Of a stretch of DNA of 64,000 nt, positions 1-64,000 are shown piece after piece. The position numbers and the translations under genes are program-made. The notes under the pieces were generated by a model that ran no database searches, had not been told where the DNA came from, and saw only the letters and a program-made list of their open reading frames with translations. Positions within the stretch are counted from its first letter, which is position 1; every line of letters starts with the position of its first letter. Source of the stretch: Burkholderiales bacterium (GTDB taxonomy: Bacteria > Pseudomonadota > Gammaproteobacteria > Burkholderiales > Burkholderiaceae_C); assembly GCA_011391155.1 (NCBI GenBank), contig JAABRA010000110.1, positions 1-64,000 on the forward strand. Direction: 5' to 3'.

Positions 1-1
1 C

Positions 2-427
2 GTCGATGATTTGCGCGCCGAGGGTGTGAAGGTGGGCGTTCTGGGCATCACCTCGTTCCGCCCCTTCCCGATTTCGGCAATCCGCGACGCCACGGCCCAT
101 GCCAAGCGCATCGTCGTGATCGAAAAATGCTTTGCCGTGGGCATTGGCGGCATCGTTTCGCGCGATGTACGCAGCGCGGTGCGCAACCGGCCGCAGCCGG
201 TGCTCACGGTCGTCGCCGGACTGGGTGGCCGCGCCATCACCAAGGCGTCGCTGCACAAACTGCTGCAGGACGCCATTGCCGACAAGCTTGAACTGCTGAC
301 TTTCCTGGATCTGGACTGGGACATCGTGAACCGCGTGCTGGACCGCGAGAAAAAGCAGCGGCGCTCAGGCCCGATTGCCGAAGGCATCCTGCGCGACATC
401 GGCACGGTGTCGTCGAGCATTGGCTAG
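2..427 (+). CDS. 2-oxoacid (pyruvate):ferredoxin oxidoreductase alpha subunit, C-terminal part (5' truncated by window edge)
   Basis: Frame is open from the window edge; C-terminal PorA-like sequence (GVLGITSFRPFP, VIEKCFAVGIGGIVSRDV); followed by a PorB-like gene. Confidence 0.8.
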   Translation, partial: VDDLRAEGVKVGVLGITSFRPFPISAIRDATAHAKRIVVIEKCFAVGIGGIVSRDVRSAVRNRPQPVLTVVAGLGGRAITKASLHKLLQDAIADKLELLTFLDLDWDIVNRVLDREKKQRRSGPIAEGILRDIGTVSSSIG

Positions 428-437
428 GGAGCAAAAA

Positions 438-1436
438 ATGGAACAAACTATCGTCAAGTTCTACCAGACCGGAACCTTCACGGTGGGCAACCGCCTGCTC
501 GCGCCGGACCAGCGCAGTGTGCAAGCCAACACGCAGCGCAACAACTCGCTCAACTCCGGCCACCGCGCCTGCCAGGGCTGCGGCGAGGCACTCGGCGCGC
601 GCTACGCGATCGACGCGGCCATGCAGGCGACCAACGGCCAGTTGATCGCCGCCAATGCCACCGGCTGCCTGGAGGTGTTCTCCACGCCCTACCCCGAAAC
701 GTCCTGGCAGATGCCGTGGATTCATTCGCTGTTTGGCAATACCGCGGCCGTGGCCACCGGCATTGCCGCCGCCATGCGCGTCAAGGGCCGCAGCGATGTG
801 CGCGTGGTGGCCCAGGGAGGCGACGGCGGCACCACCGACATCGGCTTTGGCTGCCTTTCGGGGATGTTCGAGCGCAACGACGATGTGCTCTATATCTGCT
901 ACGACAACGAGGCCTACATGAACACCGGCGTGCAGCGTTCGTCGGCCACGCCGCCAGCGGCGCGCACGGCAACCACCATGCCCGTTGGCCCCCAGCCGGG
1001 CAACGTCTTCGGCCAGGGCAAGAACCTGCCGCAGATCGCCATGGCGCATGAAATTCCTTACGTGGCGACCGCCACGGTGGCCGACCTGCGGGATCTGGAA
1101 TACAAGGTGACCAAAGCCATGTCGATCCGGGGGGCTCGCTACATCCATATCTTCGTCCCCTGCCCGCTGGGCTGGGGCGCTGCTTCGCACGACACGATCC
1201 GTCTGGCCCGTCTGGCGACCGAGAGTGGCTTCTTTCCGGTGTTCGAGGCCGAGCGTGGCGAGGTCACGGGCGTGTCGAAAATCCGCCGCCGCGTGCCCAT
1301 CGAGGACTACCTCAAGCCGCAAAAGCGATTCGCCCATCTGTTTGGCAAGGAACCCGATACCGCCACCATTGCCAGGCTGCAAGCCATCGCTGATCGCAAT
1401 ATCCGGCGCTATGGTTTGCTGGATGAAGAGAAATAA
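438..1436 (+). CDS. Pyruvate/2-oxoacid:ferredoxin oxidoreductase beta subunit (TPP-binding)
   Basis: HRACQGCGEALGARYAIDAA, NATGCLEVFSTPYP, GGDGGTTDIGFG and YDNEAYMNTGVQRS motifs typical of PorB; ATG at 438 preceded by a purine-rich stretch. Confidence 0.88.
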   Translation: MEQTIVKFYQTGTFTVGNRLLAPDQRSVQANTQRNNSLNSGHRACQGCGEALGARYAIDAAMQATNGQLIAANATGCLEVFSTPYPETSWQMPWIHSLFGNTAAVATGIAAAMRVKGRSDVRVVAQGGDGGTTDIGFGCLSGMFERNDDVLYICYDNEAYMNTGVQRSSATPPAARTATTMPVGPQPGNVFGQGKNLPQIAMAHEIPYVATATVADLRDLEYKVTKAMSIRGARYIHIFVPCPLGWGAASHDTIRLARLATESGFFPVFEAERGEVTGVSKIRRRVPIEDYLKPQKRFAHLFGKEPDTATIARLQAIADRNIRRYGLLDEEK

Positions 1437-1438
1437 TC

Positions 1439-3064
1439 ATGCAAAAACCCTTTGCCATCACCCTGGACGTTGGAACATCGCTGGCCAATCACACCGGCTC
1501 TTGGCGCAACTCGCGCCCGGTCTACCTGGACCGCATGCCGCCCTGCAATCACCAGTGCCCGGCGGGCGAGAACATTCAGGCCTGGCTGTTCCATGCCGAG
1601 TCAGGTGACTACGAGCAGGCTTGGCGCAAGCTGGTTGAAGACAATCCGTTTCCGGCCATCATGGGCCGCGTGTGTTACCACAGCTGCGAGGGGGCCTGCA
1701 ATCGCGGGAAAATTGATGCGCCCGTTGGCATCAATTCCGTGGAAGGTTTTCTGGGCGACCAGGCGATAGCGCAAGGCTGGAAATTTGCCCCGGCGCCGGC
1801 TGCATCGGGTAAAAAAGTGCTGGTGGTCGGGGCAGGACCGTCCGGGCTGTCCGCCGCCTTTCACCTCGCACGCCTGGGACACCAGGTCACCGTCCATGAA
1901 GCCGGCCCCATGCCGGGCGGCATGATGCGCTTTGGCATCCCCAAATACCGCTTGCCGCGCCAGGTGCTGGATGCCGAGGTGCAGCGCATCGTGGACCTGG
2001 GGGTGACGATCGAATACGGCACCAAGGTTTCCAACGTACTGGAATCAAAGACTGCGGGCAGCTTCGATGCCGTGTTCCTGGCAGTCGGCGCCCACATTGC
2101 CAAGCGCGCCTACATTCCGGCCGGTGATTCGGCCAAGGTGCTCGATGCTGTCGCGGTGCTGCGGTCCATGGAAGGCGAAGACCAACCGATGCTGGGACGC
2201 CGTGTCGTGGTCTACGGCGGCGGCAATACCGCCATCGACGTGGCACGCACGGCCAAGCGGCTGGGCGCCACCGAGGCCATCATCGTGTACCGGCGCACCC
2301 GCGAGAAAATGCCGGCGCACGACTTCGAGGTGGAAGAAGCCCTGCAAGAAGGCGTGATGATCAAGTGGCTTTCAACCATCAAGCAGGCCGGCGAGTCGTC
2401 CATCACGGTTGAAAAAATGGCGCTGGACGAAAAAGGCTTTCCGCAGCCAACCGGTGAATTCGAGACGCTGGAGGCGGATTCCGTGGTGCTGGCACTCGGG
2501 CAGGACGTGGACTTGTCACTGATCGAGGCGGTGCCGGGCCTGAGCGTTCAGGACGGTGTGGTGCAGGTCAATGCGCAGATGATGACCGGGCACGCCGGCA
2601 TCTTTGCCGGTGGCGACATGGTCCCGGCTGAGCGCAACGTGACTGTGGCCATTGGGCATGGCAAGAAGGCGGCCCGCAATATCGATGCCTGGCTGCGCGG
2701 CGCTGACTATGCGATCCCGGTCAAGAACGAGCTGGCCAGCTTTGACAAGCTCAACACCTGGTACTACAGCGACGCGCCCAAGACCGTGCGGCCGATGCTG
2801 GACATCCTCCGGCGGAAATCGACCTTCGAGGAGGTGCAAGGCGGGCTGGACGAGACCAATGCTCTGTTTGAAGCGCGACGTTGCCTGTCGTGCGGAAACT
2901 GCTTTGAATGTGACAACTGTTACGGCGTGTGTCCGGACAACGCCGTCATCAAGCATGGACCCGGCAAAGGGTTTGACTTCAACCTTGACTACTGCAAGGG
3001 ATGCGGCATTTGCGTTGCGGAATGCCCTTGCGGCGCTATCAAGATGGTGCCGGAAGATATTTGA
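1439..3064 (+). CDS. GltD-like FAD/NAD(P)-dependent oxidoreductase fused to a 2x[4Fe-4S] ferredoxin (PorD-like) domain
   Basis: N-terminal CNHQCPAGENIQAWL, Rossmann VVGAGPSGLSAA, and C-terminal CLSCGNCFECDNCYGVCPDNA / CKGCGICVAECPCGAI clusters; 2 bp after the upstream stop. Confidence 0.87.
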   Translation: MQKPFAITLDVGTSLANHTGSWRNSRPVYLDRMPPCNHQCPAGENIQAWLFHAESGDYEQAWRKLVEDNPFPAIMGRVCYHSCEGACNRGKIDAPVGINSVEGFLGDQAIAQGWKFAPAPAASGKKVLVVGAGPSGLSAAFHLARLGHQVTVHEAGPMPGGMMRFGIPKYRLPRQVLDAEVQRIVDLGVTIEYGTKVSNVLESKTAGSFDAVFLAVGAHIAKRAYIPAGDSAKVLDAVAVLRSMEGEDQPMLGRRVVVYGGGNTAIDVARTAKRLGATEAIIVYRRTREKMPAHDFEVEEALQEGVMIKWLSTIKQAGESSITVEKMALDEKGFPQPTGEFETLEADSVVLALGQDVDLSLIEAVPGLSVQDGVVQVNAQMMTGHAGIFAGGDMVPAERNVTVAIGHGKKAARNIDAWLRGADYAIPVKNELASFDKLNTWYYSDAPKTVRPMLDILRRKSTFEEVQGGLDETNALFEARRCLSCGNCFECDNCYGVCPDNAVIKHGPGKGFDFNLDYCKGCGICVAECPCGAIKMVPEDI

Positions 3065-3230
3065 AACGAATCCGGGCCAGAGACTGATCTCCGGTCGCCG
3101 ACGGTAGTGCGCTGCAAAGGTGGCACGCGTTGGGCCGGCATTTCTTGCTGTCGGGCCGGCAACCTGCCTTGACACGCCCATACCTCCGATATATGGTGAA
3201 GTCCGCAGCTGGATTCACAGGACTCAACAT

Positions 3231-3773
3231 ATGAACTACACCAAACTCGTCTTATGCGCCGCGTTGGCAACCGCTTCCCTTGCCACTTTTGGACAGGCGG
3301 AAAAGGTCATGAAAGATCGGGACGTCAACGAGGCAGCCCTGATTGACGCACTGCTTCCAGAGCCCAAGCAACTCTCGCGGTCCATCCGCATCAGTTCTGA
3401 GCGCGATGTCAAGGCAGCACCATCAAAGCGCGCGTCTGCATCGATGTTGATCACATTCGAGACAAATTCTGCCGAACTGACCCCGCAGGCCAAGAAGATG
3501 CTGGACACCCTCGGTCGGGCCATGCAATCCGACAAACTCGCTGAACTCAAGTTTTCAATTGAAGGGCATGCCGACCCTAGAGGTGGCGTGGAGTTCAACC
3601 AGCAACTGTCCCAGGAACGGGCTGAAAAGGTTGTCAGCTATCTGGCAGAGAATCAACAAATCGAGCGGAGTCGGCTCAAGGCCGTCGGCAAAGGCCCCAC
3701 CGAGCTCCTGAATACTGCAAACCCGGACGCGCCTGAGAATCGCCGAGTGACTGTCAAGACCGTGATTGAGTGA
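3231..3773 (+). CDS. OmpA-family outer membrane/periplasmic protein
   Basis: Signal peptide MNYTKLVLCAALATASLATFGQA; OmpA C-domain (FETNSAELTPQAKKMLDTLG, IEGHADPRGG, NRRVTVKTV). Confidence 0.85.
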   Translation: MNYTKLVLCAALATASLATFGQAEKVMKDRDVNEAALIDALLPEPKQLSRSIRISSERDVKAAPSKRASASMLITFETNSAELTPQAKKMLDTLGRAMQSDKLAELKFSIEGHADPRGGVEFNQQLSQERAEKVVSYLAENQQIERSRLKAVGKGPTELLNTANPDAPENRRVTVKTVIE

Positions 3774-3819
3774 TCCGACAGCGGAGGGGGAGGAAACACC
3801 TCCGTCCGTACGGCAAATC

Positions 3820-5661
3820 CTAGTTGATTTCTGCAATAGAAAACTTGGCCGCGCCGTATGCACTTGAACAATCGTCGGTCGATTTGCACCGAGGGGTTCC
3901 GGCAAGAACGGCCGAGTCGCCTGAACTGCTTCTCAGCATAGACTCGACTTTCGCTGCCGAAAATTCGGAAAAGGCGCCCGCCTTGGTCAATTCAATCTTG
4001 CTGAAGTCTCGGGGATGATCCGATACCAGGGCGACAAAGTGGTTGATCCCTGGTGGCCCACCTGCAGTCATTGTCCACCCCGGCCTGGGCAAGCTGATTT
4101 CTTTCCCCGCAGCCACGGTATTCTTCTGATCGAGGGCATTCGGGAAGAGTAGATAGATGTGATTTTTGTCGGTCCCGACCATCAGGATATACAAATATCC
4201 CGGCTTTTCGGAGAGGACCCGGAAAGTGAGCTTTCCCTTCCCGATTTTTACCTCGGTCTTGTCCAGCCCGACGGTAACGGGGCGATCAACTTCCCGACGA
4301 TCGTACAACTGGTCAAGCGCGTCGATGGGATCATAGGTCTTGCCTTGTCCTGCGGAGGCTGAGGCAGCAGGCACTGACGCCGATGGTTCATTGGTCTGCG
4401 CAACCGGCGCCGGCTCTGGGGGCGCCGGCCGGACCTGAGCCGTTTCAACAGGCTGCTTTACAACGCCAGCCGCGACATCCGGTCTGGCGGATCCTGATGG
4501 AGCGCCTCCGACGACGGGCGCTGGTTCACGAACCATCATGAAGTACGCAGTCATGCCTGCGGCCACACTCACCAGGGCGCCCAGAACAATGATCATTCCC
4601 TTCTTGCGACCATTTACGGGGCTGGCCTGCGACGCTGGAGCTGGATCGGAATGGCGAATCCCTGCCGGCTCGCGAGCGTGGTGTTCCAGTTCAAGGAGGC
4701 TGCGAAACCCGCCCAGATCCTGAGGCCGGTCTTCTGGTCGCACGGCCAGCGCCTTGTCAAGTCCGCGCAGGAAGCCCTCGCTGTACCGTCCTGCGGCTGC
4801 CTTTGTCAACGGTACCGTTGTGTCATTCATCAGTCGTCCGACGGACGGCGTTGGCGGTTTGCCCATGATCGCGTAATGGATCACTGCTGCAATCGCATAA
4901 ATGTCGGTCCAGGCGCCTTGTTTCATGCCGGGCTCGTCGGCGTACTGTTCAATCGGCGCATAACCGGGCTTGAGAATCACCGTCAAGGCCTTGTCCATGT
5001 CACCGATGACCTTTCGGGCTGCACCAAAATCCAGCAGCACCGGGCGCCCATCCTTGAGCAACAGAATGTTGTCCGGTGCAATGTCCCGGTGAAAGCAACT
5101 TTGCTGATGCAGCAGTTGAAGGGCATCGATCAACGGCGCCAGCAGTTTTTTGAGCCATTCTTCGCCGGGAGGAGACTTCATTTCCAGCAAAGCCTGTTTC
5201 AAAGTCAGCCCTTCGTAGAACGGCATGACCATATAGGCAGTGCCATTGGCCTCCCAAAATCGGTAGACCTTAACGAGTGAGGGGCTGTCGAATTGGGCCA
5301 GCAATCGAGCCTCGTTGATGAAACTCCTGAGACCTGCCGCAAATGTTTCTGCGTGCCGTTGTGATTTCACACTGACCGTCACACCATCTGCTCTGGCCGC
5401 CAACGATGAAGGCATGTACTCTTTGAGCGCGACATCCCGTCCTAATGAGTGATCATGAGCGAGATAAACAATACCAAAACCACCGACACCTATCAACGCC
5501 AGAATTTCAAATTCACCTATTCGTGTTCCGAGCGCAAGCGCATTATGATCCTGCGGCTCATTCGATGCGTTGATTTTGGGGGCAGACCTTTCCTTCGCTG
5601 ATACTGGCCTTATTACAGTTCTGTCATCATCATCAGCTTCAGGGTTCATTGTTGTTACCAA
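3820..5661 (-). CDS. ppkA: PpkA-like Ser/Thr protein kinase with one TM helix and a C-terminal DUF4384-like domain (T6SS-associated)
   Basis: Kinase motifs GVGGFGIVYLAHD, VALKEYMP, CFHRDIAPDNILLL and LDFGAARK; TM GMIIVLGALVSVAAGMTAYFMMV; start may be the internal Met at 5649. Confidence 0.85.
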   Translation of the reverse strand: MVTTMNPEADDDDRTVIRPVSAKERSAPKINASNEPQDHNALALGTRIGEFEILALIGVGGFGIVYLAHDHSLGRDVALKEYMPSSLAARADGVTVSVKSQRHAETFAAGLRSFINEARLLAQFDSPSLVKVYRFWEANGTAYMVMPFYEGLTLKQALLEMKSPPGEEWLKKLLAPLIDALQLLHQQSCFHRDIAPDNILLLKDGRPVLLDFGAARKVIGDMDKALTVILKPGYAPIEQYADEPGMKQGAWTDIYAIAAVIHYAIMGKPPTPSVGRLMNDTTVPLTKAAAGRYSEGFLRGLDKALAVRPEDRPQDLGGFRSLLELEHHAREPAGIRHSDPAPASQASPVNGRKKGMIIVLGALVSVAAGMTAYFMMVREPAPVVGGAPSGSARPDVAAGVVKQPVETAQVRPAPPEPAPVAQTNEPSASVPAASASAGQGKTYDPIDALDQLYDRREVDRPVTVGLDKTEVKIGKGKLTFRVLSEKPGYLYILMVGTDKNHIYLLFPNALDQKNTVAAGKEISLPRPGWTMTAGGPPGINHFVALVSDHPRDFSKIELTKAGAFSEFSAAKVESMLRSSSGDSAVLAGTPRCKSTDDCSSAYGAAKFSIAEIN

Positions 5662-5681
5662 AAATTAAGGCAGTTATAAAA

Positions 5682-8087
5682 TCACTGTGTTGCCACGGCG
5701 GTTCCACGTTTGACGTAGCGAACCAGTTCCTGGCGATCATTCTGATTAATTGCGCCACCTGACAATCTAACGATTGTTTCATGGGCGATATCAGCACTGA
5801 TGCCTGGTGAAACCCATATATTACGCTGCAAGCTGGCCCCCAAATCCATGTTGAAACCTCGGGCCTCGATTTTGTAAGTATCAAAAGTTCCAGCGGGAAC
5901 CGTCACGCGCTCTTTTGCAACAACTTTCAAATCGTATCGGAAAGTGTATTTAATTCCATTGGGCCGAGATTGCTTGAAATGGGTTCGCCATTGCTTGCCA
6001 ACAAAAAGATTTGCAGGATAAAACTGACGCACAGTATCGAAGTCACCTAGCTGGTTTCGCTGGGAGTTCCCCATAAGGTCAGAAATATAATCACCACCGT
6101 TGTATTCAACCCGATCTCGATTGATATCAACTGCAGTAACGCGAAGGGAAAGGCTCTTTTTCGCTTTTGTAAACCCATCAATTATTTGAAATTCATACTC
6201 ATCGCCAACCTGATAGGTACGAAAATGTTCGTCGAAACCCTCAAAATAGGGCGTTGGCGCCACGTGCATTGGCTGCATGCCGCCCGCGACATCCTTGACA
6301 TCGGTGCGATCCTTCTCGGCAGTCAAACGCGCAATTTCCACTCGTGAAGCCTGTTCTTCGGCGATTGCTTTCCGCGCAGCATCCGCACGCGCCAGTTCTG
6401 CCCGTTCAGCCTGTTCCCGGCTTGCTTGTGCCTGGGCTTGCGCCAACTTCGCCGCCTCCGCTTCCTGAGCTGCAAGCCGAATGGCTGCGATCCGCGCGGC
6501 CTCCAGGCGCGCCGCCTCGACCTGTGCAGCCTCAAGCCGGATTGCGGCGGCACGAGCTTCATCCAGGCGTGCCTTTTCAGCCCTGGCTTCTTCCTGGCGG
6601 GCCGATGCGACACGTGCCTCTTCCTGTTTCGCCGCAGCAACCCGCGCCTGCTCCATGCGCTCCGCAACCCGTCGAGCCTCATCCAGTTGGGCAGCTTCCG
6701 CTCGCGCCTGCTCCAGTCGGGCCGCGGCGGCTCGCGCCTCTTCCAGCCGGAGGGCAGCAAGGCGCGTCTCTTCCGCACGCGCTGCCGCCGCGCGAGCCTC
6801 CTCCTGACGAATGGCAGCCAGGCGGGCTTCCTCCAACTTTCGATCGGCCTCACGCGCCGCCGCAATTCGGCTGGCCTCCTGCCGGGCGGCTTCCGCACGG
6901 GCAACCTGCGCCTGCGCCAGCAGTTGGGACTCGATGGCCCGCTGTTGCGCGAGATTCGCGTCCTTGGCTTGTTGGGCGGCAACGATCGACGCCTGTTGCT
7001 TCGCAGCCTCAAGACGCGCAGCTTCAACCCGAGCCGCTTCTGCCCTGGCCTTGGCGGCTTCAGAACCTTCCTCCGCAGCTGCAGTCTTCTCTGTCTTAGG
7101 AGGCGATGTGCCGGCCTCACGCGCCATTTCTTGCGCCCAAAGCCGCTTCAACAAGAACTGCGCCTGCTCTGCCGAGATGCCATTGGGATAGGTTTTCAAA
7201 AATTTGGCGACTTCATCAACCAGAAGCGCACTGCCACCAGACCTCACACCCACCCAGGCTGCGCTCTCCTGATCATCCAGCTTGGCGCGCTCCGCAACGG
7301 CAAGGGCTTTTCGCTCTCCCGGAAAAAGGTACAGGTCACGGTCAATAAGCGACGACAGCTCCCAAGGTATCTGACGACCTTTCGATTCAGTCATCACGCC
7401 GACACGTACCCGCATAAAACCATCAATCAGCGACTCACTCTGCACCGACAGTTCCCGCAATAAATGCTTGGTGTAAAGCCCGTTTCTTCCAGTACCGTCA
7501 AGGGCCACCTGGCCCGGACCTGTGGCGTAGGCCAAAAGAGTCCCGACAGGAGGATTGTAGGGACTTAGCCCCTTTGATCCACCACGATAGAGCCCTTGAA
7601 ACGGGTCGTCGCGGCACGCATCCAGAATTACAATCAGGCTCTTGTCCTTGATTCTTTCCATATAGCGGATTAAATCGGTCACATCAACCGTCTGTTTAGC
7701 AACGTCGTCCATCGATTTTATGGTGGCATTGACGGGAATAAGATAGTTGCGGGAATTCAATTGAACACCATGACCCGCATAATAGAACATCCCAAATTTG
7801 ACTTTGGGATCTTTTATTTGTTCACCGAATTTAACGACCGCGGCTCTAAATTGCTCCTGACTGGCATCCATTTGCAGATCGACGGTAAATCCTGCGCCTT
7901 TCAGCAGTTCTGACATGTCATTGGCATCACTTTTTGTATTCAACAGCGGAGCGATCTTATAGGCGGCATTTCCAATAACAAGCGCGACTCTCTCGCCGGG
8001 AGCCGCCTGTGCTGAAAAACCCGTTGAGGTCACTCCAAGCAACATGAAGACCGCCACAACAATTCGTAAAATTATCTGATTATTCAT
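5682..8087 (-). CDS. Secreted caspase-family (peptidase C14-like) protein with long Ala/Arg/Glu-rich helical region and a C-terminal beta-rich domain
   Basis: Signal peptide MNNQIILRIVVAVFMLLGVTSTGFSAQA; p20-like ERVALVIGNAAYK, catalytic-type YYAGHGVQ and LDACRDDPF; AAGGAA RBS before ATG at 8087 (ORF track extends to 8168). Confidence 0.85.
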   Translation of the reverse strand: MNNQIILRIVVAVFMLLGVTSTGFSAQAAPGERVALVIGNAAYKIAPLLNTKSDANDMSELLKGAGFTVDLQMDASQEQFRAAVVKFGEQIKDPKVKFGMFYYAGHGVQLNSRNYLIPVNATIKSMDDVAKQTVDVTDLIRYMERIKDKSLIVILDACRDDPFQGLYRGGSKGLSPYNPPVGTLLAYATGPGQVALDGTGRNGLYTKHLLRELSVQSESLIDGFMRVRVGVMTESKGRQIPWELSSLIDRDLYLFPGERKALAVAERAKLDDQESAAWVGVRSGGSALLVDEVAKFLKTYPNGISAEQAQFLLKRLWAQEMAREAGTSPPKTEKTAAAEEGSEAAKARAEAARVEAARLEAAKQQASIVAAQQAKDANLAQQRAIESQLLAQAQVARAEAARQEASRIAAAREADRKLEEARLAAIRQEEARAAAARAEETRLAALRLEEARAAAARLEQARAEAAQLDEARRVAERMEQARVAAAKQEEARVASARQEEARAEKARLDEARAAAIRLEAAQVEAARLEAARIAAIRLAAQEAEAAKLAQAQAQASREQAERAELARADAARKAIAEEQASRVEIARLTAEKDRTDVKDVAGGMQPMHVAPTPYFEGFDEHFRTYQVGDEYEFQIIDGFTKAKKSLSLRVTAVDINRDRVEYNGGDYISDLMGNSQRNQLGDFDTVRQFYPANLFVGKQWRTHFKQSRPNGIKYTFRYDLKVVAKERVTVPAGTFDTYKIEARGFNMDLGASLQRNIWVSPGISADIAHETIVRLSGGAINQNDRQELVRYVKRGTAVATQ
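6477..6836 (-). repeat. 12-copy degenerate 30-bp (10-aa) tandem repeat within the caspase-like gene
   Basis: Exact 10-residue register: LEEARLAAIR QEEARAAAAR AEETRLAALR LEEARAAAAR LEQARAEAAQ LDEARRVAER MEQARVAAAK QEEARVASAR QEEARAEKAR LDEARAAAIR LEAAQVEAAR LEAARIAAIR. Confidence 0.9.
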
Positions 8088-8387
8088 ATTTCCTTCCATC
8101 AGGGGATGAAGACCCCTCGTAAAGGTTTTAAAATTTCGCATCGTCTCGTCTGACACAGTTTCTGCCATTCCGTCGGCGATTCGGAGGTGGCTTCGCTACG
8201 TCACCCAGGTGCACCCGAACATTTTTTCCACTTTTACAATAAGGATGGAACGCAGATCTGGGTCACATTTCGGATGCACATTAGCACGTAAGAACCGGGC
8301 CTGTCTAGCAACACGCGCAGACCACTGAACCATCAGAAGGTGTCAGCTACGTCCGAAGACTGTTCCTCAGAATCCAAGCTGGCAACG

Positions 8388-9119
8388 TCAGGCACCACGC
8401 ATTTCATTGTCGAGGTCGCCACACCACAATCCCGCTATGGAATCTTCAATAGTCGATGAGACGAAGACTCTTGGATCGACGACCGGTGACCCGCAGCACC
8501 ACACACAGCACCCTCGCTTTTCCTGGAAATTTGATTCCCGTGACGCGGCAGCGAAGAACAGCATCATGGTTAGCGGTTCGATCACTTCGACGGTCTTGAG
8601 GTTCCGGCCCCAATCCTGGGCATGCGCTGAAGGACTCGTCGGCGAACCCAAGGCAACCAATCCGGCATCAAGCGCGTCGATCGACCAGTCTCCCTCCAGT
8701 GCATCGATGGCAACATCTTCAAGTCGTTGCATCCAGGTCCACAATTCGGCCTGTGCTTCGGGCCTGTCCGGAACAGCCGCCAGGGGAGTTGCCAGTGTCA
8801 AAGGATAATATCGACCGACCCGATCAACCGACGGCATCAAGACGCCAGCCCAAGCTGCCTTGTTGAGTGGTGTCGGCATGAACCCTGGCGTTAACAAGAA
8901 TCGCCATGTCGGGCTTCTGAGGTAGTGATCAAGCCAGCCGCTCCCCCAGCGCCCGCGTAGCTCCGTCAGGCCGCGTGATACCCACTGATCCCAATGGCTG
9001 ACAAAGTCGACATCCAGTCGGCGGGTTACAAAATCTCCGACGGTCGGCAACTTGCCATGCCAACCAATCGCGATTTGTTCAGCCGCGAGGGGTGCCGGAT
9101 TCACAGCGATCCAGGGCAA
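8388..9119 (-). CDS. tagF: T6SS-associated protein TagF
   Basis: GWHGKLPTVGDFVTRRL and LTPGFMPTPLNKAAWAGVLMPSVDRVGRYYPLTL signature; adjacent to tssM. Confidence 0.88.
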   Translation of the reverse strand: MPWIAVNPAPLAAEQIAIGWHGKLPTVGDFVTRRLDVDFVSHWDQWVSRGLTELRGRWGSGWLDHYLRSPTWRFLLTPGFMPTPLNKAAWAGVLMPSVDRVGRYYPLTLATPLAAVPDRPEAQAELWTWMQRLEDVAIDALEGDWSIDALDAGLVALGSPTSPSAHAQDWGRNLKTVEVIEPLTMMLFFAAASRESNFQEKRGCCVWCCGSPVVDPRVFVSSTIEDSIAGLWCGDLDNEMRGA

Positions 9120-12100
9120 CGAAACTGCTGGATCTCGCGCATGCGAAACGGATTCAAAACGCTATTGGCAATGACCTCAAACCTTGCCCGTTTACCGTCC
9201 ACATTGACCAGCAGATTGAATTTTTCAGGCTGTGACGTGGGCTGCACGTCAAATCGATCAAAAAGGCGAAACAATGCCCAGGGTCCATCAAAAGTCATGG
9301 GCGTGCTTGCCGGAGTTGTCGACAGCTTGATCTGGGAACTGACTTTCTGACTGGGCCAGCTCAGAACCGTCGACGCCGTATTCCCGGGCACAAATTTCAG
9401 CACCTGACCATCAATGTCGATCGACAGGTCTTTCAGGCCCTCACTCATCTCGACCGCGCGAATTTCGATCTTGAACCCCGGGGCTTTTCCACCACCACGG
9501 AAGAATCCTTCCCGGATACGCGCTGCACGCTGGAATTCGGCCAACGCAGCAGATCCTGCTGGCCGGGCTCCATCGGCCAGTGGTTTGTAGCTCCAGGGGT
9601 TGGTCCCCGTATCAACCAGCGCAGAAAGACGGCGTTGATAGAACTCATCAAGCATTCCGCCCGGTCCGAACAGTTGCCCAAAATCATCCGGGAGCACATC
9701 GGCCTTGGACCCGGACGCAAACGGATAGCGGTTGGCGATGGCGCGACTGCAAAAATCAAAAATGGGCTTCAGCTCACCTGTCAGAACTTCCCGTTCGCCT
9801 GCCCGACTTCCTTTGGCGCCCGCATCGGCCAAAGTGGCCAACATGCTGCGAATAGGCTCTGGTTGTGTTCCAGCCGCCGCCTTTACCTTGTCAGCACCGG
9901 CGCTCGGCGGCGGCGGCGACTTGCTTTTCTGTGCAGAGTCCACCGCGAGCAACTGGGCATAGACCTCACCAAACAGTTTCAAGACTTCATCTATCGGCGC
10001 GGGCGACCCCTGGACCAGGCGATGTATCGACGCAAAATGGTCATCCACGATCCGCTCGATCGGACCGTTCGCGGCCGCAGACGGAGCAGGTTGCACACCA
10101 GCAAGCTTTGCCATTTCGTCCTTGTTCTTCGAAGCCTGATCGGAAAGTTTTCCGACCAGACTTTGATTGGCCGGCCCCACAGGGGATATCAAGGTCGTTT
10201 CCTTCGCCACGGCACGCAGGTACGCAGCCAACGGTGAATCCACTGCGGCAAGCACCCTGGCCACTTCCAGACTCCGGCTAACATCCGCGACTTTCACCAG
10301 GCGCACATCGGCCAAGTATTTGTCCCAAGTTTTTACATAATCTTCGAGATAGAGGCGACGCACTCGATCGCCTAGCTCAGTGCCCGCAATATCCTTGGCC
10401 TTCAGCCCGCCTTTGACCCCCAAAATCCAGGTTTCCTCCGCAGCGAGTTTCACGGCGGCAGCCTGCACAGATCCCTGGAAGGCGCTTTGGTACCCCTCCT
10501 TTGAGTAGAAACCGGAAATACCCTTTGACAGCGGCTCGCCACTGGCACGCTCAAAGACCTGCTGCGCATTCGGACCACCCGCGCGGGCCACAGAAAACTC
10601 CGGCAGATTTCCTTTGTACTGGCGCTTGAGCCGGCTGTAGATCCTGTATTCCAGCGGAAACACGGTGAGCATTTCGCGCGTGGCCTCAACCAGGGCTTTG
10701 TCCATGGGCTTCACGTTCGCGGGTGGGCCCAACGCCAGCAGTGCATCAAGATGCGCATCAAGCGCCTTGCGCTGTTCAGGGCTCAAGCTTCGGCTGTAGT
10801 TGACGTCCCAGTCCACTTCAATCCAGGCCTTCAACGTCTGCGCATCATATTTGTCGGGCGTGTACAGCATCAGGTAGCTTTTCAAAGCTTCATAGGCTTG
10901 CTCCAGATTGTTCCTGTTGCTTGCCCGCAACCGCTCTTCCAGACGCTGCGCCACACGGGGAAACAAGGCGTGCTCCAGCAATCTTCGGTAGGCAATCTGC
11001 GCCGCGGCATCAAGCTTGTCCCCCTGATACAGACCTAGTGTGTTGAGGAACGGTGGGCTGTCAATCGCAAACTCCGGCGTCGCGGCGGCATGGCCCACAG
11101 CTGTCAGTACGGGTGGCAATGGAGCAACGTCCCCCGACTGGGCCCCCGGAAGCGCATCTACAAGCTGGCGCAACTCAGGCAGTTTCTGAATCACCTGCTG
11201 CACATAGGCCCGGTTGCGCGTGAAACTCACCCCCCAGCCCACCAGCAGCCCTATGGACACGAACGCGATGGCACCAAAACCCACAGCTCGCGCTATCAGG
11301 CGACGCCGTTCCGAAGCAGCATTAAAAGCCACCAGATCTTGTTCTGGAAAGACCAGATCCTGCAGGAGACGCCGCAGGAAATAACTCCTGCCATGTTGAG
11401 CCACCGTCGTCGCCTTGCCGGCACGGACACCAAAGGACCGCGCGAGGGCGCCCATCACACGATCAATGGGGGTGCCTTCCTGGGTGCCACTCGTGAAATA
11501 GACACCACGCAGGCGCGCTTCCTCTTGAAGGGTGCCCCCCGATGCAAAAACAGCTCGCATGAACTCGCCAAGAACGGGGCGCAAGCTGGAAAACTCAACC
11601 GGGAAAGTAAAAATTGCGGCGCGTTTCGCTGCATCACGCTCTGCCTGCAGTCTCTCAAACAGGGCGCTGTTCAAGCGCTGCTCAAGGCTGGAAAACTCCG
11701 GGTCGAATGCGGTCAGGGCCTGGCTCGCCGTGGACGCTGCATCAAAGGTGAATCCCCAAACCTGATCCCGCAGATCCTTGCCAAACGCATCAAAAGTTTC
11801 ATTGAATCCGGCTACCAGATCGGTCTTGGTGACTAGCACGTAAACTGGTGGTCTGACTCCCAGCTTGGTCTGTAAGTCGTTCAACCGTGCCCGCAATTTC
11901 CGGGCGTGTTCGTCGCGTTCAGTCCGGTTTTGCTGCAAGAGGTCCTGAATATTGATCGTCAGCAGGACACCATTGATGGGCCTGCGCGGACGGCTTTTGC
12001 GCAGTAGTGCCAGAAAATTATCCCAGGCCTTTGCGTCAACGGCGGAATCTGACTCCTGGGTGGCGTAGCGTCCCGCGGTGTCGATCAGCACGGCCTCACT

Positions 12101-12619
12101 GGTAAACCACCAGTCGCAATTTCGTGTGCCACCGACCCCCTTCACGGGCCCCCCGGATGAGTCTTCGGTCAACAAAAATCTCAATCCGGCATTCTTCAGT
12201 GCAGTCGTCTTCCCCGATCCGGGGGCACCGACGAACACGTACCAGGGAAGTTGGTAAAGAGTACTCGCGCCCGATGAAAAAAGTCCACGCTTGCCGGCAC
12301 CCTTGAGTTTTTCGATGGCCTCACTAAATCGCTGGCTCAAGACCTCGCTTTCCTTGTCAATGGCACTGGTCGCGGAGGAAATCCCTTGAAGCAGTGCGCT
12401 GTTGGAGCGTCGCTGCCGCCAGGCACGCCACACAAACCGGCTGATCCAAGCCACCCAGATCAGGCCAACCACCAAAGCCCGCCACAAAAGGGCGTCCAGC
12501 GGGCGCCAGCTTCCAATCGCCAGGAGCGGCCCAACCCACCAGATCAGCGCTGACAACGCGATCAGGCCGATCGTGCCAAGAACTGCCGGACTGACTAACC
12601 ATTTCATCCATCGCTTCAT
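9101..12619 (-). CDS. tssM: T6SS membrane complex protein TssM (IcmF)
   Basis: N-terminal TM helices, Walker A FVGAPGSGKTTALKNAG, 1172 aa IcmF architecture. Confidence 0.95.
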   Translation of the reverse strand: MKRWMKWLVSPAVLGTIGLIALSALIWWVGPLLAIGSWRPLDALLWRALVVGLIWVAWISRFVWRAWRQRRSNSALLQGISSATSAIDKESEVLSQRFSEAIEKLKGAGKRGLFSSGASTLYQLPWYVFVGAPGSGKTTALKNAGLRFLLTEDSSGGPVKGVGGTRNCDWWFTSEAVLIDTAGRYATQESDSAVDAKAWDNFLALLRKSRPRRPINGVLLTINIQDLLQQNRTERDEHARKLRARLNDLQTKLGVRPPVYVLVTKTDLVAGFNETFDAFGKDLRDQVWGFTFDAASTASQALTAFDPEFSSLEQRLNSALFERLQAERDAAKRAAIFTFPVEFSSLRPVLGEFMRAVFASGGTLQEEARLRGVYFTSGTQEGTPIDRVMGALARSFGVRAGKATTVAQHGRSYFLRRLLQDLVFPEQDLVAFNAASERRRLIARAVGFGAIAFVSIGLLVGWGVSFTRNRAYVQQVIQKLPELRQLVDALPGAQSGDVAPLPPVLTAVGHAAATPEFAIDSPPFLNTLGLYQGDKLDAAAQIAYRRLLEHALFPRVAQRLEERLRASNRNNLEQAYEALKSYLMLYTPDKYDAQTLKAWIEVDWDVNYSRSLSPEQRKALDAHLDALLALGPPANVKPMDKALVEATREMLTVFPLEYRIYSRLKRQYKGNLPEFSVARAGGPNAQQVFERASGEPLSKGISGFYSKEGYQSAFQGSVQAAAVKLAAEETWILGVKGGLKAKDIAGTELGDRVRRLYLEDYVKTWDKYLADVRLVKVADVSRSLEVARVLAAVDSPLAAYLRAVAKETTLISPVGPANQSLVGKLSDQASKNKDEMAKLAGVQPAPSAAANGPIERIVDDHFASIHRLVQGSPAPIDEVLKLFGEVYAQLLAVDSAQKSKSPPPPSAGADKVKAAAGTQPEPIRSMLATLADAGAKGSRAGEREVLTGELKPIFDFCSRAIANRYPFASGSKADVLPDDFGQLFGPGGMLDEFYQRRLSALVDTGTNPWSYKPLADGARPAGSAALAEFQRAARIREGFFRGGGKAPGFKIEIRAVEMSEGLKDLSIDIDGQVLKFVPGNTASTVLSWPSQKVSSQIKLSTTPASTPMTFDGPWALFRLFDRFDVQPTSQPEKFNLLVNVDGKRARFEVIANSVLNPFRMREIQQFRCPGSL

Positions 12620-12670
12620 CGAAACGTCCTAAAAAGAGAGCGATACAGTATTCAGGATCATCAAAAATTG

Positions 12671-13975
12671 CTACTCTGAACTCTGACCCAATCGCAAGGT
12701 AATCTCAACGCGCCGGTTCTTGGCGCGTCCGGCGGGCGTTCCATTCTCGGCAACCGGTTTGGTATCGGCCAGTCCCTCGGAACGGATTCGTTCGGGCTTA
12801 ACCTTGAGCGAAAGCGTTTCCTTGACCGATTGGGCACGCGCCTGTGACAAATGCCAGTTGGAGGGGTAACGAATTGAGCGGATCGGCTGGCTGTCGGTGT
12901 GGCCCGTCACCAAGATCTGTCCCGGAGTACGCTGCAGTTCCTGTGCGATTCGATCCAGCAGCGGCAAAACTCGCGCCGACACCTCGGCACTTGCGGGTTC
13001 AAAGAAGCCATCGCCCTGAATGATGATGATGGAACGATCGGCCAAATCATGCACTGCGACGGCTCCAGCATCAATCTCGGGCTTCAGGAAGCCAGACATC
13101 CGTGGAGTCGGCGCAGGTGTGGGAGGCATCGGAATGGGCAGTGCAGCGGCCTTGACATCCAGCCCCTGCAAGGCAGAAAAGGCGTCATTACTTCCACTGG
13201 ACGCCGCAAGTCGCAAAGCAATGAAAACAATAGCCAGGAATAGTGCGGCCACCGTGGCAACAACCCACACGGGGATACCGTCTCTAAGCCGGCTTCCCGA
13301 GGCCGGAACACCCGCCCATCTGGGTGACAGCTCTGGTGGAGCGGTACCACTTTGATCCCGCAACATCAAGGCGAGCTTTTCGCGTACGGTGGCCAGTTGT
13401 GCTCGACCATCCTGCAGGACCCTATAGCGCCCCTCAAAACCCAGGGCGAGCATGGCATAGATCAATTCAAGAAGACCACGGTTTCCGCTGACATTCTCGG
13501 CCAGTTTCCCGAGGAGTTGAAACAGCTTCTCGCCGCCCCACGTTTCATTGTGGAAAAGCACCAAAAGACTCTGCGCGGACCAAGCCCCTGAGCCTCCCCA
13601 TGGTGTACTGGATGCGCACTCGTCCAGAAACGTGCACAACAGGTAGCGGCCGGCCACCACTTGCTCATTGGGCAGACCACGGGCGCGGGCATCCGACTCG
13701 AACTTTCGCACACCCTCAACCAGCGCGGCACGAAGCCCCGCCGGGCTTTCGTGATGGGGCATGGCGCGAATGCTGGCCCCCGCGATCAATAAAGAAGAAG
13801 CAATCTGCAGGACAGGACTCAATCCCGAGATTCCGGGCAAATCTGGCAACGGCACGGAATCCGGCAACGCCGGCACAGGCAGGCTGGCCGAGTCGGGACG
13901 TCGCCCTCTTCCCGCAGAGGGTTTGATCACCGTGCGATCAGACTCAAACGCAGCGAACGGATCTGAGTCGCTCAT
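12671..13975 (-). CDS. tssL: T6SS protein TssL (DotU) with C-terminal OmpA-like peptidoglycan-binding domain
   Basis: DotU region (CTFLDECASSTPWG, LLVLFHNETWGGEKLFQLL), TM, then an OmpA domain (VTGHTDSQPIRS..., KNRRVEITLRL). Confidence 0.93.
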   Translation of the reverse strand: MSDSDPFAAFESDRTVIKPSAGRGRRPDSASLPVPALPDSVPLPDLPGISGLSPVLQIASSLLIAGASIRAMPHHESPAGLRAALVEGVRKFESDARARGLPNEQVVAGRYLLCTFLDECASSTPWGGSGAWSAQSLLVLFHNETWGGEKLFQLLGKLAENVSGNRGLLELIYAMLALGFEGRYRVLQDGRAQLATVREKLALMLRDQSGTAPPELSPRWAGVPASGSRLRDGIPVWVVATVAALFLAIVFIALRLAASSGSNDAFSALQGLDVKAAALPIPMPPTPAPTPRMSGFLKPEIDAGAVAVHDLADRSIIIIQGDGFFEPASAEVSARVLPLLDRIAQELQRTPGQILVTGHTDSQPIRSIRYPSNWHLSQARAQSVKETLSLKVKPERIRSEGLADTKPVAENGTPAGRAKNRRVEITLRLGQSSE

Positions 13976-14039
13976 GAAAGACTCGCCTCCTCTGAACTTA
14001 AGACAGTGACATCCATGAACGTGAAATCAAACCCGGCGG

Positions 14040-15377
14040 TCATGGTCGAATGGCCCAAAACTCAAGTTCCAGCCCGGGGAAATCACCCGCCACATGCATG
14101 GCAAGACCGCTGGACGTTTCCAGCTGCCGCCACATTTCGTTGCCCCGTGTTTCAAGTTCGAAATAGCAGAAGCCTGCATGGAAAGGGATCTGCCGCGGCG
14201 CAACGGGTAACGCGCGCAGCCCCACACCCGGCAATTGCAGATTGACAAGGTCTGCGAAACGTTCGGTGGGCCCGATCTTCACCTGGGTCGGAAACCGTGC
14301 CCTCAATTGCTCACCATTCATCTGGGCGTTCACGGCAAGCACAAAAACGGCCGTTCTCTGCAAGTCAATGTCGGGGATCAGCGCGACCTTGATGCCATGT
14401 TTGCGCTCTTGAAGTTCGATCGGTATCGCCGATTGCTCGCGGACCATCGACAGCGACTGGCGCAAATCACTCATCAGCACATGAAAACAGTGGGCCGGGT
14501 CATCGTGGTTGTAAGCGACAAGTTCGCGGGGACGTTTGCTTTCGTTAAAGGTCGACAGATCCCCCGAGAGCGACAGCAGCAAGGCATAAAACTGCTCTGT
14601 GTGAAAAACAGGGGACCTTCGTGCGTGAACCAGCAAAGGTTCATACCGGTTGCAAATCTGCAGCAGCAGGAAGTCGGTGATTTCACCGACGCCGGCCCGG
14701 CCCGGTTGGGCCAGCCGTGCCGCCAGGGTTTCGCCGCGCTGATGCAGCAAACCAATAATCTCGCGCAAATAGCCGTCGGCCACCGTATTTTCTGGCACGT
14801 GCAACAGTACCGGCAGATGTTGCGGGTCGAGCAGGATCCGGCCATCGGTGCGGCGTTCCACAATTCTCGCAACACCCAGACAACTGAATCCGTCGTTGGC
14901 GTCGCGTTCCAGCATCAGCCGCAAATTGAGGCGGCCGATCTGGAGCGGCGCCTGCCTCAGACTGGCCGCATGGCTGTCCGCGACTTCCAACTCTGTCGCT
15001 TGAAAGCGTGCGGGCATCGAGGCAGAAACATCTTCAACATCGCTCTCCGCGACGCCAGGTCGCAACAGGGCCAACGCCAGAACGACCCGTTCATCACGCA
15101 CATCACCAGGAATGTCGATCGCCAGCGGAGCGGGATCGTCAGCGGGCAAGGAAAACGGCGTGCCATCACGAAAAACCCCGGAAGCCTGGGTCAAGGCCAG
15201 CTTGCCCTGGTGCAAGGCGGCCTCATCGATGGCCAGAGAGAAAAACCCCCACCCGTAGGGCACCGACATCCTGAAGCGCCCGTCTATCGTGCGCGAAACA
15301 TACCGGTCCTGTTGCTGAAAATGCTGCGGCTGAAGGAACATGCCTTCGGTCCACATAACTTTGTTGTGCCAAGTCAT
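14040..15377 (-). CDS. tssK: T6SS baseplate protein TssK
   Basis: MTWHNKVMWTEGMFLQPQHFQQQDRYVSR N-terminus characteristic of TssK. Confidence 0.95.
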   Translation of the reverse strand: MTWHNKVMWTEGMFLQPQHFQQQDRYVSRTIDGRFRMSVPYGWGFFSLAIDEAALHQGKLALTQASGVFRDGTPFSLPADDPAPLAIDIPGDVRDERVVLALALLRPGVAESDVEDVSASMPARFQATELEVADSHAASLRQAPLQIGRLNLRLMLERDANDGFSCLGVARIVERRTDGRILLDPQHLPVLLHVPENTVADGYLREIIGLLHQRGETLAARLAQPGRAGVGEITDFLLLQICNRYEPLLVHARRSPVFHTEQFYALLLSLSGDLSTFNESKRPRELVAYNHDDPAHCFHVLMSDLRQSLSMVREQSAIPIELQERKHGIKVALIPDIDLQRTAVFVLAVNAQMNGEQLRARFPTQVKIGPTERFADLVNLQLPGVGLRALPVAPRQIPFHAGFCYFELETRGNEMWRQLETSSGLAMHVAGDFPGLELEFWAIRP

Positions 15378-15510
15378 ATTGAAACGTTATCCCGCTTTCA
15401 GAAGGGGTGGACCGTGCAGGTGTCGGTGGCCAAAGGTCGCATGCTTACCATTGAATCACCGTTGAAACTCATGATACCTGCGGATGACCTGCTGCGCATG
15501 ATTTGTCGCT

Positions 15511-15903
15511 TCAGGGGGGGATCATGTGTGTCGTCTGGCCCGGATCGAGGAACATGATCACGCCGCCCCAGGTGCACATCAACTTCGACATATTGTCCAG
15601 TGCCGGCGCATTGCAAAGCATGACGGTCGGCGCCCCGGTAACCCAAGGGGCGAATGTCGCGGGGATGCAGGGCTGGGGCTTCAATACACCCGGTGGTGGC
15701 GTTGCCATAGCAGCAGCAACAACCGGATTCGACGGGCAGATACACATACCGAAAGGTGGAATATTGACATTGGGCTTGTGGTCCATGATGTTGGCGGCCA
15801 CCATGTTGCTGGTCATCACCGTCTTGGGAGTCGGGATCAATTTACTCGGCGCCAGGCCGAAGCTACATTTCATCGTCGCGCCCATGCAGGTCTGAATTGC
15901 CAT
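15511..15903 (-). CDS. DUF4280 / PAAR-like protein
   Basis: MAIQTCMGATMKCSFGLAPS..., MDHKPNVNIPPFGMC, PCIPATFAPWVTGAPTVMLCNAPALDNMSKLMCTWGGVI: DUF4280-type sequence. Confidence 0.82.
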   Translation of the reverse strand: MAIQTCMGATMKCSFGLAPSKLIPTPKTVMTSNMVAANIMDHKPNVNIPPFGMCICPSNPVVAAAMATPPPGVLKPQPCIPATFAPWVTGAPTVMLCNAPALDNMSKLMCTWGGVIMFLDPGQTTHMIPP

Positions 15904-16691
15904 CACGCATCTCCCGGTGGTTGAACGCCCTGAACTTCTGCCGCACCACTTAACCAGATCGTCAGCGCGGTGTAGTTGTCATGACTTTTGAGTCCGCTCG
16001 TGGCCTCACAGATAGCCTTTTCAATGGCAGCGAGCCATTCTTCGGGCGTCCTTGCCGTGCGCAGGAGGCTCTCAAGGATGTCATCGGGGAGGTACTCCCA
16101 GACGCCATCGCTGCATAACAAAAATACATCACCGCCTGACACTATCCGAGTGGAACTGGAGCCACCGAGTTCCAGTTCCTCATCGTCATTTCCGAGCGCC
16201 GAGCGAAGCACACTGCGCTTCGGGTGACCGCGTGTTTCATCCGGGCGAATCAGCCCGGCATCGACCAGGGACTCGACAAAACTATGGTCCCGGGTCCGCT
16301 CCACCAGGCGCCCGTCCCGAAACCAGTACAGGCGCGAATCCCCGGAATGAACCCAGTCAGTTCGACCATCCACGAAATCAATGACCAGGCATACGATGGT
16401 GGAGTGCATCTGCTCCAGAATCGTGCCGGATGTTCGCCCATCCAGAACGGCCTGATTCGTCTGACGGACCAGTTGTGACAACTCAGGTCCGCTTGTCGAT
16501 GGCGTTCTTGAAAACCGGGCCAGCAGGCTTTCAACCGCCAGCCGGGATGCCACGTCGCCACCGCCATGCCCTCCCGCACCATCCGCAAGGACACAACAGA
16601 ACTGCCGATCTGAACTCCAGTACCCACAGGCATCTTCGTTGTACTTGCGCCCCCCGGGCTCAGACAGGATGGCAACTTTCAGTGCAAGCAT
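15903..16691 (-). CDS. pppA: PP2C-family Ser/Thr phosphatase (T6SS PppA-like)
   Basis: ADGAGGHGGGDVAS, VHSGDSRLYWFRDG, LCSDGVWEYLPDDI PP2C motifs within the T6SS locus. Confidence 0.9.
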   Translation of the reverse strand: MLALKVAILSEPGGRKYNEDACGYWSSDRQFCCVLADGAGGHGGGDVASRLAVESLLARFSRTPSTSGPELSQLVRQTNQAVLDGRTSGTILEQMHSTIVCLVIDFVDGRTDWVHSGDSRLYWFRDGRLVERTRDHSFVESLVDAGLIRPDETRGHPKRSVLRSALGNDDEELELGGSSSTRIVSGGDVFLLCSDGVWEYLPDDILESLLRTARTPEEWLAAIEKAICEATSGLKSHDNYTALTIWLSGAAEVQGVQPPGDA

Positions 16692-16698
16692 GATCGGC

Positions 16699-18369
16699 CT
16701 ACCCTTCAGAGTTCAAGGTTTCAATCTGATCGATATATTGCTCGTAAGCCTTCAGAAACGCGGCACCGAACAAGGCATTGAAATCGTCTTCGGCCTCGGT
16801 GGCTAACTGCTGGTAGAGCGCCTGAAAGAGCTCCCAGAGCTTGGCCTTGCGGGTAGCCGGAATCAGATTGGACAGTGTTGATCGACCGGCCAGTTTGCTT
16901 TCGAGGGCCGCAGGGTCAAATCGCTTCAGTACACCTGCCAAGGCGGCCTCCATGCCCGCCATGATGCCGAGCTGGTGGGCTCTCAAATCATCGAACGCGT
17001 CGCGCATGGACTCCACCGGGGGCATGAATCCACTCACCTTGGGGCCCAGCAAATACTGTAGAGCCACTTCAACGCTAGGCGAAAATTTCAGCGGATTGTT
17101 CGATTTGGAAACGATCATGGTGACTTCCGCCCGGACCTCGCGCTTCAGACTGGCACGCGCGGCAAGCAACTCAATCGATCCTTTGGTCGCTCCACGAAGC
17201 AATTGCCCCAGCAGTCGCATCAATTCCGGGCTTAGGGACTGGATTCGCAAATCTGGTGTGCCGAGCCCCTCCACCAGCGCTGCCAGGAGTTCCGCGTCCC
17301 TGGCAGGTGCGGCCTGCGGTGCTGGCGAAGGGAACGCGCTGACGACCTCCGGGCCCTCAAACTTACGAGCCGAACCAGCAGGCAGCAGGTCATCGGTTTC
17401 GATGGTGCGACTGGACGGCGCCGGCTCGCTTGCTGGCGCAGCGGTGCCGAAACTCTTGGCTTCCCGTGAGCCACTGTCCCAGGAAAAGACAGGAGCCGAA
17501 AGACCAGGATTTTCCACGGTGGGCCGACTTTTTGGTGCCTGCTTCGCTTCGACCCAAGGCATCTGCAGATCAGAAACGTGGTCTGCCTCGGTTCTGATCC
17601 CGGCCTTCGGCCCGTCCTGCAAGGACCGGAAAGGGTCCGATGCGGCACTGGTGTTGGGCATCGCCACCGGTGTTGCGAGGCTTGAATTAGCGAAGGGATC
17701 ACTTGTTGAAGGGCCGCTGCCCAAGCCAAACAGCGCGTCCAGAGAGTCTTCCTGAGTGGCTCGGCTCACGGCCAGATCCGAGAGGCGTGCCGCTCCCTGA
17801 CTTGTTGCCTGCCCCATTCCGCTGGAGCCTGAACCGATGCTGAATGGATCGGGGGGGGAAAGCTTTTCGAAAGGATCCCAGTCATCGGGAATTCCCTTGG
17901 CAGGCCCCTTCCCTGCCGGTTCCAGAAACGGTTTTGCCGCGCTCCTTGTGTCCATCGGACTTGGCCAGGGTTCACTGCTGGCCCGGGGCACAGGCGCGGC
18001 AGGCACGGGGCTTTGGCCGCCACCGAACATCGCCTCGAAAGGGTCGACCTTGACTGGTGATCGGTGCTCAGACACCGCGATGGTGTAACTTCCCATGCGG
18101 ATCTGATCGCCGTCGGCCAGCATCTGTTCGCTTCCGGACGCGACCTCCCGGCCATTCACCAGCACGGCGTTGCTGCCGCGTCCAGCCAGGGCATAACGAC
18201 CCCCGCGAAACACAATCTGCGCCTGGACCCGGGAAATGGTGCGCTCGGGATCCGGCAGTATCAGCTTGTTGGTCTCGGCCCGGCCGATGCAACCGCCAAG
18301 TTCGTCAAAAGAACATGCCAGATTTGCGACCGGTGTCCCGTTGAAACTGGTAACAGTCAGCGTAATCAT
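16699..18369 (-). CDS. tagH: T6SS-associated FHA-domain protein TagH
   Basis: N-terminal FHA (GCIGRAETNKLILPDPERTISRVQAQI), proline-rich linker, C-terminal TagH region (QLGIMAGMEAALAGVLKRFDP). Confidence 0.92.
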   Translation of the reverse strand: MITLTVTSFNGTPVANLACSFDELGGCIGRAETNKLILPDPERTISRVQAQIVFRGGRYALAGRGSNAVLVNGREVASGSEQMLADGDQIRMGSYTIAVSEHRSPVKVDPFEAMFGGGQSPVPAAPVPRASSEPWPSPMDTRSAAKPFLEPAGKGPAKGIPDDWDPFEKLSPPDPFSIGSGSSGMGQATSQGAARLSDLAVSRATQEDSLDALFGLGSGPSTSDPFANSSLATPVAMPNTSAASDPFRSLQDGPKAGIRTEADHVSDLQMPWVEAKQAPKSRPTVENPGLSAPVFSWDSGSREAKSFGTAAPASEPAPSSRTIETDDLLPAGSARKFEGPEVVSAFPSPAPQAAPARDAELLAALVEGLGTPDLRIQSLSPELMRLLGQLLRGATKGSIELLAARASLKREVRAEVTMIVSKSNNPLKFSPSVEVALQYLLGPKVSGFMPPVESMRDAFDDLRAHQLGIMAGMEAALAGVLKRFDPAALESKLAGRSTLSNLIPATRKAKLWELFQALYQQLATEAEDDFNALFGAAFLKAYEQYIDQIETLNSEG

Positions 18370-18403
18370 CAGCGTGGAGTCCAGGTATTTGGGATATCAG
18401 GTT

Positions 18404-19201
18404 TCAGCGAAGGATGTGGCAACGCCCGTTCACCACCGCAACACGCACCGGCCACGCCGAAGACGTTCCATCGGGCGCAGGCAAGGTGCTCAGGATGGGG
18501 GCACCGTTACCACCCAGGCACTCTATCAGGCGCCCGCTGGCGCATCGCCTGAAGACGAACTCCGGTGCGCTGGGAATGGTCATTTTCAGTGCCTTTGTGG
18601 CATGAAGCAGATGCAGGCGCGAGCGCATGCGGGTCACGAGTTCAGCTACGGGCTGCCCATAGGATTGCCCCAGCTCTTCGATACGTAACCGGCTTGCTGT
18701 CAGGAACGATTCTGCATCGCCGCGCTGCAAATCCACCGCGATGCCCTGCAAAAATGCCGCAATCAGCGGCCGCTGGGCTTCAATATCCGTAATCTCGGGC
18801 ACGTCGAGCCAGCGCCAACGCGGAAACTTGACCGGCAATACGGCATTGCGCGTGAGGGTCAGCGGCGTCGTGTACACGTCGCCGACGGGCACGGCCCAGT
18901 CGATCTCCGCAACGGCGCGGGCGGTCAAAGCGCTTGCCACCTGGCCGGTACGCGGCACCAAAAGGCGAAAACTGACACCGACGGTATCGTCGGCAAGCTT
19001 GGGCGCGGTCGCTGTCGGTTGGCCCGGGGCGCCGGGATCAATGACCAAGCTGATTTCATTGTCACCCTCCAGCAGATATTCGTGCACCGGCATGCACAGC
19101 GCGCCCTCGTGCGGGCCCACCCGGCCAACGGGAATGTCGTTGAGCAAGACTTCCGCGCTGCACCCGCGGACATCGAGGCGAATGATCACCAGACGTTCCA
19201 T
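18404..19201 (-). CDS. Conserved-looking hypothetical protein in T6SS cluster
   Basis: 265-aa ORF in the tssK-tagH-vgrG co-directional run; 1-nt stop/start overlap with the upstream gene; no family recognised. Confidence 0.7.
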   Translation of the reverse strand: MERLVIIRLDVRGCSAEVLLNDIPVGRVGPHEGALCMPVHEYLLEGDNEISLVIDPGAPGQPTATAPKLADDTVGVSFRLLVPRTGQVASALTARAVAEIDWAVPVGDVYTTPLTLTRNAVLPVKFPRWRWLDVPEITDIEAQRPLIAAFLQGIAVDLQRGDAESFLTASRLRIEELGQSYGQPVAELVTRMRSRLHLLHATKALKMTIPSAPEFVFRRCASGRLIECLGGNGAPILSTLPAPDGTSSAWPVRVAVVNGRCHILR

Positions 19202-20892
19202 CAGCCCAGACTCCAGTCCACCAGCTTGACAGCGGGCAACAGTGACAAGGTCTGGCGGGTCTGGCCCAGCAGGGGATCATGAATGCACACAGGAACCGCT
19301 ACAGCTTCGCTGTCCAGTTGCGCATACCATTGCCAGCCGCTGCCGCCGCTGGTCCGGGGGCGCAGGCCTGCCTCGCCGACCATGGCCCCGGCGCACGGGC
19401 TCACCATGCTCCACACGGCGCCCTCCTCCACAGCCATCGGTTCGAATTCCAGGCGAAACTCGAAGCGCCAGCGAACAACGCTTGACAGCAATACCGGGAA
19501 CAAACCCGGCTCGACACGCTCGCGGACGATCGGCCCGGTCCCCGATGCCTTGCCCTGTACCAGAAGCCGCACCCGGGTTCGCGTAACGCCCAGAAGCACC
19601 TCGCCCGTCATGCACACATCCACATCGGTGCCCAGATCCAGGTCGCCGAGAACGCGCATCAGCGGCTGATTCGCCAGGCCGCCCGGCCCCTCACGCCAGC
19701 CCCAGGTCAGCGCCGCCCGGCCGCACAGCAAACCTGCTGTCGCCGTCATGGCGGACTCCGTGGTCGAAGCGCTCCACGCTTCAAACAACCGGTCCAGTCC
19801 CTGCGCCAGTTGCAGGTCGAGCCCGTCCTGAAAGCCCTTGACCCACAGGTGCGAGGGCACCAGATCGCCATCGCGCTCGATGCGGCAACGCGTCAACGCC
19901 GGGGGATCAGCCGCTGTCCGCCCGGCGACCCGGGGCCACTGCTGCACGGGACCCGGGTCGCGTTGCAGGGCAAACAGCCATTGATCAGCGAGGTAAGCCC
20001 AGAGATAGTTCTCTACGGGTCCGATCGGCACACCCTCGTCGCGCAACCCACAGGTATCGATGCGCAACAAAGACATCTGCGGCATCGTCTCCTCGATCAA
20101 GGTCACCCCCAAGGAGTTGGTGGCCGCAGGTGCAGTCCGCGCCTGTACGGGCCAGCTGACGGCACGGGCGTTGTGGCCGTTCCAGCGCGAAGAACCGTCT
20201 CCCGTTACATGGGTGACCCTCGGATGGTGGTCCTGATCGCAGACAGCATGGGTCAACAGCCTGACCTGCAAGCGGGCCGCAAACGCCAATTTGGGAGCCA
20301 TCGTCAGGACGCAGATGAGGGCCGGAATCTGATGCTGTGCGCCGATCCGCAACGACAAATCGAGATCCGGTATCGGCAGCCGCTGCCAGGTGCCGTCCAC
20401 GAGCCGGTACTCGCGTCGCCAATCGACCTCCAGCAGCCGGATGTCCACCGCCTCCACGTCGCACGCGGCACGGGCCGAGCCCACAAATTCGTCGTCAGCC
20501 TCATGATTGCCTGCTTCGAGCAAATCCATCACGTTACTGTCGCCGCGCAGCAACTGCCCACTGATCGAACCCGCATCGCTGACACGGCGTTTCAGCTCCG
20601 CCGCACCTTTGACCACAAGCTGGTGCAGCTTGACCCGTTCATCCAGCCGTTCATCGGCAAGCAGGGCCAGCGCCCACTCGTTCTCGGGCTTGCGTTCGAA
20701 ATTGGGCCCGAACGCGCAACACAGATTGAGAAAACGTGCCACTGACATGTCGTCGGCAATCTGGTGCGACGTTGCGTTTCGCGCCACCACGTCCACAAAC
20801 TCACCCAGCTGCCCGCCCAATCTGGCGCGAAGATCAATCCATTGATTCGCGACGAACTCGGTTAACTGCTGTTTCAGGTTCAAGAAATTCAC
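19201..20892 (-). CDS. Hypothetical protein in T6SS cluster, between the 265-aa ORF and vgrG
   Basis: 563-aa ORF, co-directional and overlapping (TGATG) with the following ORF; no recognised domain. Confidence 0.72.
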   Translation of the reverse strand: MNFLNLKQQLTEFVANQWIDLRARLGGQLGEFVDVVARNATSHQIADDMSVARFLNLCCAFGPNFERKPENEWALALLADERLDERVKLHQLVVKGAAELKRRVSDAGSISGQLLRGDSNVMDLLEAGNHEADDEFVGSARAACDVEAVDIRLLEVDWRREYRLVDGTWQRLPIPDLDLSLRIGAQHQIPALICVLTMAPKLAFAARLQVRLLTHAVCDQDHHPRVTHVTGDGSSRWNGHNARAVSWPVQARTAPAATNSLGVTLIEETMPQMSLLRIDTCGLRDEGVPIGPVENYLWAYLADQWLFALQRDPGPVQQWPRVAGRTAADPPALTRCRIERDGDLVPSHLWVKGFQDGLDLQLAQGLDRLFEAWSASTTESAMTATAGLLCGRAALTWGWREGPGGLANQPLMRVLGDLDLGTDVDVCMTGEVLLGVTRTRVRLLVQGKASGTGPIVRERVEPGLFPVLLSSVVRWRFEFRLEFEPMAVEEGAVWSMVSPCAGAMVGEAGLRPRTSGGSGWQWYAQLDSEAVAVPVCIHDPLLGQTRQTLSLLPAVKLVDWSLG

Positions 20893-20969
20893 CTAAATAG
20901 AAAGAGACGGAATCGAAGCAACGTGCCTGCTTGCATTGAACCAGACGATGAAAAAATGAAACACCCGAA

Positions 20970-23018
20970 TCAACCTGACGTCTTGGAGTCCTTGTATTCC
21001 AAGGCCTGAACGGGTCTTTCGACGTCCGATATCTTTGTCCCCTGGTTGTTATCTTCGCGGGCTTTCTCCAATGATTCCTTTTGCGCTTTTTTTCCCTTTT
21101 CCTTGGCACTGCCTGTATTGATATTGACCATAGTGCCCTTGATCGTGACGCCCGCGGGGCCCAATACGACCTCTGACCCCCCGGCTGACAATGTGATCCC
21201 TAGCGTGGATTCAATGACCACTTTGGTTTCTGCCTTGATGTACACCGCACCCTTTGTGGCAATCACAGAAATATCAGTCCCTGCTTCAATCTGTAGTCCT
21301 TTGCCGGATTTCTGGAAAATGGACTGTTCGACATCAATCTCCATGGCTCCATCACTCACCTTCAAGCTATAGGCTTTCTTGATCTCGGCGTAAAACCCAC
21401 CGTCGATCTTCTGCTTGAAGTCTTTCCCGATGTAACTGTCCTGATCGCCAGCGATTGAAATGACCGTGTCGTTTTTCACATTTTGAAAAAAATTTCTCTG
21501 GGCGTGCAACCAGATGTGTTCATTCCCCTTCTTGTCTTCGAAACGCAATTCGTTATAGGTATCCGCATTCCCTTTGGCACTTGAACGGCTCTTGGTCGTA
21601 CTGACGGTCTTGTTCGCCGGCAAATCGTAGGGCGGAATCTGCTCGCCGTTGTAGACCGAACCCACGATCAACGGCCGATCAGGATCCCCTTCCAGGAAAT
21701 CAACGACCACCTCCTGCCCGACGCGCGGCAGGGAAATCGCGCCCCAATTCTTGCCGGCCCAGGGGGTCGAGACGCGCACCCAGCAGGAGTTCAATTTGTC
21801 GTCCGCCTGGCCTTTTCCAGTTCCTTCCCGCTCCCAATGAAACTTGACTTTGACCCGACCGTGCTTGTCGGGGTAGATCTCCTCCCCTTCTTTCCCAACA
21901 ACGATGGCTGTATGCAAGCCCCCGACCACGGGCTTGGGCGAGGCTCTTTGTGGCCGGAAGATTTCAAGGGCTTGGATGGCCGTGAACTGGCACTGGACAG
22001 AGGTGTCGTCCTGCCCCGACTCGTATCCGCTCAGCCGAAGTTCCATGCAGGTGGACACGACTAGGTGCCGCACGTTCTGATCGTCGCGGGGATGTTTACG
22101 CAAGGTAAACAGATGCCCGCACGCCAGGCCAGACATTGCCCCGGAGCCCTGAACCAGGGTGACCCGCGCCTGAAGCTCTTCCATACGCAGTTTTGAATAC
22201 CGTTCCCCGTCGCTTGCCGAGACGTACAGGCCCGGATAGTCATAGACCTCCAGCACCGGCGTCGCCCCTCTTCGCACAGCATGCGCCGTTGTTTCCAGAT
22301 TTCCTTTGGGCTTCGTGAAATCGTAGTCGCGCAGGACCACTTTGCCCGGTTGAATCTCTTGGTCGGCCCGCCAGGTTGAGATGCCGTCGCCTGCATCCTG
22401 GCGGCCGGCTTTGTGGAAATCGAATTCCGCCTGAAAGGGGCTGGGTAGGTGCGCACTCGGACCATTCACAAACACCATCGTGTGTTTCTGAGCGGAGTGC
22501 TTGAAGTAATAATAGATGCCCTCCTGTTCCATGAGCCGGCTGACAAAATTGAAATCTGTTTCACGGTATTGCACGCAATAATCGTATTTGGGGAATTCCC
22601 CCGTGAGTTGCTGGAAGTCGCAATCAGGGCTGAAGGGCTCAAATACAATTTTCAGGATTTCCACGACCGTGAGCCCCTGGAAAACCCGCGTGTCGGTGCG
22701 CCGGGTCGCCAGCCAAAGCCATGGTCGCAGTACCAGGTGGTAGCCAAACACCTTGTCGACCTCTCCCACGACGCCCGTGGCGCATACGAGCCCGTGAAAA
22801 TGCCGCTTCACGCTACCGCTCTCCAGCAGGACGCAGGCAGGCTGGCCCAGGAGTTGGTGCGGCACGATGAATCCGCTGCTGGAGAGCGCTTCGATCTTGA
22901 ATTCGAACAGCTGCCCGAGCGCCTCGGTGGCGACCATGCCCTGAAACCGCAATGCGTCGATCCCGCCGCTGTCCAGGACCGTCGTCAGCGTCATTCTTGT
23001 CGGTGGTTTCGAAGCCAT
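20970..23018 (-). CDS. vgrG: T6SS spike protein VgrG (TssI)
   Basis: YCVQYRETDFNFVSRLMEQEGIYYYFKH, YPDKHGRVKVKFHW, WGAISLPRVGQEVVVDFLEGDPDRPLIVGSVYN signatures. Confidence 0.96.
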   Translation of the reverse strand: MASKPPTRMTLTTVLDSGGIDALRFQGMVATEALGQLFEFKIEALSSSGFIVPHQLLGQPACVLLESGSVKRHFHGLVCATGVVGEVDKVFGYHLVLRPWLWLATRRTDTRVFQGLTVVEILKIVFEPFSPDCDFQQLTGEFPKYDYCVQYRETDFNFVSRLMEQEGIYYYFKHSAQKHTMVFVNGPSAHLPSPFQAEFDFHKAGRQDAGDGISTWRADQEIQPGKVVLRDYDFTKPKGNLETTAHAVRRGATPVLEVYDYPGLYVSASDGERYSKLRMEELQARVTLVQGSGAMSGLACGHLFTLRKHPRDDQNVRHLVVSTCMELRLSGYESGQDDTSVQCQFTAIQALEIFRPQRASPKPVVGGLHTAIVVGKEGEEIYPDKHGRVKVKFHWEREGTGKGQADDKLNSCWVRVSTPWAGKNWGAISLPRVGQEVVVDFLEGDPDRPLIVGSVYNGEQIPPYDLPANKTVSTTKSRSSAKGNADTYNELRFEDKKGNEHIWLHAQRNFFQNVKNDTVISIAGDQDSYIGKDFKQKIDGGFYAEIKKAYSLKVSDGAMEIDVEQSIFQKSGKGLQIEAGTDISVIATKGAVYIKAETKVVIESTLGITLSAGGSEVVLGPAGVTIKGTMVNINTGSAKEKGKKAQKESLEKAREDNNQGTKISDVERPVQALEYKDSKTSG

Positions 23019-23129
23019 GGTCCTGATCCTTTACAAGGTTGTGCAGTATCTCACCCGCTTGACCAAAGAGCCAACTGGTAATCCACGCCAACAACGGTTT
23101 CCTTCAAACGGCGCGGCGGGGCCAAATGC

Positions 23130-24488
23130 TCAAGTGCCGTCGGCCCGGGCACAGATCAGCCATCCCGCCACCGGCTTTCCACTTTCAAAGCGCAGTTCAA
23201 CTTCCCGAAGCGTGATCTGTCTGAATCCGGCGCTGAGCAGGGCTGACTCGATGTAGTCCCGCGAATGGCTGTAGCGCCCGTGGGCCTGCAACTTGAAAGC
23301 CTGCGCCTCAGGATGCGCCTCGACGGTGAAGACCCAGTATCCGCCAGTACGCAGCACACTTATGACGCCCGCGAAGGCCTCGTCAAGCCGGCCGAAATAA
23401 CAAAGGGTGTCGGCCGAGACCACGAGATCGTAGACATCATCACGTTGCTCCAGAAACGCAACCAGTTCAGCCTTCACCAGCCGGTCATAGACGGCCCTGG
23501 GCCGTGCCAGATCCAGCATCTTGGCCGAGAGATCCACACCGGCCATGGCGCTTGCATAGGGCCGCAACAGGGGGCCGCAAAGGCCGGTGCCGCAGCCCAC
23601 GTCCAGAATGTTCCACTGGCGCCGGGGTTCGCCCGCAACGTGGGCAACGGCCTCCAACACCCACTGCGGCGCCCGGTAGCCCAGGGCAGCGAGCTGGGCA
23701 TCGAAGGTTCTGGCAAAACCGTCAAACTCCTGTTCCACATAGGCATCTGATGCCCTTTGCGGCACTTCGGCGCCACCAAAGGCGGCCAGAAAGTGTTGCG
23801 CCATGGCGTCGTCGGGCGCCAGCGCAACCCATTCGCGGCAGGTCTTCAGGCCGTCTGCCATTCGCCCTGCACTGGCGTAGGCGACCGCCATAAGGCGACG
23901 AATGCGGTTGTCGGCCGGCTTGAGTGCCAACGCATCAGCAAAGTGCGAAAAGGCCTCTGGCATGCGCCCCAGAGATGTATACAACCGGGCCAGATTGGTG
24001 TGAGCGTCACCAAATTTCGGGTCCGCCGCGACGACATGCTTGAGCATTTCTTCAGATTCCACGGGCCGATCCAGCTTGCGCAGCAAGAGCCCGAGGTTGT
24101 TGCACGCCGCCAGATTGCCGGGGTCCAGTTCGACGCAACGGGCATAGGCTCTGACGGCATCATCAAACTGATCGTGCCGCAACAGGACGTTGCCGAGGTT
24201 GTTATGCCATGAGGCCACCGAGGGATCCAGATCGATGGATTTGCGGACCAACTCCAGGGCTATGGCATCATTTCCACGCTGATGCTCCAGCACACCCAGG
24301 AAATGCAGGGCATTGGCATTGCCGGGCTCGAACTGCAAGAGGCTGCGATAACACTTCTCGGCTTCGTCGAGCCTCTCGTCGCGGTGCAGGCGGATGGCGA
24401 AAGCCAGCAGTTCGGGAATCGTCATCTCGACTTCTTCGGGCTTCAGCGCACGGACTTCAACAGAGTCTGGATCAGGGTGTTCGGTCAT
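23130..24488 (-). CDS. TPR-repeat protein with C-terminal class I SAM-dependent methyltransferase domain
   Basis: Multiple TPRs (NNLGNVLLRHDQFDDAVRAYARCVELDPGNLAACNNLG), then methyltransferase motif I ILDVGCGTGLCGPLL. Confidence 0.88.
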   Translation of the reverse strand: MTEHPDPDSVEVRALKPEEVEMTIPELLAFAIRLHRDERLDEAEKCYRSLLQFEPGNANALHFLGVLEHQRGNDAIALELVRKSIDLDPSVASWHNNLGNVLLRHDQFDDAVRAYARCVELDPGNLAACNNLGLLLRKLDRPVESEEMLKHVVAADPKFGDAHTNLARLYTSLGRMPEAFSHFADALALKPADNRIRRLMAVAYASAGRMADGLKTCREWVALAPDDAMAQHFLAAFGGAEVPQRASDAYVEQEFDGFARTFDAQLAALGYRAPQWVLEAVAHVAGEPRRQWNILDVGCGTGLCGPLLRPYASAMAGVDLSAKMLDLARPRAVYDRLVKAELVAFLEQRDDVYDLVVSADTLCYFGRLDEAFAGVISVLRTGGYWVFTVEAHPEAQAFKLQAHGRYSHSRDYIESALLSAGFRQITLREVELRFESGKPVAGWLICARADGT

Positions 24489-24567
24489 TGCTGCATCGTA
24501 CCGATTCTGGCGTCAGAGGCAAAGTTGCATGCAAAGAACTTGCCTGCTCATACACGACAACGCCGGC

Positions 24568-24613
24568 AAATAGTAATCAATATTGATAGCAAACTATGAC
24601 CATATCACGATGG
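24568..24613 (+). repeat. Dispersed AT-rich repeat, copy A
   Basis: aaatagtaatcaatattgatagcaaactatgaccatatcacgatggg; 25/30 identity with copy B over the gatagc...gatggg segment. Confidence 0.75.
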
Positions 24614-24868
24614 GATTGTGTGAAAATAATCAATATTTCATTGGCGAACCGGGTTTGAACGTCGCCAAGGGCTTCGGGCTGGCCGGGGCCTGTGCCTTCA
24701 TGTCCGCAAAGCAGGGTGGCGTCGCGTTCAGGGCCGCTGCCACGTGCGTTGTTGCCGTGGGAACGGCGAAAAGCCTTGCGTCTGGCCTGACCCTGTCGCA
24801 AACTGCGCGGCACGACCGGCCATTTCATGCCCCAAGCGGCGGGCACATCCTTAGGAACGGAGCCAGTG

Positions 24869-26233
24869 ATGCCAGGACGCCTTGAGTTTGCCATGCATTT
24901 CACGCGCCCAACGGCCCACAGGGTGCCAGACGGCAGCCCGATGCGGCTGCTCGTCATGGGTGACTTCAGCGCCAGTTCGGCCACGCCACGCCCGCCGATG
25001 GCAAGCCGACCCACGCACCGCGTGGACGCCGACAACTTCGATCAGTTAATGACGCGGCTCAGCCCAAGGCTAATCCTGGCGGCAGGTGAGCTTGAATTCA
25101 CGGAACTGGATGAGTTCCACCCCGACTCACTGTATATGAGGCTGGATGTTTTCCAGGCCTTGCGTCAGGCGCACGGAAACCCGGCCGCCGGCCATGACGA
25201 TCTGCTGGGCGGTCTGCTCGGCAAGCCAGCTGGCGCTGGACACGAAGCATCCCTGCAGCCCACCAAGGCTGCTTTGACCGGGATTGACGCGCTCATCCAC
25301 AACATTGCGGCGACCAGCGTCGTTCAGGACCGCTCAGCCCAAACGGCAAGTTATCTGGCCGCCGTCGATGCCGCGATTGCCGAGCAAATGCGGAAAATCC
25401 TGCACGATCCGGCTCTGCAGGCACTTGAATCCGCATGGCGGGGCGTGCAGTGGCTGATTTCGAATCTGGAGCTTGATGATGACCTGCAATTGCACCTGCT
25501 CGACGTGTCGCGCGATGAATTGCTGGCGGACGTCATCGCGGCGCAGGGACAACTGACCCAGACCGGACTGCATCACGCACTTGCCGACCGCTGGCGCAAC
25601 CTGCCTGACGGTGAGAGCTGGTCGCTGCTATGTGGCCTGTACACCTTCGGCGCGTCTGACACGGATATTGGCCTGCTGGCGGCGTTGGGCCTGATCGCTG
25701 CACAGGCGGGTGGGCCATTCATCGCCACCGCAGACCCCACCCTCGCGAGCGGCGATGCCACGGCGCTGGCCGGATGGAATGCGCTGCGTGGAAGCGAGGC
25801 AGCGCCCTGGATTGGTCTTGCCACGCCGCGGATCCTGCTGCGCCTGCCCTACGGCCGGAAGATCGACCCCATCGTCAGCTTCGGATTCGAGGAGTTTGGA
25901 CCCGGCGAGCCGGCGCACGAGGAATTGCTCTGGGGCCATGCGTCCCTGGCTGCCGCGCTACTGATCGGCAGGGCTTTCACCGCACGCGGCTGGACGATGG
26001 AACCCGGTGACGAGCGCGAGATCGGGGATCTGCCAGCCTACACCTTCGAAAAACACGGCGAGCGTGAAATGCAGGCCTGTGCCGAGCTTTACCTGGGCGA
26101 GGCCCGCGCGACCGAGATGCTCGCAAACGGGCTCATCCCGCTGCTCAGCCACCGCAAACGCAACGCTGTGTCCGTGATGCAGTTTCAGTCGGTGGCCGCA
26201 CCCCCGCAGGCGCTGTCCGGACCTTGGCGCTGA
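24869..26233 (+). CDS. T6SS sheath-related protein, ImpD/TssC40-like (TssB-like N-terminus plus TssC-like region)
   Basis: N-term MRLLVMGDFSAS...VDADNFDQLMTRLSPRL (TssB-like); then DPALQALESAWRGVQWLISNLELDDDLQLHLLDVSRDELLADV and PRILLRLPYGRKIDPIVSFGFEEF (TssC-like); AGGA RBS before ATG at 24869. Confidence 0.83.
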   Translation: MPGRLEFAMHFTRPTAHRVPDGSPMRLLVMGDFSASSATPRPPMASRPTHRVDADNFDQLMTRLSPRLILAAGELEFTELDEFHPDSLYMRLDVFQALRQAHGNPAAGHDDLLGGLLGKPAGAGHEASLQPTKAALTGIDALIHNIAATSVVQDRSAQTASYLAAVDAAIAEQMRKILHDPALQALESAWRGVQWLISNLELDDDLQLHLLDVSRDELLADVIAAQGQLTQTGLHHALADRWRNLPDGESWSLLCGLYTFGASDTDIGLLAALGLIAAQAGGPFIATADPTLASGDATALAGWNALRGSEAAPWIGLATPRILLRLPYGRKIDPIVSFGFEEFGPGEPAHEELLWGHASLAAALLIGRAFTARGWTMEPGDEREIGDLPAYTFEKHGEREMQACAELYLGEARATEMLANGLIPLLSHRKRNAVSVMQFQSVAAPPQALSGPWR

Positions 26234-26364
26234 AGTTCGGTGCCAAGGCGAAGCCGGAAGTTCGCCCGATTCAGGAAGAGGCCAACTCGGGCTTCACGGA
26301 AGACCGACGTTTGACGACAAGACATTCCGCTACAAAATGGCGGGTGAATGCGCCGTGACGGGGT

Positions 26365-29100
26365 CTACCCAAAAACGTAATCGAACTTGCCGTCCGCGAC
26401 GGACACCGACACCTGACTGATGGGCGTCCCATCCATCATCCGAGTCAGAAATTCACGGCTGATATCCGGTAGCATGGTGTTCGTCAAAATCGCGTCGATC
26501 ATCCGGCCGCCGGACTCACTCTCGGTACAGCGCGAAACCACGAGCTTGACCACTTCGTCGCTATAGGTGAATGGGATCTTGTAGCGCGCCTCCACCCGTT
26601 TCTTGATGCGGTTGAGCTGCAGCACAACGATCTTCGCCAGCATTTCATCAGACAAGGGGTAGTACGGAATCACGACGAGCCGCCCCAGCAATGCTGGCGG
26701 GAATATCTTCAGCAAGGGCTCGCGCAGCGCCTTGGCCATGCCCTCCGGGTCAGGCATCAGTTCCGGGTCCTTGCACATGCTGGCGATCAGTTCAGTGCCG
26801 GCATTGGTCGTCAGCAGGATCAGGGTGTTCTTGAAGTCGATGAACCGGCCTTCGCCGTCTTCCATGAAGCCTTTGTCAAAGACCTGGAAAAACATCTCAT
26901 GCACGTCGGGGTGGGCCTTTTCCACCTCGTCGAGCAGCACTACGCTGTAAGGCTTGCGGCGCACCGCCTCGGTGAGCACGCCACCTTCGCCGTAACCCAC
27001 GTAGCCGGGCGGCGCACCTTTAAGCGTTGAAACGGTATGGGCTTCCTGGTACTCGCTCATGTTGATGGTGATGAGGTTCTGCTCACCACCGTATAGCGCT
27101 TCCGCAAGTGCCAGCGCCGTTTCGGTCTTTCCCACGCCCGAGGTACCGGCCAGCATAAAGACGCCAATCGGCTTGCTCGGGTTGTCCAGCCCGGCGCGAC
27201 TGGTCTGGATTCGCTTGGCGATCATTGCCATCGCATGGTCCTGCCCGATCACACGCTGCGCCAGGGCATCAGCAACTTTCAGAATGGTCTCGATCTCGTT
27301 GCGCGCCATGCGGCCGACGGGAATGCCGGTCCAGTCGCCCACCACGGCGGCAACAGCCTGGTAGTCAACGGTGGGCAGGATCAGCGGGGTTTCGCCCTGC
27401 AACGCCGTGAGCTTGTCCTGAACGACTTTCAACTGGGCTAGCTGTTCCAGGCGCTCGGTCTCGCGGTCGGCAACGGTACGCCCCTCAGTTGCCGCAGCCT
27501 CCGCGGCAGCGACTTCAAGGTTGCTGCCCGTGCCTTCCACCGGGCGAATGCCGTCGCGGAGCTTGGCGCGAAGGGTCAGCAACTCGTCCACTAGCGCCTT
27601 CTCTTCGGCCCAACGCGTATCCAGCGCAGCCAGGCGAGTGCGTTCGCTGGCAAGCGACTCCGTGGCCTCGGCCTCGCGCTTGCCAATATCGATACCGATG
27701 GCTTTTTCGCGGCCGATGATGCTGAGCTCGGTTTCCAGCGCCTCGATGCGCTTGCGGCAGTCGTCCACCTCGGCCGGGGTGGCATGCAAGCTCACGGCCA
27801 CGCGGGCGCACGCGGTGTCGAGCAGGCTCACGCTCTTGTCGGGCAGCTGCCGCGCGGGGATGTAGCGGTGGCTGAGCTTGACGGCTGCCTCCAGCGCTTC
27901 GTCCAGGATCTGGACCTTGTGGTGCTTCTCCATGGTGCTCGCCACGCCACGCATCATGAGGATGGCCTTGGCTTCATCGGGCTCGTCAACCTGAATGGTC
28001 TGGAAACGGCGCGTCAGGGCCGGATCTTTCTCGATGTGCTTCTTGTACTCGGCAAAGGTGGTGGCGCCGATGGTGCGCAGTGTGCCGCGGGCCAGCGCTG
28101 GCTTGAGCAGGTTGGCCGCATCACCGGTGCCGGCTGCGCCACCCGCGCCGACCAGGGTATGGGTTTCGTCGATAAACAGGATGATGGGCTTGACGCTGGC
28201 CTGCACTTCGTCGATGACCGAGCGCAGGCGCTGCTCAAACTCGCCCTTCATGCTGGCGCCGGCCTGCAACAGGCCGACGTCGAGCGAGCGCAGTTCAACG
28301 TCCTTCAGGCTGGGCGGCACATCGCCACGGGCGATGCGCTGGGCGAACCCTTCCACCACGGCGGTCTTGCCCACACCGGCCTCGCCGACGAGGATGGGGT
28401 TGTTCTGGCGGCGCCGCATCAGGATGTCGACCACCTGGCGGATCTCGTCGTCGCGCCCGACGATCGGGTCCATCTTGCCACTGCGTGCCTGCTCGGTGAG
28501 GTCGACCGTGAATTTCTTCAACGCCTCCTGCTTGCCCATCGCAGCCGGGGCAATGGCGCCGCTGGCTTCCCCAGGGGCCGCTCCGCCACCGACCGACGAT
28601 CCGTCGCTGGCGCCTTGACCATCTTCCGGCGAGCCCGCCACGATTTTTTCCAGCGAATCGCTCAGGTCATCCGGCTTGACCTTTTCGAACTGCCGTGAAA
28701 TGGCGAACAAGGCATTGCGCAGGAAACTGGTCTTGAGCATTCCCAGCAACACATAGCCGGAACGCACAGCGCTGTCACCGAACATCAGGGAGCCATAGAC
28801 CCAGCCCCGTTCCACGGCGTTGGTGATGTTGTCCGAAATGTCGGAAATGGATGTGGCGCCGCGCGGCAGGCGGTCCAGTGCAGCGGTGATGTCCTTGGCC
28901 AGCGCGGAGCCGTCCAGGTTGTAGTGCTTGATGATGCGGTGCCAGTCGGAGTCCTGCGCCTGGATGATCTGCGCCACCCAGTGTTCAAGCTCCACATAGG
29001 GGTTGCCCCGCAATTTGCAGAACACCGTGGCCCCTTCGACGGCTTTGTAGGCCAGGCTGTTGAGCTTGCCAAAAACGGTAACGCGGTTGATTTCAGCCAT
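26365..29100 (-). CDS. tssH: T6SS ATPase TssH (ClpV)
   Basis: Double AAA+ (GEAGVGKTAVVEGFAQRI, GTSGVGKTETALALAEAL), ClpV N-domain, 911 aa. Confidence 0.96.
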   Translation of the reverse strand: MAEINRVTVFGKLNSLAYKAVEGATVFCKLRGNPYVELEHWVAQIIQAQDSDWHRIIKHYNLDGSALAKDITAALDRLPRGATSISDISDNITNAVERGWVYGSLMFGDSAVRSGYVLLGMLKTSFLRNALFAISRQFEKVKPDDLSDSLEKIVAGSPEDGQGASDGSSVGGGAAPGEASGAIAPAAMGKQEALKKFTVDLTEQARSGKMDPIVGRDDEIRQVVDILMRRRQNNPILVGEAGVGKTAVVEGFAQRIARGDVPPSLKDVELRSLDVGLLQAGASMKGEFEQRLRSVIDEVQASVKPIILFIDETHTLVGAGGAAGTGDAANLLKPALARGTLRTIGATTFAEYKKHIEKDPALTRRFQTIQVDEPDEAKAILMMRGVASTMEKHHKVQILDEALEAAVKLSHRYIPARQLPDKSVSLLDTACARVAVSLHATPAEVDDCRKRIEALETELSIIGREKAIGIDIGKREAEATESLASERTRLAALDTRWAEEKALVDELLTLRAKLRDGIRPVEGTGSNLEVAAAEAAATEGRTVADRETERLEQLAQLKVVQDKLTALQGETPLILPTVDYQAVAAVVGDWTGIPVGRMARNEIETILKVADALAQRVIGQDHAMAMIAKRIQTSRAGLDNPSKPIGVFMLAGTSGVGKTETALALAEALYGGEQNLITINMSEYQEAHTVSTLKGAPPGYVGYGEGGVLTEAVRRKPYSVVLLDEVEKAHPDVHEMFFQVFDKGFMEDGEGRFIDFKNTLILLTTNAGTELIASMCKDPELMPDPEGMAKALREPLLKIFPPALLGRLVVIPYYPLSDEMLAKIVVLQLNRIKKRVEARYKIPFTYSDEVVKLVVSRCTESESGGRMIDAILTNTMLPDISREFLTRMMDGTPISQVSVSVADGKFDYVFG

Positions 29101-29126
29101 GATGGTCCTTTCGGGGGGCTGGGTGG

Positions 29127-30185
29127 TTAGATTTCTTGCCGGGCTCGTCTAGAGCCGGCGCTGGGCAAAAGAGTCAGTTCTGCGGTGTGCTGGCGGTTCT
29201 TCATGCCGAGCCAGGAGGTCCAGCCCAGCCGGCTGTGGAGGCCCAACCGGCACGGCCTGACCTGGTCGTGCTTGAGCCCCAGCTTCAGGTCCCAGGAAAG
29301 CTCCAGCCCGATGTATTGCTCAACCAGCGCAATAACGGCTGGCAGCGCCTTGCCCTGCGGAAGCAGGCTCACAAAGACATCATGATCCAACGGCCCGATG
29401 TGGATGCGGAAGTTGTGTTGGCGATCCCACACCATCTTGCCCAGCACGGCGCCTCCGCCAAGGTTGACACCCGGCCTTTTTCGACGGGCATTGGCTCCCG
29501 AGATGCGAGTGCGCTCGCTCTGCGGCAGCTCGAGCCAGGAGCCTACGAACTGCTCGACTTTGGCCGATCGCTCCAGATAGCCAGACAACACGGCCGCCAG
29601 GCCATCCGCGTTGCGCACTTGAGAGGAATAGATCCCTGAAAAAAAGAGCTTGGCGTGGTCAGGGGCTGCGTCACGCCCCAACAGTTCCGGCGTGCCAAGC
29701 CCGATCAAAGACCCGACGTAAGCGGCGAAACGGTCATCAGCCGGCCGGTCAAGCCCCACCGTCGGTTGTGCCTGGGCCCATGCCCGATAAAACAGCAACA
29801 GAAGCCGATGGTGGAACATGTCGGCAAAGCGGGCAAGAGTCGCATCGCCGTGATGCATCAAGCGCTCCCGCGCGTACTCCGTCAAGTGGTACGGCAGGGG
29901 GCCATTCGGTCCAAACAGGCCGAAGAAGCGGACCTCGATGCGGGGTTTGCTTTTGGCCGTGGCGGGGGCGACCGCATGCAGGGCACTGGGAGCGAATGAC
30001 AGATCCGCCGACTGGCCCAGGCGCACAGGTTCGTCAGCCGGTTTGCGCGCAGTGCCAAAACGCGGTTTGTCAAGATGCCTGCTTTCGATCCAGCGCAGGG
30101 CATGAAAGAAGTCGTAGCGCCAAGGTTCGGCGGCAATCCGGGCCAACGGATCCTGGCGTGCTACAGAATCGGACGTGTCCCGCAT
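29127..30185 (-). CDS. tssG: T6SS baseplate protein TssG
   Basis: FFHALRWIESRHLDKPRFGTARKPADEPVRLGQSADLSFAPS, FGLFGPNGPLPYHLTEYARER; internal Met at 30185 chosen, overlapping tssF. Confidence 0.93.
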   Translation of the reverse strand: MRDTSDSVARQDPLARIAAEPWRYDFFHALRWIESRHLDKPRFGTARKPADEPVRLGQSADLSFAPSALHAVAPATAKSKPRIEVRFFGLFGPNGPLPYHLTEYARERLMHHGDATLARFADMFHHRLLLLFYRAWAQAQPTVGLDRPADDRFAAYVGSLIGLGTPELLGRDAAPDHAKLFFSGIYSSQVRNADGLAAVLSGYLERSAKVEQFVGSWLELPQSERTRISGANARRKRPGVNLGGGAVLGKMVWDRQHNFRIHIGPLDHDVFVSLLPQGKALPAVIALVEQYIGLELSWDLKLGLKHDQVRPCRLGLHSRLGWTSWLGMKNRQHTAELTLLPSAGSRRARQEI

Positions 30186-32035
30186 CGGGGCCTCCCGATC
30201 ATGATGTCGCCACGCGTCACGGAACGGACCCGGCTCTGGGTGAAGCCGTTGATCGATACATGCCGCGCAAAGAAACGCTCCATCACGCACCCAAAAAGGA
30301 AGGCGCTTGCACCCTGAAACGCCATCTCGTCGACGAGCAGCTCAAATTCGACGCCGCGTCCAAATGCGATGGGCCCCGCCATGGGAAGACGCCGCACGAC
30401 TTGCCGCTTGACGATGGACCGAACTCCCTCGATCTGCCGCTGTTGCGCCGCGTCACCATCATAGGCATAGAGTCGCAGCAGTTGCCGGAGCGCTGCAGCG
30501 CCGTGCTCGTCATCGGTATCGACCAACGAAAGGTGATTGAGCGTCAGTTGATTGATCAGGCGCCAGGCGACACTGCCCTCGCCCTGGGCCGACAACGGCC
30601 GTGACGGCCCCTTGATGACACGAATCGAGGAAACGGGCGCGGAACTTTGTAGTGTGAGTTCGATGCCGGATGGCCCCGTGGACATCAGCAAGGGCAAGTC
30701 GCGGTTGGAGCACAACGCAGTCACACCCAACTGCTGCAAATCATCCGCATAAGGAACTTCTTGAGGATCCACGAGCGAGAGGAAGACTTCAGTGCCAATA
30801 TAGGATGAGCGCGGACCTTCGCGCCGCTGCGTGCTTGACAGAATCCTTGGCTCGCGCTGTGCGGCGTAGTAAGCATTGTGCCCCGCTTCTTCGGTGTGGA
30901 ACGCCGAGTAGAGTGGCACAAAACGCCGCTCGCTGGACAGTCCCACGCCGTACCCGGTGACCGAGGTAATGCTGTGAATTTCAAAATCCATAGGTCGAAC
31001 CCGATCCGGCACCACATGCAGATCGAGGGTTTCCCGGGCCACGTGTATACGATCACAGCGGTGTTCAAAAAGATTGATTGCCGGAACGCAATTCAAGGCG
31101 AACGAGGCCGAGTCAACCGACTGCAGCAAGCTCGCATCCCCACGCGAAAGCAGAATGACGATTTCAATCTCCTGCCCGCCCAATTGACGCAGAACTTCAC
31201 CCAGCCCACAGACATCCAGAAACAAAAAGCGATGCGGAAACGCGTAGTACTCTTGCAACAGGCGGTAGCCCTGAAACCCGGGCAGCGTGACGGGTAACAA
31301 CGCCTGGTCGTCGTCAAAACCCACTGCCTCGATGGCATCGGCTTCAAGCTCACAGCTTTTTGCCGCCGCGCCCTTTCCGGAAAGGACAAAAATGCCCAGC
31401 GCATTGCCGCAGATCAGCTCGTAGAGACGATAAGCGACCTCCTCCGCTGCCGAGCAATGAAGACGCAAATTGTTCATTCCGATCTGGGTAAAGTCCAGCC
31501 CGGCGGTGGACTTCAGGGTTATGCGGACCCCACCGGCGTACTTCTTCCATTCGGGCTTCTGATTCAGCGGCAGGTTTGAAGCATGGGAAAAATACTTCGC
31601 GTCTGTGATCTCGATGGGCCAAAGGGTCACGTCGTGGGCGGTACGAAACTGGCATTCAGTCGGGCCGCCCCGGGTGGGCGCGCTTCGCATTGCGCTATCA
31701 CGCCGTATGGTCACGCCGGATGCCAGTCCGGCATCGCCTAGCTCGGGATTGATCCTGGCGATCAACATCGACGGAAGAGGCGCCAGCAGATGCGGGTAAA
31801 GAATCTCAACCATGCGCTGGGAAAAGCGCGGGAACTCTGCGGCAATCTTGAGTTGAACGCGCGCGGTCAGGAAGGCAAAGCCTTCCAGGAGGCGCTCCAC
31901 ATAGGGGTCGCTGACTTCGAGGCCGTCCATGCGCAACCGCGCGGCGATCTTGGGGAACTGAACGGCGAACTCCGCTCCCATCTCGCGCAGATGCAATAGT
32001 TCCTCGTTGTAATGGCGAAGTAGTCGAGGATCCAT
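30161..32035 (-). CDS. tssF: T6SS baseplate protein TssF
   Basis: MDPRLLRHYNEELLHLREMGAEFAVQFPKIAARLRMDGLEVSDPYVERLLEGFAFL. Confidence 0.96.
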   Translation of the reverse strand: MDPRLLRHYNEELLHLREMGAEFAVQFPKIAARLRMDGLEVSDPYVERLLEGFAFLTARVQLKIAAEFPRFSQRMVEILYPHLLAPLPSMLIARINPELGDAGLASGVTIRRDSAMRSAPTRGGPTECQFRTAHDVTLWPIEITDAKYFSHASNLPLNQKPEWKKYAGGVRITLKSTAGLDFTQIGMNNLRLHCSAAEEVAYRLYELICGNALGIFVLSGKGAAAKSCELEADAIEAVGFDDDQALLPVTLPGFQGYRLLQEYYAFPHRFLFLDVCGLGEVLRQLGGQEIEIVILLSRGDASLLQSVDSASFALNCVPAINLFEHRCDRIHVARETLDLHVVPDRVRPMDFEIHSITSVTGYGVGLSSERRFVPLYSAFHTEEAGHNAYYAAQREPRILSSTQRREGPRSSYIGTEVFLSLVDPQEVPYADDLQQLGVTALCSNRDLPLLMSTGPSGIELTLQSSAPVSSIRVIKGPSRPLSAQGEGSVAWRLINQLTLNHLSLVDTDDEHGAAALRQLLRLYAYDGDAAQQRQIEGVRSIVKRQVVRRLPMAGPIAFGRGVEFELLVDEMAFQGASAFLFGCVMERFFARHVSINGFTQSRVRSVTRGDIMIGRPRCGTRPIL

Positions 32036-32065
32036 CTGGTACAGCGTCAGGTTGCAGGCGAGCGT

Positions 32066-32572
32066 CTAGCGGGTTAGATCCTTGACATCAACGCGTCCGG
32101 TCTCAAGATCAATGTCGGTATGAAGCAGCAACTCGAGCGGAACTGGCTGGGCCCACAGCTGGCCACTGATGCGAAAGCTGATCTGGTTGTGATGGTCAAG
32201 TTCTTCCTCGGAAACCAGCGCCTCAACTCTAAGCGTGTCTGCAATGATGCGGGGCTCGTGATCAACAATCGCCGCCTTTACCTTATCCTCCATGTCCCCC
32301 GGATTGACCGATGAGGCCGTCTGTCCTGACAAAGCCGGAAGGCCATAGTTCAAGACCGATCGCCTCGCTTCGGGAAACTGTTCGAAGGCCTCCTGGTCGG
32401 ATAAAAAAGTCGTGTTGAACAACCAGCTCAGGTCACGCAGGACGGCCTCGCGCATTCGGGGCCCACTGATAATCCGCATCTCAGAGGCCTCGAGTGGATT
32501 CGTGGGATCATCATCTGTCAGTCGGTCCAGTAACGCCGGCTGCAGTCGGTCCTGCGGCCTGGCTTTATTCAT
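32066..32572 (-). CDS. tssE: T6SS baseplate protein TssE (gp25-like)
   Basis: LRDLSWLFNTTFL..., RRSVLNYGLPALSG, EPRI.A.TLRVEAL gp25 family pattern. Confidence 0.93.
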   Translation of the reverse strand: MNKARPQDRLQPALLDRLTDDDPTNPLEASEMRIISGPRMREAVLRDLSWLFNTTFLSDQEAFEQFPEARRSVLNYGLPALSGQTASSVNPGDMEDKVKAAIVDHEPRIIADTLRVEALVSEEELDHHNQISFRISGQLWAQPVPLELLLHTDIDLETGRVDVKDLTR

Positions 32573-32599
32573 GTCCCAGACATTTCATGAATGAATGAA

Positions 32600-33412
32600 T
32601 CACTCTGCGGCGTCCATGGGGCCGAAAGAAATGGATCGGACGTCCATCAATCCAAAATCCCCGATATCCGTCGTGATCACTCGTTGACCACAACCGGCGA
32701 AAAAGCCGGGTTGCATTTCTTTCCACTCGGTCTTGCGTGCGAGCGCAAGCGAAGATTGGCTTAGATCGGTTCCTGCGTAGCGCGTGGGAATCAGGGCGAC
32801 CGACTCGCCACCATTGGAAAACTGAAATTGCGCGGCCGTCCATACGCTATCGCGTAAATCGATGGGCGGTTCAATAGTGATTTTGGCCAGATGAACCAGC
32901 GGTACCCAGTAATAGCGCCCATTGATGACGGCCTCCAGCACAGGTCCCAGGCGCATATCGGCATCTGCCATCCAGGCAAAGGACTTTCCGTCGATGGTGC
33001 CGCTGGACGAGGGGGCCTGTTCGAACGCCTGTTCGCGCAATTTTTGAGCATCCCCCGTTGCGCCTTGACCCTCCCGCAGCAACGCCTCAATCAGCAAGGC
33101 TACCCACGCTTCGGGCTCACCAAAAAGCAGCGGTACCCGCTTGCCCAGAAAGACCTCTTCACGCAATCGCTCGCACTGGATACCTTCACGGTAGGTCTGA
33201 ACCATAGCCAGCGTGGACGCATCAAGTTCACCCGCAACATTTAGCTGGTTAAGGGCACGCTCCCACTGCCCCAGCACGCACAACAACTGGAACAGGAAAA
33301 CGCGCAACTTCGCATCGGCAGGAGCCGATCTGATCTGCTCCTGCAACAACTTCAAGGCGCCTTGGGTATCACCAGCACGCAAAGCCTGCTCGGCCAGAGA
33401 AGGGGATGGCAT
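32600..33412 (-). CDS. tagJ: T6SS accessory protein TagJ (ImpE)
   Basis: LAEQALRAGDTQGALKLLQEQIRSAPADAKLRVFLFQLLCVLGQWERALNQL; located between tssE and hcp. Confidence 0.9.
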   Translation of the reverse strand: MPSPSLAEQALRAGDTQGALKLLQEQIRSAPADAKLRVFLFQLLCVLGQWERALNQLNVAGELDASTLAMVQTYREGIQCERLREEVFLGKRVPLLFGEPEAWVALLIEALLREGQGATGDAQKLREQAFEQAPSSSGTIDGKSFAWMADADMRLGPVLEAVINGRYYWVPLVHLAKITIEPPIDLRDSVWTAAQFQFSNGGESVALIPTRYAGTDLSQSSLALARKTEWKEMQPGFFAGCGQRVITTDIGDFGLMDVRSISFGPMDAAE

Positions 33413-33667
33413 ATCGCAAGTCTCCCGCGCTGAGCGCACGTCAATGTCAAAAAAGCCCTAATCACAGTCACCCATCCAATCCGGTTCGCCGCCCGGTTAT
33501 GGAAGAGCTTTGTCTCCACCGCCAACGGATTCATTCACCGACCGGAGAGAGACCGCCAATGCGCAACCAACGCCAGGCGAAACTACCCATTGCGCAAAGG
33601 TCCGGCGCGATACCGTCGACTGGAACGGCAACCGCGCTGGACCGATACCGCATGAAGACCGCCGGGA

Positions 33668-34150
33668 TCAGATCTTCTGGTTTCGGGCGATATCCCACCC
33701 AGTGTCGATGGTTCCGCCATCGGCGGAACCATCTTTCTTCTGGGGCTGATAGTAGACAATGACTTTTGAGAAGTTCAGGCTGACTTGCTCCACGGGGCGC
33801 TCTTCGGAGCCACCAATTTGATAACTGCTGACCAGAATATCTCTCATCTCAATCTTGAGGTACTCAAGCGGCTTGTCACCACCCGCCTTGCGTGCATACA
33901 AGAAACCTTCCTTGATGTGGGTCCCGGAAGCACAGCGACCGATCAACAAACTTGTTGCCCTGTCGACGTGTTTTGTAAAAGAGATATCCTGAACGTTGAC
34001 TTTGCCAGTCCCTGAGCCACCGCCAACGTGCCCGCTACCCGTATTGCTCATCCCCCAACTCCAGGACAGGATATCGATTTCATCCTTGTGCTTGCCATCC
34101 TGGGCTTCCCCCTTGATACCGTCCAACTTCAAGAACATGTCAACTGCCAT
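33668..34150 (-). CDS. hcp: T6SS tube protein Hcp (TssD)
   Basis: MAVDMFLKLDGIKGEAQDGKHKDEIDILSWSWGMSN. Confidence 0.97.
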   Translation of the reverse strand: MAVDMFLKLDGIKGEAQDGKHKDEIDILSWSWGMSNTGSGHVGGGSGTGKVNVQDISFTKHVDRATSLLIGRCASGTHIKEGFLYARKAGGDKPLEYLKIEMRDILVSSYQIGGSEERPVEQVSLNFSKVIVYYQPQKKDGSADGGTIDTGWDIARNQKI

Positions 34151-34247
34151 TTTCGCGCTCCTTTGGTGCTCTCAGTGAGAGCGGTTAAATTCCCATACGC
34201 ACAAAACACGCGGCGCCAAACCAATGACGGGCGTGCACCCCTCTACC

Positions 34248-35738
34248 CTAAGCCGCCTTGGCCGAAGGAAGCTTGGAGACCAGACGCAAGGACACTGTCA
34301 ACCCTTCAAGCTGATAGTGCGGCCGCAGGAAGAACTTTGACTGATAGTAGCCAGGATTGCCTTCGACCTCTTCCACGACCACCTCTGCAGCCGCAAGAGG
34401 CTTACGGGCCTTGGTGCTTTCCGATGAGTTTGCGGGATCGCCGTCGACATACTGAAGAATCCAGTCCTGCAACCAGCGTTGCATATCGTCACGCTCTTTG
34501 AACGAGCCTACTTTGTCCCGTACGATGCATTTAAGGTAGTGCGCAAAACGACAGGTTGCGAACAGGTACGGCAGACGCGCAGCCAGGTTCGCATTGGCGG
34601 TGGCGTCAGGGTCATCGTATTCCGCAGGTTTCTGGAGTGATTGCGCACCGATAAATGCTGCAAAATCACTGTTCTTGCGATGAATCAACGGCATGAAGCC
34701 GGCTTTTGCAAGTTCAGCTTCACGACGGTCAGCGATCGACACTTCCGTCGGGCATTTCATGTCAACGCCACCATCATCGGTCGGGAAGCTGTGGGTCGGC
34801 AGGTTTTCAACCGCGCCACCGGATTCAATCCCCCGAATTCGGGAGCACCAGCCAAACTCCTTGAAGGATCGATTGATATTGGTGGCCATCGCATAGGCCG
34901 CATTAGCCCATGTGTACTTGGAGCTGTCGGCGGCACCAGTGTCTTCTTCAAAATTAAAGGCTTCCACCGGGTTCGTCTTGGCGCCATAGGGCAACCTTGA
35001 CAAGAAGCGTGGCATCGCCAAACCCAGGTATTTGGCATCGTCCGACTCGCGCAGCGACCGCCATGCTGCGTACTCCGGCGTTGAAAATATCTTGGTCAGA
35101 TCCCGTGGATTTGAAAGCTCCTGCCATGAGTCCATTTGAAGCAGCGTTGGCGATGCACCCGTGATGAATGGCGCCATGGCGGCGGCCGATACTTTGGCCA
35201 TTTCGGCAAGCAACTCGACGTCCGGTGCACTCTGGTCAAAATGGTAATCGCCGACGAGACAAGCAAAAGGTTCGCCACCAAACTGACCATACTCTTCTTC
35301 GTAGATTTTCTTGAACAGCGGGCTCTGGTCCCAATTGGTTCCTTTGTAGCGTTTGAGCGTCTTGCCAAGTTCTGCCTTGGAGATGTTCATCACACGGATC
35401 TTGAGTTGCTCGTCGGTCTCGGTGTTGTTGACCATGTAGTGCAAACCACGCCAGGCACCTTCGAGCTTCTGAAAGTCTTCGTGGTGAATAATCTGGTTGA
35501 TCTGGTCAGACATCTTCTTGTCGATGGCCGCAATCATGTCCTCGATGGACTTGACGACGTCCTTGCCGATCAATTGAGTCTGGGCGAGCGCCTGCTGCGC
35601 AAGGGTCTGAACCGCTGCTTCGACGGCACTCTTTGCCTCGTCGGATTTGGGTTTGAATTCCTTTTGCAGCAATGAAGCCAGATCATTGCCTTCAAAGGTC
35701 ACCGCCGCGAGTGCGGAACTACTTTGGGTCTCTGCCAT
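34248..35738 (-). CDS. tssC: T6SS sheath large subunit TssC (VipB)
   Basis: HHEDFQKLEGAWRGLHYMVNNTETDEQLKIRVMNISKAELGKTLKRY, 496 aa. Confidence 0.97.
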   Translation of the reverse strand: MAETQSSSALAAVTFEGNDLASLLQKEFKPKSDEAKSAVEAAVQTLAQQALAQTQLIGKDVVKSIEDMIAAIDKKMSDQINQIIHHEDFQKLEGAWRGLHYMVNNTETDEQLKIRVMNISKAELGKTLKRYKGTNWDQSPLFKKIYEEEYGQFGGEPFACLVGDYHFDQSAPDVELLAEMAKVSAAAMAPFITGASPTLLQMDSWQELSNPRDLTKIFSTPEYAAWRSLRESDDAKYLGLAMPRFLSRLPYGAKTNPVEAFNFEEDTGAADSSKYTWANAAYAMATNINRSFKEFGWCSRIRGIESGGAVENLPTHSFPTDDGGVDMKCPTEVSIADRREAELAKAGFMPLIHRKNSDFAAFIGAQSLQKPAEYDDPDATANANLAARLPYLFATCRFAHYLKCIVRDKVGSFKERDDMQRWLQDWILQYVDGDPANSSESTKARKPLAAAEVVVEEVEGNPGYYQSKFFLRPHYQLEGLTVSLRLVSKLPSAKAA

Positions 35739-35779
35739 TGAATGCTCCTCAATTCAGTGTTGGGTTGATCTTCTAAATC

Positions 35780-36289
35780 TTATTGGGGCTTCTCGTCCGC
35801 CGGTTTGGCAGAACTGGCCAAGGAGCTCAACAAGGCAGGATCTGCCAGCACTTTGGCTACCAACTCTTCCGCGCCGGTCTTGCCATCCATGTAGGTGACC
35901 AGATTCTGAAGCTGTTGGCGCGCGTCGAGGAGCTTGCTCAGCGAGTCCACTTTTTTTGCCACCGCTGCCGGCGAAAAGTCGTCCATGCTTTCGAACGTCA
36001 GGTCAACGCTCATGTTGCCTTCGCCGGTCAGCGCATTGGGCACCTGAAACGCAACACGCGGCTTCATAGCTTTCATGCGTGAGTCGAAATTGTCAACGTC
36101 AACTTCCAGAAATTTACGATCGGTCACTGGAGCGAGGGGGTCGGAGGGTTTTCCCGACAGATCTGACAGCACCCCCATGACGAAGGGCAACTGCACCTTC
36201 TTCTGGGCGCCGTATAGCTCAACATCGTATTCAATCTGTACGCGCGGAGCCCGGTTGCGTGCGATGAACTTTTGACTGCTGGTTGCCAT
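35780..36289 (-). CDS. tssB: T6SS sheath small subunit TssB (VipA)
   Basis: SSQKFIARNRAPRVQIEYDVELYGAQKKVQLPFVMGVLSDLSG; adjacent to tssC. Confidence 0.96.
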   Translation of the reverse strand: MATSSQKFIARNRAPRVQIEYDVELYGAQKKVQLPFVMGVLSDLSGKPSDPLAPVTDRKFLEVDVDNFDSRMKAMKPRVAFQVPNALTGEGNMSVDLTFESMDDFSPAAVAKKVDSLSKLLDARQQLQNLVTYMDGKTGAEELVAKVLADPALLSSLASSAKPADEKPQ

Positions 36290-36344
36290 AGGAATATCCT
36301 TCAACGGTTAAGGTTCTTGAAATATAAACGACCGACGGACGGCA

Positions 36345-37376
36345 TCAGAAACCACTATCCAGATTAACGCTATCAGGGTCAACCCCCATGACCCGTGCCG
36401 CCTCATTCAGGGCCTCGGGCGCGAGTTCCTTGATCAACTGAAGGAAGTTGTGGTTGATCAGCCGGCGCGCTCGCCGCAACAGCAACTGTGCAGGGTTCGT
36501 CGGTTCTGTACGGTCCAGGTATTCACAAACCATGTCGATCGCACGCACGGCATCATCACGCGACGTTATGGCGCCCAACGCGCCCTTGGGACGAATGTCA
36601 CCAATGCCCTGGTTCGGCGCGCCATGCCCGACGTCAGCATCACCCGTGACATCGACAGGCTGCGTCGGCATCAGGCTTTGAACGCCTTTGAGCAAATCCA
36701 GCAGCGGCCGCAAATCGGGCGCCGCAGAGACGCCGAATCGATCATTCATGACTTCGGCCAATGCCTTCACGGCGGCCATGGCCTTCTGCGGTTGATCGCC
36801 CAAGTCCGGATTTTCAGCGATCGCCGAGACGATCATTTGCTCCAATTGCTCCCTCGAAAGCGGCGTCTCTTCCGCTTTGGCAGCCATCTGATTCAGTGCT
36901 ACCAATACCGATCGAACGCGAACCGAACCTGTTCCCCGAAGATTAAACAGAACACACTGCCGCAAGTCGCCGAGCAGACCATCCGGGTCGGGCAGCATGG
37001 CCAGAGCGTTCGCACGCGCATAGGGGTCGCCATCATCGGGGTCGCACAACGGATGCAGGCGTTCCCAGAAATTGGAGAGCAGGCCCTCAATCAATCGCAA
37101 ACCCGGAGACAAGGCAGAAAAACCACGCAAATTAATGCTTGCCCTGAGCCAAAGCAAAGCGATGCGGATATCACGGGAGCGCCCGAGCAAGGCTTCAGAC
37201 TTCTCGAGTACATCCCCCCAGTCTGGTGGCTCACCGGCCGCAAACTGTGTTTCTGGCTTCCCTTGAGCAACCCGGTTCAGCTCCAGGAAGTCGCTGTCGT
37301 ACTCGAGATCTTTCCCGCACGGCTCGTCGGAATCCGGCAAAGGCTGAAGCCACAACTCGACTAAAGACATATCCAT
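36345..37376 (-). CDS. tssA: T6SS protein TssA (ImpA N-domain)
   Basis: LVELWLQPLPDSDEPCGKDLEYDSDFLELN ImpA N-terminus; Met at 37376 chosen within a longer ORF. Confidence 0.92.
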   Translation of the reverse strand: MDMSLVELWLQPLPDSDEPCGKDLEYDSDFLELNRVAQGKPETQFAAGEPPDWGDVLEKSEALLGRSRDIRIALLWLRASINLRGFSALSPGLRLIEGLLSNFWERLHPLCDPDDGDPYARANALAMLPDPDGLLGDLRQCVLFNLRGTGSVRVRSVLVALNQMAAKAEETPLSREQLEQMIVSAIAENPDLGDQPQKAMAAVKALAEVMNDRFGVSAAPDLRPLLDLLKGVQSLMPTQPVDVTGDADVGHGAPNQGIGDIRPKGALGAITSRDDAVRAIDMVCEYLDRTEPTNPAQLLLRRARRLINHNFLQLIKELAPEALNEAARVMGVDPDSVNLDSGF

Positions 37377-37793
37377 CTCGTCACTTCCCTTTTGAAGCCG
37401 CATTTCCAATAAAACCAAGAACTGTTTGATGCAGATCAACAATTGACTGAAACTTCCGGTATCTTGCCGTACTAACTGATCAGACGCAATGCAGATCCGA
37501 AATTTCTTCCTCACTTGCGCACAAAAGTCACATCACGATGGCGCAGGGGCTACACCTTCATGCAGTAGTAACGCTTTGCACGGATGATCGGCCCGCAGGG
37601 ACTTCACAGCGCCTTGAATCGCACTACACTGCATCGATTCGGGTTAGTTCTTGCGGCCGTGACACATTGGGGGCGGTTGTCCACAAACCCAGTGAATTTG
37701 TCCCGAATGTCCCAGCCGGTTTGAACAGCCTGATTCGAGGGCTCTTTTTCCCAAAAATGCTGCCAAATTGAACGCTTTTGGATTCGATGACAT

Positions 37794-39137
37794 ATGCCAG
37801 TTAAGTCCTTGCTCGCTTTGGCCCGCGCCATCCTGATTACCCAGGTTTTCTGGGGGTCGGCTGCAATTGCTGCTGAACTGCCAGCACGTTTCGGTTCGGT
37901 TTACCGGATTAGCGGCTCGATCTCGGCTGTTGACGCCACCACGGGTAGCGCTCGTGAACTCAAAGCCGGCGATGTCTTGAACGTTGGAGATCAGATCCGC
38001 GCAGCCCCGACTGGCGAAGCCCTTGTGCGCACGGATGATGCCGGCTTCATTGCGGTACGGCCGAACTCCGCTTTTACTATGGAACGCTTCAGTGCAAAGA
38101 ATGCGGGTGACGAAAAGCTCTCCTTGAGGATCTTCTCCGGGGCCTTGCGCCTGATCACGGGCTGGATCGGAAGCCGGAAGAAAGACAACTACCAAATCGT
38201 GACGGCAACCGCGACGATCGGCATAAGGGGCACCGATCATGAGCCCTATGTGCTCTCTACAGAACTCGCTGCGGAACACCAGCAGCCCGAAGGCACGTAT
38301 AACAAAGTCAACAAAGGCGGGACCTCGTTAAGGGCCGCGGGTGCCAGAATTTCCATTGATGCCGGGCAAGTTGGATTTGCCCCGTCGTTGCCAGCCGACC
38401 GGACCCGCAGTTTGATGACGGTCTTGATGCCTGTGCTGCTCGAACGAGTGCCCAGCTTCTTCGTCGCGGGGATGTTCGATGCGGAACTGGACCAACTGAC
38501 ATCACAAGCCCTGCCAGGTGCGCCCGTTGCCAGCGGCACAAGCGTGCCGCCATCAACTGCAACGACAGCGCCAGTCTCCGCAGGACCACAAACGGACAGA
38601 GCCACTGCCCCGCAGGCCCCTGCGACCCAGAGCGCCGGATCAAGCGAGCCACCGCAGAACACCGGAACCCCTTCGCCCACCGCAAGCCCGCCGGCGATAA
38701 CGATCCCCGGCCCGTCACCGTGCCGCCCAAAGGAAATCGCCGAGGCCTGGCTTGAGCAACTGGACTCTGCAGTGACTCAACGGAACCCTCAACTTTATGT
38801 TGACATGTTCGCCCAGCATGCAAAGGTCACCGCACAGGTTCGTGACGGGGAAGGGAAATACATCGAATTCGTGTTTACCCGCAATGAGCTGGCGAAAAGC
38901 ACATTCGCGTCCCTGAACCGTTTGACCCAGTTTGAATCCCGGAGGATCTCCGTGAAAGCGACGCCCGGTGCGAACTCCACACCAAAGCGATGCAACAGGG
39001 TCGCGATTGAGTCCGTCGTCCTCGAAAGCGGTGTACGCGACGGGCAAAGCTACCGGATCGAATCCACCGAGAAGTTCACGATCGAGTCAACGGCTGGCGG
39101 CTGGCTGGCTGTTGACGCCTCAACCAAGCAACGATAG
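37794..39137 (+). CDS. FecR-domain protein with C-terminal NTF2/Cds6-like domain
   Basis: Signal peptide, FecR-like region (SVYRISGSISAVDATTGSARELKAGDVLNVGDQIRAAPTGEALVRTDDAGFIAVRPNSAF), Pro/Thr linker, C-terminal AWLEQLDSAVTQRNPQLYVDMFA. Confidence 0.82.
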   Translation: MPVKSLLALARAILITQVFWGSAAIAAELPARFGSVYRISGSISAVDATTGSARELKAGDVLNVGDQIRAAPTGEALVRTDDAGFIAVRPNSAFTMERFSAKNAGDEKLSLRIFSGALRLITGWIGSRKKDNYQIVTATATIGIRGTDHEPYVLSTELAAEHQQPEGTYNKVNKGGTSLRAAGARISIDAGQVGFAPSLPADRTRSLMTVLMPVLLERVPSFFVAGMFDAELDQLTSQALPGAPVASGTSVPPSTATTAPVSAGPQTDRATAPQAPATQSAGSSEPPQNTGTPSPTASPPAITIPGPSPCRPKEIAEAWLEQLDSAVTQRNPQLYVDMFAQHAKVTAQVRDGEGKYIEFVFTRNELAKSTFASLNRLTQFESRRISVKATPGANSTPKRCNRVAIESVVLESGVRDGQSYRIESTEKFTIESTAGGWLAVDASTKQR

Positions 39138-39221
39138 CGCCTTGGTCTCCATGCAGGACCCGGCGCTTTGATTCGCGCCGGAAAACAGGCAACGGATGAG
39201 AGATCGAGCACCACTCACGGG

Positions 39222-39629
39222 TTAGAGACCGATGGCCGCGATCCCGGCCCTGGCGATCTGCGCGTCTTCGGTCGATTTGACACCGCTCACCCCAACCGCA
39301 CCCAGGCACTGGCCGTCCTTCATGATCGGAACGCCACCTTCCAGTAGTCCCTTCAGGTCGGGTGCGCTCAGAAAGGACATCCGGCCACCGTTGATCATGT
39401 CCTCATAAACCTTGCTCTCTCGCTGGCCCATGGCGGCGGTGTTGGCCTTGGCCGGTGCGATGTGCGCGGAAATCGGCGCCGCGCCGTCCAGGCGGTGCAG
39501 GTGCAGCAAGTGACCGCCACCGTCCACGATGGCAATGGTCACGGCCCATTTGTTCTTGAGCGCTTCGGCCTCGGCCGCGGCGGCGATGGCCTTGACATCG
39601 GCGGATTCGAGGGCATATGTGTTTTTCAT
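39222..39629 (-). CDS. Heme-binding GlcG/HbpS-family (DUF336) protein
   Basis: AVTIAIVDGGGHLLHLHRLDGAAPIS, GVPIMKDGQCLGAVGVSG. Confidence 0.88.
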   Translation of the reverse strand: MKNTYALESADVKAIAAAAEAEALKNKWAVTIAIVDGGGHLLHLHRLDGAAPISAHIAPAKANTAAMGQRESKVYEDMINGGRMSFLSAPDLKGLLEGGVPIMKDGQCLGAVGVSGVKSTEDAQIARAGIAAIGL

Positions 39630-39831
39630 GGCGGTGGTTCCCGGTTTGCGGTGTTCAAAAGCTGTGAGCATAGCTTTCCAGGCAGTTGGCGTTACCCCCA
39701 TCCAGGGTAAAACGCTATTCACCAGAATTCCCACACAGCCTGAAGGAATCGCGGTCCGGGAATCTTTTTGCATTTTCGGTGTCCACTACACTACGACGGC
39801 TGCAAGGTGCAGCCAACAAGGAGTCTGAAAC

Positions 39832-40533
39832 ATGAATGATCGAGTGCAAACCATTGACCAAGGCACAGGTTTCGGCCAGGCTGCCTCGCAGGTTGAACGC
39901 AACAAAGTTCTGCGCAACACCTACTGGCTGCTGGCCCTGAGCCTGCTTCCCACCGTGCTGGGTGCCTGGCTGGGTGTGGCGACGGGCATTACCAAGTCAT
40001 TGAGCGGCGGCTTGGGACTGATCGTCTTTCTGGGCGGCGCGTTCGGTTTCATCTACGCCATCAACAAGACCAAAAATTCAGCGGCGGGCGTGCCAGTCCT
40101 GTTGGGTTTCACCTTCTTCATGGGCTTGATGCTGTCACGCATGATCGCCATGGTGCTGGGCTTCAAGAACGGCCCGGACCTGATCATGACGGCATTCGGT
40201 GGTACGGCCGGCGTCTTCTTTGTGATGGCCAGCCTGTCCAGCGTCATCAAGCGTGACCTGTCGGGCATGGGCAAGTGGCTGTTCGTCGGCGCGCTGGCCA
40301 TCCTGGTCGGCGGCATCATCAACGTCTTTGTAGGTTCCACCGCCGGCATGATGGCGATCTCCGTCATGGCCATCGGCGTGTTCAGTGCCTACATGCTGTA
40401 CGGCCTGAAGCAGATTATCGATGGCGGAGAAACCAACTACATCAGCGCCACGCTGGCCCTGTACCTGGACATCATCAACGTATTCCAGAGCCTGTTGGCC
40501 TTGCTGGGCATCATGGGAGGCGAACGCGACTGA
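39832..40533 (+). CDS. Bax inhibitor-1/YccA family membrane protein
   Basis: Seven-TM BI-1 architecture, NKVLRNTYWLLALSLLPTVLGAWLG, ETNYISATLALYLDIINVFQSLLALLG. Confidence 0.93.
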   Translation: MNDRVQTIDQGTGFGQAASQVERNKVLRNTYWLLALSLLPTVLGAWLGVATGITKSLSGGLGLIVFLGGAFGFIYAINKTKNSAAGVPVLLGFTFFMGLMLSRMIAMVLGFKNGPDLIMTAFGGTAGVFFVMASLSSVIKRDLSGMGKWLFVGALAILVGGIINVFVGSTAGMMAISVMAIGVFSAYMLYGLKQIIDGGETNYISATLALYLDIINVFQSLLALLGIMGGERD

Positions 40534-40568
40534 ACGGTATGTTTCGGGGGTGGCCGCGCCAACCCCCT

Positions 40569-40599
40569 AAAAAAAGAAGGGCCTGCGGGCCCTTTTTTG
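40569..40599 (+). terminator. Rho-independent terminator downstream of the Bax inhibitor-1 gene
   Basis: aagggcc-tgcg-ggccctttttt: 7-bp perfect stem plus T-run. Confidence 0.85.
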
Positions 40600-40672
40600 A
40601 TGTCCCGGCCGGGCAGCGGGCAAAATGCGCCACGCGCCCTTCCGTGTCTGCTGAACCTAGTCCGCGCCCCCG

Positions 40673-41065
40673 ATGTCCCTCGCCTATTCCTTGCTCAAAA
40701 CGACCCACATGACACTGGTGGGCGCCAGCGTGCTGCTCTTCGTGTTGCGTGGCGTGGCCACGCTGGGGGCGGCGCGATGGCCCATGAACAAAACTGTGCG
40801 GCGGATCAGCGTGGCCATTGACACCAGCTTGCTGATAGCCGGCGTCAGCCTGTGGTGGATGCTGGGGATGAACACGACCGGTCAGGCCTGGCTGGGCGTC
40901 AAGCTTCTGCTGCTGCCGGTTTACGTGATCCTGGGTTCCTTCGCACTCAAGCGGGCCCAGGGTCGTGGGGCCAGGGCGGTGTTTTTCGTGCTGGCATTGG
41001 CTACCGTCAGCTTAATGGTGGCAGTGGCCGTGACGCATCACCCTCTGGGGCCATGGGCGCACTGA
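40673..41065 (+). CDS. SirB2-family membrane protein
   Basis: YSLLKTTHMTLVGASVLLFVLRGV, NKTVRRISVAIDTSLLIAG. Confidence 0.83.
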   Translation: MSLAYSLLKTTHMTLVGASVLLFVLRGVATLGAARWPMNKTVRRISVAIDTSLLIAGVSLWWMLGMNTTGQAWLGVKLLLLPVYVILGSFALKRAQGRGARAVFFVLALATVSLMVAVAVTHHPLGPWAH

Positions 41066-41442
41066 CATCTTCAGGCAAGGTACGCCAGGCGCTACTGGTC
41101 ACGGCGGGCGTGATTTCGCTGGGCTTGGGCTTGCTCGGCGTCGTCTTGCCGGGCTTGCCCACGACGCCTTTTGTGCTGCTGGCCGCAGCGTGCTTTGCCA
41201 AAGCCTCCCCTCGTTTGCACCAGTGGCTCACTTGCCACCGTTTTCTGGGGCCCATGGTGCGCGATTGGGAGGCCCATCACTCCCTGCCGCTGCGGGTCAA
41301 GTGGATTTCCACAACACTCATGATGAGCATGGTGGGTCTCTCCGCCTGGCAATTCATGGGCCGACCGTGGTTGCAGTCCGTCCTGCTCGGCTTCGGTCTG
41401 CTCGGCGCATGGGTGGTGTGGCGTATTCCGACACGACGATAA
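41053..41442 (+). CDS. YbaN (DUF454) family inner membrane protein
   Basis: GVISLGLGLLGVVLPGLPTTPFVLLAAACFAKASPRLHQWLTCHRFLGPMVRDWE signature; ATG at 41053 overlaps the upstream gene. Confidence 0.9.
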   Translation: MGALTSSGKVRQALLVTAGVISLGLGLLGVVLPGLPTTPFVLLAAACFAKASPRLHQWLTCHRFLGPMVRDWEAHHSLPLRVKWISTTLMMSMVGLSAWQFMGRPWLQSVLLGFGLLGAWVVWRIPTRR

Positions 41443-41558
41443 GTTGAGACTCCCGGCCTGACCTCTTGAACAACCGGAACTGCGTCCGGGTCAGGCGGCA
41501 GCACCACTGAAGGCCAATGTTCGCGCCGTTCGCGGCTTTTTATGCATAAATGGGCTAA

Positions 41559-41603
41559 CGCCAGCATGAAATGGTCACTGTTAGCTATTATTTTTAATAG
41601 TCT
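41559..41603 (-). repeat. Dispersed AT-rich repeat, copy C
   Basis: Reverse complement gactattaaaaataatagctaacagtgaccatttcatgctgg; 24/30 identity with copy B. Confidence 0.7.
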
Positions 41604-41779
41604 CAAGCACTGACCGACCTGAAAAAGCGGCATTTTGCCCTTTGGGCGGCCCCGCAGGGGACCCATCACGGGGAGCAATCTGCCCTAAAAATGGCGATAA
41701 ACATGCTTGCGGCAAACGCCGGTTGAAACAGCCGGCACCCCTTCGCTCACGCTCCAAACCGGGTTGTATCAAAAGGCAG

Positions 41780-41812
41780 AAAGCCTGCTGTCGATGCGAC
41801 AGCAGGCTTTTT
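41780..41812. terminator. Strong hairpin (14-bp perfect inverted repeat, 3-nt loop), terminator-like with a T-run on the + strand
   Basis: aaagcctgctgtcg-atg-cgacagcaggctttttgg. Confidence 0.75.
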
Positions 41813-41900
41813 GGTCTGGATGCGTATTTGCGCCGCACTCAGGGCGGCCCTGGAAGCACGGTCTGCAAAGCGAATCGTCTTATTCTGGCGACCGCCGGCT

Positions 41901-43925
41901 TCAGCCCCGCGAAATCTTCAGCACCTTGGTGCCGCCGGTGCGCTTTGGCGCTTCGCCGCGCGGCGTGAATGCCTTGCCGGCGGGACCCGGCTTGGTAAAA
42001 GCCGGCTTGCGGGAAGCGAAGTCACCGCCACGAGGTGCGAAACCTTCGTTGCGGGGAGCGAATTCAGCGCCACGGGGCGCAAAAGTCTCGTTGCGCGGCG
42101 CGAATCCCTCCTTGCGCGGCGGGAAACCCTCATGGCGGGGCGCAAACCCAGCGTTGCGCGGCGCAAAGCCTTCATTGCGGTTGCCGCCGAAGCCTTCGTT
42201 ACGATTGCCGCCACCGAAGCCTTCATTGAAGCCGCTGCGGCGATCATAGCTACGCTCCTCGCGCTGACCGAAACCACCTTCATTGGCACCGAACTGACGT
42301 GGTCCGCCCCGCGCATGCCTGTCAGCACCGCCGCCACCGAAGCCGCCGCGGGCGCCGCCGCCACCGGAATTGCGGTCGCGCGGGGAGGCGTCACGAGGGC
42401 CACGGTCACCAAAACCGGATTTTCCAAACTTGACCGGCGCCGACGCAGGGAAACGCTGTGTCGGCTCCAGGCCGGGAATGGTCTCCGCCTTGAAGTGTTG
42501 GTGGGTATAGGACTCGATGTCGAAAATTTTGCGGCGATCGCGGAACTCGGCGAATGTCACAGCGATGCCGTCGCGGCCGGCGCGACCCGTGCGACCAATG
42601 CGATGGGTGTAGTCCTCGGCCTTCATCGGCAAGCCGAAGTTGAACACGTGCGTGACCGTCGGCACGTCGAGGCCCCGCGCAGCCACATCAGTGGCCACCA
42701 GGATTTGCACCTGGCCTTGGCGCAGCGCCATGAGACGGCGATTGCGCAAGCCCTGGCTGAGTGCCCCGTGCAGCGCCACAGCGCTGAAGCCGTCCTGTTG
42801 AAGGTCATTGGCGAGGCCGTCGCATTCGATCTGGGTGCTGGCAAACACGATGGCCTGATCGATCGTGGTGTCTCGCAGCCAGTGATCGAGCAGCTTGCGC
42901 TTGTGCGCAGCGTTATCAGCCCAGAACAGCACCTGCTTGATGTTCGCGTGCTTCTCCTGCGGCGAGTCGATCTGGATCTTCTGCACCGATGCACCGTTGT
43001 CGTGCATCACGCGCATGGCCAGTTGCTGGATGCGCGGCGCGAAGGTGGCGCTGAACATCATGGTCTGCTGGCGCTGGCTGGTGAGCTGGTTGATCTCGGC
43101 CAGGTCATCGGAGAAGCCCAGGTCGAGCATGCGATCGGCTTCGTCCACCACCAGGAATTTCACCTGGTCGAGCTTGATCTGCATCGAGCGTTGCAGGTCC
43201 AGCAGACGGCCCGGGGTGGCAACGACCAGGTCGGCATTTTGCAGCTTGGCGATCTGGAGCTGGTAGGGCATACCGCCCACCACATTGGCAACCCGCAGGC
43301 CGCGGCAATGCTTGACAAGCTCGATCGCATCGTGCGCCACCTGCTGCGCGAGTTCGCGCGTGGGGCAGACCACCAGTGCGCCGGGCGTTGGCGCCTTGAA
43401 GTTACGCGCATTGGTCGGGTCCTTGCGCTTGGGGCGCTTCGGCGCCGGCTCACCTCGGGCAGCCGCATCGGCCACGGCGCGCTCGAAGTCAGCACGCTCC
43501 TTGGCGTCGGCGTCAGCCTGGGTCTTGAGCAGGGTGTGCAACACGGGCAGCAGGAAGGCGGCGGTCTTGCCGCTGCCGGTCTGGCTGGAGACCATCAGGT
43601 CAATAAAGCGCTTTCCTTCGCTGGTACCGTCCTGGTCAGGCAAGGCCTTGGGGATGGTCTGCAACTGGACCGTCGTGGGCTGTGTGTAGCCCAGATCGGC
43701 TACGGCCTGGATCAGTTCGGGTGCCAGACCCAGCAGCACGAAGCCGTTGGGCGCAGCCTCTTCAGCCTCGGCGGGTTCGGCTTCATCGGCCAAAAACACC
43801 TCGGCGGGTTCGGCAAATTCTGCTGCCGGCTGATGGAACGCCGGACTGGGGATTACGTTGGAGGAATCGGCGGAAACAGATTCAACGGGCGAAAGGTCGC
43901 CCAGCACTTCAAAAGCGTCGGTCAT
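41901..43925 (-). CDS. DEAD/DEAH-box RNA helicase with repetitive Gly/Arg-rich C-terminal tail
   Basis: SQTGSGKTAAFLLPVL, PTRELAQQV, VDEADRMLD, MFSATFAP, HRIGRTGRAGR motifs; start at MTDAFEVLGD. Confidence 0.93.
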   Translation of the reverse strand: MTDAFEVLGDLSPVESVSADSSNVIPSPAFHQPAAEFAEPAEVFLADEAEPAEAEEAAPNGFVLLGLAPELIQAVADLGYTQPTTVQLQTIPKALPDQDGTSEGKRFIDLMVSSQTGSGKTAAFLLPVLHTLLKTQADADAKERADFERAVADAAARGEPAPKRPKRKDPTNARNFKAPTPGALVVCPTRELAQQVAHDAIELVKHCRGLRVANVVGGMPYQLQIAKLQNADLVVATPGRLLDLQRSMQIKLDQVKFLVVDEADRMLDLGFSDDLAEINQLTSQRQQTMMFSATFAPRIQQLAMRVMHDNGASVQKIQIDSPQEKHANIKQVLFWADNAAHKRKLLDHWLRDTTIDQAIVFASTQIECDGLANDLQQDGFSAVALHGALSQGLRNRRLMALRQGQVQILVATDVAARGLDVPTVTHVFNFGLPMKAEDYTHRIGRTGRAGRDGIAVTFAEFRDRRKIFDIESYTHQHFKAETIPGLEPTQRFPASAPVKFGKSGFGDRGPRDASPRDRNSGGGGARGGFGGGGADRHARGGPRQFGANEGGFGQREERSYDRRSGFNEGFGGGNRNEGFGGNRNEGFAPRNAGFAPRHEGFPPRKEGFAPRNETFAPRGAEFAPRNEGFAPRGGDFASRKPAFTKPGPAGKAFTPRGEAPKRTGGTKVLKISRG
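42000..42167 (-). repeat. 8-copy degenerate 21-bp (7-aa) tandem repeat encoding FAPRNEG-type units
   Basis: FAPRNAG FAPRHEG FPPRKEG FAPRNET FAPRGAE FAPRNEG FAPRGGD FASRKPA in frame. Confidence 0.9.
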
Positions 43926-44168
43926 TTTTTTCTCACACGAAAGCGCCACAAGGACTGCGACGCGCTTCGTCAATGGTTAAAAAACATCAACCATCAAACG
44001 AAGCCCAGTTTCAGTGCGGATACCGCAGTCTGGCAGCACACTGGCTGCTCACTGGATGGACTCTTCTTGGCGAGTCCGGTGTGTGAAGGGAGATGTACAA
44101 ATATGTGTTGCGGTGTGCAACACAGCCTCGAATTATCGCACAGAAATGAAAGCCATGCGGGTTTCTCC

Positions 44169-44753
44169 TTAGGCGACAAGTCTCAGGAAGTGTTCGCGGT
44201 AGTGCGCCAACTCGTCGATGGACTCGTGCACATCCGCCAGCGCCGTATGTTTCTGCTGCTTCTTGAAGGCGCTGTACACCTCGGGGCGCCAGCGCTTGGC
44301 GAGCTCCTTGAGCGTGCTGACATCGAGGTTGCGATAGTGGAAGAACGCTTCCAGCTTCGGCATGTAATTCACCAGAAACCGGCGGTCTTGGCCGATGGTG
44401 TTGCCGCACATGGGCGTGGTGCCCTTGGGCACGTAGCGAGCCAGAAACTCAAGGATCAGCACCTCGGCCTGTGCTTCGTTCAGCCTGGATGCCTTGACCT
44501 TGTCGATCAGGCCGCTCTTGCCATGCGTGCCCTTGTTCCAGGCATCCATCTTGTTCAATTGCTCGTCGCTCTGGTGAATCACCAGCACGGGGCCTTCAAT
44601 GCGCGGCGTCAGGTGGGGGCCGGTCACGATCACGGCAATCTCGATCAAACGTTCGGCCTCAGGGTCAAGGCCGGTCATTTCGCAATCGACCCAGACCAGG
44701 TTCTGGTCCGATTTTCCAAGGGTTCCGGCGGAGATTTCAAGTGCTTCAGTCAT
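44169..44753 (-). CDS. orn: Oligoribonuclease
   Basis: [52 protein letters not shown]. Confidence 0.96.
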
Positions 44754-44812
44754 GCGCGGGATTGTCGCCCATGCCAGGGCAGGTACACGGTTTGCGCCTA
44801 AACTCCCGGCCT

Positions 44813-46093
44813 ATGCCCTCCTTCGTCTCTCCCTCGCTGGCGCTGACGCTGGCATTTGCCGGCGCCCTGCTTGTCAGCCTGCTGGTCCGTTTCTGGCTCA
44901 CGACGCGCCAGATCCGCCACGTGGCCCTGCACCGCGATGCGGTCCCGGCGGCTTTCGCGGAAAAAATCACGCTCGCCGCCCATCAGAAAGCCGCCGACTA
45001 CACCATCACCAAAGCACGCTTCGGACTGCTGGAACTGGGCTTCGGCGCTGCCGTCTTGCTCGGCTGGACCTTGCTCGGCGGACTGGATGCCCTGAACCAG
45101 TCGCTGATGGCATCGATGGACGGCGGCATGGCGCAACAGTTGGCCTTGCTGGGTGGCTTTGCGCTGATCAGCGGATTGATCGATTTGCCGTTGACCCTGT
45201 ACCAGACTTTCGTGATCGAGCAGCGCTTTGGATTCAACAGGATGACGTTGCGCCTCTGGATGCTCGATCTTCTCAAGTCCACGCTCATGGGCGTGGTCAT
45301 TGGCTTGCCCATTGCCGCGCTGATCTTGTGGTTGATGGGTTCCGCCGGACATTTCTGGTGGCTCTGGACCTGGGGCGTCTGGATGGCCTTCAACCTGCTG
45401 ATTCTGCTGATCTTCCCGACCTTCATCGCCCCGTTGTTCAACAAATTCCAGCCGCTGCAAGACGAATCGTTGAAAAGTCGTGTCACCACCCTGATGCAGC
45501 GTTGCGGCTTCGCGGCCCATGGCCTGTTTGTCATGGACGGAAGCAAGCGGAGCGCGCATGCCAACGCCTACTTCACCGGTTTTGGCGCCTCCAAACGGGT
45601 GGTTTTTTATGACACCTTGCTGCGCCAGCTGGAGCCTGCCGAGGTGGAAGCCGTGCTGGCCCATGAACTCGGGCACTTCAGGCACCGGCACGTTCTCAAG
45701 CGCATCGCGAGCCTGTTCGCACTCAGTCTGGCCGGTTTTGCCCTGCTGGGCTGGCTTTCAACCCGAACCTGGTTCTACACCGGACTGGGGGTCATACCCA
45801 GCGTGGTTACTGGCCAGAGCGCGCCAAACGACGCGCTGGCCCTACTGTTGTTTCTGCTCGTGGTCCCGGTGTTCTCATTCTTCATCGCGCCCTTGCTCGC
45901 GCAACTCTCGCGCAAGCATGAGTTTGAGGCAGACGCCTATGCCGTCGCGCAAACCAGTGGACCGAACCTGGCGCACGCCCTGCTCAAGCTCTATCAGGAC
46001 AACGCCTCCACGCTCACCCCGGACCCGCTCTATGTAAAGTTCTATTACTCCCATCCCCCCGCTTCCGAGCGTCTGGCGCGAATGACCGCCTGA
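44813..46093 (+). CDS. M48 family zinc metallopeptidase (Ste24-like)
   Basis: VLAHELGHFRHRH zinc motif, KRSAHANAYFTGFGASKRVVFYDTLL, multiple TM segments. Confidence 0.93.
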   Translation: MPSFVSPSLALTLAFAGALLVSLLVRFWLTTRQIRHVALHRDAVPAAFAEKITLAAHQKAADYTITKARFGLLELGFGAAVLLGWTLLGGLDALNQSLMASMDGGMAQQLALLGGFALISGLIDLPLTLYQTFVIEQRFGFNRMTLRLWMLDLLKSTLMGVVIGLPIAALILWLMGSAGHFWWLWTWGVWMAFNLLILLIFPTFIAPLFNKFQPLQDESLKSRVTTLMQRCGFAAHGLFVMDGSKRSAHANAYFTGFGASKRVVFYDTLLRQLEPAEVEAVLAHELGHFRHRHVLKRIASLFALSLAGFALLGWLSTRTWFYTGLGVIPSVVTGQSAPNDALALLLFLLVVPVFSFFIAPLLAQLSRKHEFEADAYAVAQTSGPNLAHALLKLYQDNASTLTPDPLYVKFYYSHPPASERLARMTA

Positions 46094-46106
46094 AAGAAGG
46101 CACAGC

Positions 46107-46451
46107 ATGCAAAGTTTCAAGCAAAATGAGCCTTATCCCATTGTAAAACGGTCATTATCAGCTACTGAATTGGTAGCAAATCTGGCTCGCCTGGAGGGCT
46201 GGAGCCTGAGTGGAGACGGTGCCGAGGTGGCGATCGAGAAGATTTACGCCTTCGCTGACTTCCATGAAACGATGGCGTTTGTGAACGCTGTGGCATTTGT
46301 CGCGCACACCCGCGACCATCACCCCGACCTGCTGGTGAACGCCAGGCACTGTACGGTGCGCTGGCGTACGCATGACGCCGGCGGCGTCTCACGCATGGAC
46401 ATGGATTGCGCCGCACGCATCGACGCCCTGCTGGCGGCCTGCGCCCCATGA
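46107..46451 (+). CDS. phhB: 4a-hydroxytetrahydrobiopterin dehydratase (PCD/DCoH)
   Basis: LEGWSLSGDGAEVAIEKIYAFADFHETMAFVNAVAFVAHTRDHHPDL. Confidence 0.9.
   Translation: MQSFKQNEPYPIVKRSLSATELVANLARLEGWSLSGDGAEVAIEKIYAFADFHETMAFVNAVAFVAHTRDHHPDLLVNARHCTVRWRTHDAGGVSRMDMDCAARIDALLAACAP
46136..46182 (-). repeat. Dispersed AT-rich repeat, copy D (inside phhB coding region)
   Basis: Reverse complement atttgctaccaattcagtagctgataatgaccgttttacaatggg; 23/31 identity with copy B, with spacing of TGACC-N-TTTTA-NN-ATGGG retained. Confidence 0.6.
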
Positions 46452-46461
46452 AGGTCCTCGT

Positions 46462-47385
46462 TTGAGCGCGCCGATCCCTGACCTGGAGACCGGCCTGGTG
46501 GTTGCGGGGCATGGGCGCCATTGCGTGGTGGAAACGCCGCAAGGCCAACGCGTCATCTGTCATCCCCGGGGAAAGAAGAGTCAGGCCGTGGTCGGCGACC
46601 GCGTGCTGTGGCAGCCTTCCCGCGACGAAGGAACGATTGAGAAGGTGGAACCGCGGCGCAACCTGTTTTACCGGCAGGATGAGATCCGCACCAAATCGTT
46701 TGCCGCCAACCTGGACCAGGTGCTGATCCTGATCGCGGCGGAGCCTGAATTTTCCGAGAGCCAGTTGTCACGCGCCTTGATCGCCGCCGAAGCCGAGCAC
46801 ATCACTCCCATCATCGTGCTCAACAAGAGCGACCTGCCCATGCCTTTTTCTCTGGCCTGGGGACGCCTGGAGCCCTACCGCAGCATGGGATACACCATGC
46901 TGCCAGCCGCGCTGAAAGCCGGTCAGCCCGAGCAGATGCTGCCGATTCTGGGCTTGCTGGAAGGCCGAACCACCCTGGTGCTGGGGCCCTCCGGCGCCGG
47001 CAAGAGCACATTGATCAACCGGCTGGTGCCGGGTGCGGCAGTGGTGACCAATGAAATTTCGCAGGCGCTCAACTCCGGCAAGCACACCACCACCAGCACC
47101 ACCTGGTATTGGGTGGACCGGGAGCGAGGGACCGCCTTGATTGATTCGCCCGGATTTCAGGAGTTCGGCCTGCGCCATATTGAACCGATGCAGTTGGCCG
47201 CCTACATGCCCGACCTCAAGCCCCATGTGGCTCGCTGCAAGTTTTACAACTGCACGCACCTGCACGAACCGGGCTGCGGCGTGCTTGCCGCCGTGAACAC
47301 CCGTGAATCTTCAGGCGGAATCAGCCCCAGGCGCCACAAAATCTATGCTGACCTGTTCGCTGAGTTGTCGCAGACCCGGTATTAA
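46462..47385 (+). CDS. rsgA: Ribosome small-subunit-dependent GTPase RsgA (likely TTG start)
   Basis: VLNKSDLP, LGPSGAGKSTLINRLVPGA, DSPGFQEFGL (circularly permuted GTPase), CTHLHEPGCGV zinc region. Confidence 0.93.
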   Translation: MSAPIPDLETGLVVAGHGRHCVVETPQGQRVICHPRGKKSQAVVGDRVLWQPSRDEGTIEKVEPRRNLFYRQDEIRTKSFAANLDQVLILIAAEPEFSESQLSRALIAAEAEHITPIIVLNKSDLPMPFSLAWGRLEPYRSMGYTMLPAALKAGQPEQMLPILGLLEGRTTLVLGPSGAGKSTLINRLVPGAAVVTNEISQALNSGKHTTTSTTWYWVDRERGTALIDSPGFQEFGLRHIEPMQLAAYMPDLKPHVARCKFYNCTHLHEPGCGVLAAVNTRESSGGISPRRHKIYADLFAELSQTRY

Positions 47386-47442
47386 GGCAGCGCATCCCCT
47401 GGCGACTGCGCCCTGCTGGGCGCCAGATGGGTAAAGTCGTCG

Positions 47443-48438
47443 TCATCCCAGCAGGCGGGCCAGCGTCAGCAACGCCAGCAGCACCAACCACAGGACGACC
47501 GAACGCCAGACCAGCCCGACGACCTGCGCCAGGTAAGCGGGCTCGGGCTCGCGTCCCGGGGTTCCCGTTCCGGCACCGGATGCCGACTGCGGTGCATCCC
47601 CAAGGGGGTCATTGCTGGCCCGGCCCGTTGCGAGGGGTTTGAGCGCTTCACCGCCGAGACGGACATTGATCGCGCCCGCAGTCGCTGCGACGATGACCCC
47701 ATCGTTGTCACCCGGAAAGCGTTGTGCATGGTTACGCCAGCTATCGATGGCTTCCTCAAAACTTCCGACGACGGCAAAGCCCAGCGAGGTGATGCGGGCA
47801 GGCAGCCAGTCAATCACTTTCCAGGCGCTGGCGGCTGCGACCTGCAGCGCCTCACTGGAGGGCAGGTGCTCGATACTGTTCTTGTGCCGCCAGTAGCGCG
47901 AGAGAAACTCACTGGTCCGGTACAAAACCGCGCCCGCGGGCCCCAGTCCAAAGGCCGCAAGTACCGAAAACCAGGCTAAAACGCCAAAAACATGCCGGTG
48001 TGCCGCCAGGACCGAATGTTCAATCACATGACGGACCAGTTCGCTGCGGGGCAACTCGCTGGCGTCGACGTGCTGCCAGAGCGCGAGCAACTCACGGGCA
48101 CGCGTTTCGTCGCCGACGTCCAGTGCATCGCGGATGTCCGTGAAATGGTGGCTGAACTGACGGAATCCGAGCGTGACATACAGCAGCGCGGCGCTCCACA
48201 GCGCCGCAAAGGGCCAGCCCAGCAGATAGGCCAGCAACCAGTGCACGACCAGCGCACCCATCGAAGGCACGCCAACAGCAAGCCCCCACGACACCCAGCC
48301 ATGATGGGATCGCCCTGCATCGAAATTTCGACCGACCCAGCGAACCCAGTTCCGAACGCCGGCATGAATCGGGTTGCTTGACGTCAGCGGGCGCACCTGC
48401 TCCAGCAGCAAGGCAAACAGGATCGCGAAAAAACTCAT
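47443..48438 (-). CDS. CobD/CbiB family membrane protein
   Basis: FAILFALLLEQVRPL, ELPRSELVRHVIEHSVLAAHRHVFGVLAWFSVLAAFGLGPAGAVLYRTSEF. Confidence 0.85.
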   Translation of the reverse strand: MSFFAILFALLLEQVRPLTSSNPIHAGVRNWVRWVGRNFDAGRSHHGWVSWGLAVGVPSMGALVVHWLLAYLLGWPFAALWSAALLYVTLGFRQFSHHFTDIRDALDVGDETRARELLALWQHVDASELPRSELVRHVIEHSVLAAHRHVFGVLAWFSVLAAFGLGPAGAVLYRTSEFLSRYWRHKNSIEHLPSSEALQVAAASAWKVIDWLPARITSLGFAVVGSFEEAIDSWRNHAQRFPGDNDGVIVAATAGAINVRLGGEALKPLATGRASNDPLGDAPQSASGAGTGTPGREPEPAYLAQVVGLVWRSVVLWLVLLALLTLARLLG

Positions 48439-48488
48439 GGGCGCATCATAACGAGCGTCAGTGTCCGGTTCAGGCGCAGTGATCGGTC

Positions 48489-49202
48489 TCAGGCAGACAG
48501 AAAACGGTAGAAGTTACGCAGCATGCCGGCTGTGGCGCCCCAGATATATCGCTCAATGGATCCACCGTTCAGCGCTTCGTGATAGGGCATGGAAAACCAC
48601 TCCCGGTGCACGCCCTCCCACTCAAAGGCGTGATGGTGGTGGTTCGCCGGATTCATCAGGAAATCCAGCGGGACTTCGAAGGTGTCGGCCACTTCAAAGG
48701 GGTTGGGACGGAGTTCAAAGTCCGGCAGCACCAGGGCGACGACAGGCGTGATGATGAACGACGTTCCGGTGGTGTACGTGGGCAAGACGCCCAGCACTTG
48801 AACAAATCTTTGATCGAGCCCCACCTCCTCATAGGCCTCACGCAGGGCCGCAGACCTGGCGTCGGCATCGGTGTCATCAACCCGGCCACCTGGAAAGGCA
48901 ATCTGGCCCGAATGCGTTGACAGGTGGGCAGTACGCTCAGTCAATAAAACGGTCGGCTGGCTGGCATCAAGGCCCCGCATCACGATCGGGACCAAAACGG
49001 CGGCGCGCGCCGCGACCCGGTCGGCAAACTTCTTTTCCAGCACCACGTCAGGTTGCCAGGGCGGAGGGGTCGCAAATCGTTGCTGCAGCGCAGCAGGCGT
49101 CAGTGCCTCCGGCGCCACCCGTGGCAGATGCCTGTCCACGCCCGTGACCGGAATCAATCGGGGATCAAATTGCGGCAGCCGGGACAAGGGGGTGTGGGAC
49201 AT
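48489..49202 (-). CDS. NUDIX hydrolase, CoA pyrophosphatase-like
   Basis: Nudix box GGRVDDTDADARSAALREAYEEVGL; THSGQIAFPGG. Confidence 0.92.
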   Translation of the reverse strand: MSHTPLSRLPQFDPRLIPVTGVDRHLPRVAPEALTPAALQQRFATPPPWQPDVVLEKKFADRVAARAAVLVPIVMRGLDASQPTVLLTERTAHLSTHSGQIAFPGGRVDDTDADARSAALREAYEEVGLDQRFVQVLGVLPTYTTGTSFIITPVVALVLPDFELRPNPFEVADTFEVPLDFLMNPANHHHHAFEWEGVHREWFSMPYHEALNGGSIERYIWGATAGMLRNFYRFLSA

Positions 49203-49221
49203 GAAGGGGTTGCCAGAAACT

Positions 49222-49258
49222 GAAAAGCCGCCTGCGCATTCGCTTCAGGCGGCTTGTT
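49222..49258 (-). terminator. Terminator downstream of rplS (rpsP-rimM-trmD-rplS operon)
   Basis: aagccgcctg...caggcggctt: 10-bp perfect stem, followed by ttttcagttt on the - strand. Confidence 0.75.
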
Positions 49259-49274
49259 GGCAAGTGGCGGCAGC

Positions 49275-49679
49275 TTACGCGGCGGCAACCTTGGCTGCAG
49301 CCTTCGCTGCGGCAACCTTGGCACGGTTCGGCAGCTTTTCCTTGATGCGCGCCGACTTTCCGCTGCGATCACGCAGGTAGTACAGCTTGGCGCGACGGAC
49401 ATCGCCACGACGCTTGACTTCGATGCTGGCAATCAGCGGGCTGTAGGTCTGGAACGTACGTTCCACGCCTTCACCGCTGGAGATCTTGCGCACCGTGAAG
49501 CCGCTGTTGAGGCCGCGGTTGCGCTTGGCGATGACCACGCCTTCGTAGGCCTGGAGCCGCTTGCGGGCGCCTTCAACCACGTTGACGCTCACGATGACGG
49601 TGTCGCCAGGGGCGAACTCAGGGATTTTCTTGCCGAGACGGGCGATTTCTTCCTGCTCGAGGGTCTGGATCAAATTCAT
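49275..49679 (-). CDS. rplS: 50S ribosomal protein L19
   Basis: [65 protein letters not shown]. Confidence 0.98.
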
Positions 49680-49801
49680 GGATTACCTCTTTGGATCGTG
49701 CCCACGCTACACAAAAGGCGGCAAGAACGCGCAGATGGCGCTGGTTTCTTGTATTCCGCGGCTGGGCAGAGGATCGAAAAGCTTTTGATTATACTATTTC
49801 C

Positions 49802-50572
49802 CTAAGTCAGGGCTGACTGATTCTGTTGCTGGGCCAGCACGGCTTCGTCGGCCTGATTCAGACGCCCTGCCCCACGCGCTGCCTCGATCAGTTCAGGCCG
49901 GTGAAGGGCCGTGATTTCCAGCCGGCGATCCCTGCGCCAGCGCTCGATATTGGCATGGTGCCCCGACATCAGCGCTGCGGGAACCGGCTGCCCATGCCAA
50001 GTCTCCGGCCGGGTGAAATGCGGGCAATCCAGCAGCCCATCCAGTGCCGGATTAAAACTGTCCATCTGGTGACTGCCCTCGTCATTGAGCACGCCCGGCT
50101 GCAGGCGTGCAACGGCGTCCAGCAGCGCCAGCGCCGCAATTTCTCCGCCGGAAAGGACAAAGTCCCCGATGCTGATCTGGGCATCGACGTGCCCGTCAAT
50201 AAAGCGCTGATCCACGCCTTCGTAGCGACCACAGACCAGGATCGCACCGATGCTCGCTGACCAGCCTGCCACGCTCCCATGGTCGAGCCGGGTCCCGATC
50301 GGGGAGAAAAGTACCACGGGCGCGGCGTCATCCCGGTCGGCGCGGATGGCACCAAGACACTGGAACAAGGGCTCGGCCATCATGACCATGCCGGGGCCGC
50401 CGCCAAAAGGACGGTCGTCGACACGGCGGTAATTGCCTTCGGCAAAATCACGCAAACTCCAGATCCGCACATTCACCGAGCCCGACTCGAAGGCGCGCCG
50501 TGTCACGCCGCTGGTAAAAAATGGCGGGAAAAGTTCGGGGAACAGGGTAATGACGTCAAATCGCATGTTCAA
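49802..50572 (-). CDS. trmD: tRNA (guanine-N1)-methyltransferase TrmD
   Basis: MRFDVITLFPELFPPFFTSGVTRRA, CGRYEGVDQRFID, SIGDFVLSGGE. Confidence 0.97.
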   Translation of the reverse strand: MNMRFDVITLFPELFPPFFTSGVTRRAFESGSVNVRIWSLRDFAEGNYRRVDDRPFGGGPGMVMMAEPLFQCLGAIRADRDDAAPVVLFSPIGTRLDHGSVAGWSASIGAILVCGRYEGVDQRFIDGHVDAQISIGDFVLSGGEIAALALLDAVARLQPGVLNDEGSHQMDSFNPALDGLLDCPHFTRPETWHGQPVPAALMSGHHANIERWRRDRRLEITALHRPELIEAARGAGRLNQADEAVLAQQQNQSALT

Positions 50573-50601
50573 TCCCGGGTTGCCGCCAGACCCGCCAAGG
50601 C

Positions 50602-51180
50602 TCAGTAGTCAGCTTGCCAGTCAACCGTGATGCGCCGCGCCGTCAAATCGACGCCATCCACATAAGCGGACACAAACGGGATCATGCGCTCCCGCGTCTC
50701 GCTGGCACCGGCTTCGTCGGCTTCAGAATATTCCAGCACCAGGACGGTCTGCGGACCTGCGGAAAGCAGTTCCTTGACGGCCCCAAGTGTCACGCCCTCG
50801 CGGTTGACGACGTTCAGCCCAATCAAGTCAACCCAGTAGTACTCGTCTTTTCCGGCGGTGGGAAAGCTCGACCGGGCAACGAAGATGCGCGCGCCCCTGA
50901 GAGCTTCGGCAGCGTTACGGTCAGCGACCTCATGCGCTGTGACGACGACGGAATCGGAGTGCTCCTTCGCTTCCTTGATCGACAGGCGGACAGTACCAGA
51001 AAACGTCTTTGCACCGCGTTCGGAAGGCTGCAAGTACCAGCGTTTGGAAGAAAAAAGCGCCTCGGGAGAGGCGCTGTGGGGCAAGACCTTGAACCAGCCC
51101 TTGATGCCCCAGGCATCCGCTATGCGACCGACCTCGATGGCATCTGCCGGGAGTTCGACAGGCTCCAGACCGGGCAACAC
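50602..51180 (-). CDS. rimM: Ribosome maturation factor RimM
   Basis: EVGRIADAWGIKGWFKVLPHS, YYWVDLIGLNVVN; between rpsP and trmD. Confidence 0.95.
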   Translation of the reverse strand: MLPGLEPVELPADAIEVGRIADAWGIKGWFKVLPHSASPEALFSSKRWYLQPSERGAKTFSGTVRLSIKEAKEHSDSVVVTAHEVADRNAAEALRGARIFVARSSFPTAGKDEYYWVDLIGLNVVNREGVTLGAVKELLSAGPQTVLVLEYSEADEAGASETRERMIPFVSAYVDGVDLTARRITVDWQADY

Positions 51181-51194
51181 AGCTCGCAGATCTG

Positions 51195-51446
51195 TCAGAC
51201 GGCCTTGGCAGCCGCCTGGTTGATCAGGCGTTCCACCGTGGGGGACGCCTGGGCGCCGACGCCCTTCCAGTAGGTCAGGCGGTCCTGCGCGATACGCAGG
51301 CTCTCTTCGCCGCCTCTGGCGATCGGGTTGTAGAAACCAATGCGCTCGATGAACCGACCGTCACGGCGCTCGCGCTTGTCGGTCACGACGATATTGAAAA
51401 AGGGTCGGCCTTTGGAGCCGCCGCGGGAGAGTCGAATCACAACCAT
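51195..51446 (-). CDS. rpsP: 30S ribosomal protein S16
   Basis: [41 protein letters not shown]. Confidence 0.98.
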
Positions 51447-51553
51447 GATTTATCCTGTGGGTGGTTAATGTGTTTTCAGCGTTGAGACACGCGACATGGC
51501 CACCCGGCCAGCGACACACTGAAAAGCTTTCCATTATATCGCCAACTACTCCT

Positions 51554-52075
51554 ATGCTCCTCATCCGCCCTGCCCGCGACAAAGATATCGCCGCAATCAC
51601 CGCCATCTATGTCCACCATGTGCTTCACGGAACAGGCACATTCGAAATGGATCCACCCTCAGAATCCGAGATGGCCAGCCGCCGCGCCGACGTGCTGGCC
51701 CGGGGTCTGCCATGGCTCGTCGCCGAGGACAAGGGCCAAATTGCCGGATTCGCCTATTGCAACTGGTTCAAACCGCGCCCCGCCTACCGCTTTTCAGCTG
51801 AAGACTCGATCTACCTTGCCCCGCACGCCAAAGGTCAGGGATTGGGACGAATGCTGCTGGCGGAACTGGCGCTGCACGCTGAGCGCGCCGGTGTGCGCAA
51901 ATTGATCGCCGTCATCGGCGACTCGGCAAACACCGGATCCATTGGCGTTCATCGCACAACGGGATTTGTGCATGTCGGCGTGCTCGCCTCGTGTGGCTGG
52001 AAATTTGACAAATGGCTGGACGTGGTCCTGATGGAAAAGTCGCTTGGGCTCGGTGATTTGACTTCGCCGCAATAA
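51554..52075 (+). CDS. GNAT family N-acetyltransferase (phosphinothricin acetyltransferase-like)
   Basis: MLLIRPARDKDIAAITAIYVHHVLHGTGTFE, GLGRMLLAELALHAERAGVRKLIAVIGDSANTGSIGVHRTTGF. Confidence 0.88.
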   Translation: MLLIRPARDKDIAAITAIYVHHVLHGTGTFEMDPPSESEMASRRADVLARGLPWLVAEDKGQIAGFAYCNWFKPRPAYRFSAEDSIYLAPHAKGQGLGRMLLAELALHAERAGVRKLIAVIGDSANTGSIGVHRTTGFVHVGVLASCGWKFDKWLDVVLMEKSLGLGDLTSPQ

Positions 52076-52083
52076 TCGCGGCC

Positions 52084-52530
52084 ATGAAAAACAAAACAAC
52101 TGCAGCGTGGCTGGCATTTCTGGGGGGCCCCCTGGGTCTGCACCGCTTTTACCTGCATGGCCTGGGAGACTGGATGGGATGGCTGTTGTCGATTCCAACG
52201 GCGCTCGGACTCCATGGCATCCAGCGCGTCCAGGAACTGGGTCAGGACGATCCGCTCAGCTGGCTATTGGTGCCCTTGCTGGGCTTCACCATTGCCGGGT
52301 GCGCGCTCCAGGCCATCGTGTACGGTTTGATGACCCCGGAGAAGTGGAATGCCCGTTTCAACCCTCGCGCGGCCGCCGATTCAACCTCGGGCGAGACGCA
52401 CTGGCTGACGATCGGCGCAATCGTGCTGTCGTTGCTGATTGGCACCACCATCCTGATGGCCAGCATTGTCTTCAGCTTCCAGCGCTACTTTGAGCATCAG
52501 ATTGCGGAGGCTCGCAAGATATCGCAGTGA
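52084..52530 (+). CDS. TM2-domain/NINE-type small membrane protein
   Basis: KNKTTAAWLAFLGGPLGLHRFYLHGLGDWMGW. Confidence 0.75.
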   Translation: MKNKTTAAWLAFLGGPLGLHRFYLHGLGDWMGWLLSIPTALGLHGIQRVQELGQDDPLSWLLVPLLGFTIAGCALQAIVYGLMTPEKWNARFNPRAAADSTSGETHWLTIGAIVLSLLIGTTILMASIVFSFQRYFEHQIAEARKISQ

Positions 52531-52590
52531 GCTTGAGCATCACGGGGCCATGCCGGTCGTCGGCACTCATCGAACATGCTCAGAACCGGA

Positions 52591-53601
52591 TCAGAACAAA
52601 TTCAGGCTGACCCAGTAGGCAATCGCCGCAACAAAAGCGCTGGCCGGAATGGTGAAAATCCAGGCCCAGATGATGTTGCCGGCCACTCCCCAGCGCACCG
52701 CACTGGCGCGGTGGACTGAGCCGACGCCGACGATGGCGCCCGTGATAGTGTGGGTGGTGGACACCGGAATGCCCAGAGCCGTGGCGAGAAACAGCGTCAG
52801 GGCGCCACCGGTTTCGGCACAAAAGCCGCCGACCGGCTTGAGCTTGGTGATTTTTTGACCCATGGTCTTGACGATGCGCCAGCCGCCGAACATGGTGCCG
52901 GCGCCGATGGCCATGTAGCAGCTGACGATGACCCAGGTGGGTGGCGACTTGTCGGCCGCAGCCGTATACCCCGTGGCGATCAGCAGCATCCAGATGATTC
53001 CGATGGTCTTCTGGGCGTCGTTGCCGCCATGCCCCAGGCTGTAGGCGCCCGCCGAGACCAGTTGGAGGCGGCGAAACCACTTGTCCACGCGAGACGGACG
53101 GCTGCGCCGGAAGATCCAGGCCACGACCACCATCATCATCGAACCGAGCAGAAAGCCCAGAAAAGGTGACACAAAGATGAAGGCCACGGTCTTGAGGATG
53201 CCGCCCGCGACCAGCGAAGCCGCGCCGCCCTTGGCGATCACCGCGCCCACGATACCGCCAATCAGCGCATGGGATGAGCTGCTGGGAATGCCGTAATACC
53301 AGGTCAGCAGGTTCCAGGTGATGGCGCCCAGTAGCGCGCCGAACACCACATGGGTGTCCACCACGCCGGGGTGCACGATGCCCTTTCCGACGGTCGCCGC
53401 CACGCTCAACTGAAATACAAAGATGGCGACCACGTTGAAGAACGCCGCAAAAAGAACGGCCTGCCCGGGTTTGAGAACTCCCGTGGATACCACGGTGGCA
53501 ATGGAGTTGGCCGCGTCATGAAACCCGTTCATGAAGTCAAACAGAATGGCCAGAACGACCAGAAGAATCACCACCCACAGAGCCGCTTGTACGGTTTCCA
53601 T
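52591..53601 (-). CDS. pit: Inorganic phosphate transporter, Pit family
   Basis: FDFMNGFHDAANSIATVVSTGVL, YYGIPSSSSHALIGGIVGA, GHGGNDAQKTIGI, GIPVSTTHTITGAIVGVG. Confidence 0.95.
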   Translation of the reverse strand: METVQAALWVVILLVVLAILFDFMNGFHDAANSIATVVSTGVLKPGQAVLFAAFFNVVAIFVFQLSVAATVGKGIVHPGVVDTHVVFGALLGAITWNLLTWYYGIPSSSSHALIGGIVGAVIAKGGAASLVAGGILKTVAFIFVSPFLGFLLGSMMMVVVAWIFRRSRPSRVDKWFRRLQLVSAGAYSLGHGGNDAQKTIGIIWMLLIATGYTAAADKSPPTWVIVSCYMAIGAGTMFGGWRIVKTMGQKITKLKPVGGFCAETGGALTLFLATALGIPVSTTHTITGAIVGVGSVHRASAVRWGVAGNIIWAWIFTIPASAFVAAIAYWVSLNLF

Positions 53602-53621
53602 CGTGCCTGCCCCGCGCCCGG

Positions 53622-54269
53622 TCAGGAATTTTCGAGGATGATGCCCTCGATCACATTGGCCACGTCCTCGCACTTGTCGGTGATGGTCTCCAGCAGCTCA
53701 TAAATGGCCTTGAGCTTGATGACCTCGCGTACGTCGGGCTCTTCGCGAAACAGCTTGCTCATGGCACTGCGCATCACGCGGTCCGCGTCGCTTTCGAGCC
53801 GGTCGATTTCTTCACAGGTCTTGAGCGCCGCCTCGGCGGTCGACGGATCCGCAATCTTGCTCAGCAACTTGACTGCATCACGAACGCGCTCGCAACACTT
53901 GACGCTGAGATCGGTCAGACGGGTGATCTCCTCGGTCATGTGGTGGATGTCGTACAAGGCCATCGTTTCAGCAGAGTCCTGAATCAAGTCCGCCACATCG
54001 TCCATGGTGTTGATCAAGGTATGAATCTGCTCGCGATCGATCGGGGTGATGAAGGTCCGGTGGATGGCCTTGTTCACGTCCTGCGTCACGCGATCGGCCG
54101 CCCGCTCGGCATTGTCCACGTCCTGGTTGTACTTTTCCCGGAGATGCAGGTCGTTGTAGTTCGCCACCAGCTTTGAAAATGCGTGCGCCGCCTCAACGAT
54201 GCGGTCTGCGTGCTGGTTGAACATCTCGAAATAATTGCCTTCTCGCGGCAAAAATTTGCCAAACACCAT
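53622..54269 (-). CDS. DUF47 (PhoU-like) family protein
   Basis: KFLPREGNYFEMFNQHADRIVEAAHAFSKLV..., adjacent to pit. Confidence 0.92.
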   Translation of the reverse strand: MVFGKFLPREGNYFEMFNQHADRIVEAAHAFSKLVANYNDLHLREKYNQDVDNAERAADRVTQDVNKAIHRTFITPIDREQIHTLINTMDDVADLIQDSAETMALYDIHHMTEEITRLTDLSVKCCERVRDAVKLLSKIADPSTAEAALKTCEEIDRLESDADRVMRSAMSKLFREEPDVREVIKLKAIYELLETITDKCEDVANVIEGIILENS

Positions 54270-54305
54270 GGCGGACTCCTGGATGGGAATGAAAATGTCA
54301 GAATT

Positions 54306-54323
54306 TTGACATTTTTATGACAT
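54306..54323 (-). promoter_or_regulatory. PHO-box-like element upstream of DUF47-pit
   Basis: Minus strand ATGTCATAAAAATGTCAA vs E. coli-type CTGTCATAAATCTGTCAC (14/18); TGTCA half-sites 11 bp apart. Confidence 0.6.
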
Positions 54324-54365
54324 GCGCTAGTCTAACCGCCGCCTCCAGTGAAATCGGGGTTGCGA

Positions 54366-54848
54366 TCACGAGCCAAGGTCGTGAAACACGGAGATATCCT
54401 GCCCGTGGATCGCCGCGAGATGCGCAGCATCCACCCGGTCCGGCGCAATTTCAGCCAGCGGGATCAGCACAAAGGCGCGCTCCATCATGCGCGGGTGCGG
54501 CAATGTCAGCTGGGAGCTGACAACGCACGCGCTTCCGTACAACAGGAGGTCCAGATCCAGCGTTCGTGGCGCATTGGGATAGGGGCGCACCCGCCCGGCG
54601 GTCAGCTCCAGCTGCTGAAGCGCAACCAGCAAATCGGGCGCACTGAGTCGGGTGCTGATTTCCACCACCGCATTGATGAAGTCCGGACCAGAAGCCTGGT
54701 ACGGCGCCGATCGGTACAAGCGTGAGCGGCAGGTCACCCGGGTACCGACCAGTCGATCCAGATCGCTCATCGCCGTGATCACGCAAGCCGCAGCGTCTCC
54801 CAGATTGGCGCCAAGGCCCACAAAGGCGACAACCGCCTCGCGCGACAC
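54366..54848 (-). CDS. folK: 2-amino-4-hydroxy-6-hydroxymethyldihydropteridine pyrophosphokinase
   Basis: AFVGLGANLGD, LYRSAPYQASGPDFINAVVEI, RTLDLDLLLYG, LPHPRMMERAFVLIPLAEIAP. Confidence 0.95.
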   Translation of the reverse strand: MSREAVVAFVGLGANLGDAAACVITAMSDLDRLVGTRVTCRSRLYRSAPYQASGPDFINAVVEISTRLSAPDLLVALQQLELTAGRVRPYPNAPRTLDLDLLLYGSACVVSSQLTLPHPRMMERAFVLIPLAEIAPDRVDAAHLAAIHGQDISVFHDLGS

Positions 54849-54856
54849 AGCCGCGC

Positions 54857-56479
54857 TTACCCGGCCAAGGGCGACGGGCCGCTGCCCGCATCACCGCCGC
54901 CGGAGGGCTTGCGGCGACGGCGACGGCGCTTCTTGGCGCCCTCGGCATCCGGGCCGCCGGCCTCGCCACTGAAACGCTCCGCAGGCGCACCCGGCGCGCC
55001 TGCCGTCTCATGCTCCGGCTCGCCTGGGCGTGCCATGGTTCGCCCCGGGTCGGGATTGCCGCCCGGCCCCGCCACCGGCGGTGCTCGGTGCACCCGCGGC
55101 GCGCGGGCCGTCTTATGCTGTTCTGCCTTGACCTGGAACACCAGGTCTTCGCGCGTGGCATCGTCGGCCATGCTGAACTCCTGCCACCAGTCGGCCAGAA
55201 CCACGTCGACCTCGCCAATTTCCGCCCGAAGGCGCATGAAATCGAAAGCCGCGCGGAACCTGGGCTGTTCCACCAGGCCAAACGGCGTGCTGCCGACGCG
55301 CTTCTCAAAGCGCGGCTGTATCATCCAGATTTCGCGCATGTCGCCGGCCAACTTGCCGCGGCCGGACACATCGCCAATGCGGGCATCGAATACCTCGTCA
55401 ATAGCGTCCTGTAATGCCGGATGGGCGTGTTCACGACGCGCCAGCCGTCGGGCCCAGCCGTCACGCACGTCGGCCCACAGCACGCAGGCCAGCAGGAAGC
55501 TCGGAGCCACCGGCTTTTCCTCGCCGACCCGACGGTCTGTGTCCTGCAGGGCGGCGTTGACAAACGGGGTATCCGCCCGCTCCACCACGACGTCGAGCAG
55601 CGGGTAGATGCCGCGCAGACCGAGCTTTCTGAGTTGCTCGATGCTCGCCAGGGCATGGCCGGTCTGCAGCAACTTGAGCATTTCGTCAAACAGGCGGCTT
55701 TGCGGCACATCGGCCAGCAGGGCCTGCGATTCAGCCAGTGGTTTGGCGGTTTTCGGGTCCAGCGTGAAGCCCAGCGGACTTAACTTGGCAGCGAATCGCA
55801 CGGCGCGGATGATGCGTACGGGATCTTCCCGGTAGCGAGCGGTGGCGTCGCCGATCATGCGCAGCGTGCGCTTCTTCGCGTCCTGCAGGCCTTTATGGTA
55901 ATCCACCACGATCTGCGTCTCGGGGTCGTAATACATCGCATTGATGGTGAAATCACGCCGCACCGCGTCTTCTTCCTGCGGCCCCCACACGTTGTCCCGC
56001 AGCACCCGTCCGGTGGAGTCCACGGCGTGCTTCATGCCCGCCAGCTCACTGCGGCTGGTTTTCTCGTTGCCGGCCACTTGCTCCGCCGCGGCGTTGTCCA
56101 TGTAAGCGCGGAAGGTCGATACCTCGATCACCTCATGCTCGCGCCCACGACCAAAGACCACATGCACGATGCGAAAGCGCCGCCCGATGATGAAGGCGCG
56201 GCGAAACAGTCCCTTGACCTGCTCGGGGGTGGCGTTGGTGGCCACGTCAAAGTCCTTCGGACGCAACCCGACCAACAGATCGCGCACAGCGCCGCCGACG
56301 ATGTAGGCTTCAAAACCGCCCTGCTTGAGGGTGCGCACGACATTGAGGGCGCGCTCATCCACGAGTGTGGGGTCGATACCGTGTGTGTCGACGCCGACTT
56401 CCTCACGTTTGCCCAACTTGGGCTTGCCCCCGCCAGAGGGGGTTTTACCCAGCAGTTTGTTGATGAATTTCTTGATCAT
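54857..56479 (-). CDS. pcnB: Polynucleotide adenylyltransferase PcnB with Gly/Pro/Arg-rich C-terminal tail
   Basis: FEAYIVGGAVRDLLVGLRPKDFDVATNATPEQVKGLFRRAFIIGRRFRIVHV, RRDFTINAMYYDP. Confidence 0.96.
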   Translation of the reverse strand: MIKKFINKLLGKTPSGGGKPKLGKREEVGVDTHGIDPTLVDERALNVVRTLKQGGFEAYIVGGAVRDLLVGLRPKDFDVATNATPEQVKGLFRRAFIIGRRFRIVHVVFGRGREHEVIEVSTFRAYMDNAAAEQVAGNEKTSRSELAGMKHAVDSTGRVLRDNVWGPQEEDAVRRDFTINAMYYDPETQIVVDYHKGLQDAKKRTLRMIGDATARYREDPVRIIRAVRFAAKLSPLGFTLDPKTAKPLAESQALLADVPQSRLFDEMLKLLQTGHALASIEQLRKLGLRGIYPLLDVVVERADTPFVNAALQDTDRRVGEEKPVAPSFLLACVLWADVRDGWARRLARREHAHPALQDAIDEVFDARIGDVSGRGKLAGDMREIWMIQPRFEKRVGSTPFGLVEQPRFRAAFDFMRLRAEIGEVDVVLADWWQEFSMADDATREDLVFQVKAEQHKTARAPRVHRAPPVAGPGGNPDPGRTMARPGEPEHETAGAPGAPAERFSGEAGGPDAEGAKKRRRRRRKPSGGGDAGSGPSPLAG

Positions 56480-56503
56480 GCGAAATAGGAACTTGAGGAA
56501 CGA

Positions 56504-57220
56504 CTACGGCTGAAGGGCAGCCGGGACGGTCTCAGGGTGGGGGGGGAACAGGTCCAGTATGCGCCAACCACGCTCCGTGGCAATGGTGCGAAGCCATGGA
56601 TCGGGATTGGTCGCAACCGGGTGATCGGCTCTTTCGAGCAGCGGGAGATCGTTGATGGAGTCGGAGTAAAAGGTGATGTCCACGCTGTCCCATTCCAGGT
56701 TTCGGGAGAACAGCCATTCGGAAACCCGTGTGACCTTTCCCACCCGAAACGAAGGCGTGCCCCGTATCTCTCCGGTGATCCAGCCGTCCGGGCCCCGTTC
56801 GAGGTCCACGGCGATGAGCTCTGATACGCCAAACGCATCGGCAATCGGGCGAGTGACAAATTCATTGGTGGCAGTGACGATCACCACGGTGTCGCCCGCG
56901 GCCTGGTGCTGTCGAACCAGCGCCAGGGCTCGCGCCGTCAGGTTGGGCTGGACCACCTCGCGCATGAAGCGGGCATGCGCCGCGGTCGCCAGGGTTGAGC
57001 CCTGCAAGCGCACTGCCTGGGTGGCGAAGCGTACGTAGTCGTGGATGTCCAGTGTCCCGGCCTGGTAGTGGGCAAAAAAATCATCGTTCTTCTGCCGGAA
57101 GACGTGGGGATCGGTCCAGCCGATATCCGTCGTGAATACACCCCAAGCGTAATCGGAATCGATAGGCAGCAAGGTATGGTCAAGATCGAACAGCGCCAGA
57201 TTCAATTTTTTCGATGTCAC
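56504..57220 (-). CDS. HAD-superfamily hydrolase, subfamily IB
   Basis: NLALFDLDHTLLPIDSDYAWG, VIVTATNEFVTRPIADAFGV, FYSDSINDLPLLE. Confidence 0.92.
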   Translation of the reverse strand: MTSKKLNLALFDLDHTLLPIDSDYAWGVFTTDIGWTDPHVFRQKNDDFFAHYQAGTLDIHDYVRFATQAVRLQGSTLATAAHARFMREVVQPNLTARALALVRQHQAAGDTVVIVTATNEFVTRPIADAFGVSELIAVDLERGPDGWITGEIRGTPSFRVGKVTRVSEWLFSRNLEWDSVDITFYSDSINDLPLLERADHPVATNPDPWLRTIATERGWRILDLFPPHPETVPAALQP

Positions 57221-57903
57221 TCGTTCTCCAGCATGGCCTTGATGAGGGGAATGGTGATGGCGCGTTGCGTCTGCAGTGCATAACTATCAAGATGATCGAG
57301 CAACTGGATCAGGCTGCCGAGGTCACGCGAGAACCGGTTCAAGATGAAATCCACCACCTCGTCGCGCATGAACACTCCCCGCGCATCTGCCTGTTGGCGC
57401 AGCACAGCCCGCCGCTCAGGCTCGCCAAGCAGTTGCAAGGAAAACAGGTGCCCCCAGCCCAGGCGCGTTCGCAGATCCTCGCGCAGTTTCAAATCGGCGG
57501 GAGCCCGTTCGCCTGCGGCCAGGACCCAGAGCGGTTGCCCGGATTTGGGCGTCATGGCATTGACAAACCAGTTGAACGCGGCCTGTTGCTGAACCGCTGT
57601 ATATAGATGGACATCGTCCAGCAAGACCGCGGCCCAGGCTTCGTTGAAATCAGGGGGCTCCTGGACTGACGCATCCAGCCAGCCTGCCGTTGCGCCCTGC
57701 TCGCGCAAGGCCTCGCGCACCCCTTTCAGCAGATGCGTCTTGCCACTGCCGCTGGTCCCCCAAAGGTAGGTGGGCACGGGCGATCGTGTCGGGCTTTCCG
57801 TCCACATCTGGAGGTGCCGTAGCGCGGCCTCATTCGGGCCGGCGAAAAAACCGGCCAGCGTCGGCCCTGAGGCCAGCCCGAGATCCAGGGCAATCTGTTT
57901 CAT
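57217..57903 (-). CDS. hda: DnaA regulatory inactivator Hda
   Basis: MKQIALDLGLASGPTLAGFFAGPNEAALRHLQMW, YLWGTSGSGKTHLLKGV; DnaA-like AAA+. Confidence 0.92.
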   Translation of the reverse strand: MKQIALDLGLASGPTLAGFFAGPNEAALRHLQMWTESPTRSPVPTYLWGTSGSGKTHLLKGVREALREQGATAGWLDASVQEPPDFNEAWAAVLLDDVHLYTAVQQQAAFNWFVNAMTPKSGQPLWVLAAGERAPADLKLREDLRTRLGWGHLFSLQLLGEPERRAVLRQQADARGVFMRDEVVDFILNRFSRDLGSLIQLLDHLDSYALQTQRAITIPLIKAMLENE

Positions 57904-58177
57904 GCGGGTACGATCCTGCGGCCGATCGGGGAGACGGTCGTGGGGCTGCGCGCTCCTGACGTCGACGGTAAAAGTACCGCGTTGGCAACGGTCGGACCGG
58001 CCGGGACGGGCCGGCAGGGCCAAACGGGACACGGCCGGGTTTGAAGTTGGAAACAAGCAGTATTCAAGGGATACGGGAGGAATAAAGGGGCAAACCCTTA
58101 AAATCAGACACAAATTTTAGTCCGCTTGCTCGATCGAGCCTGACTTCCCCCTTTATTCGCCCCCACTGGTCCGCCCG

Positions 58178-59221
58178 ATGATGCAAAACACCCCCCCTTC
58201 TCCACTCAGCTACAAAGACGCCGGCGTGGACATTGACGCAGGCGACGCGTTGGTTGAACGCATCAAACCCCTGGCCCGAAAAACCATGCGCGAAGGCGTG
58301 CTGGCCGGCATTGGCGGCTTTGGCGCACTGTTTGAAGTGCCCAAGCGCTACCGGGAACCGGTGCTGGTCAGCGGCACCGACGGCGTGGGCACCAAGCTCA
58401 AGCTGGCCTTCGAGTGGAGCATGCATGACACCGTGGGTATCGATCTGGTCGCCATGAGCGTCAACGATGTGCTGGTGCAGGGCGCCGAGCCCCTGTTCTT
58501 CCTGGATTACTTCGCCTGCGGCAAGCTGGATGTCGACACGGCCGCAGCCGTGATTGGGGGCATCGCCCGCGGCTGCGAGCTGTCCGGCTGCGCCCTGATT
58601 GGCGGCGAAACCGCCGAGATGCCCGGCATGTATCCGGCTGGCGAGTACGACCTCGCCGGCTTTGCCGTCGGTGCCGTTGAAAAATCGAGAATCCTCACGG
58701 GTGCGAACGTGGTACCCGGCGACGTGGTGCTGGGGCTGGCCTCCAGCGGCGTACATTCCAACGGATTCAGCCTGGTGCGAAAGTGCATCGAGCGCGCCAA
58801 CGCCACGCTGCCCGCCACACTGGACGGCAAGCCTTTCAGGCAGGCCATCATGGAACCGACCCGCCTATATGTAAAAAGCGTGTTGGCGGCGCTGGCTGAG
58901 CACCCCATCAAGGCCCTGGCTCACATTACCGGGGGAGGCCTGCTGGAAAATATTCCGCGTGTGCTGCCCGATGGCGCAGCCGCGCGCCTGCGCAAAGGCA
59001 GCTGGCCGCAAACTGAACTCTTTGCCTGGCTGCAGACTACCGCCGGCATTGACGACCTCGAAATGAACCGGACCTTCAACAATGGCATCGGCATGGTGGT
59101 GGTGATCGAGGCGGCCCATGCGGGCGCCTGCGCGGCCATGCTGGCCGCGGCGGGTGAGCAGGTCTTCGAGATCGGCGTGATCGCACCGCGCGGGGAAGGT
59201 GCGCCCGTGATCGTCGCCTGA
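58178..59221 (+). CDS. purM: Phosphoribosylformylglycinamidine cyclo-ligase
   Basis: [56 protein letters not shown]. Confidence 0.97.
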
Positions 59222-59226
59222 GCGTC

Positions 59227-59273
59227 AAATAACTACATTAATAATAGCAAACAATGACCATTTTAAGATGGGG
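59227..59273 (+). repeat. Dispersed AT-rich repeat, copy B
   Basis: aaataactacattaataatagcaaacaatgaccattttaagatgggg. Confidence 0.75.
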
Positions 59274-59352
59274 AAAGCCCGATTTCATTTAAATATTCGC
59301 CGGTGGACGGGCTAAATCGGGCCAACGGGTTCCAGCTTCGTTCCGCTCAGGG

Positions 59353-60207
59353 TCAGCCGCGGTGCGCACCTCGAAGGTCCGCGAGTCGATCGGCGATGGC
59401 ATCACGATCCGCTTCCTCCGTGGCACGCACCAGATAGGTCTCCAGATCCTGCACGGCCCGCCCGGGATCACCCAGTTCGGCGTGCAGCAGGCCCCGGTCC
59501 CGGTATTCGGTCCAGGCTTCAGGCAAAAGCGCGATCAGGCGGTTCTGCACCGCCAGCATCCGGGGCCAGTCTTCCTGGGTTCGGTGGATTTCCTTGAGAT
59601 TGCGCAGCATGCGCGCAATGATGTCGCGCGGCGCGGCGGCCTGCAGATACAGACCCAGGGGCGCCTCGAATTCATCCATTGACCGGCCTGGCACCTTGAA
59701 AGGTTCCAGACGTTCGGCCAGTTCTTCACGGCTCAAGGATTGCCCGGTGAAGGGGTCCAGCACCACAAGACCCTTGGGCAGATGGACCTTCACCATGAAA
59801 TGGCCGGGAAACCCTACCCCTTGCACCGTCAGATCCAGCCCTTGCGCCAACTCCATCCAGAGTACCGCCAGTGAAATGGGAATTCCCCGGCGGGTGCGCA
59901 GCATGACGTTCAGATAGCTGTTGTCGGGGTCATGGTAATGGTTGACGTTGCCGCAGAAGGCCAGATCGCGGAAGAAGAACTGGTTGAGTGCGCGCAGCCG
60001 CTGCAACGGCGCCGTGTCGGCGGGCAGGCGGCGTTTCAGGCGCGACAGCAGCTGATCCACGTCGCCCAGCACCTGCTGGACATCGAGCTCGGGATATTCG
60101 TCCTGCGCAAGGCTCGCCGCGGCTTCCAGCAACGGGAAATGTTCATCGCTGCCGACCAGCGTGGCGAAATACTCCAGGGCGGTCGGGGTCGGAAAATTCA
60201 GGGACAT
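59353..60207 (-). CDS. SirB1-family (transglutaminase-like plus TPR) protein
   Basis: LNQFFFRDLAFCGNVNHYHDPDNSYLNVMLRTRRGIPISLAVLWMELAQGLDLTVQGVGFPGHFMVK. Confidence 0.9.
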   Translation of the reverse strand: MSLNFPTPTALEYFATLVGSDEHFPLLEAAASLAQDEYPELDVQQVLGDVDQLLSRLKRRLPADTAPLQRLRALNQFFFRDLAFCGNVNHYHDPDNSYLNVMLRTRRGIPISLAVLWMELAQGLDLTVQGVGFPGHFMVKVHLPKGLVVLDPFTGQSLSREELAERLEPFKVPGRSMDEFEAPLGLYLQAAAPRDIIARMLRNLKEIHRTQEDWPRMLAVQNRLIALLPEAWTEYRDRGLLHAELGDPGRAVQDLETYLVRATEEADRDAIADRLADLRGAHRG

Positions 60208-60283
60208 GACGGTTTTTAAGTGCCGCTGACACGGGCGTCAAGCGACCTGGCGTTCATCCCTGCCGACAACAGGCCTAAAGTCA

Positions 60284-61849
60284 TCAGTGTCGCACCATCT
60301 GGCGCAACTTCAATCCAGTGGCCCAGAGCGCGCCGAAGTAGATCGCGGCGGAGCCCGCCAGAAACAGCGCCAGCAAACCCATCCGCGCCAGGCTTTGCGA
60401 TCGCAGCTGGGTCCAGTGAAACGCACTGGAGCCCCACATCAGAAAGACGGCCAGCAGCGCGCTGGCCGCCAGGACCTGCATCGCATACCGCCCCCATCCG
60501 GGTGCCGGCGTGTAGCTGCCCCGGCGCCGCAACCCGATCAGCAACCACACGGCGTTGACCAGCGCACCAATGCCGATGGCAAGCGCCAGGCCGGCATGCT
60601 GCAACAGGGGCACCAGCGCCAGGTTGAGCAACTGGGTGATCACCAGCACGACCACGGCGATTTTCACCGGCGTGCGGATGTCCTGGCTCGCATAGAACCC
60701 GGGCGCCAGCACCTTGATGGCGATCAGGCCGACCAGACCTGCGCCGTAGCCCATCAGCGCGGTGGTGGTCTGCCCCACGTCGTGATCGGTGAAGGCGCCG
60801 TAGTGGTAAAGCACCGCCACCAGCGGTCTGGAGAAGGTCAGCAGCGCCACCGCGCAGGGCACCGCCAGCAGGACCACCAGGCGCAAGCCCCAATCCAGCA
60901 TGGCCGAGTATTTTTCGCTGTCATTGGCAGCCTTGGCGGCCGCGAGTTGTGGCGTCAGCACCACGCCGAGCGCCACACCCAGCAATGCCGTCGGAAACTC
61001 CATCAGCCGATCGGCATAAGTCAGCCAGCTGACGCTGCCGGGAACCAGGTGGGAAGCAATCTGCGTATTGATCAGCAGCGAGATCTGCGCCACGCTGACG
61101 CCCAGCATTGCCGGCGCCATCAAACTGGCGATTTTCTGGGTCGCCGGATCAGCCCAGGCCGCGACAATGCTGGACCGGCCCAAGCCAATCCGCGGCAGCA
61201 ATCCAAGCCGCAGAAGGGCGGGTATTTGCAGGCCGAGCTGCAGCACGCCTCCGATCATCACGCCTGCCGCGAGCGCGTAGACCGGCTCGATACCGTGCCG
61301 CGCGAAAAAAGGGGCTCCCCACCAGGCTGCGCCGATCATGGACAGGTTCAACAACACGGGCGTGGCTGCGGGAACGGCAAAGCGCTTCCAGGTATTGAGT
61401 ACTCCCGCAGACAACGCCACCAGGGACATGAAGCCAATGTAGGGAAACATCCACCGCGTCATGAATACGGCCGCCTCGAAGCCCCGGGGATCCTGCTGGA
61501 GACCGCTGGCCATCGCCCAGACCAGGATTGGTGCAGCGGCCACACCGGTGATGCAGGTCAGCAACAACACCCAGGCCAGCAGGGTGGCAACATGATCGAT
61601 CGTTTTCCGGGTGGCTTCCTCACCGTGCTGCGCCCGGGTCGAAGCCAGCACGGGCACAAATGCCTGGCTGAAGGCGCCCTCGGCAAACAGCCGACGAAAC
61701 AGGTTCGGAATGCGGAATGCCACATTGAAGGCATCCGTCAACGCACTGGCCCCAAAAGTCGACGCGATCAGCAATTCGCGCACCAGTCCGGTGATGCGCG
61801 AAACCAGCGTCAGGGCCGACACCGTCGAGGCGGATTTGAAGAGACTCAC
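60284..61849 (-). CDS. murJ: Lipid II flippase MurJ
   Basis: MSLFKSASTVSALTLVSRITGLVRELLIASTFGASALTDAFNVAFRIPNLFRRLFAEGAFSQAFVPVL. Confidence 0.97.
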   Translation of the reverse strand: MSLFKSASTVSALTLVSRITGLVRELLIASTFGASALTDAFNVAFRIPNLFRRLFAEGAFSQAFVPVLASTRAQHGEEATRKTIDHVATLLAWVLLLTCITGVAAAPILVWAMASGLQQDPRGFEAAVFMTRWMFPYIGFMSLVALSAGVLNTWKRFAVPAATPVLLNLSMIGAAWWGAPFFARHGIEPVYALAAGVMIGGVLQLGLQIPALLRLGLLPRIGLGRSSIVAAWADPATQKIASLMAPAMLGVSVAQISLLINTQIASHLVPGSVSWLTYADRLMEFPTALLGVALGVVLTPQLAAAKAANDSEKYSAMLDWGLRLVVLLAVPCAVALLTFSRPLVAVLYHYGAFTDHDVGQTTTALMGYGAGLVGLIAIKVLAPGFYASQDIRTPVKIAVVVLVITQLLNLALVPLLQHAGLALAIGIGALVNAVWLLIGLRRRGSYTPAPGWGRYAMQVLAASALLAVFLMWGSSAFHWTQLRSQSLARMGLLALFLAGSAAIYFGALWATGLKLRQMVRH

Positions 61850-61965
61850 CCGCGCAAGTGTAGTGCCCCGAGCCCGTCAAACCAGAACCCTGCTGTGCCA
61901 AGCATGCAGACTGATACAATAGAGAGCTTTGCTGGCAACATCCTCAGACACCAAGGAATATCTAA

Positions 61966-62280
61966 ATGGCATCTACCAAACCCAAGAAAAAGAACCCGCG
62001 CCTGGCGTCGGGCCGTAAACGCGCCCGCCAGGACGTCAAGCTCAATGCAGCCAACACGTCCCTGCGCTCCAAGTACCGCACTGCGGTAAAGAACGTCGAA
62101 AAAGCGGTTGCCGCTGGCGACAAAGTCAAGGCCGCAGAGGCCTTCGGCAAGATGCAGGCCGTGGTGGACACCGTGGCCGACAAGGGCATCTTCCACAAGA
62201 ACAAGGCCGCTCGTGACAAGAGCCGCCTGTCGGCCAAGGTGAAAACCCTGGCCCTCGCTGCCGCAAGCAGCGCCGCCTGA
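61966..62280 (+). CDS. rpsT: 30S ribosomal protein S20
   Basis: [47 protein letters not shown]. Confidence 0.96.
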
Positions 62281-62355
62281 TCCCGATCAGGCAATCAGCC
62301 CGGATCGCCGCAAGCGGTCTGCCGTTCTAAACGGGTGCGCTGTCAGCAAAGCAGA

Positions 62356-62381
62356 AAAACCGCCTCAGGGCGGTTTTTTTG
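62356..62381 (+). terminator. Rho-independent terminator downstream of rpsT
   Basis: aaccgcc-tcag-ggcggttttttt. Confidence 0.88.
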
Positions 62382-62457
62382 TGGCTGCCTGGGTTCGAGA
62401 AGATCTATTGAATCCGGCGTCGCCCGTCGCCGGAATGCCAAGACGGCAAACGCCCTG

Positions 62458-62784
62458 CTACGGTACTGAGGCGTCGGAGTCGTCGGGCTTCATCCATGCC
62501 TCAAACACCTGAAGGTCGTTGTCTTTGGCGAAATTCATGCAGAACTCCCAGGCTAGAGGCTCGGCGTCGCGAAGGTCCGGATGCACCACGACGCATTTCA
62601 CCCCGCCCACAGAGGTCGGAATGCACCAGGGCGAGTAGCTGAGATGGCTGCCAGGGCGTGTGCCGCCAGGCCGGAACTGACTCATCACACCGGCCAGCCG
62701 TTCCGCCCAGTCGCTGGGCCGGAAGGTCTTGCCCTCTCGGGTAATGCCCTGGATAAAGACTTCTTTGGCGGTGATTGAAACCAT
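62458..62784 (-). CDS. DUF3579 domain-containing protein
   Basis: VFIQGITREGKTFRPSDWAERLAGVMSQFRP, SPWCIPTSVGGVKCVVVHPDLRDAEPLAWEFCMNFAKDNDL; divergent from argD. Confidence 0.87.
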   Translation of the reverse strand: MVSITAKEVFIQGITREGKTFRPSDWAERLAGVMSQFRPGGTRPGSHLSYSPWCIPTSVGGVKCVVVHPDLRDAEPLAWEFCMNFAKDNDLQVFEAWMKPDDSDASVP

Positions 62785-62854
62785 CGGGTATAGGCGGCTA
62801 AAAAGCGTCCGGGTACTGGAGGATCACTCCATGTTGCAGCGCACAAGTATTGTA

Positions 62855-62866
62855 TCTTATATAAGA
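62855..62866. promoter_or_regulatory. Perfect palindrome TCTTATATAAGA between the DUF3579 gene and argD (candidate operator)
   Basis: 12-bp perfect dyad in an AT-rich island of the intergenic region. Confidence 0.45.
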
Positions 62867-62996
62867 CTTGAATCATCGCGACAGACACATCACAGTAATG
62901 CGGAATGGTCAGCAAAGCCTTGCGGGTCCTGCGCCTAAAATCAAGGCTTGATGGCCTCGGTTAATACGGGCCGCTTTGTTTTTCAGGAGCCCCCGC

Positions 62997-64000
62997 ATGA
63001 CCGCGTTCATAGAAGCCGCCTCGCCCCACACCATGAACACCTATGGCCGCCTGCCGATTGCGCTGAGCCACGGCCAGGGATGCCGCGTCTGGGATGTCAA
63101 TGGCAAGCAGTACCTCGACGCCCTGGGCGGCATTGCGGTCAACACCCTGGGCCACAACCACCCCAAGCTGGTGCCTGCGCTGCAGGATCAAATCAGCAAG
63201 ATCATTCATAGCTGCAATTACTACCATGTGCCCAACCAGGAGAAGCTCGCCGCCAAGCTGGTGGAGTTGTCGGGCCTGACCAACGTGTTCTTCTGCAGCA
63301 CTGGCCTGGAAGCCAATGAAGCCGCCCTGAAGCTCGCACGCAAGTTCGGCCACGACAGAGGCATCGAGAAGCCTGAAATCGTGGTGTACGAGAAGGCGTT
63401 TCATGGCCGCAGCATCGCCACCTTGAGTGCCACGGGCAACGAGAAAGTGCAAAAAGGCTTCGGCCCCCTGGTCGAGGGCTTCATCCGGGTGCCGCTCAAC
63501 GACGTTGAATCCCTGAAAAAGGCGACCGAGGGTAACCCCAACGTGGTTGCCGTATTCATGGAAACCATCCAGGGGGAAGGTGGCGTCAACCCGATGCGCA
63601 TCGAGTACCTGCAGCAAGTGCGCAAGCTCTGCGACGAGCGCGACTGGCTGCTGATGATCGACGAAGTGCAGTGCGGCATGGGCCGCACCGGCAAATGGTT
63701 TGCCCACCAGTGGGCCGGCATCTTGCCGGACGTGATGCCGCTGGCCAAAGGCCTGGGCTCGGGCGTGCCAATCGGCGCCGTGGTGGCCGGCCCCAAGGCC
63801 GCCAGCATCTTCCAGCCCGGCAACCATGGAACAACTTTTGGAGGCAACCCCCTGGCCATGCGCGCCGGGGTGGAGACTATCCGCATCATGGAAGAAGATG
63901 GCCTGATGGAAAACGCAGCCCGGGTGGGTGCCCATCTCAAGGAAGCGCTGGAGCGGGCGCTGGCAGGAAACCCCGGCCTGAAGGAAATTCGCGGTCAGGG
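62997..64000 (+). CDS. argD: Acetylornithine aminotransferase (3' truncated by window edge)
   Basis: HTMNTYGRLPIALSHGQGCRVWDVNGKQYLDALGGIAVNTLGHNHPKL; PLP-type LMIDEVQCGMGRTGKWFAHQ, LAKGLGSGVPIGAV; no stop before 64000. Confidence 0.95.
   Translation, partial: MTAFIEAASPHTMNTYGRLPIALSHGQGCRVWDVNGKQYLDALGGIAVNTLGHNHPKLVPALQDQISKIIHSCNYYHVPNQEKLAAKLVELSGLTNVFFCSTGLEANEAALKLARKFGHDRGIEKPEIVVYEKAFHGRSIATLSATGNEKVQKGFGPLVEGFIRVPLNDVESLKKATEGNPNVVAVFMETIQGEGGVNPMRIEYLQQVRKLCDERDWLLMIDEVQCGMGRTGKWFAHQWAGILPDVMPLAKGLGSGVPIGAVVAGPKAASIFQPGNHGTTFGGNPLAMRAGVETIRIMEEDGLMENAARVGAHLKEALERALAGNPGLKEIRGQ

Follow-up and report, generated by a model that had tools for sequence, protein, structure and literature searches.

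The T6SS threonine-phosphorylation pathway comprises PpkA, PppA, Fha and TagF. In Pseudomonas, PpkA has an ectodomain of the VWA type and TagQRST/TagR constitute the input module of the pathway. What PpkA responds to beyond the inner membrane has been settled for few T6SSs, and no extracytoplasmic protease figures in the TagF/PpkA/PppA/Fha pathway as described in the open-access literature searched. Exported PpkA partners encoded beside the kinase are an established, recurring theme: RtkS from Serratia, whose gene is linked to the pathway genes, is exported, and binds and stabilizes the periplasmic domain of PpkA (PMC6082577), and TssW from Acidovorax citrulli, encoded between ppkA and fha, is an outer-membrane partner of PpkA (PMC12607579). 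Additionally, a 2012 survey reported OmpA domains in 14 metacaspase operons; its account of these operons gives no link to T6SSs or T6SS kinases, and secretion appears there as a rare function (PMC3501461).

The window examined here, 64,000 nucleotides of contig JAABRA010000110.1 from a Burkholderiales bacterium, contains a T6SS cluster that, as in the described pathway, unites a kinase, a phosphatase, Fha and TagF, but adds a secreted caspase and an OmpA-type neighbor. The initial annotation had placed the caspase and kinase genes at the end of a tagF-tssM-tssL-tssK run, and this arrangement was borne out by profile searches:

3213–3773, plus strand: OmpA-type exported protein of a caspase-linked subfamily (PF00691, 2e-18; neighborhood statistics)
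3820–5649, minus strand: PpkA-like, membrane-spanning Ser/Thr kinase carrying DUF4384 outside the cytoplasm (PF00069, 5e-27; PF14326, 1.2e-15; TM segment at aa 351–371)
3823–4329, minus strand: DUF4384 ectodomain of the kinase (homologous to the C-terminal region in secreted fusions of caspase and DUF4384, with 37–38 % identity over ca. 170 aa)
5682–8087, minus strand: secreted caspase-like (C14) protein of 801 aa (Peptidase_C14, 4e-35; open frame; ribosome site before the ATG)
8388–9119, minus strand: tagF (PF09867, 5e-42)
9101–12619, minus strand: tssM (IcmF; profile search)
12671–13975, minus strand: tssL with an OmpA domain (profile search)
14040–15377, minus strand: tssK (profile search)
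15903–16691, minus strand: pppA-like PP2C phosphatase (profile search)
16699–18369, minus strand: fha/tagH (TIGR03354, 4e-78)
20970–23018, minus strand: vgrG (profile search)
26365–37514, minus strand: clpV, tssG, tssF, tssE, impE, hcp, tssC, tssB and tssA (Pfam or ORF reading)

In minus-strand order, tssK-tssL-tssM-tagF are followed by a gap of ca. 300 bp, the caspase gene, 32 bp and the kinase gene, and all the genes listed from pppA to tssA are co-oriented with the caspase. Judging from profile matches of the Pfam/TIGRFAM type and from ORF reading, only TssJ is absent from the T6SS set, which includes Fha and PppA; ClpV, TssG, TssF, ImpE, TssC and TssA were assigned by Pfam, and TssE, Hcp and TssB by eye from the ORF list. 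There was no match to TagR (FGE-sulfatase type), TagQ or TagST among the window proteins scanned, which took in part of the small ORFs, and no window match below E=0.1 to three candidate proxies from genomes L131 and L127 that served as stand-ins for the true TssW.

The caspase gene runs from the ATG at 8087 to a stop at 5682. A start at the upstream ATG 8168 is possible, but 8087 is favored because a ribosome binding site (GGAAGGA) precedes it and a clean signal peptide begins there. The following parts were distinguished in this gene:

8004–8087, minus strand: predicted Sec signal peptide, aa 1–28, ending in GFSAQA before APGER (hydrophobic N-terminus)
7332–7991, minus strand: C14 protease domain, aa 33–252 (PF00656)
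7770–7772, minus strand: codon for catalytic His106 in YYAGHG (His in 133/134 aligned C14 domains)
7614–7616, minus strand: codon for catalytic Cys158 in LDACRDD (Cys in 133/134 aligned C14 domains)
6273–7085, minus strand: Ala/Glu/Arg-rich coil between the protease and C-terminal domains (sequence)
5685–6272, minus strand: conserved C-terminal beta-barrel domain (conservation, AlphaFold2, fold search)

These data agree with the earlier description of a caspase-family gene with intact H and C motifs and an N-terminal signal peptide, the latter called here by sliding hydropathy and inspection by eye. Membership in the C14 family follows from the PF00656 match with H106 and C158 aligned. Asp156, two residues N-terminal of Cys158, is kept in all 134 aligned domains, and Asp54 and Asp197 are likewise conserved. 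The solved structures nearest in sequence are those of MALT1 paracaspase (E 5e-10), three of whose acidic residues, D365, D462 and E500, form part of the S1 pocket (PMC4357240) and pair, in a plain sequence alignment, with D54, D156 and D197 of the window caspase; nevertheless, MALT1 is a eukaryotic signaling protein with death and Ig domains, and its flanking domains are not homologous to those found here. We thus predict a Sec-exported, paracaspase-like cysteine protease that would cut after Arg or Lys. Among relatives the coil varies in length and is poorly conserved; the C-terminal domain retains 61–67 % identity in the closest ones, was modeled by AlphaFold2 with a pLDDT of 89 and matches a YmcC-like lipoprotein fold (E 1e-5).

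The kinase could start at an ATG (3820–5649) or a TTG (3820–5661), and the caspase-kinase gap is therefore 32 or 20 bp, the second value being the one first proposed. Its product contains both HRD and DFG motifs, a sole hydrophobic segment and, C-terminal to it, DUF4384 (aa 471–545), matching the transmembrane kinase with an extracytoplasmic DUF4384 described at first. A Ser/Thr kinase domain, one TM segment, an extracytoplasmic domain and a T6SS locus with Fha and PppA place it with PpkA; unlike the P. aeruginosa kinase, however, it has no VWA domain by Pfam, and DUF4384 is found instead. DUF4384 domains of this type are fused to secreted caspases in 18/66 matches, and a further 11, the one from the window included, have a C14 gene at a distance of no more than 8 kb; a fold search with DUF4384 gave no significant match. 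The locus resembles that of RtkS in linking the gene for an exported protein to pathway genes, although no protease role is described for RtkS and the Serratia PpkA ectodomain is of another type. With TssW it shares a Burkholderiales T6SS and the gene of a partner, here a putative one, adjoining the kinase gene, whereas kinases of the probable TssW class are seldom near C14 genes.

The OmpA-type gene, absent from the initial annotation, is convergent with the kinase gene and its product presumably binds peptidoglycan, as is usual for the family. Among its homologs in the bacterial family, 27 of the 31 best adjoin C14 or DUF4384 genes, against 1/39 of the weaker matches (Fisher 4e-14), and the window protein belongs to this subfamily tied to C14 and DUF4384. 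In two genomes (G493 and G099) the OmpA gene also faces a DUF4384 kinase gene, at most 65 bp away.

The neighborhood of C14 genes with DUF4384 kinases and tagF, on which the first description rested, was examined in relatives, scoring C14 neighbors with the Pfam profile and handling low-GC loci by tblastn. Within 8 kb, a C14 domain occurs at 5/9 of the closest kinase homologs in an order sample of 399 genomes (0.05 expected, ignoring kinship), at 3/22 of the closest in the family (0.19 expected, ignoring kinship) and at 7/38 family TagF loci other than that of the window (0.28 expected, ignoring kinship); the remaining 19/22 family kinase loci are free of C14 within this distance. The link between exported caspases and the DUF4384-type T6SS kinase is therefore real and recurrent, but the strict order tagF-lone caspase-kinase was seen in this genome only among the relatives sampled. 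The pairing first proposed holds in this looser form: relatives use other, non-orthologous C14 proteins, which occupy different positions of the locus, whilst the OmpA-type protein is conserved as third partner. In three genomes (G135, G445 and G136) a single block comprises a giant exoprotein with C14 at its C-terminus, fha, pp2c, ompA, the DUF4384 kinase, tagF, tssM and tssL. Each of the 17 examined C14 domains that are linked to a T6SS or a kinase keeps Asp156 as well as the catalytic His and Cys. When p20 of the window caspase was compared by BLAST with the 399 order genomes, no caspase adjoining a kinase homolog came up at the cutoff used, because the kinase-linked C14 domains, detected by the Pfam profile, are too divergent for it.

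The repeated co-occurrence of protease, OmpA-type protein and kinase points to an unrecognized envelope sensor for T6SS. Our preferred reading, tentative at a probability of roughly 45 %, is that the three form an extracytoplasmic input module to the threonine-phosphorylation pathway. The exported caspase, the OmpA-type protein and the DUF4384 ectodomain would assemble outside the cytoplasm, meeting in the periplasm, where the protease may act on a module partner; the module would report envelope change to the PpkA-like kinase, and T6SS assembly would then be set by this kinase together with PppA, Fha and TagF. It would thus fill the slot of TagQRST/TagR, RtkS or TssW. We found no paper in the open-access literature linking caspases, DUF4384 and T6SS, and the set offers concrete, testable genes; few jobs have been assigned to bacterial caspases beyond phage defense, a question on which these linked genes bear. 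In a more specific and improbable version of the input module, the caspase would cut the flexible, Arg/Lys-containing linker of the kinase in the periplasm (aa ca. 372–440), the DUF4384 domain or the OmpA anchor upon envelope breach, as an irreversible on/off switch; several lineages would then have recruited different caspases for an identical job, and a contractile weapon would be under proteolytic control from outside the inner membrane.

T6SS-linked C14 domains are spread over several branches of the C14 tree, with 8 changes, at least 7 of them forced by strong branches; the association therefore arose repeatedly, and common descent of all T6SS caspases from one recruited gene was rejected on the tree. 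The window caspase is nested, with support 100/95, among caspases outside T6SS loci, its nearest relatives being the caspases of Inhella L026, G036, L025, G084 and G020, and the GC content of its protease (0.50) and C-terminal (0.46) domains is below the ca. 0.58 of the T6SS genes. The caspase is therefore taken as a recent recruit to the locus and may even be a passenger, mobile or recently transferred, that is co-transcribed between tagF and the kinase with no part in T6SS control. This last possibility, which we consider unlikely, gains from the usual tagF-kinase order without a caspase (G055, G120, G065, G028 and G072) and from the sole congener sampled (G051), which had no C14, TagF, DUF4384 or kinase match. 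It is opposed by the unrelated C14 genes at T6SS kinase and TagF loci, far more frequent than expected by chance, by the caspase-linked subfamily of the facing OmpA gene and by the 32-bp spacing. Counterpoints to the input module are these signs of recent arrival, the C14-free majority of family kinase loci, the lack of orthology and of a common position among caspases from different T6SS loci, and the gap between tagF and the caspase.

A decidedly unlikely alternative is envelope remodeling, in which trimming of peptidoglycan-associated or outer-membrane proteins by the protease would let the T6SS assemble across the wall, bypassing kinase signaling: the OmpA-type partner would fit, as would G072, where an MltA transglycosylase gene separates the kinase gene from that of a secreted, metacaspase-like protein, but the linkage is specific to the DUF4384 kinase class, C14 lying within 8 kb at only 1/59 loci of the 300–390-bit kinase class. 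Immunity proteins against periplasmic effectors are frequently exported, and the caspase, exported and encoded in a cluster with VgrG, might destroy incoming or sibling effectors active in the periplasm. Such self-protection has weaker backing than sensing and is very improbable: the caspase gene adjoins control genes ca. 13 kb from vgrG, no effector-immunity pair was recognized and C14 linkage was found at TagF and kinase loci, the loci around which C14 was sought. Delivery of the caspase itself into other cells is less probable still; T6SS clusters do carry effectors, and the C14 of some relatives ends a surface exoprotein, but this protein has a predicted Sec signal, no PAAR, VgrG or MIX marker domain by Pfam and a gene remote from vgrG. 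Finally, an anti-phage or programmed-death module of caspase and kinase was rejected, since PADLOC models for caspases and kinases give weak matches that are generic for the kinase fold, the caspase is exported and the kinase groups with Fha, PppA and TagF.

The window encodes a caspase beside a PpkA-like kinase in a T6SS cluster, as the initial annotation had correctly stated, and an exported OmpA-type protein next to them:

5682–8087, − strand: C14 caspase (start 8087, with GGAAGGA ahead of it; end 5682)
3820–5649, − strand: PpkA-like DUF4384 kinase (ATG at 5649, 32 bp beyond the caspase end)
3213–3773, + strand: exported OmpA-type protein, convergent with the kinase gene

The minus-strand order is tssA, tssB, tssC, hcp, impE, tssE, tssF, tssG, clpV, a TPR-methyltransferase gene, vgrG, two unknown genes, fha, pppA, tssK, tssL, tssM, tagF, caspase and kinase. 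The two genes between fha and vgrG (18404–19201 and 19201–20892, both −) had no Pfam or NCBIfam matches and are possibly VgrG-linked adaptor or effector genes; a 41 % homologue of the 18404–19201 gene adjoins fha in genome G031 (locus L106). Within the cluster, on the opposite strand, lies another TssC-like gene, whose start resembles TssB (24827–26233, +); in G082 (L020, 7243–8598), a homologue sits between tagF and the kinase gene. An exported FecR-like protein, assigned by eye, is encoded at the far edge (37794–39137, +).

The caspase has a hydrophobic N-terminus closing in AQA, a C14 domain (residues 33–252, E 4e-35), then a variable-length coil rich in Ala, Glu and Arg, and a C-terminal domain that was modeled as a beta barrel (pLDDT 89), resembles exported YmcC-like lipoproteins (E 1e-5 to 3e-4) and is perhaps a binding domain. 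The kinase contains a Pkinase domain with GxGGFG, HRD and DFG, a single hydrophobic segment (351–371) and a C-terminal DUF4384 domain (E 1.2e-15), whose weaker model (75) gave no match with E < 0.001 in a fold search. From this topology, we infer that the caspase and the DUF4384 domain are both periplasmic. The catalytic His and Cys are retained in 133 of 134 C14 domains, and in 17 of the 17 linked to a T6SS or kinase; among the aligned domains, Asp156 is invariant and Asp54 and Asp197 nearly so. The nearest solved sequences are those of the MALT1 paracaspase (5e-10), in which Asp365, Asp462 and Glu500 form the lining of the Arg pocket (PMC4357240); since Asp54, Asp156 and Asp197 of the window caspase align with these three, it is predicted to cleave after Arg or Lys.

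A neighbour survey neither refuted nor fully bore out the caspase-kinase idea proposed initially: among the samples, the exact pair was confined to the window genome, whereas a C14 domain near this class of kinase was common in the order sample. The family sample (121 genomes) contained 39 TagF loci, window included; at least 7 of the 38 beyond the window had a C14 domain within 8 kb, a lower bound among the C14 matches listed, where C14 numbers and genome size would predict 0.28; shared ancestry is ignored here, as in all our linkage statistics. The caspase directly follows tagF in five of the seven (G067, G053, G099, G119, G105), with a 4-bp overlap, as called in this analysis, in G067, G053 and G119. 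Past this pair, G067 and G053 encode a secreted DUF4384 protein, an OmpA protein and a second caspase; G053 also has a confirmed ECF sigma gene, and its DUF4384 protein carries a peptidoglycan-binding domain. Among the C14 matches listed, 19 of the 22 closest family kinase loci beyond the window had none within 8 kb. In the order sample (399 genomes), assembled after the question had been posed, C14 occurred within 8 kb of five of the nine kinase homologues of at least 390 bits (0.05 expected), and OmpA at 5/9; a tenth locus, G136, has a lower kinase score and the entire block. For kinases of 300–390 bits, C14 occurred within 8 kb at 1 of 59 loci. In the class-wide sample, a close kinase turned up in only two more genomes; the kinase class therefore belongs mainly to the window's order.

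The C14 partner varies in form and placement. In G135, G445 and G136 it is the terminal part of a giant exoprotein, with a two-partner-secretion domain detected in the latter two and an adjoining ShlB/FhaC transporter in G136, and the block order is exoprotein, fha, pp2c, ompA, facing kinase, tagF, tssM and tssL. Two-partner-secretion exoproteins of ca. 1500–1950 residues with an intact C14 caspase end are encoded next to T6SS control genes in loci L126 (11050–16911, −) and L125 (3712–8175, +). G497 (exoprotein, OmpA and kinase) and G054 (C14, OmpA and kinase) were scored as kinase-linked, with no T6SS core genes in the stretch read, and in G177 a 450-residue caspase adjoins the kinase. Other arrangements were:

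L103 13322–15319 (G072) and L119 13927–15945 (G463), both + strand: exported metacaspase-like protein (motifs GHG and DTC) in the T6SS operon, downstream of the kinase and ahead of impE
L082 8746–11473 and L088 8709–12932: OmpA gene and caspase flanking Rhodobacteraceae T6SS clusters, near a tssA, tssB, tssC, hcp, impE run

An MltA transglycosylase gene lies near the metacaspase-like gene of G072. L088 also has a DUF4384 protein next to the caspase and two small genes, ExbD-like by eye.

Beyond the window, the family genomes contained 31 OmpA homologues of at least 55 bits, 27 of them with a listed C14 or DUF4384 match no more than 8 kb away, versus 1 of 39 weaker OmpA matches (Fisher 4e-14). 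For the ten strongest, the alignment spans almost the entire protein; for most weak ones, it is limited to the OmpA fold. Metacaspase operons were linked with OmpA as early as 2012, in 14 operons (PMC3501461); none of the papers searched extended it to a T6SS kinase, and the link of caspases to T6SS is apparently undescribed in the open-access literature searched. Of the 66 family DUF4384 matches, compared with the C14 matches listed, at least 18 share a reading frame with a C14 domain, at least 11, including that of the window, lie within 8 kb of one, and 37 do neither. The window kinase ectodomain aligned at 37–38 % over ca. 170 residues with the DUF4384 region in caspase-DUF4384 proteins. 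Thus, the domain type of the ectodomain occurs elsewhere fused to caspases.

Exported proteins act on PpkA in Pseudomonas (TagR), Serratia (RtkS) and Acidovorax (TssW), and for RtkS and TssW, binding was demonstrated and the gene is linked to those of the kinase (PMC6082577, PMC12607579). In the window, this genetic position is held instead by an exported protease and a peptidoglycan-binding OmpA-type protein, which leads us to propose that caspase, OmpA and DUF4384 kinase would constitute an input to the kinase; cleavage by the protease might fall on the kinase itself, on the OmpA protein that would anchor it or on a third protein.

A tree of 134 C14 domains places the window caspase in a strongly supported set of six (100/95), whose other members are outside T6SS loci. 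The T6SS- or kinase-linked domains required eight label changes, at least seven forced by strong branches, suggesting polyphyly; the loci were partly picked for T6SS linkage, so the tree carries weight for polyphyly only and the shuffle test does not count. The GC content is 0.50 in the protease domain and 0.46 in the C-terminal domain, versus ca. 0.58 in the T6SS genes. The source assembly is metagenome-style (414 contigs, 78 % completeness), and a placement of the caspase by assembly error retains some small probability; since the caspase is bordered on its two sides by the usual tagF and kinase, such an error would require two junctions. The window's genome has a second caspase gene, on a different branch of the C14 tree (L001, G000:C358:11419-12072).
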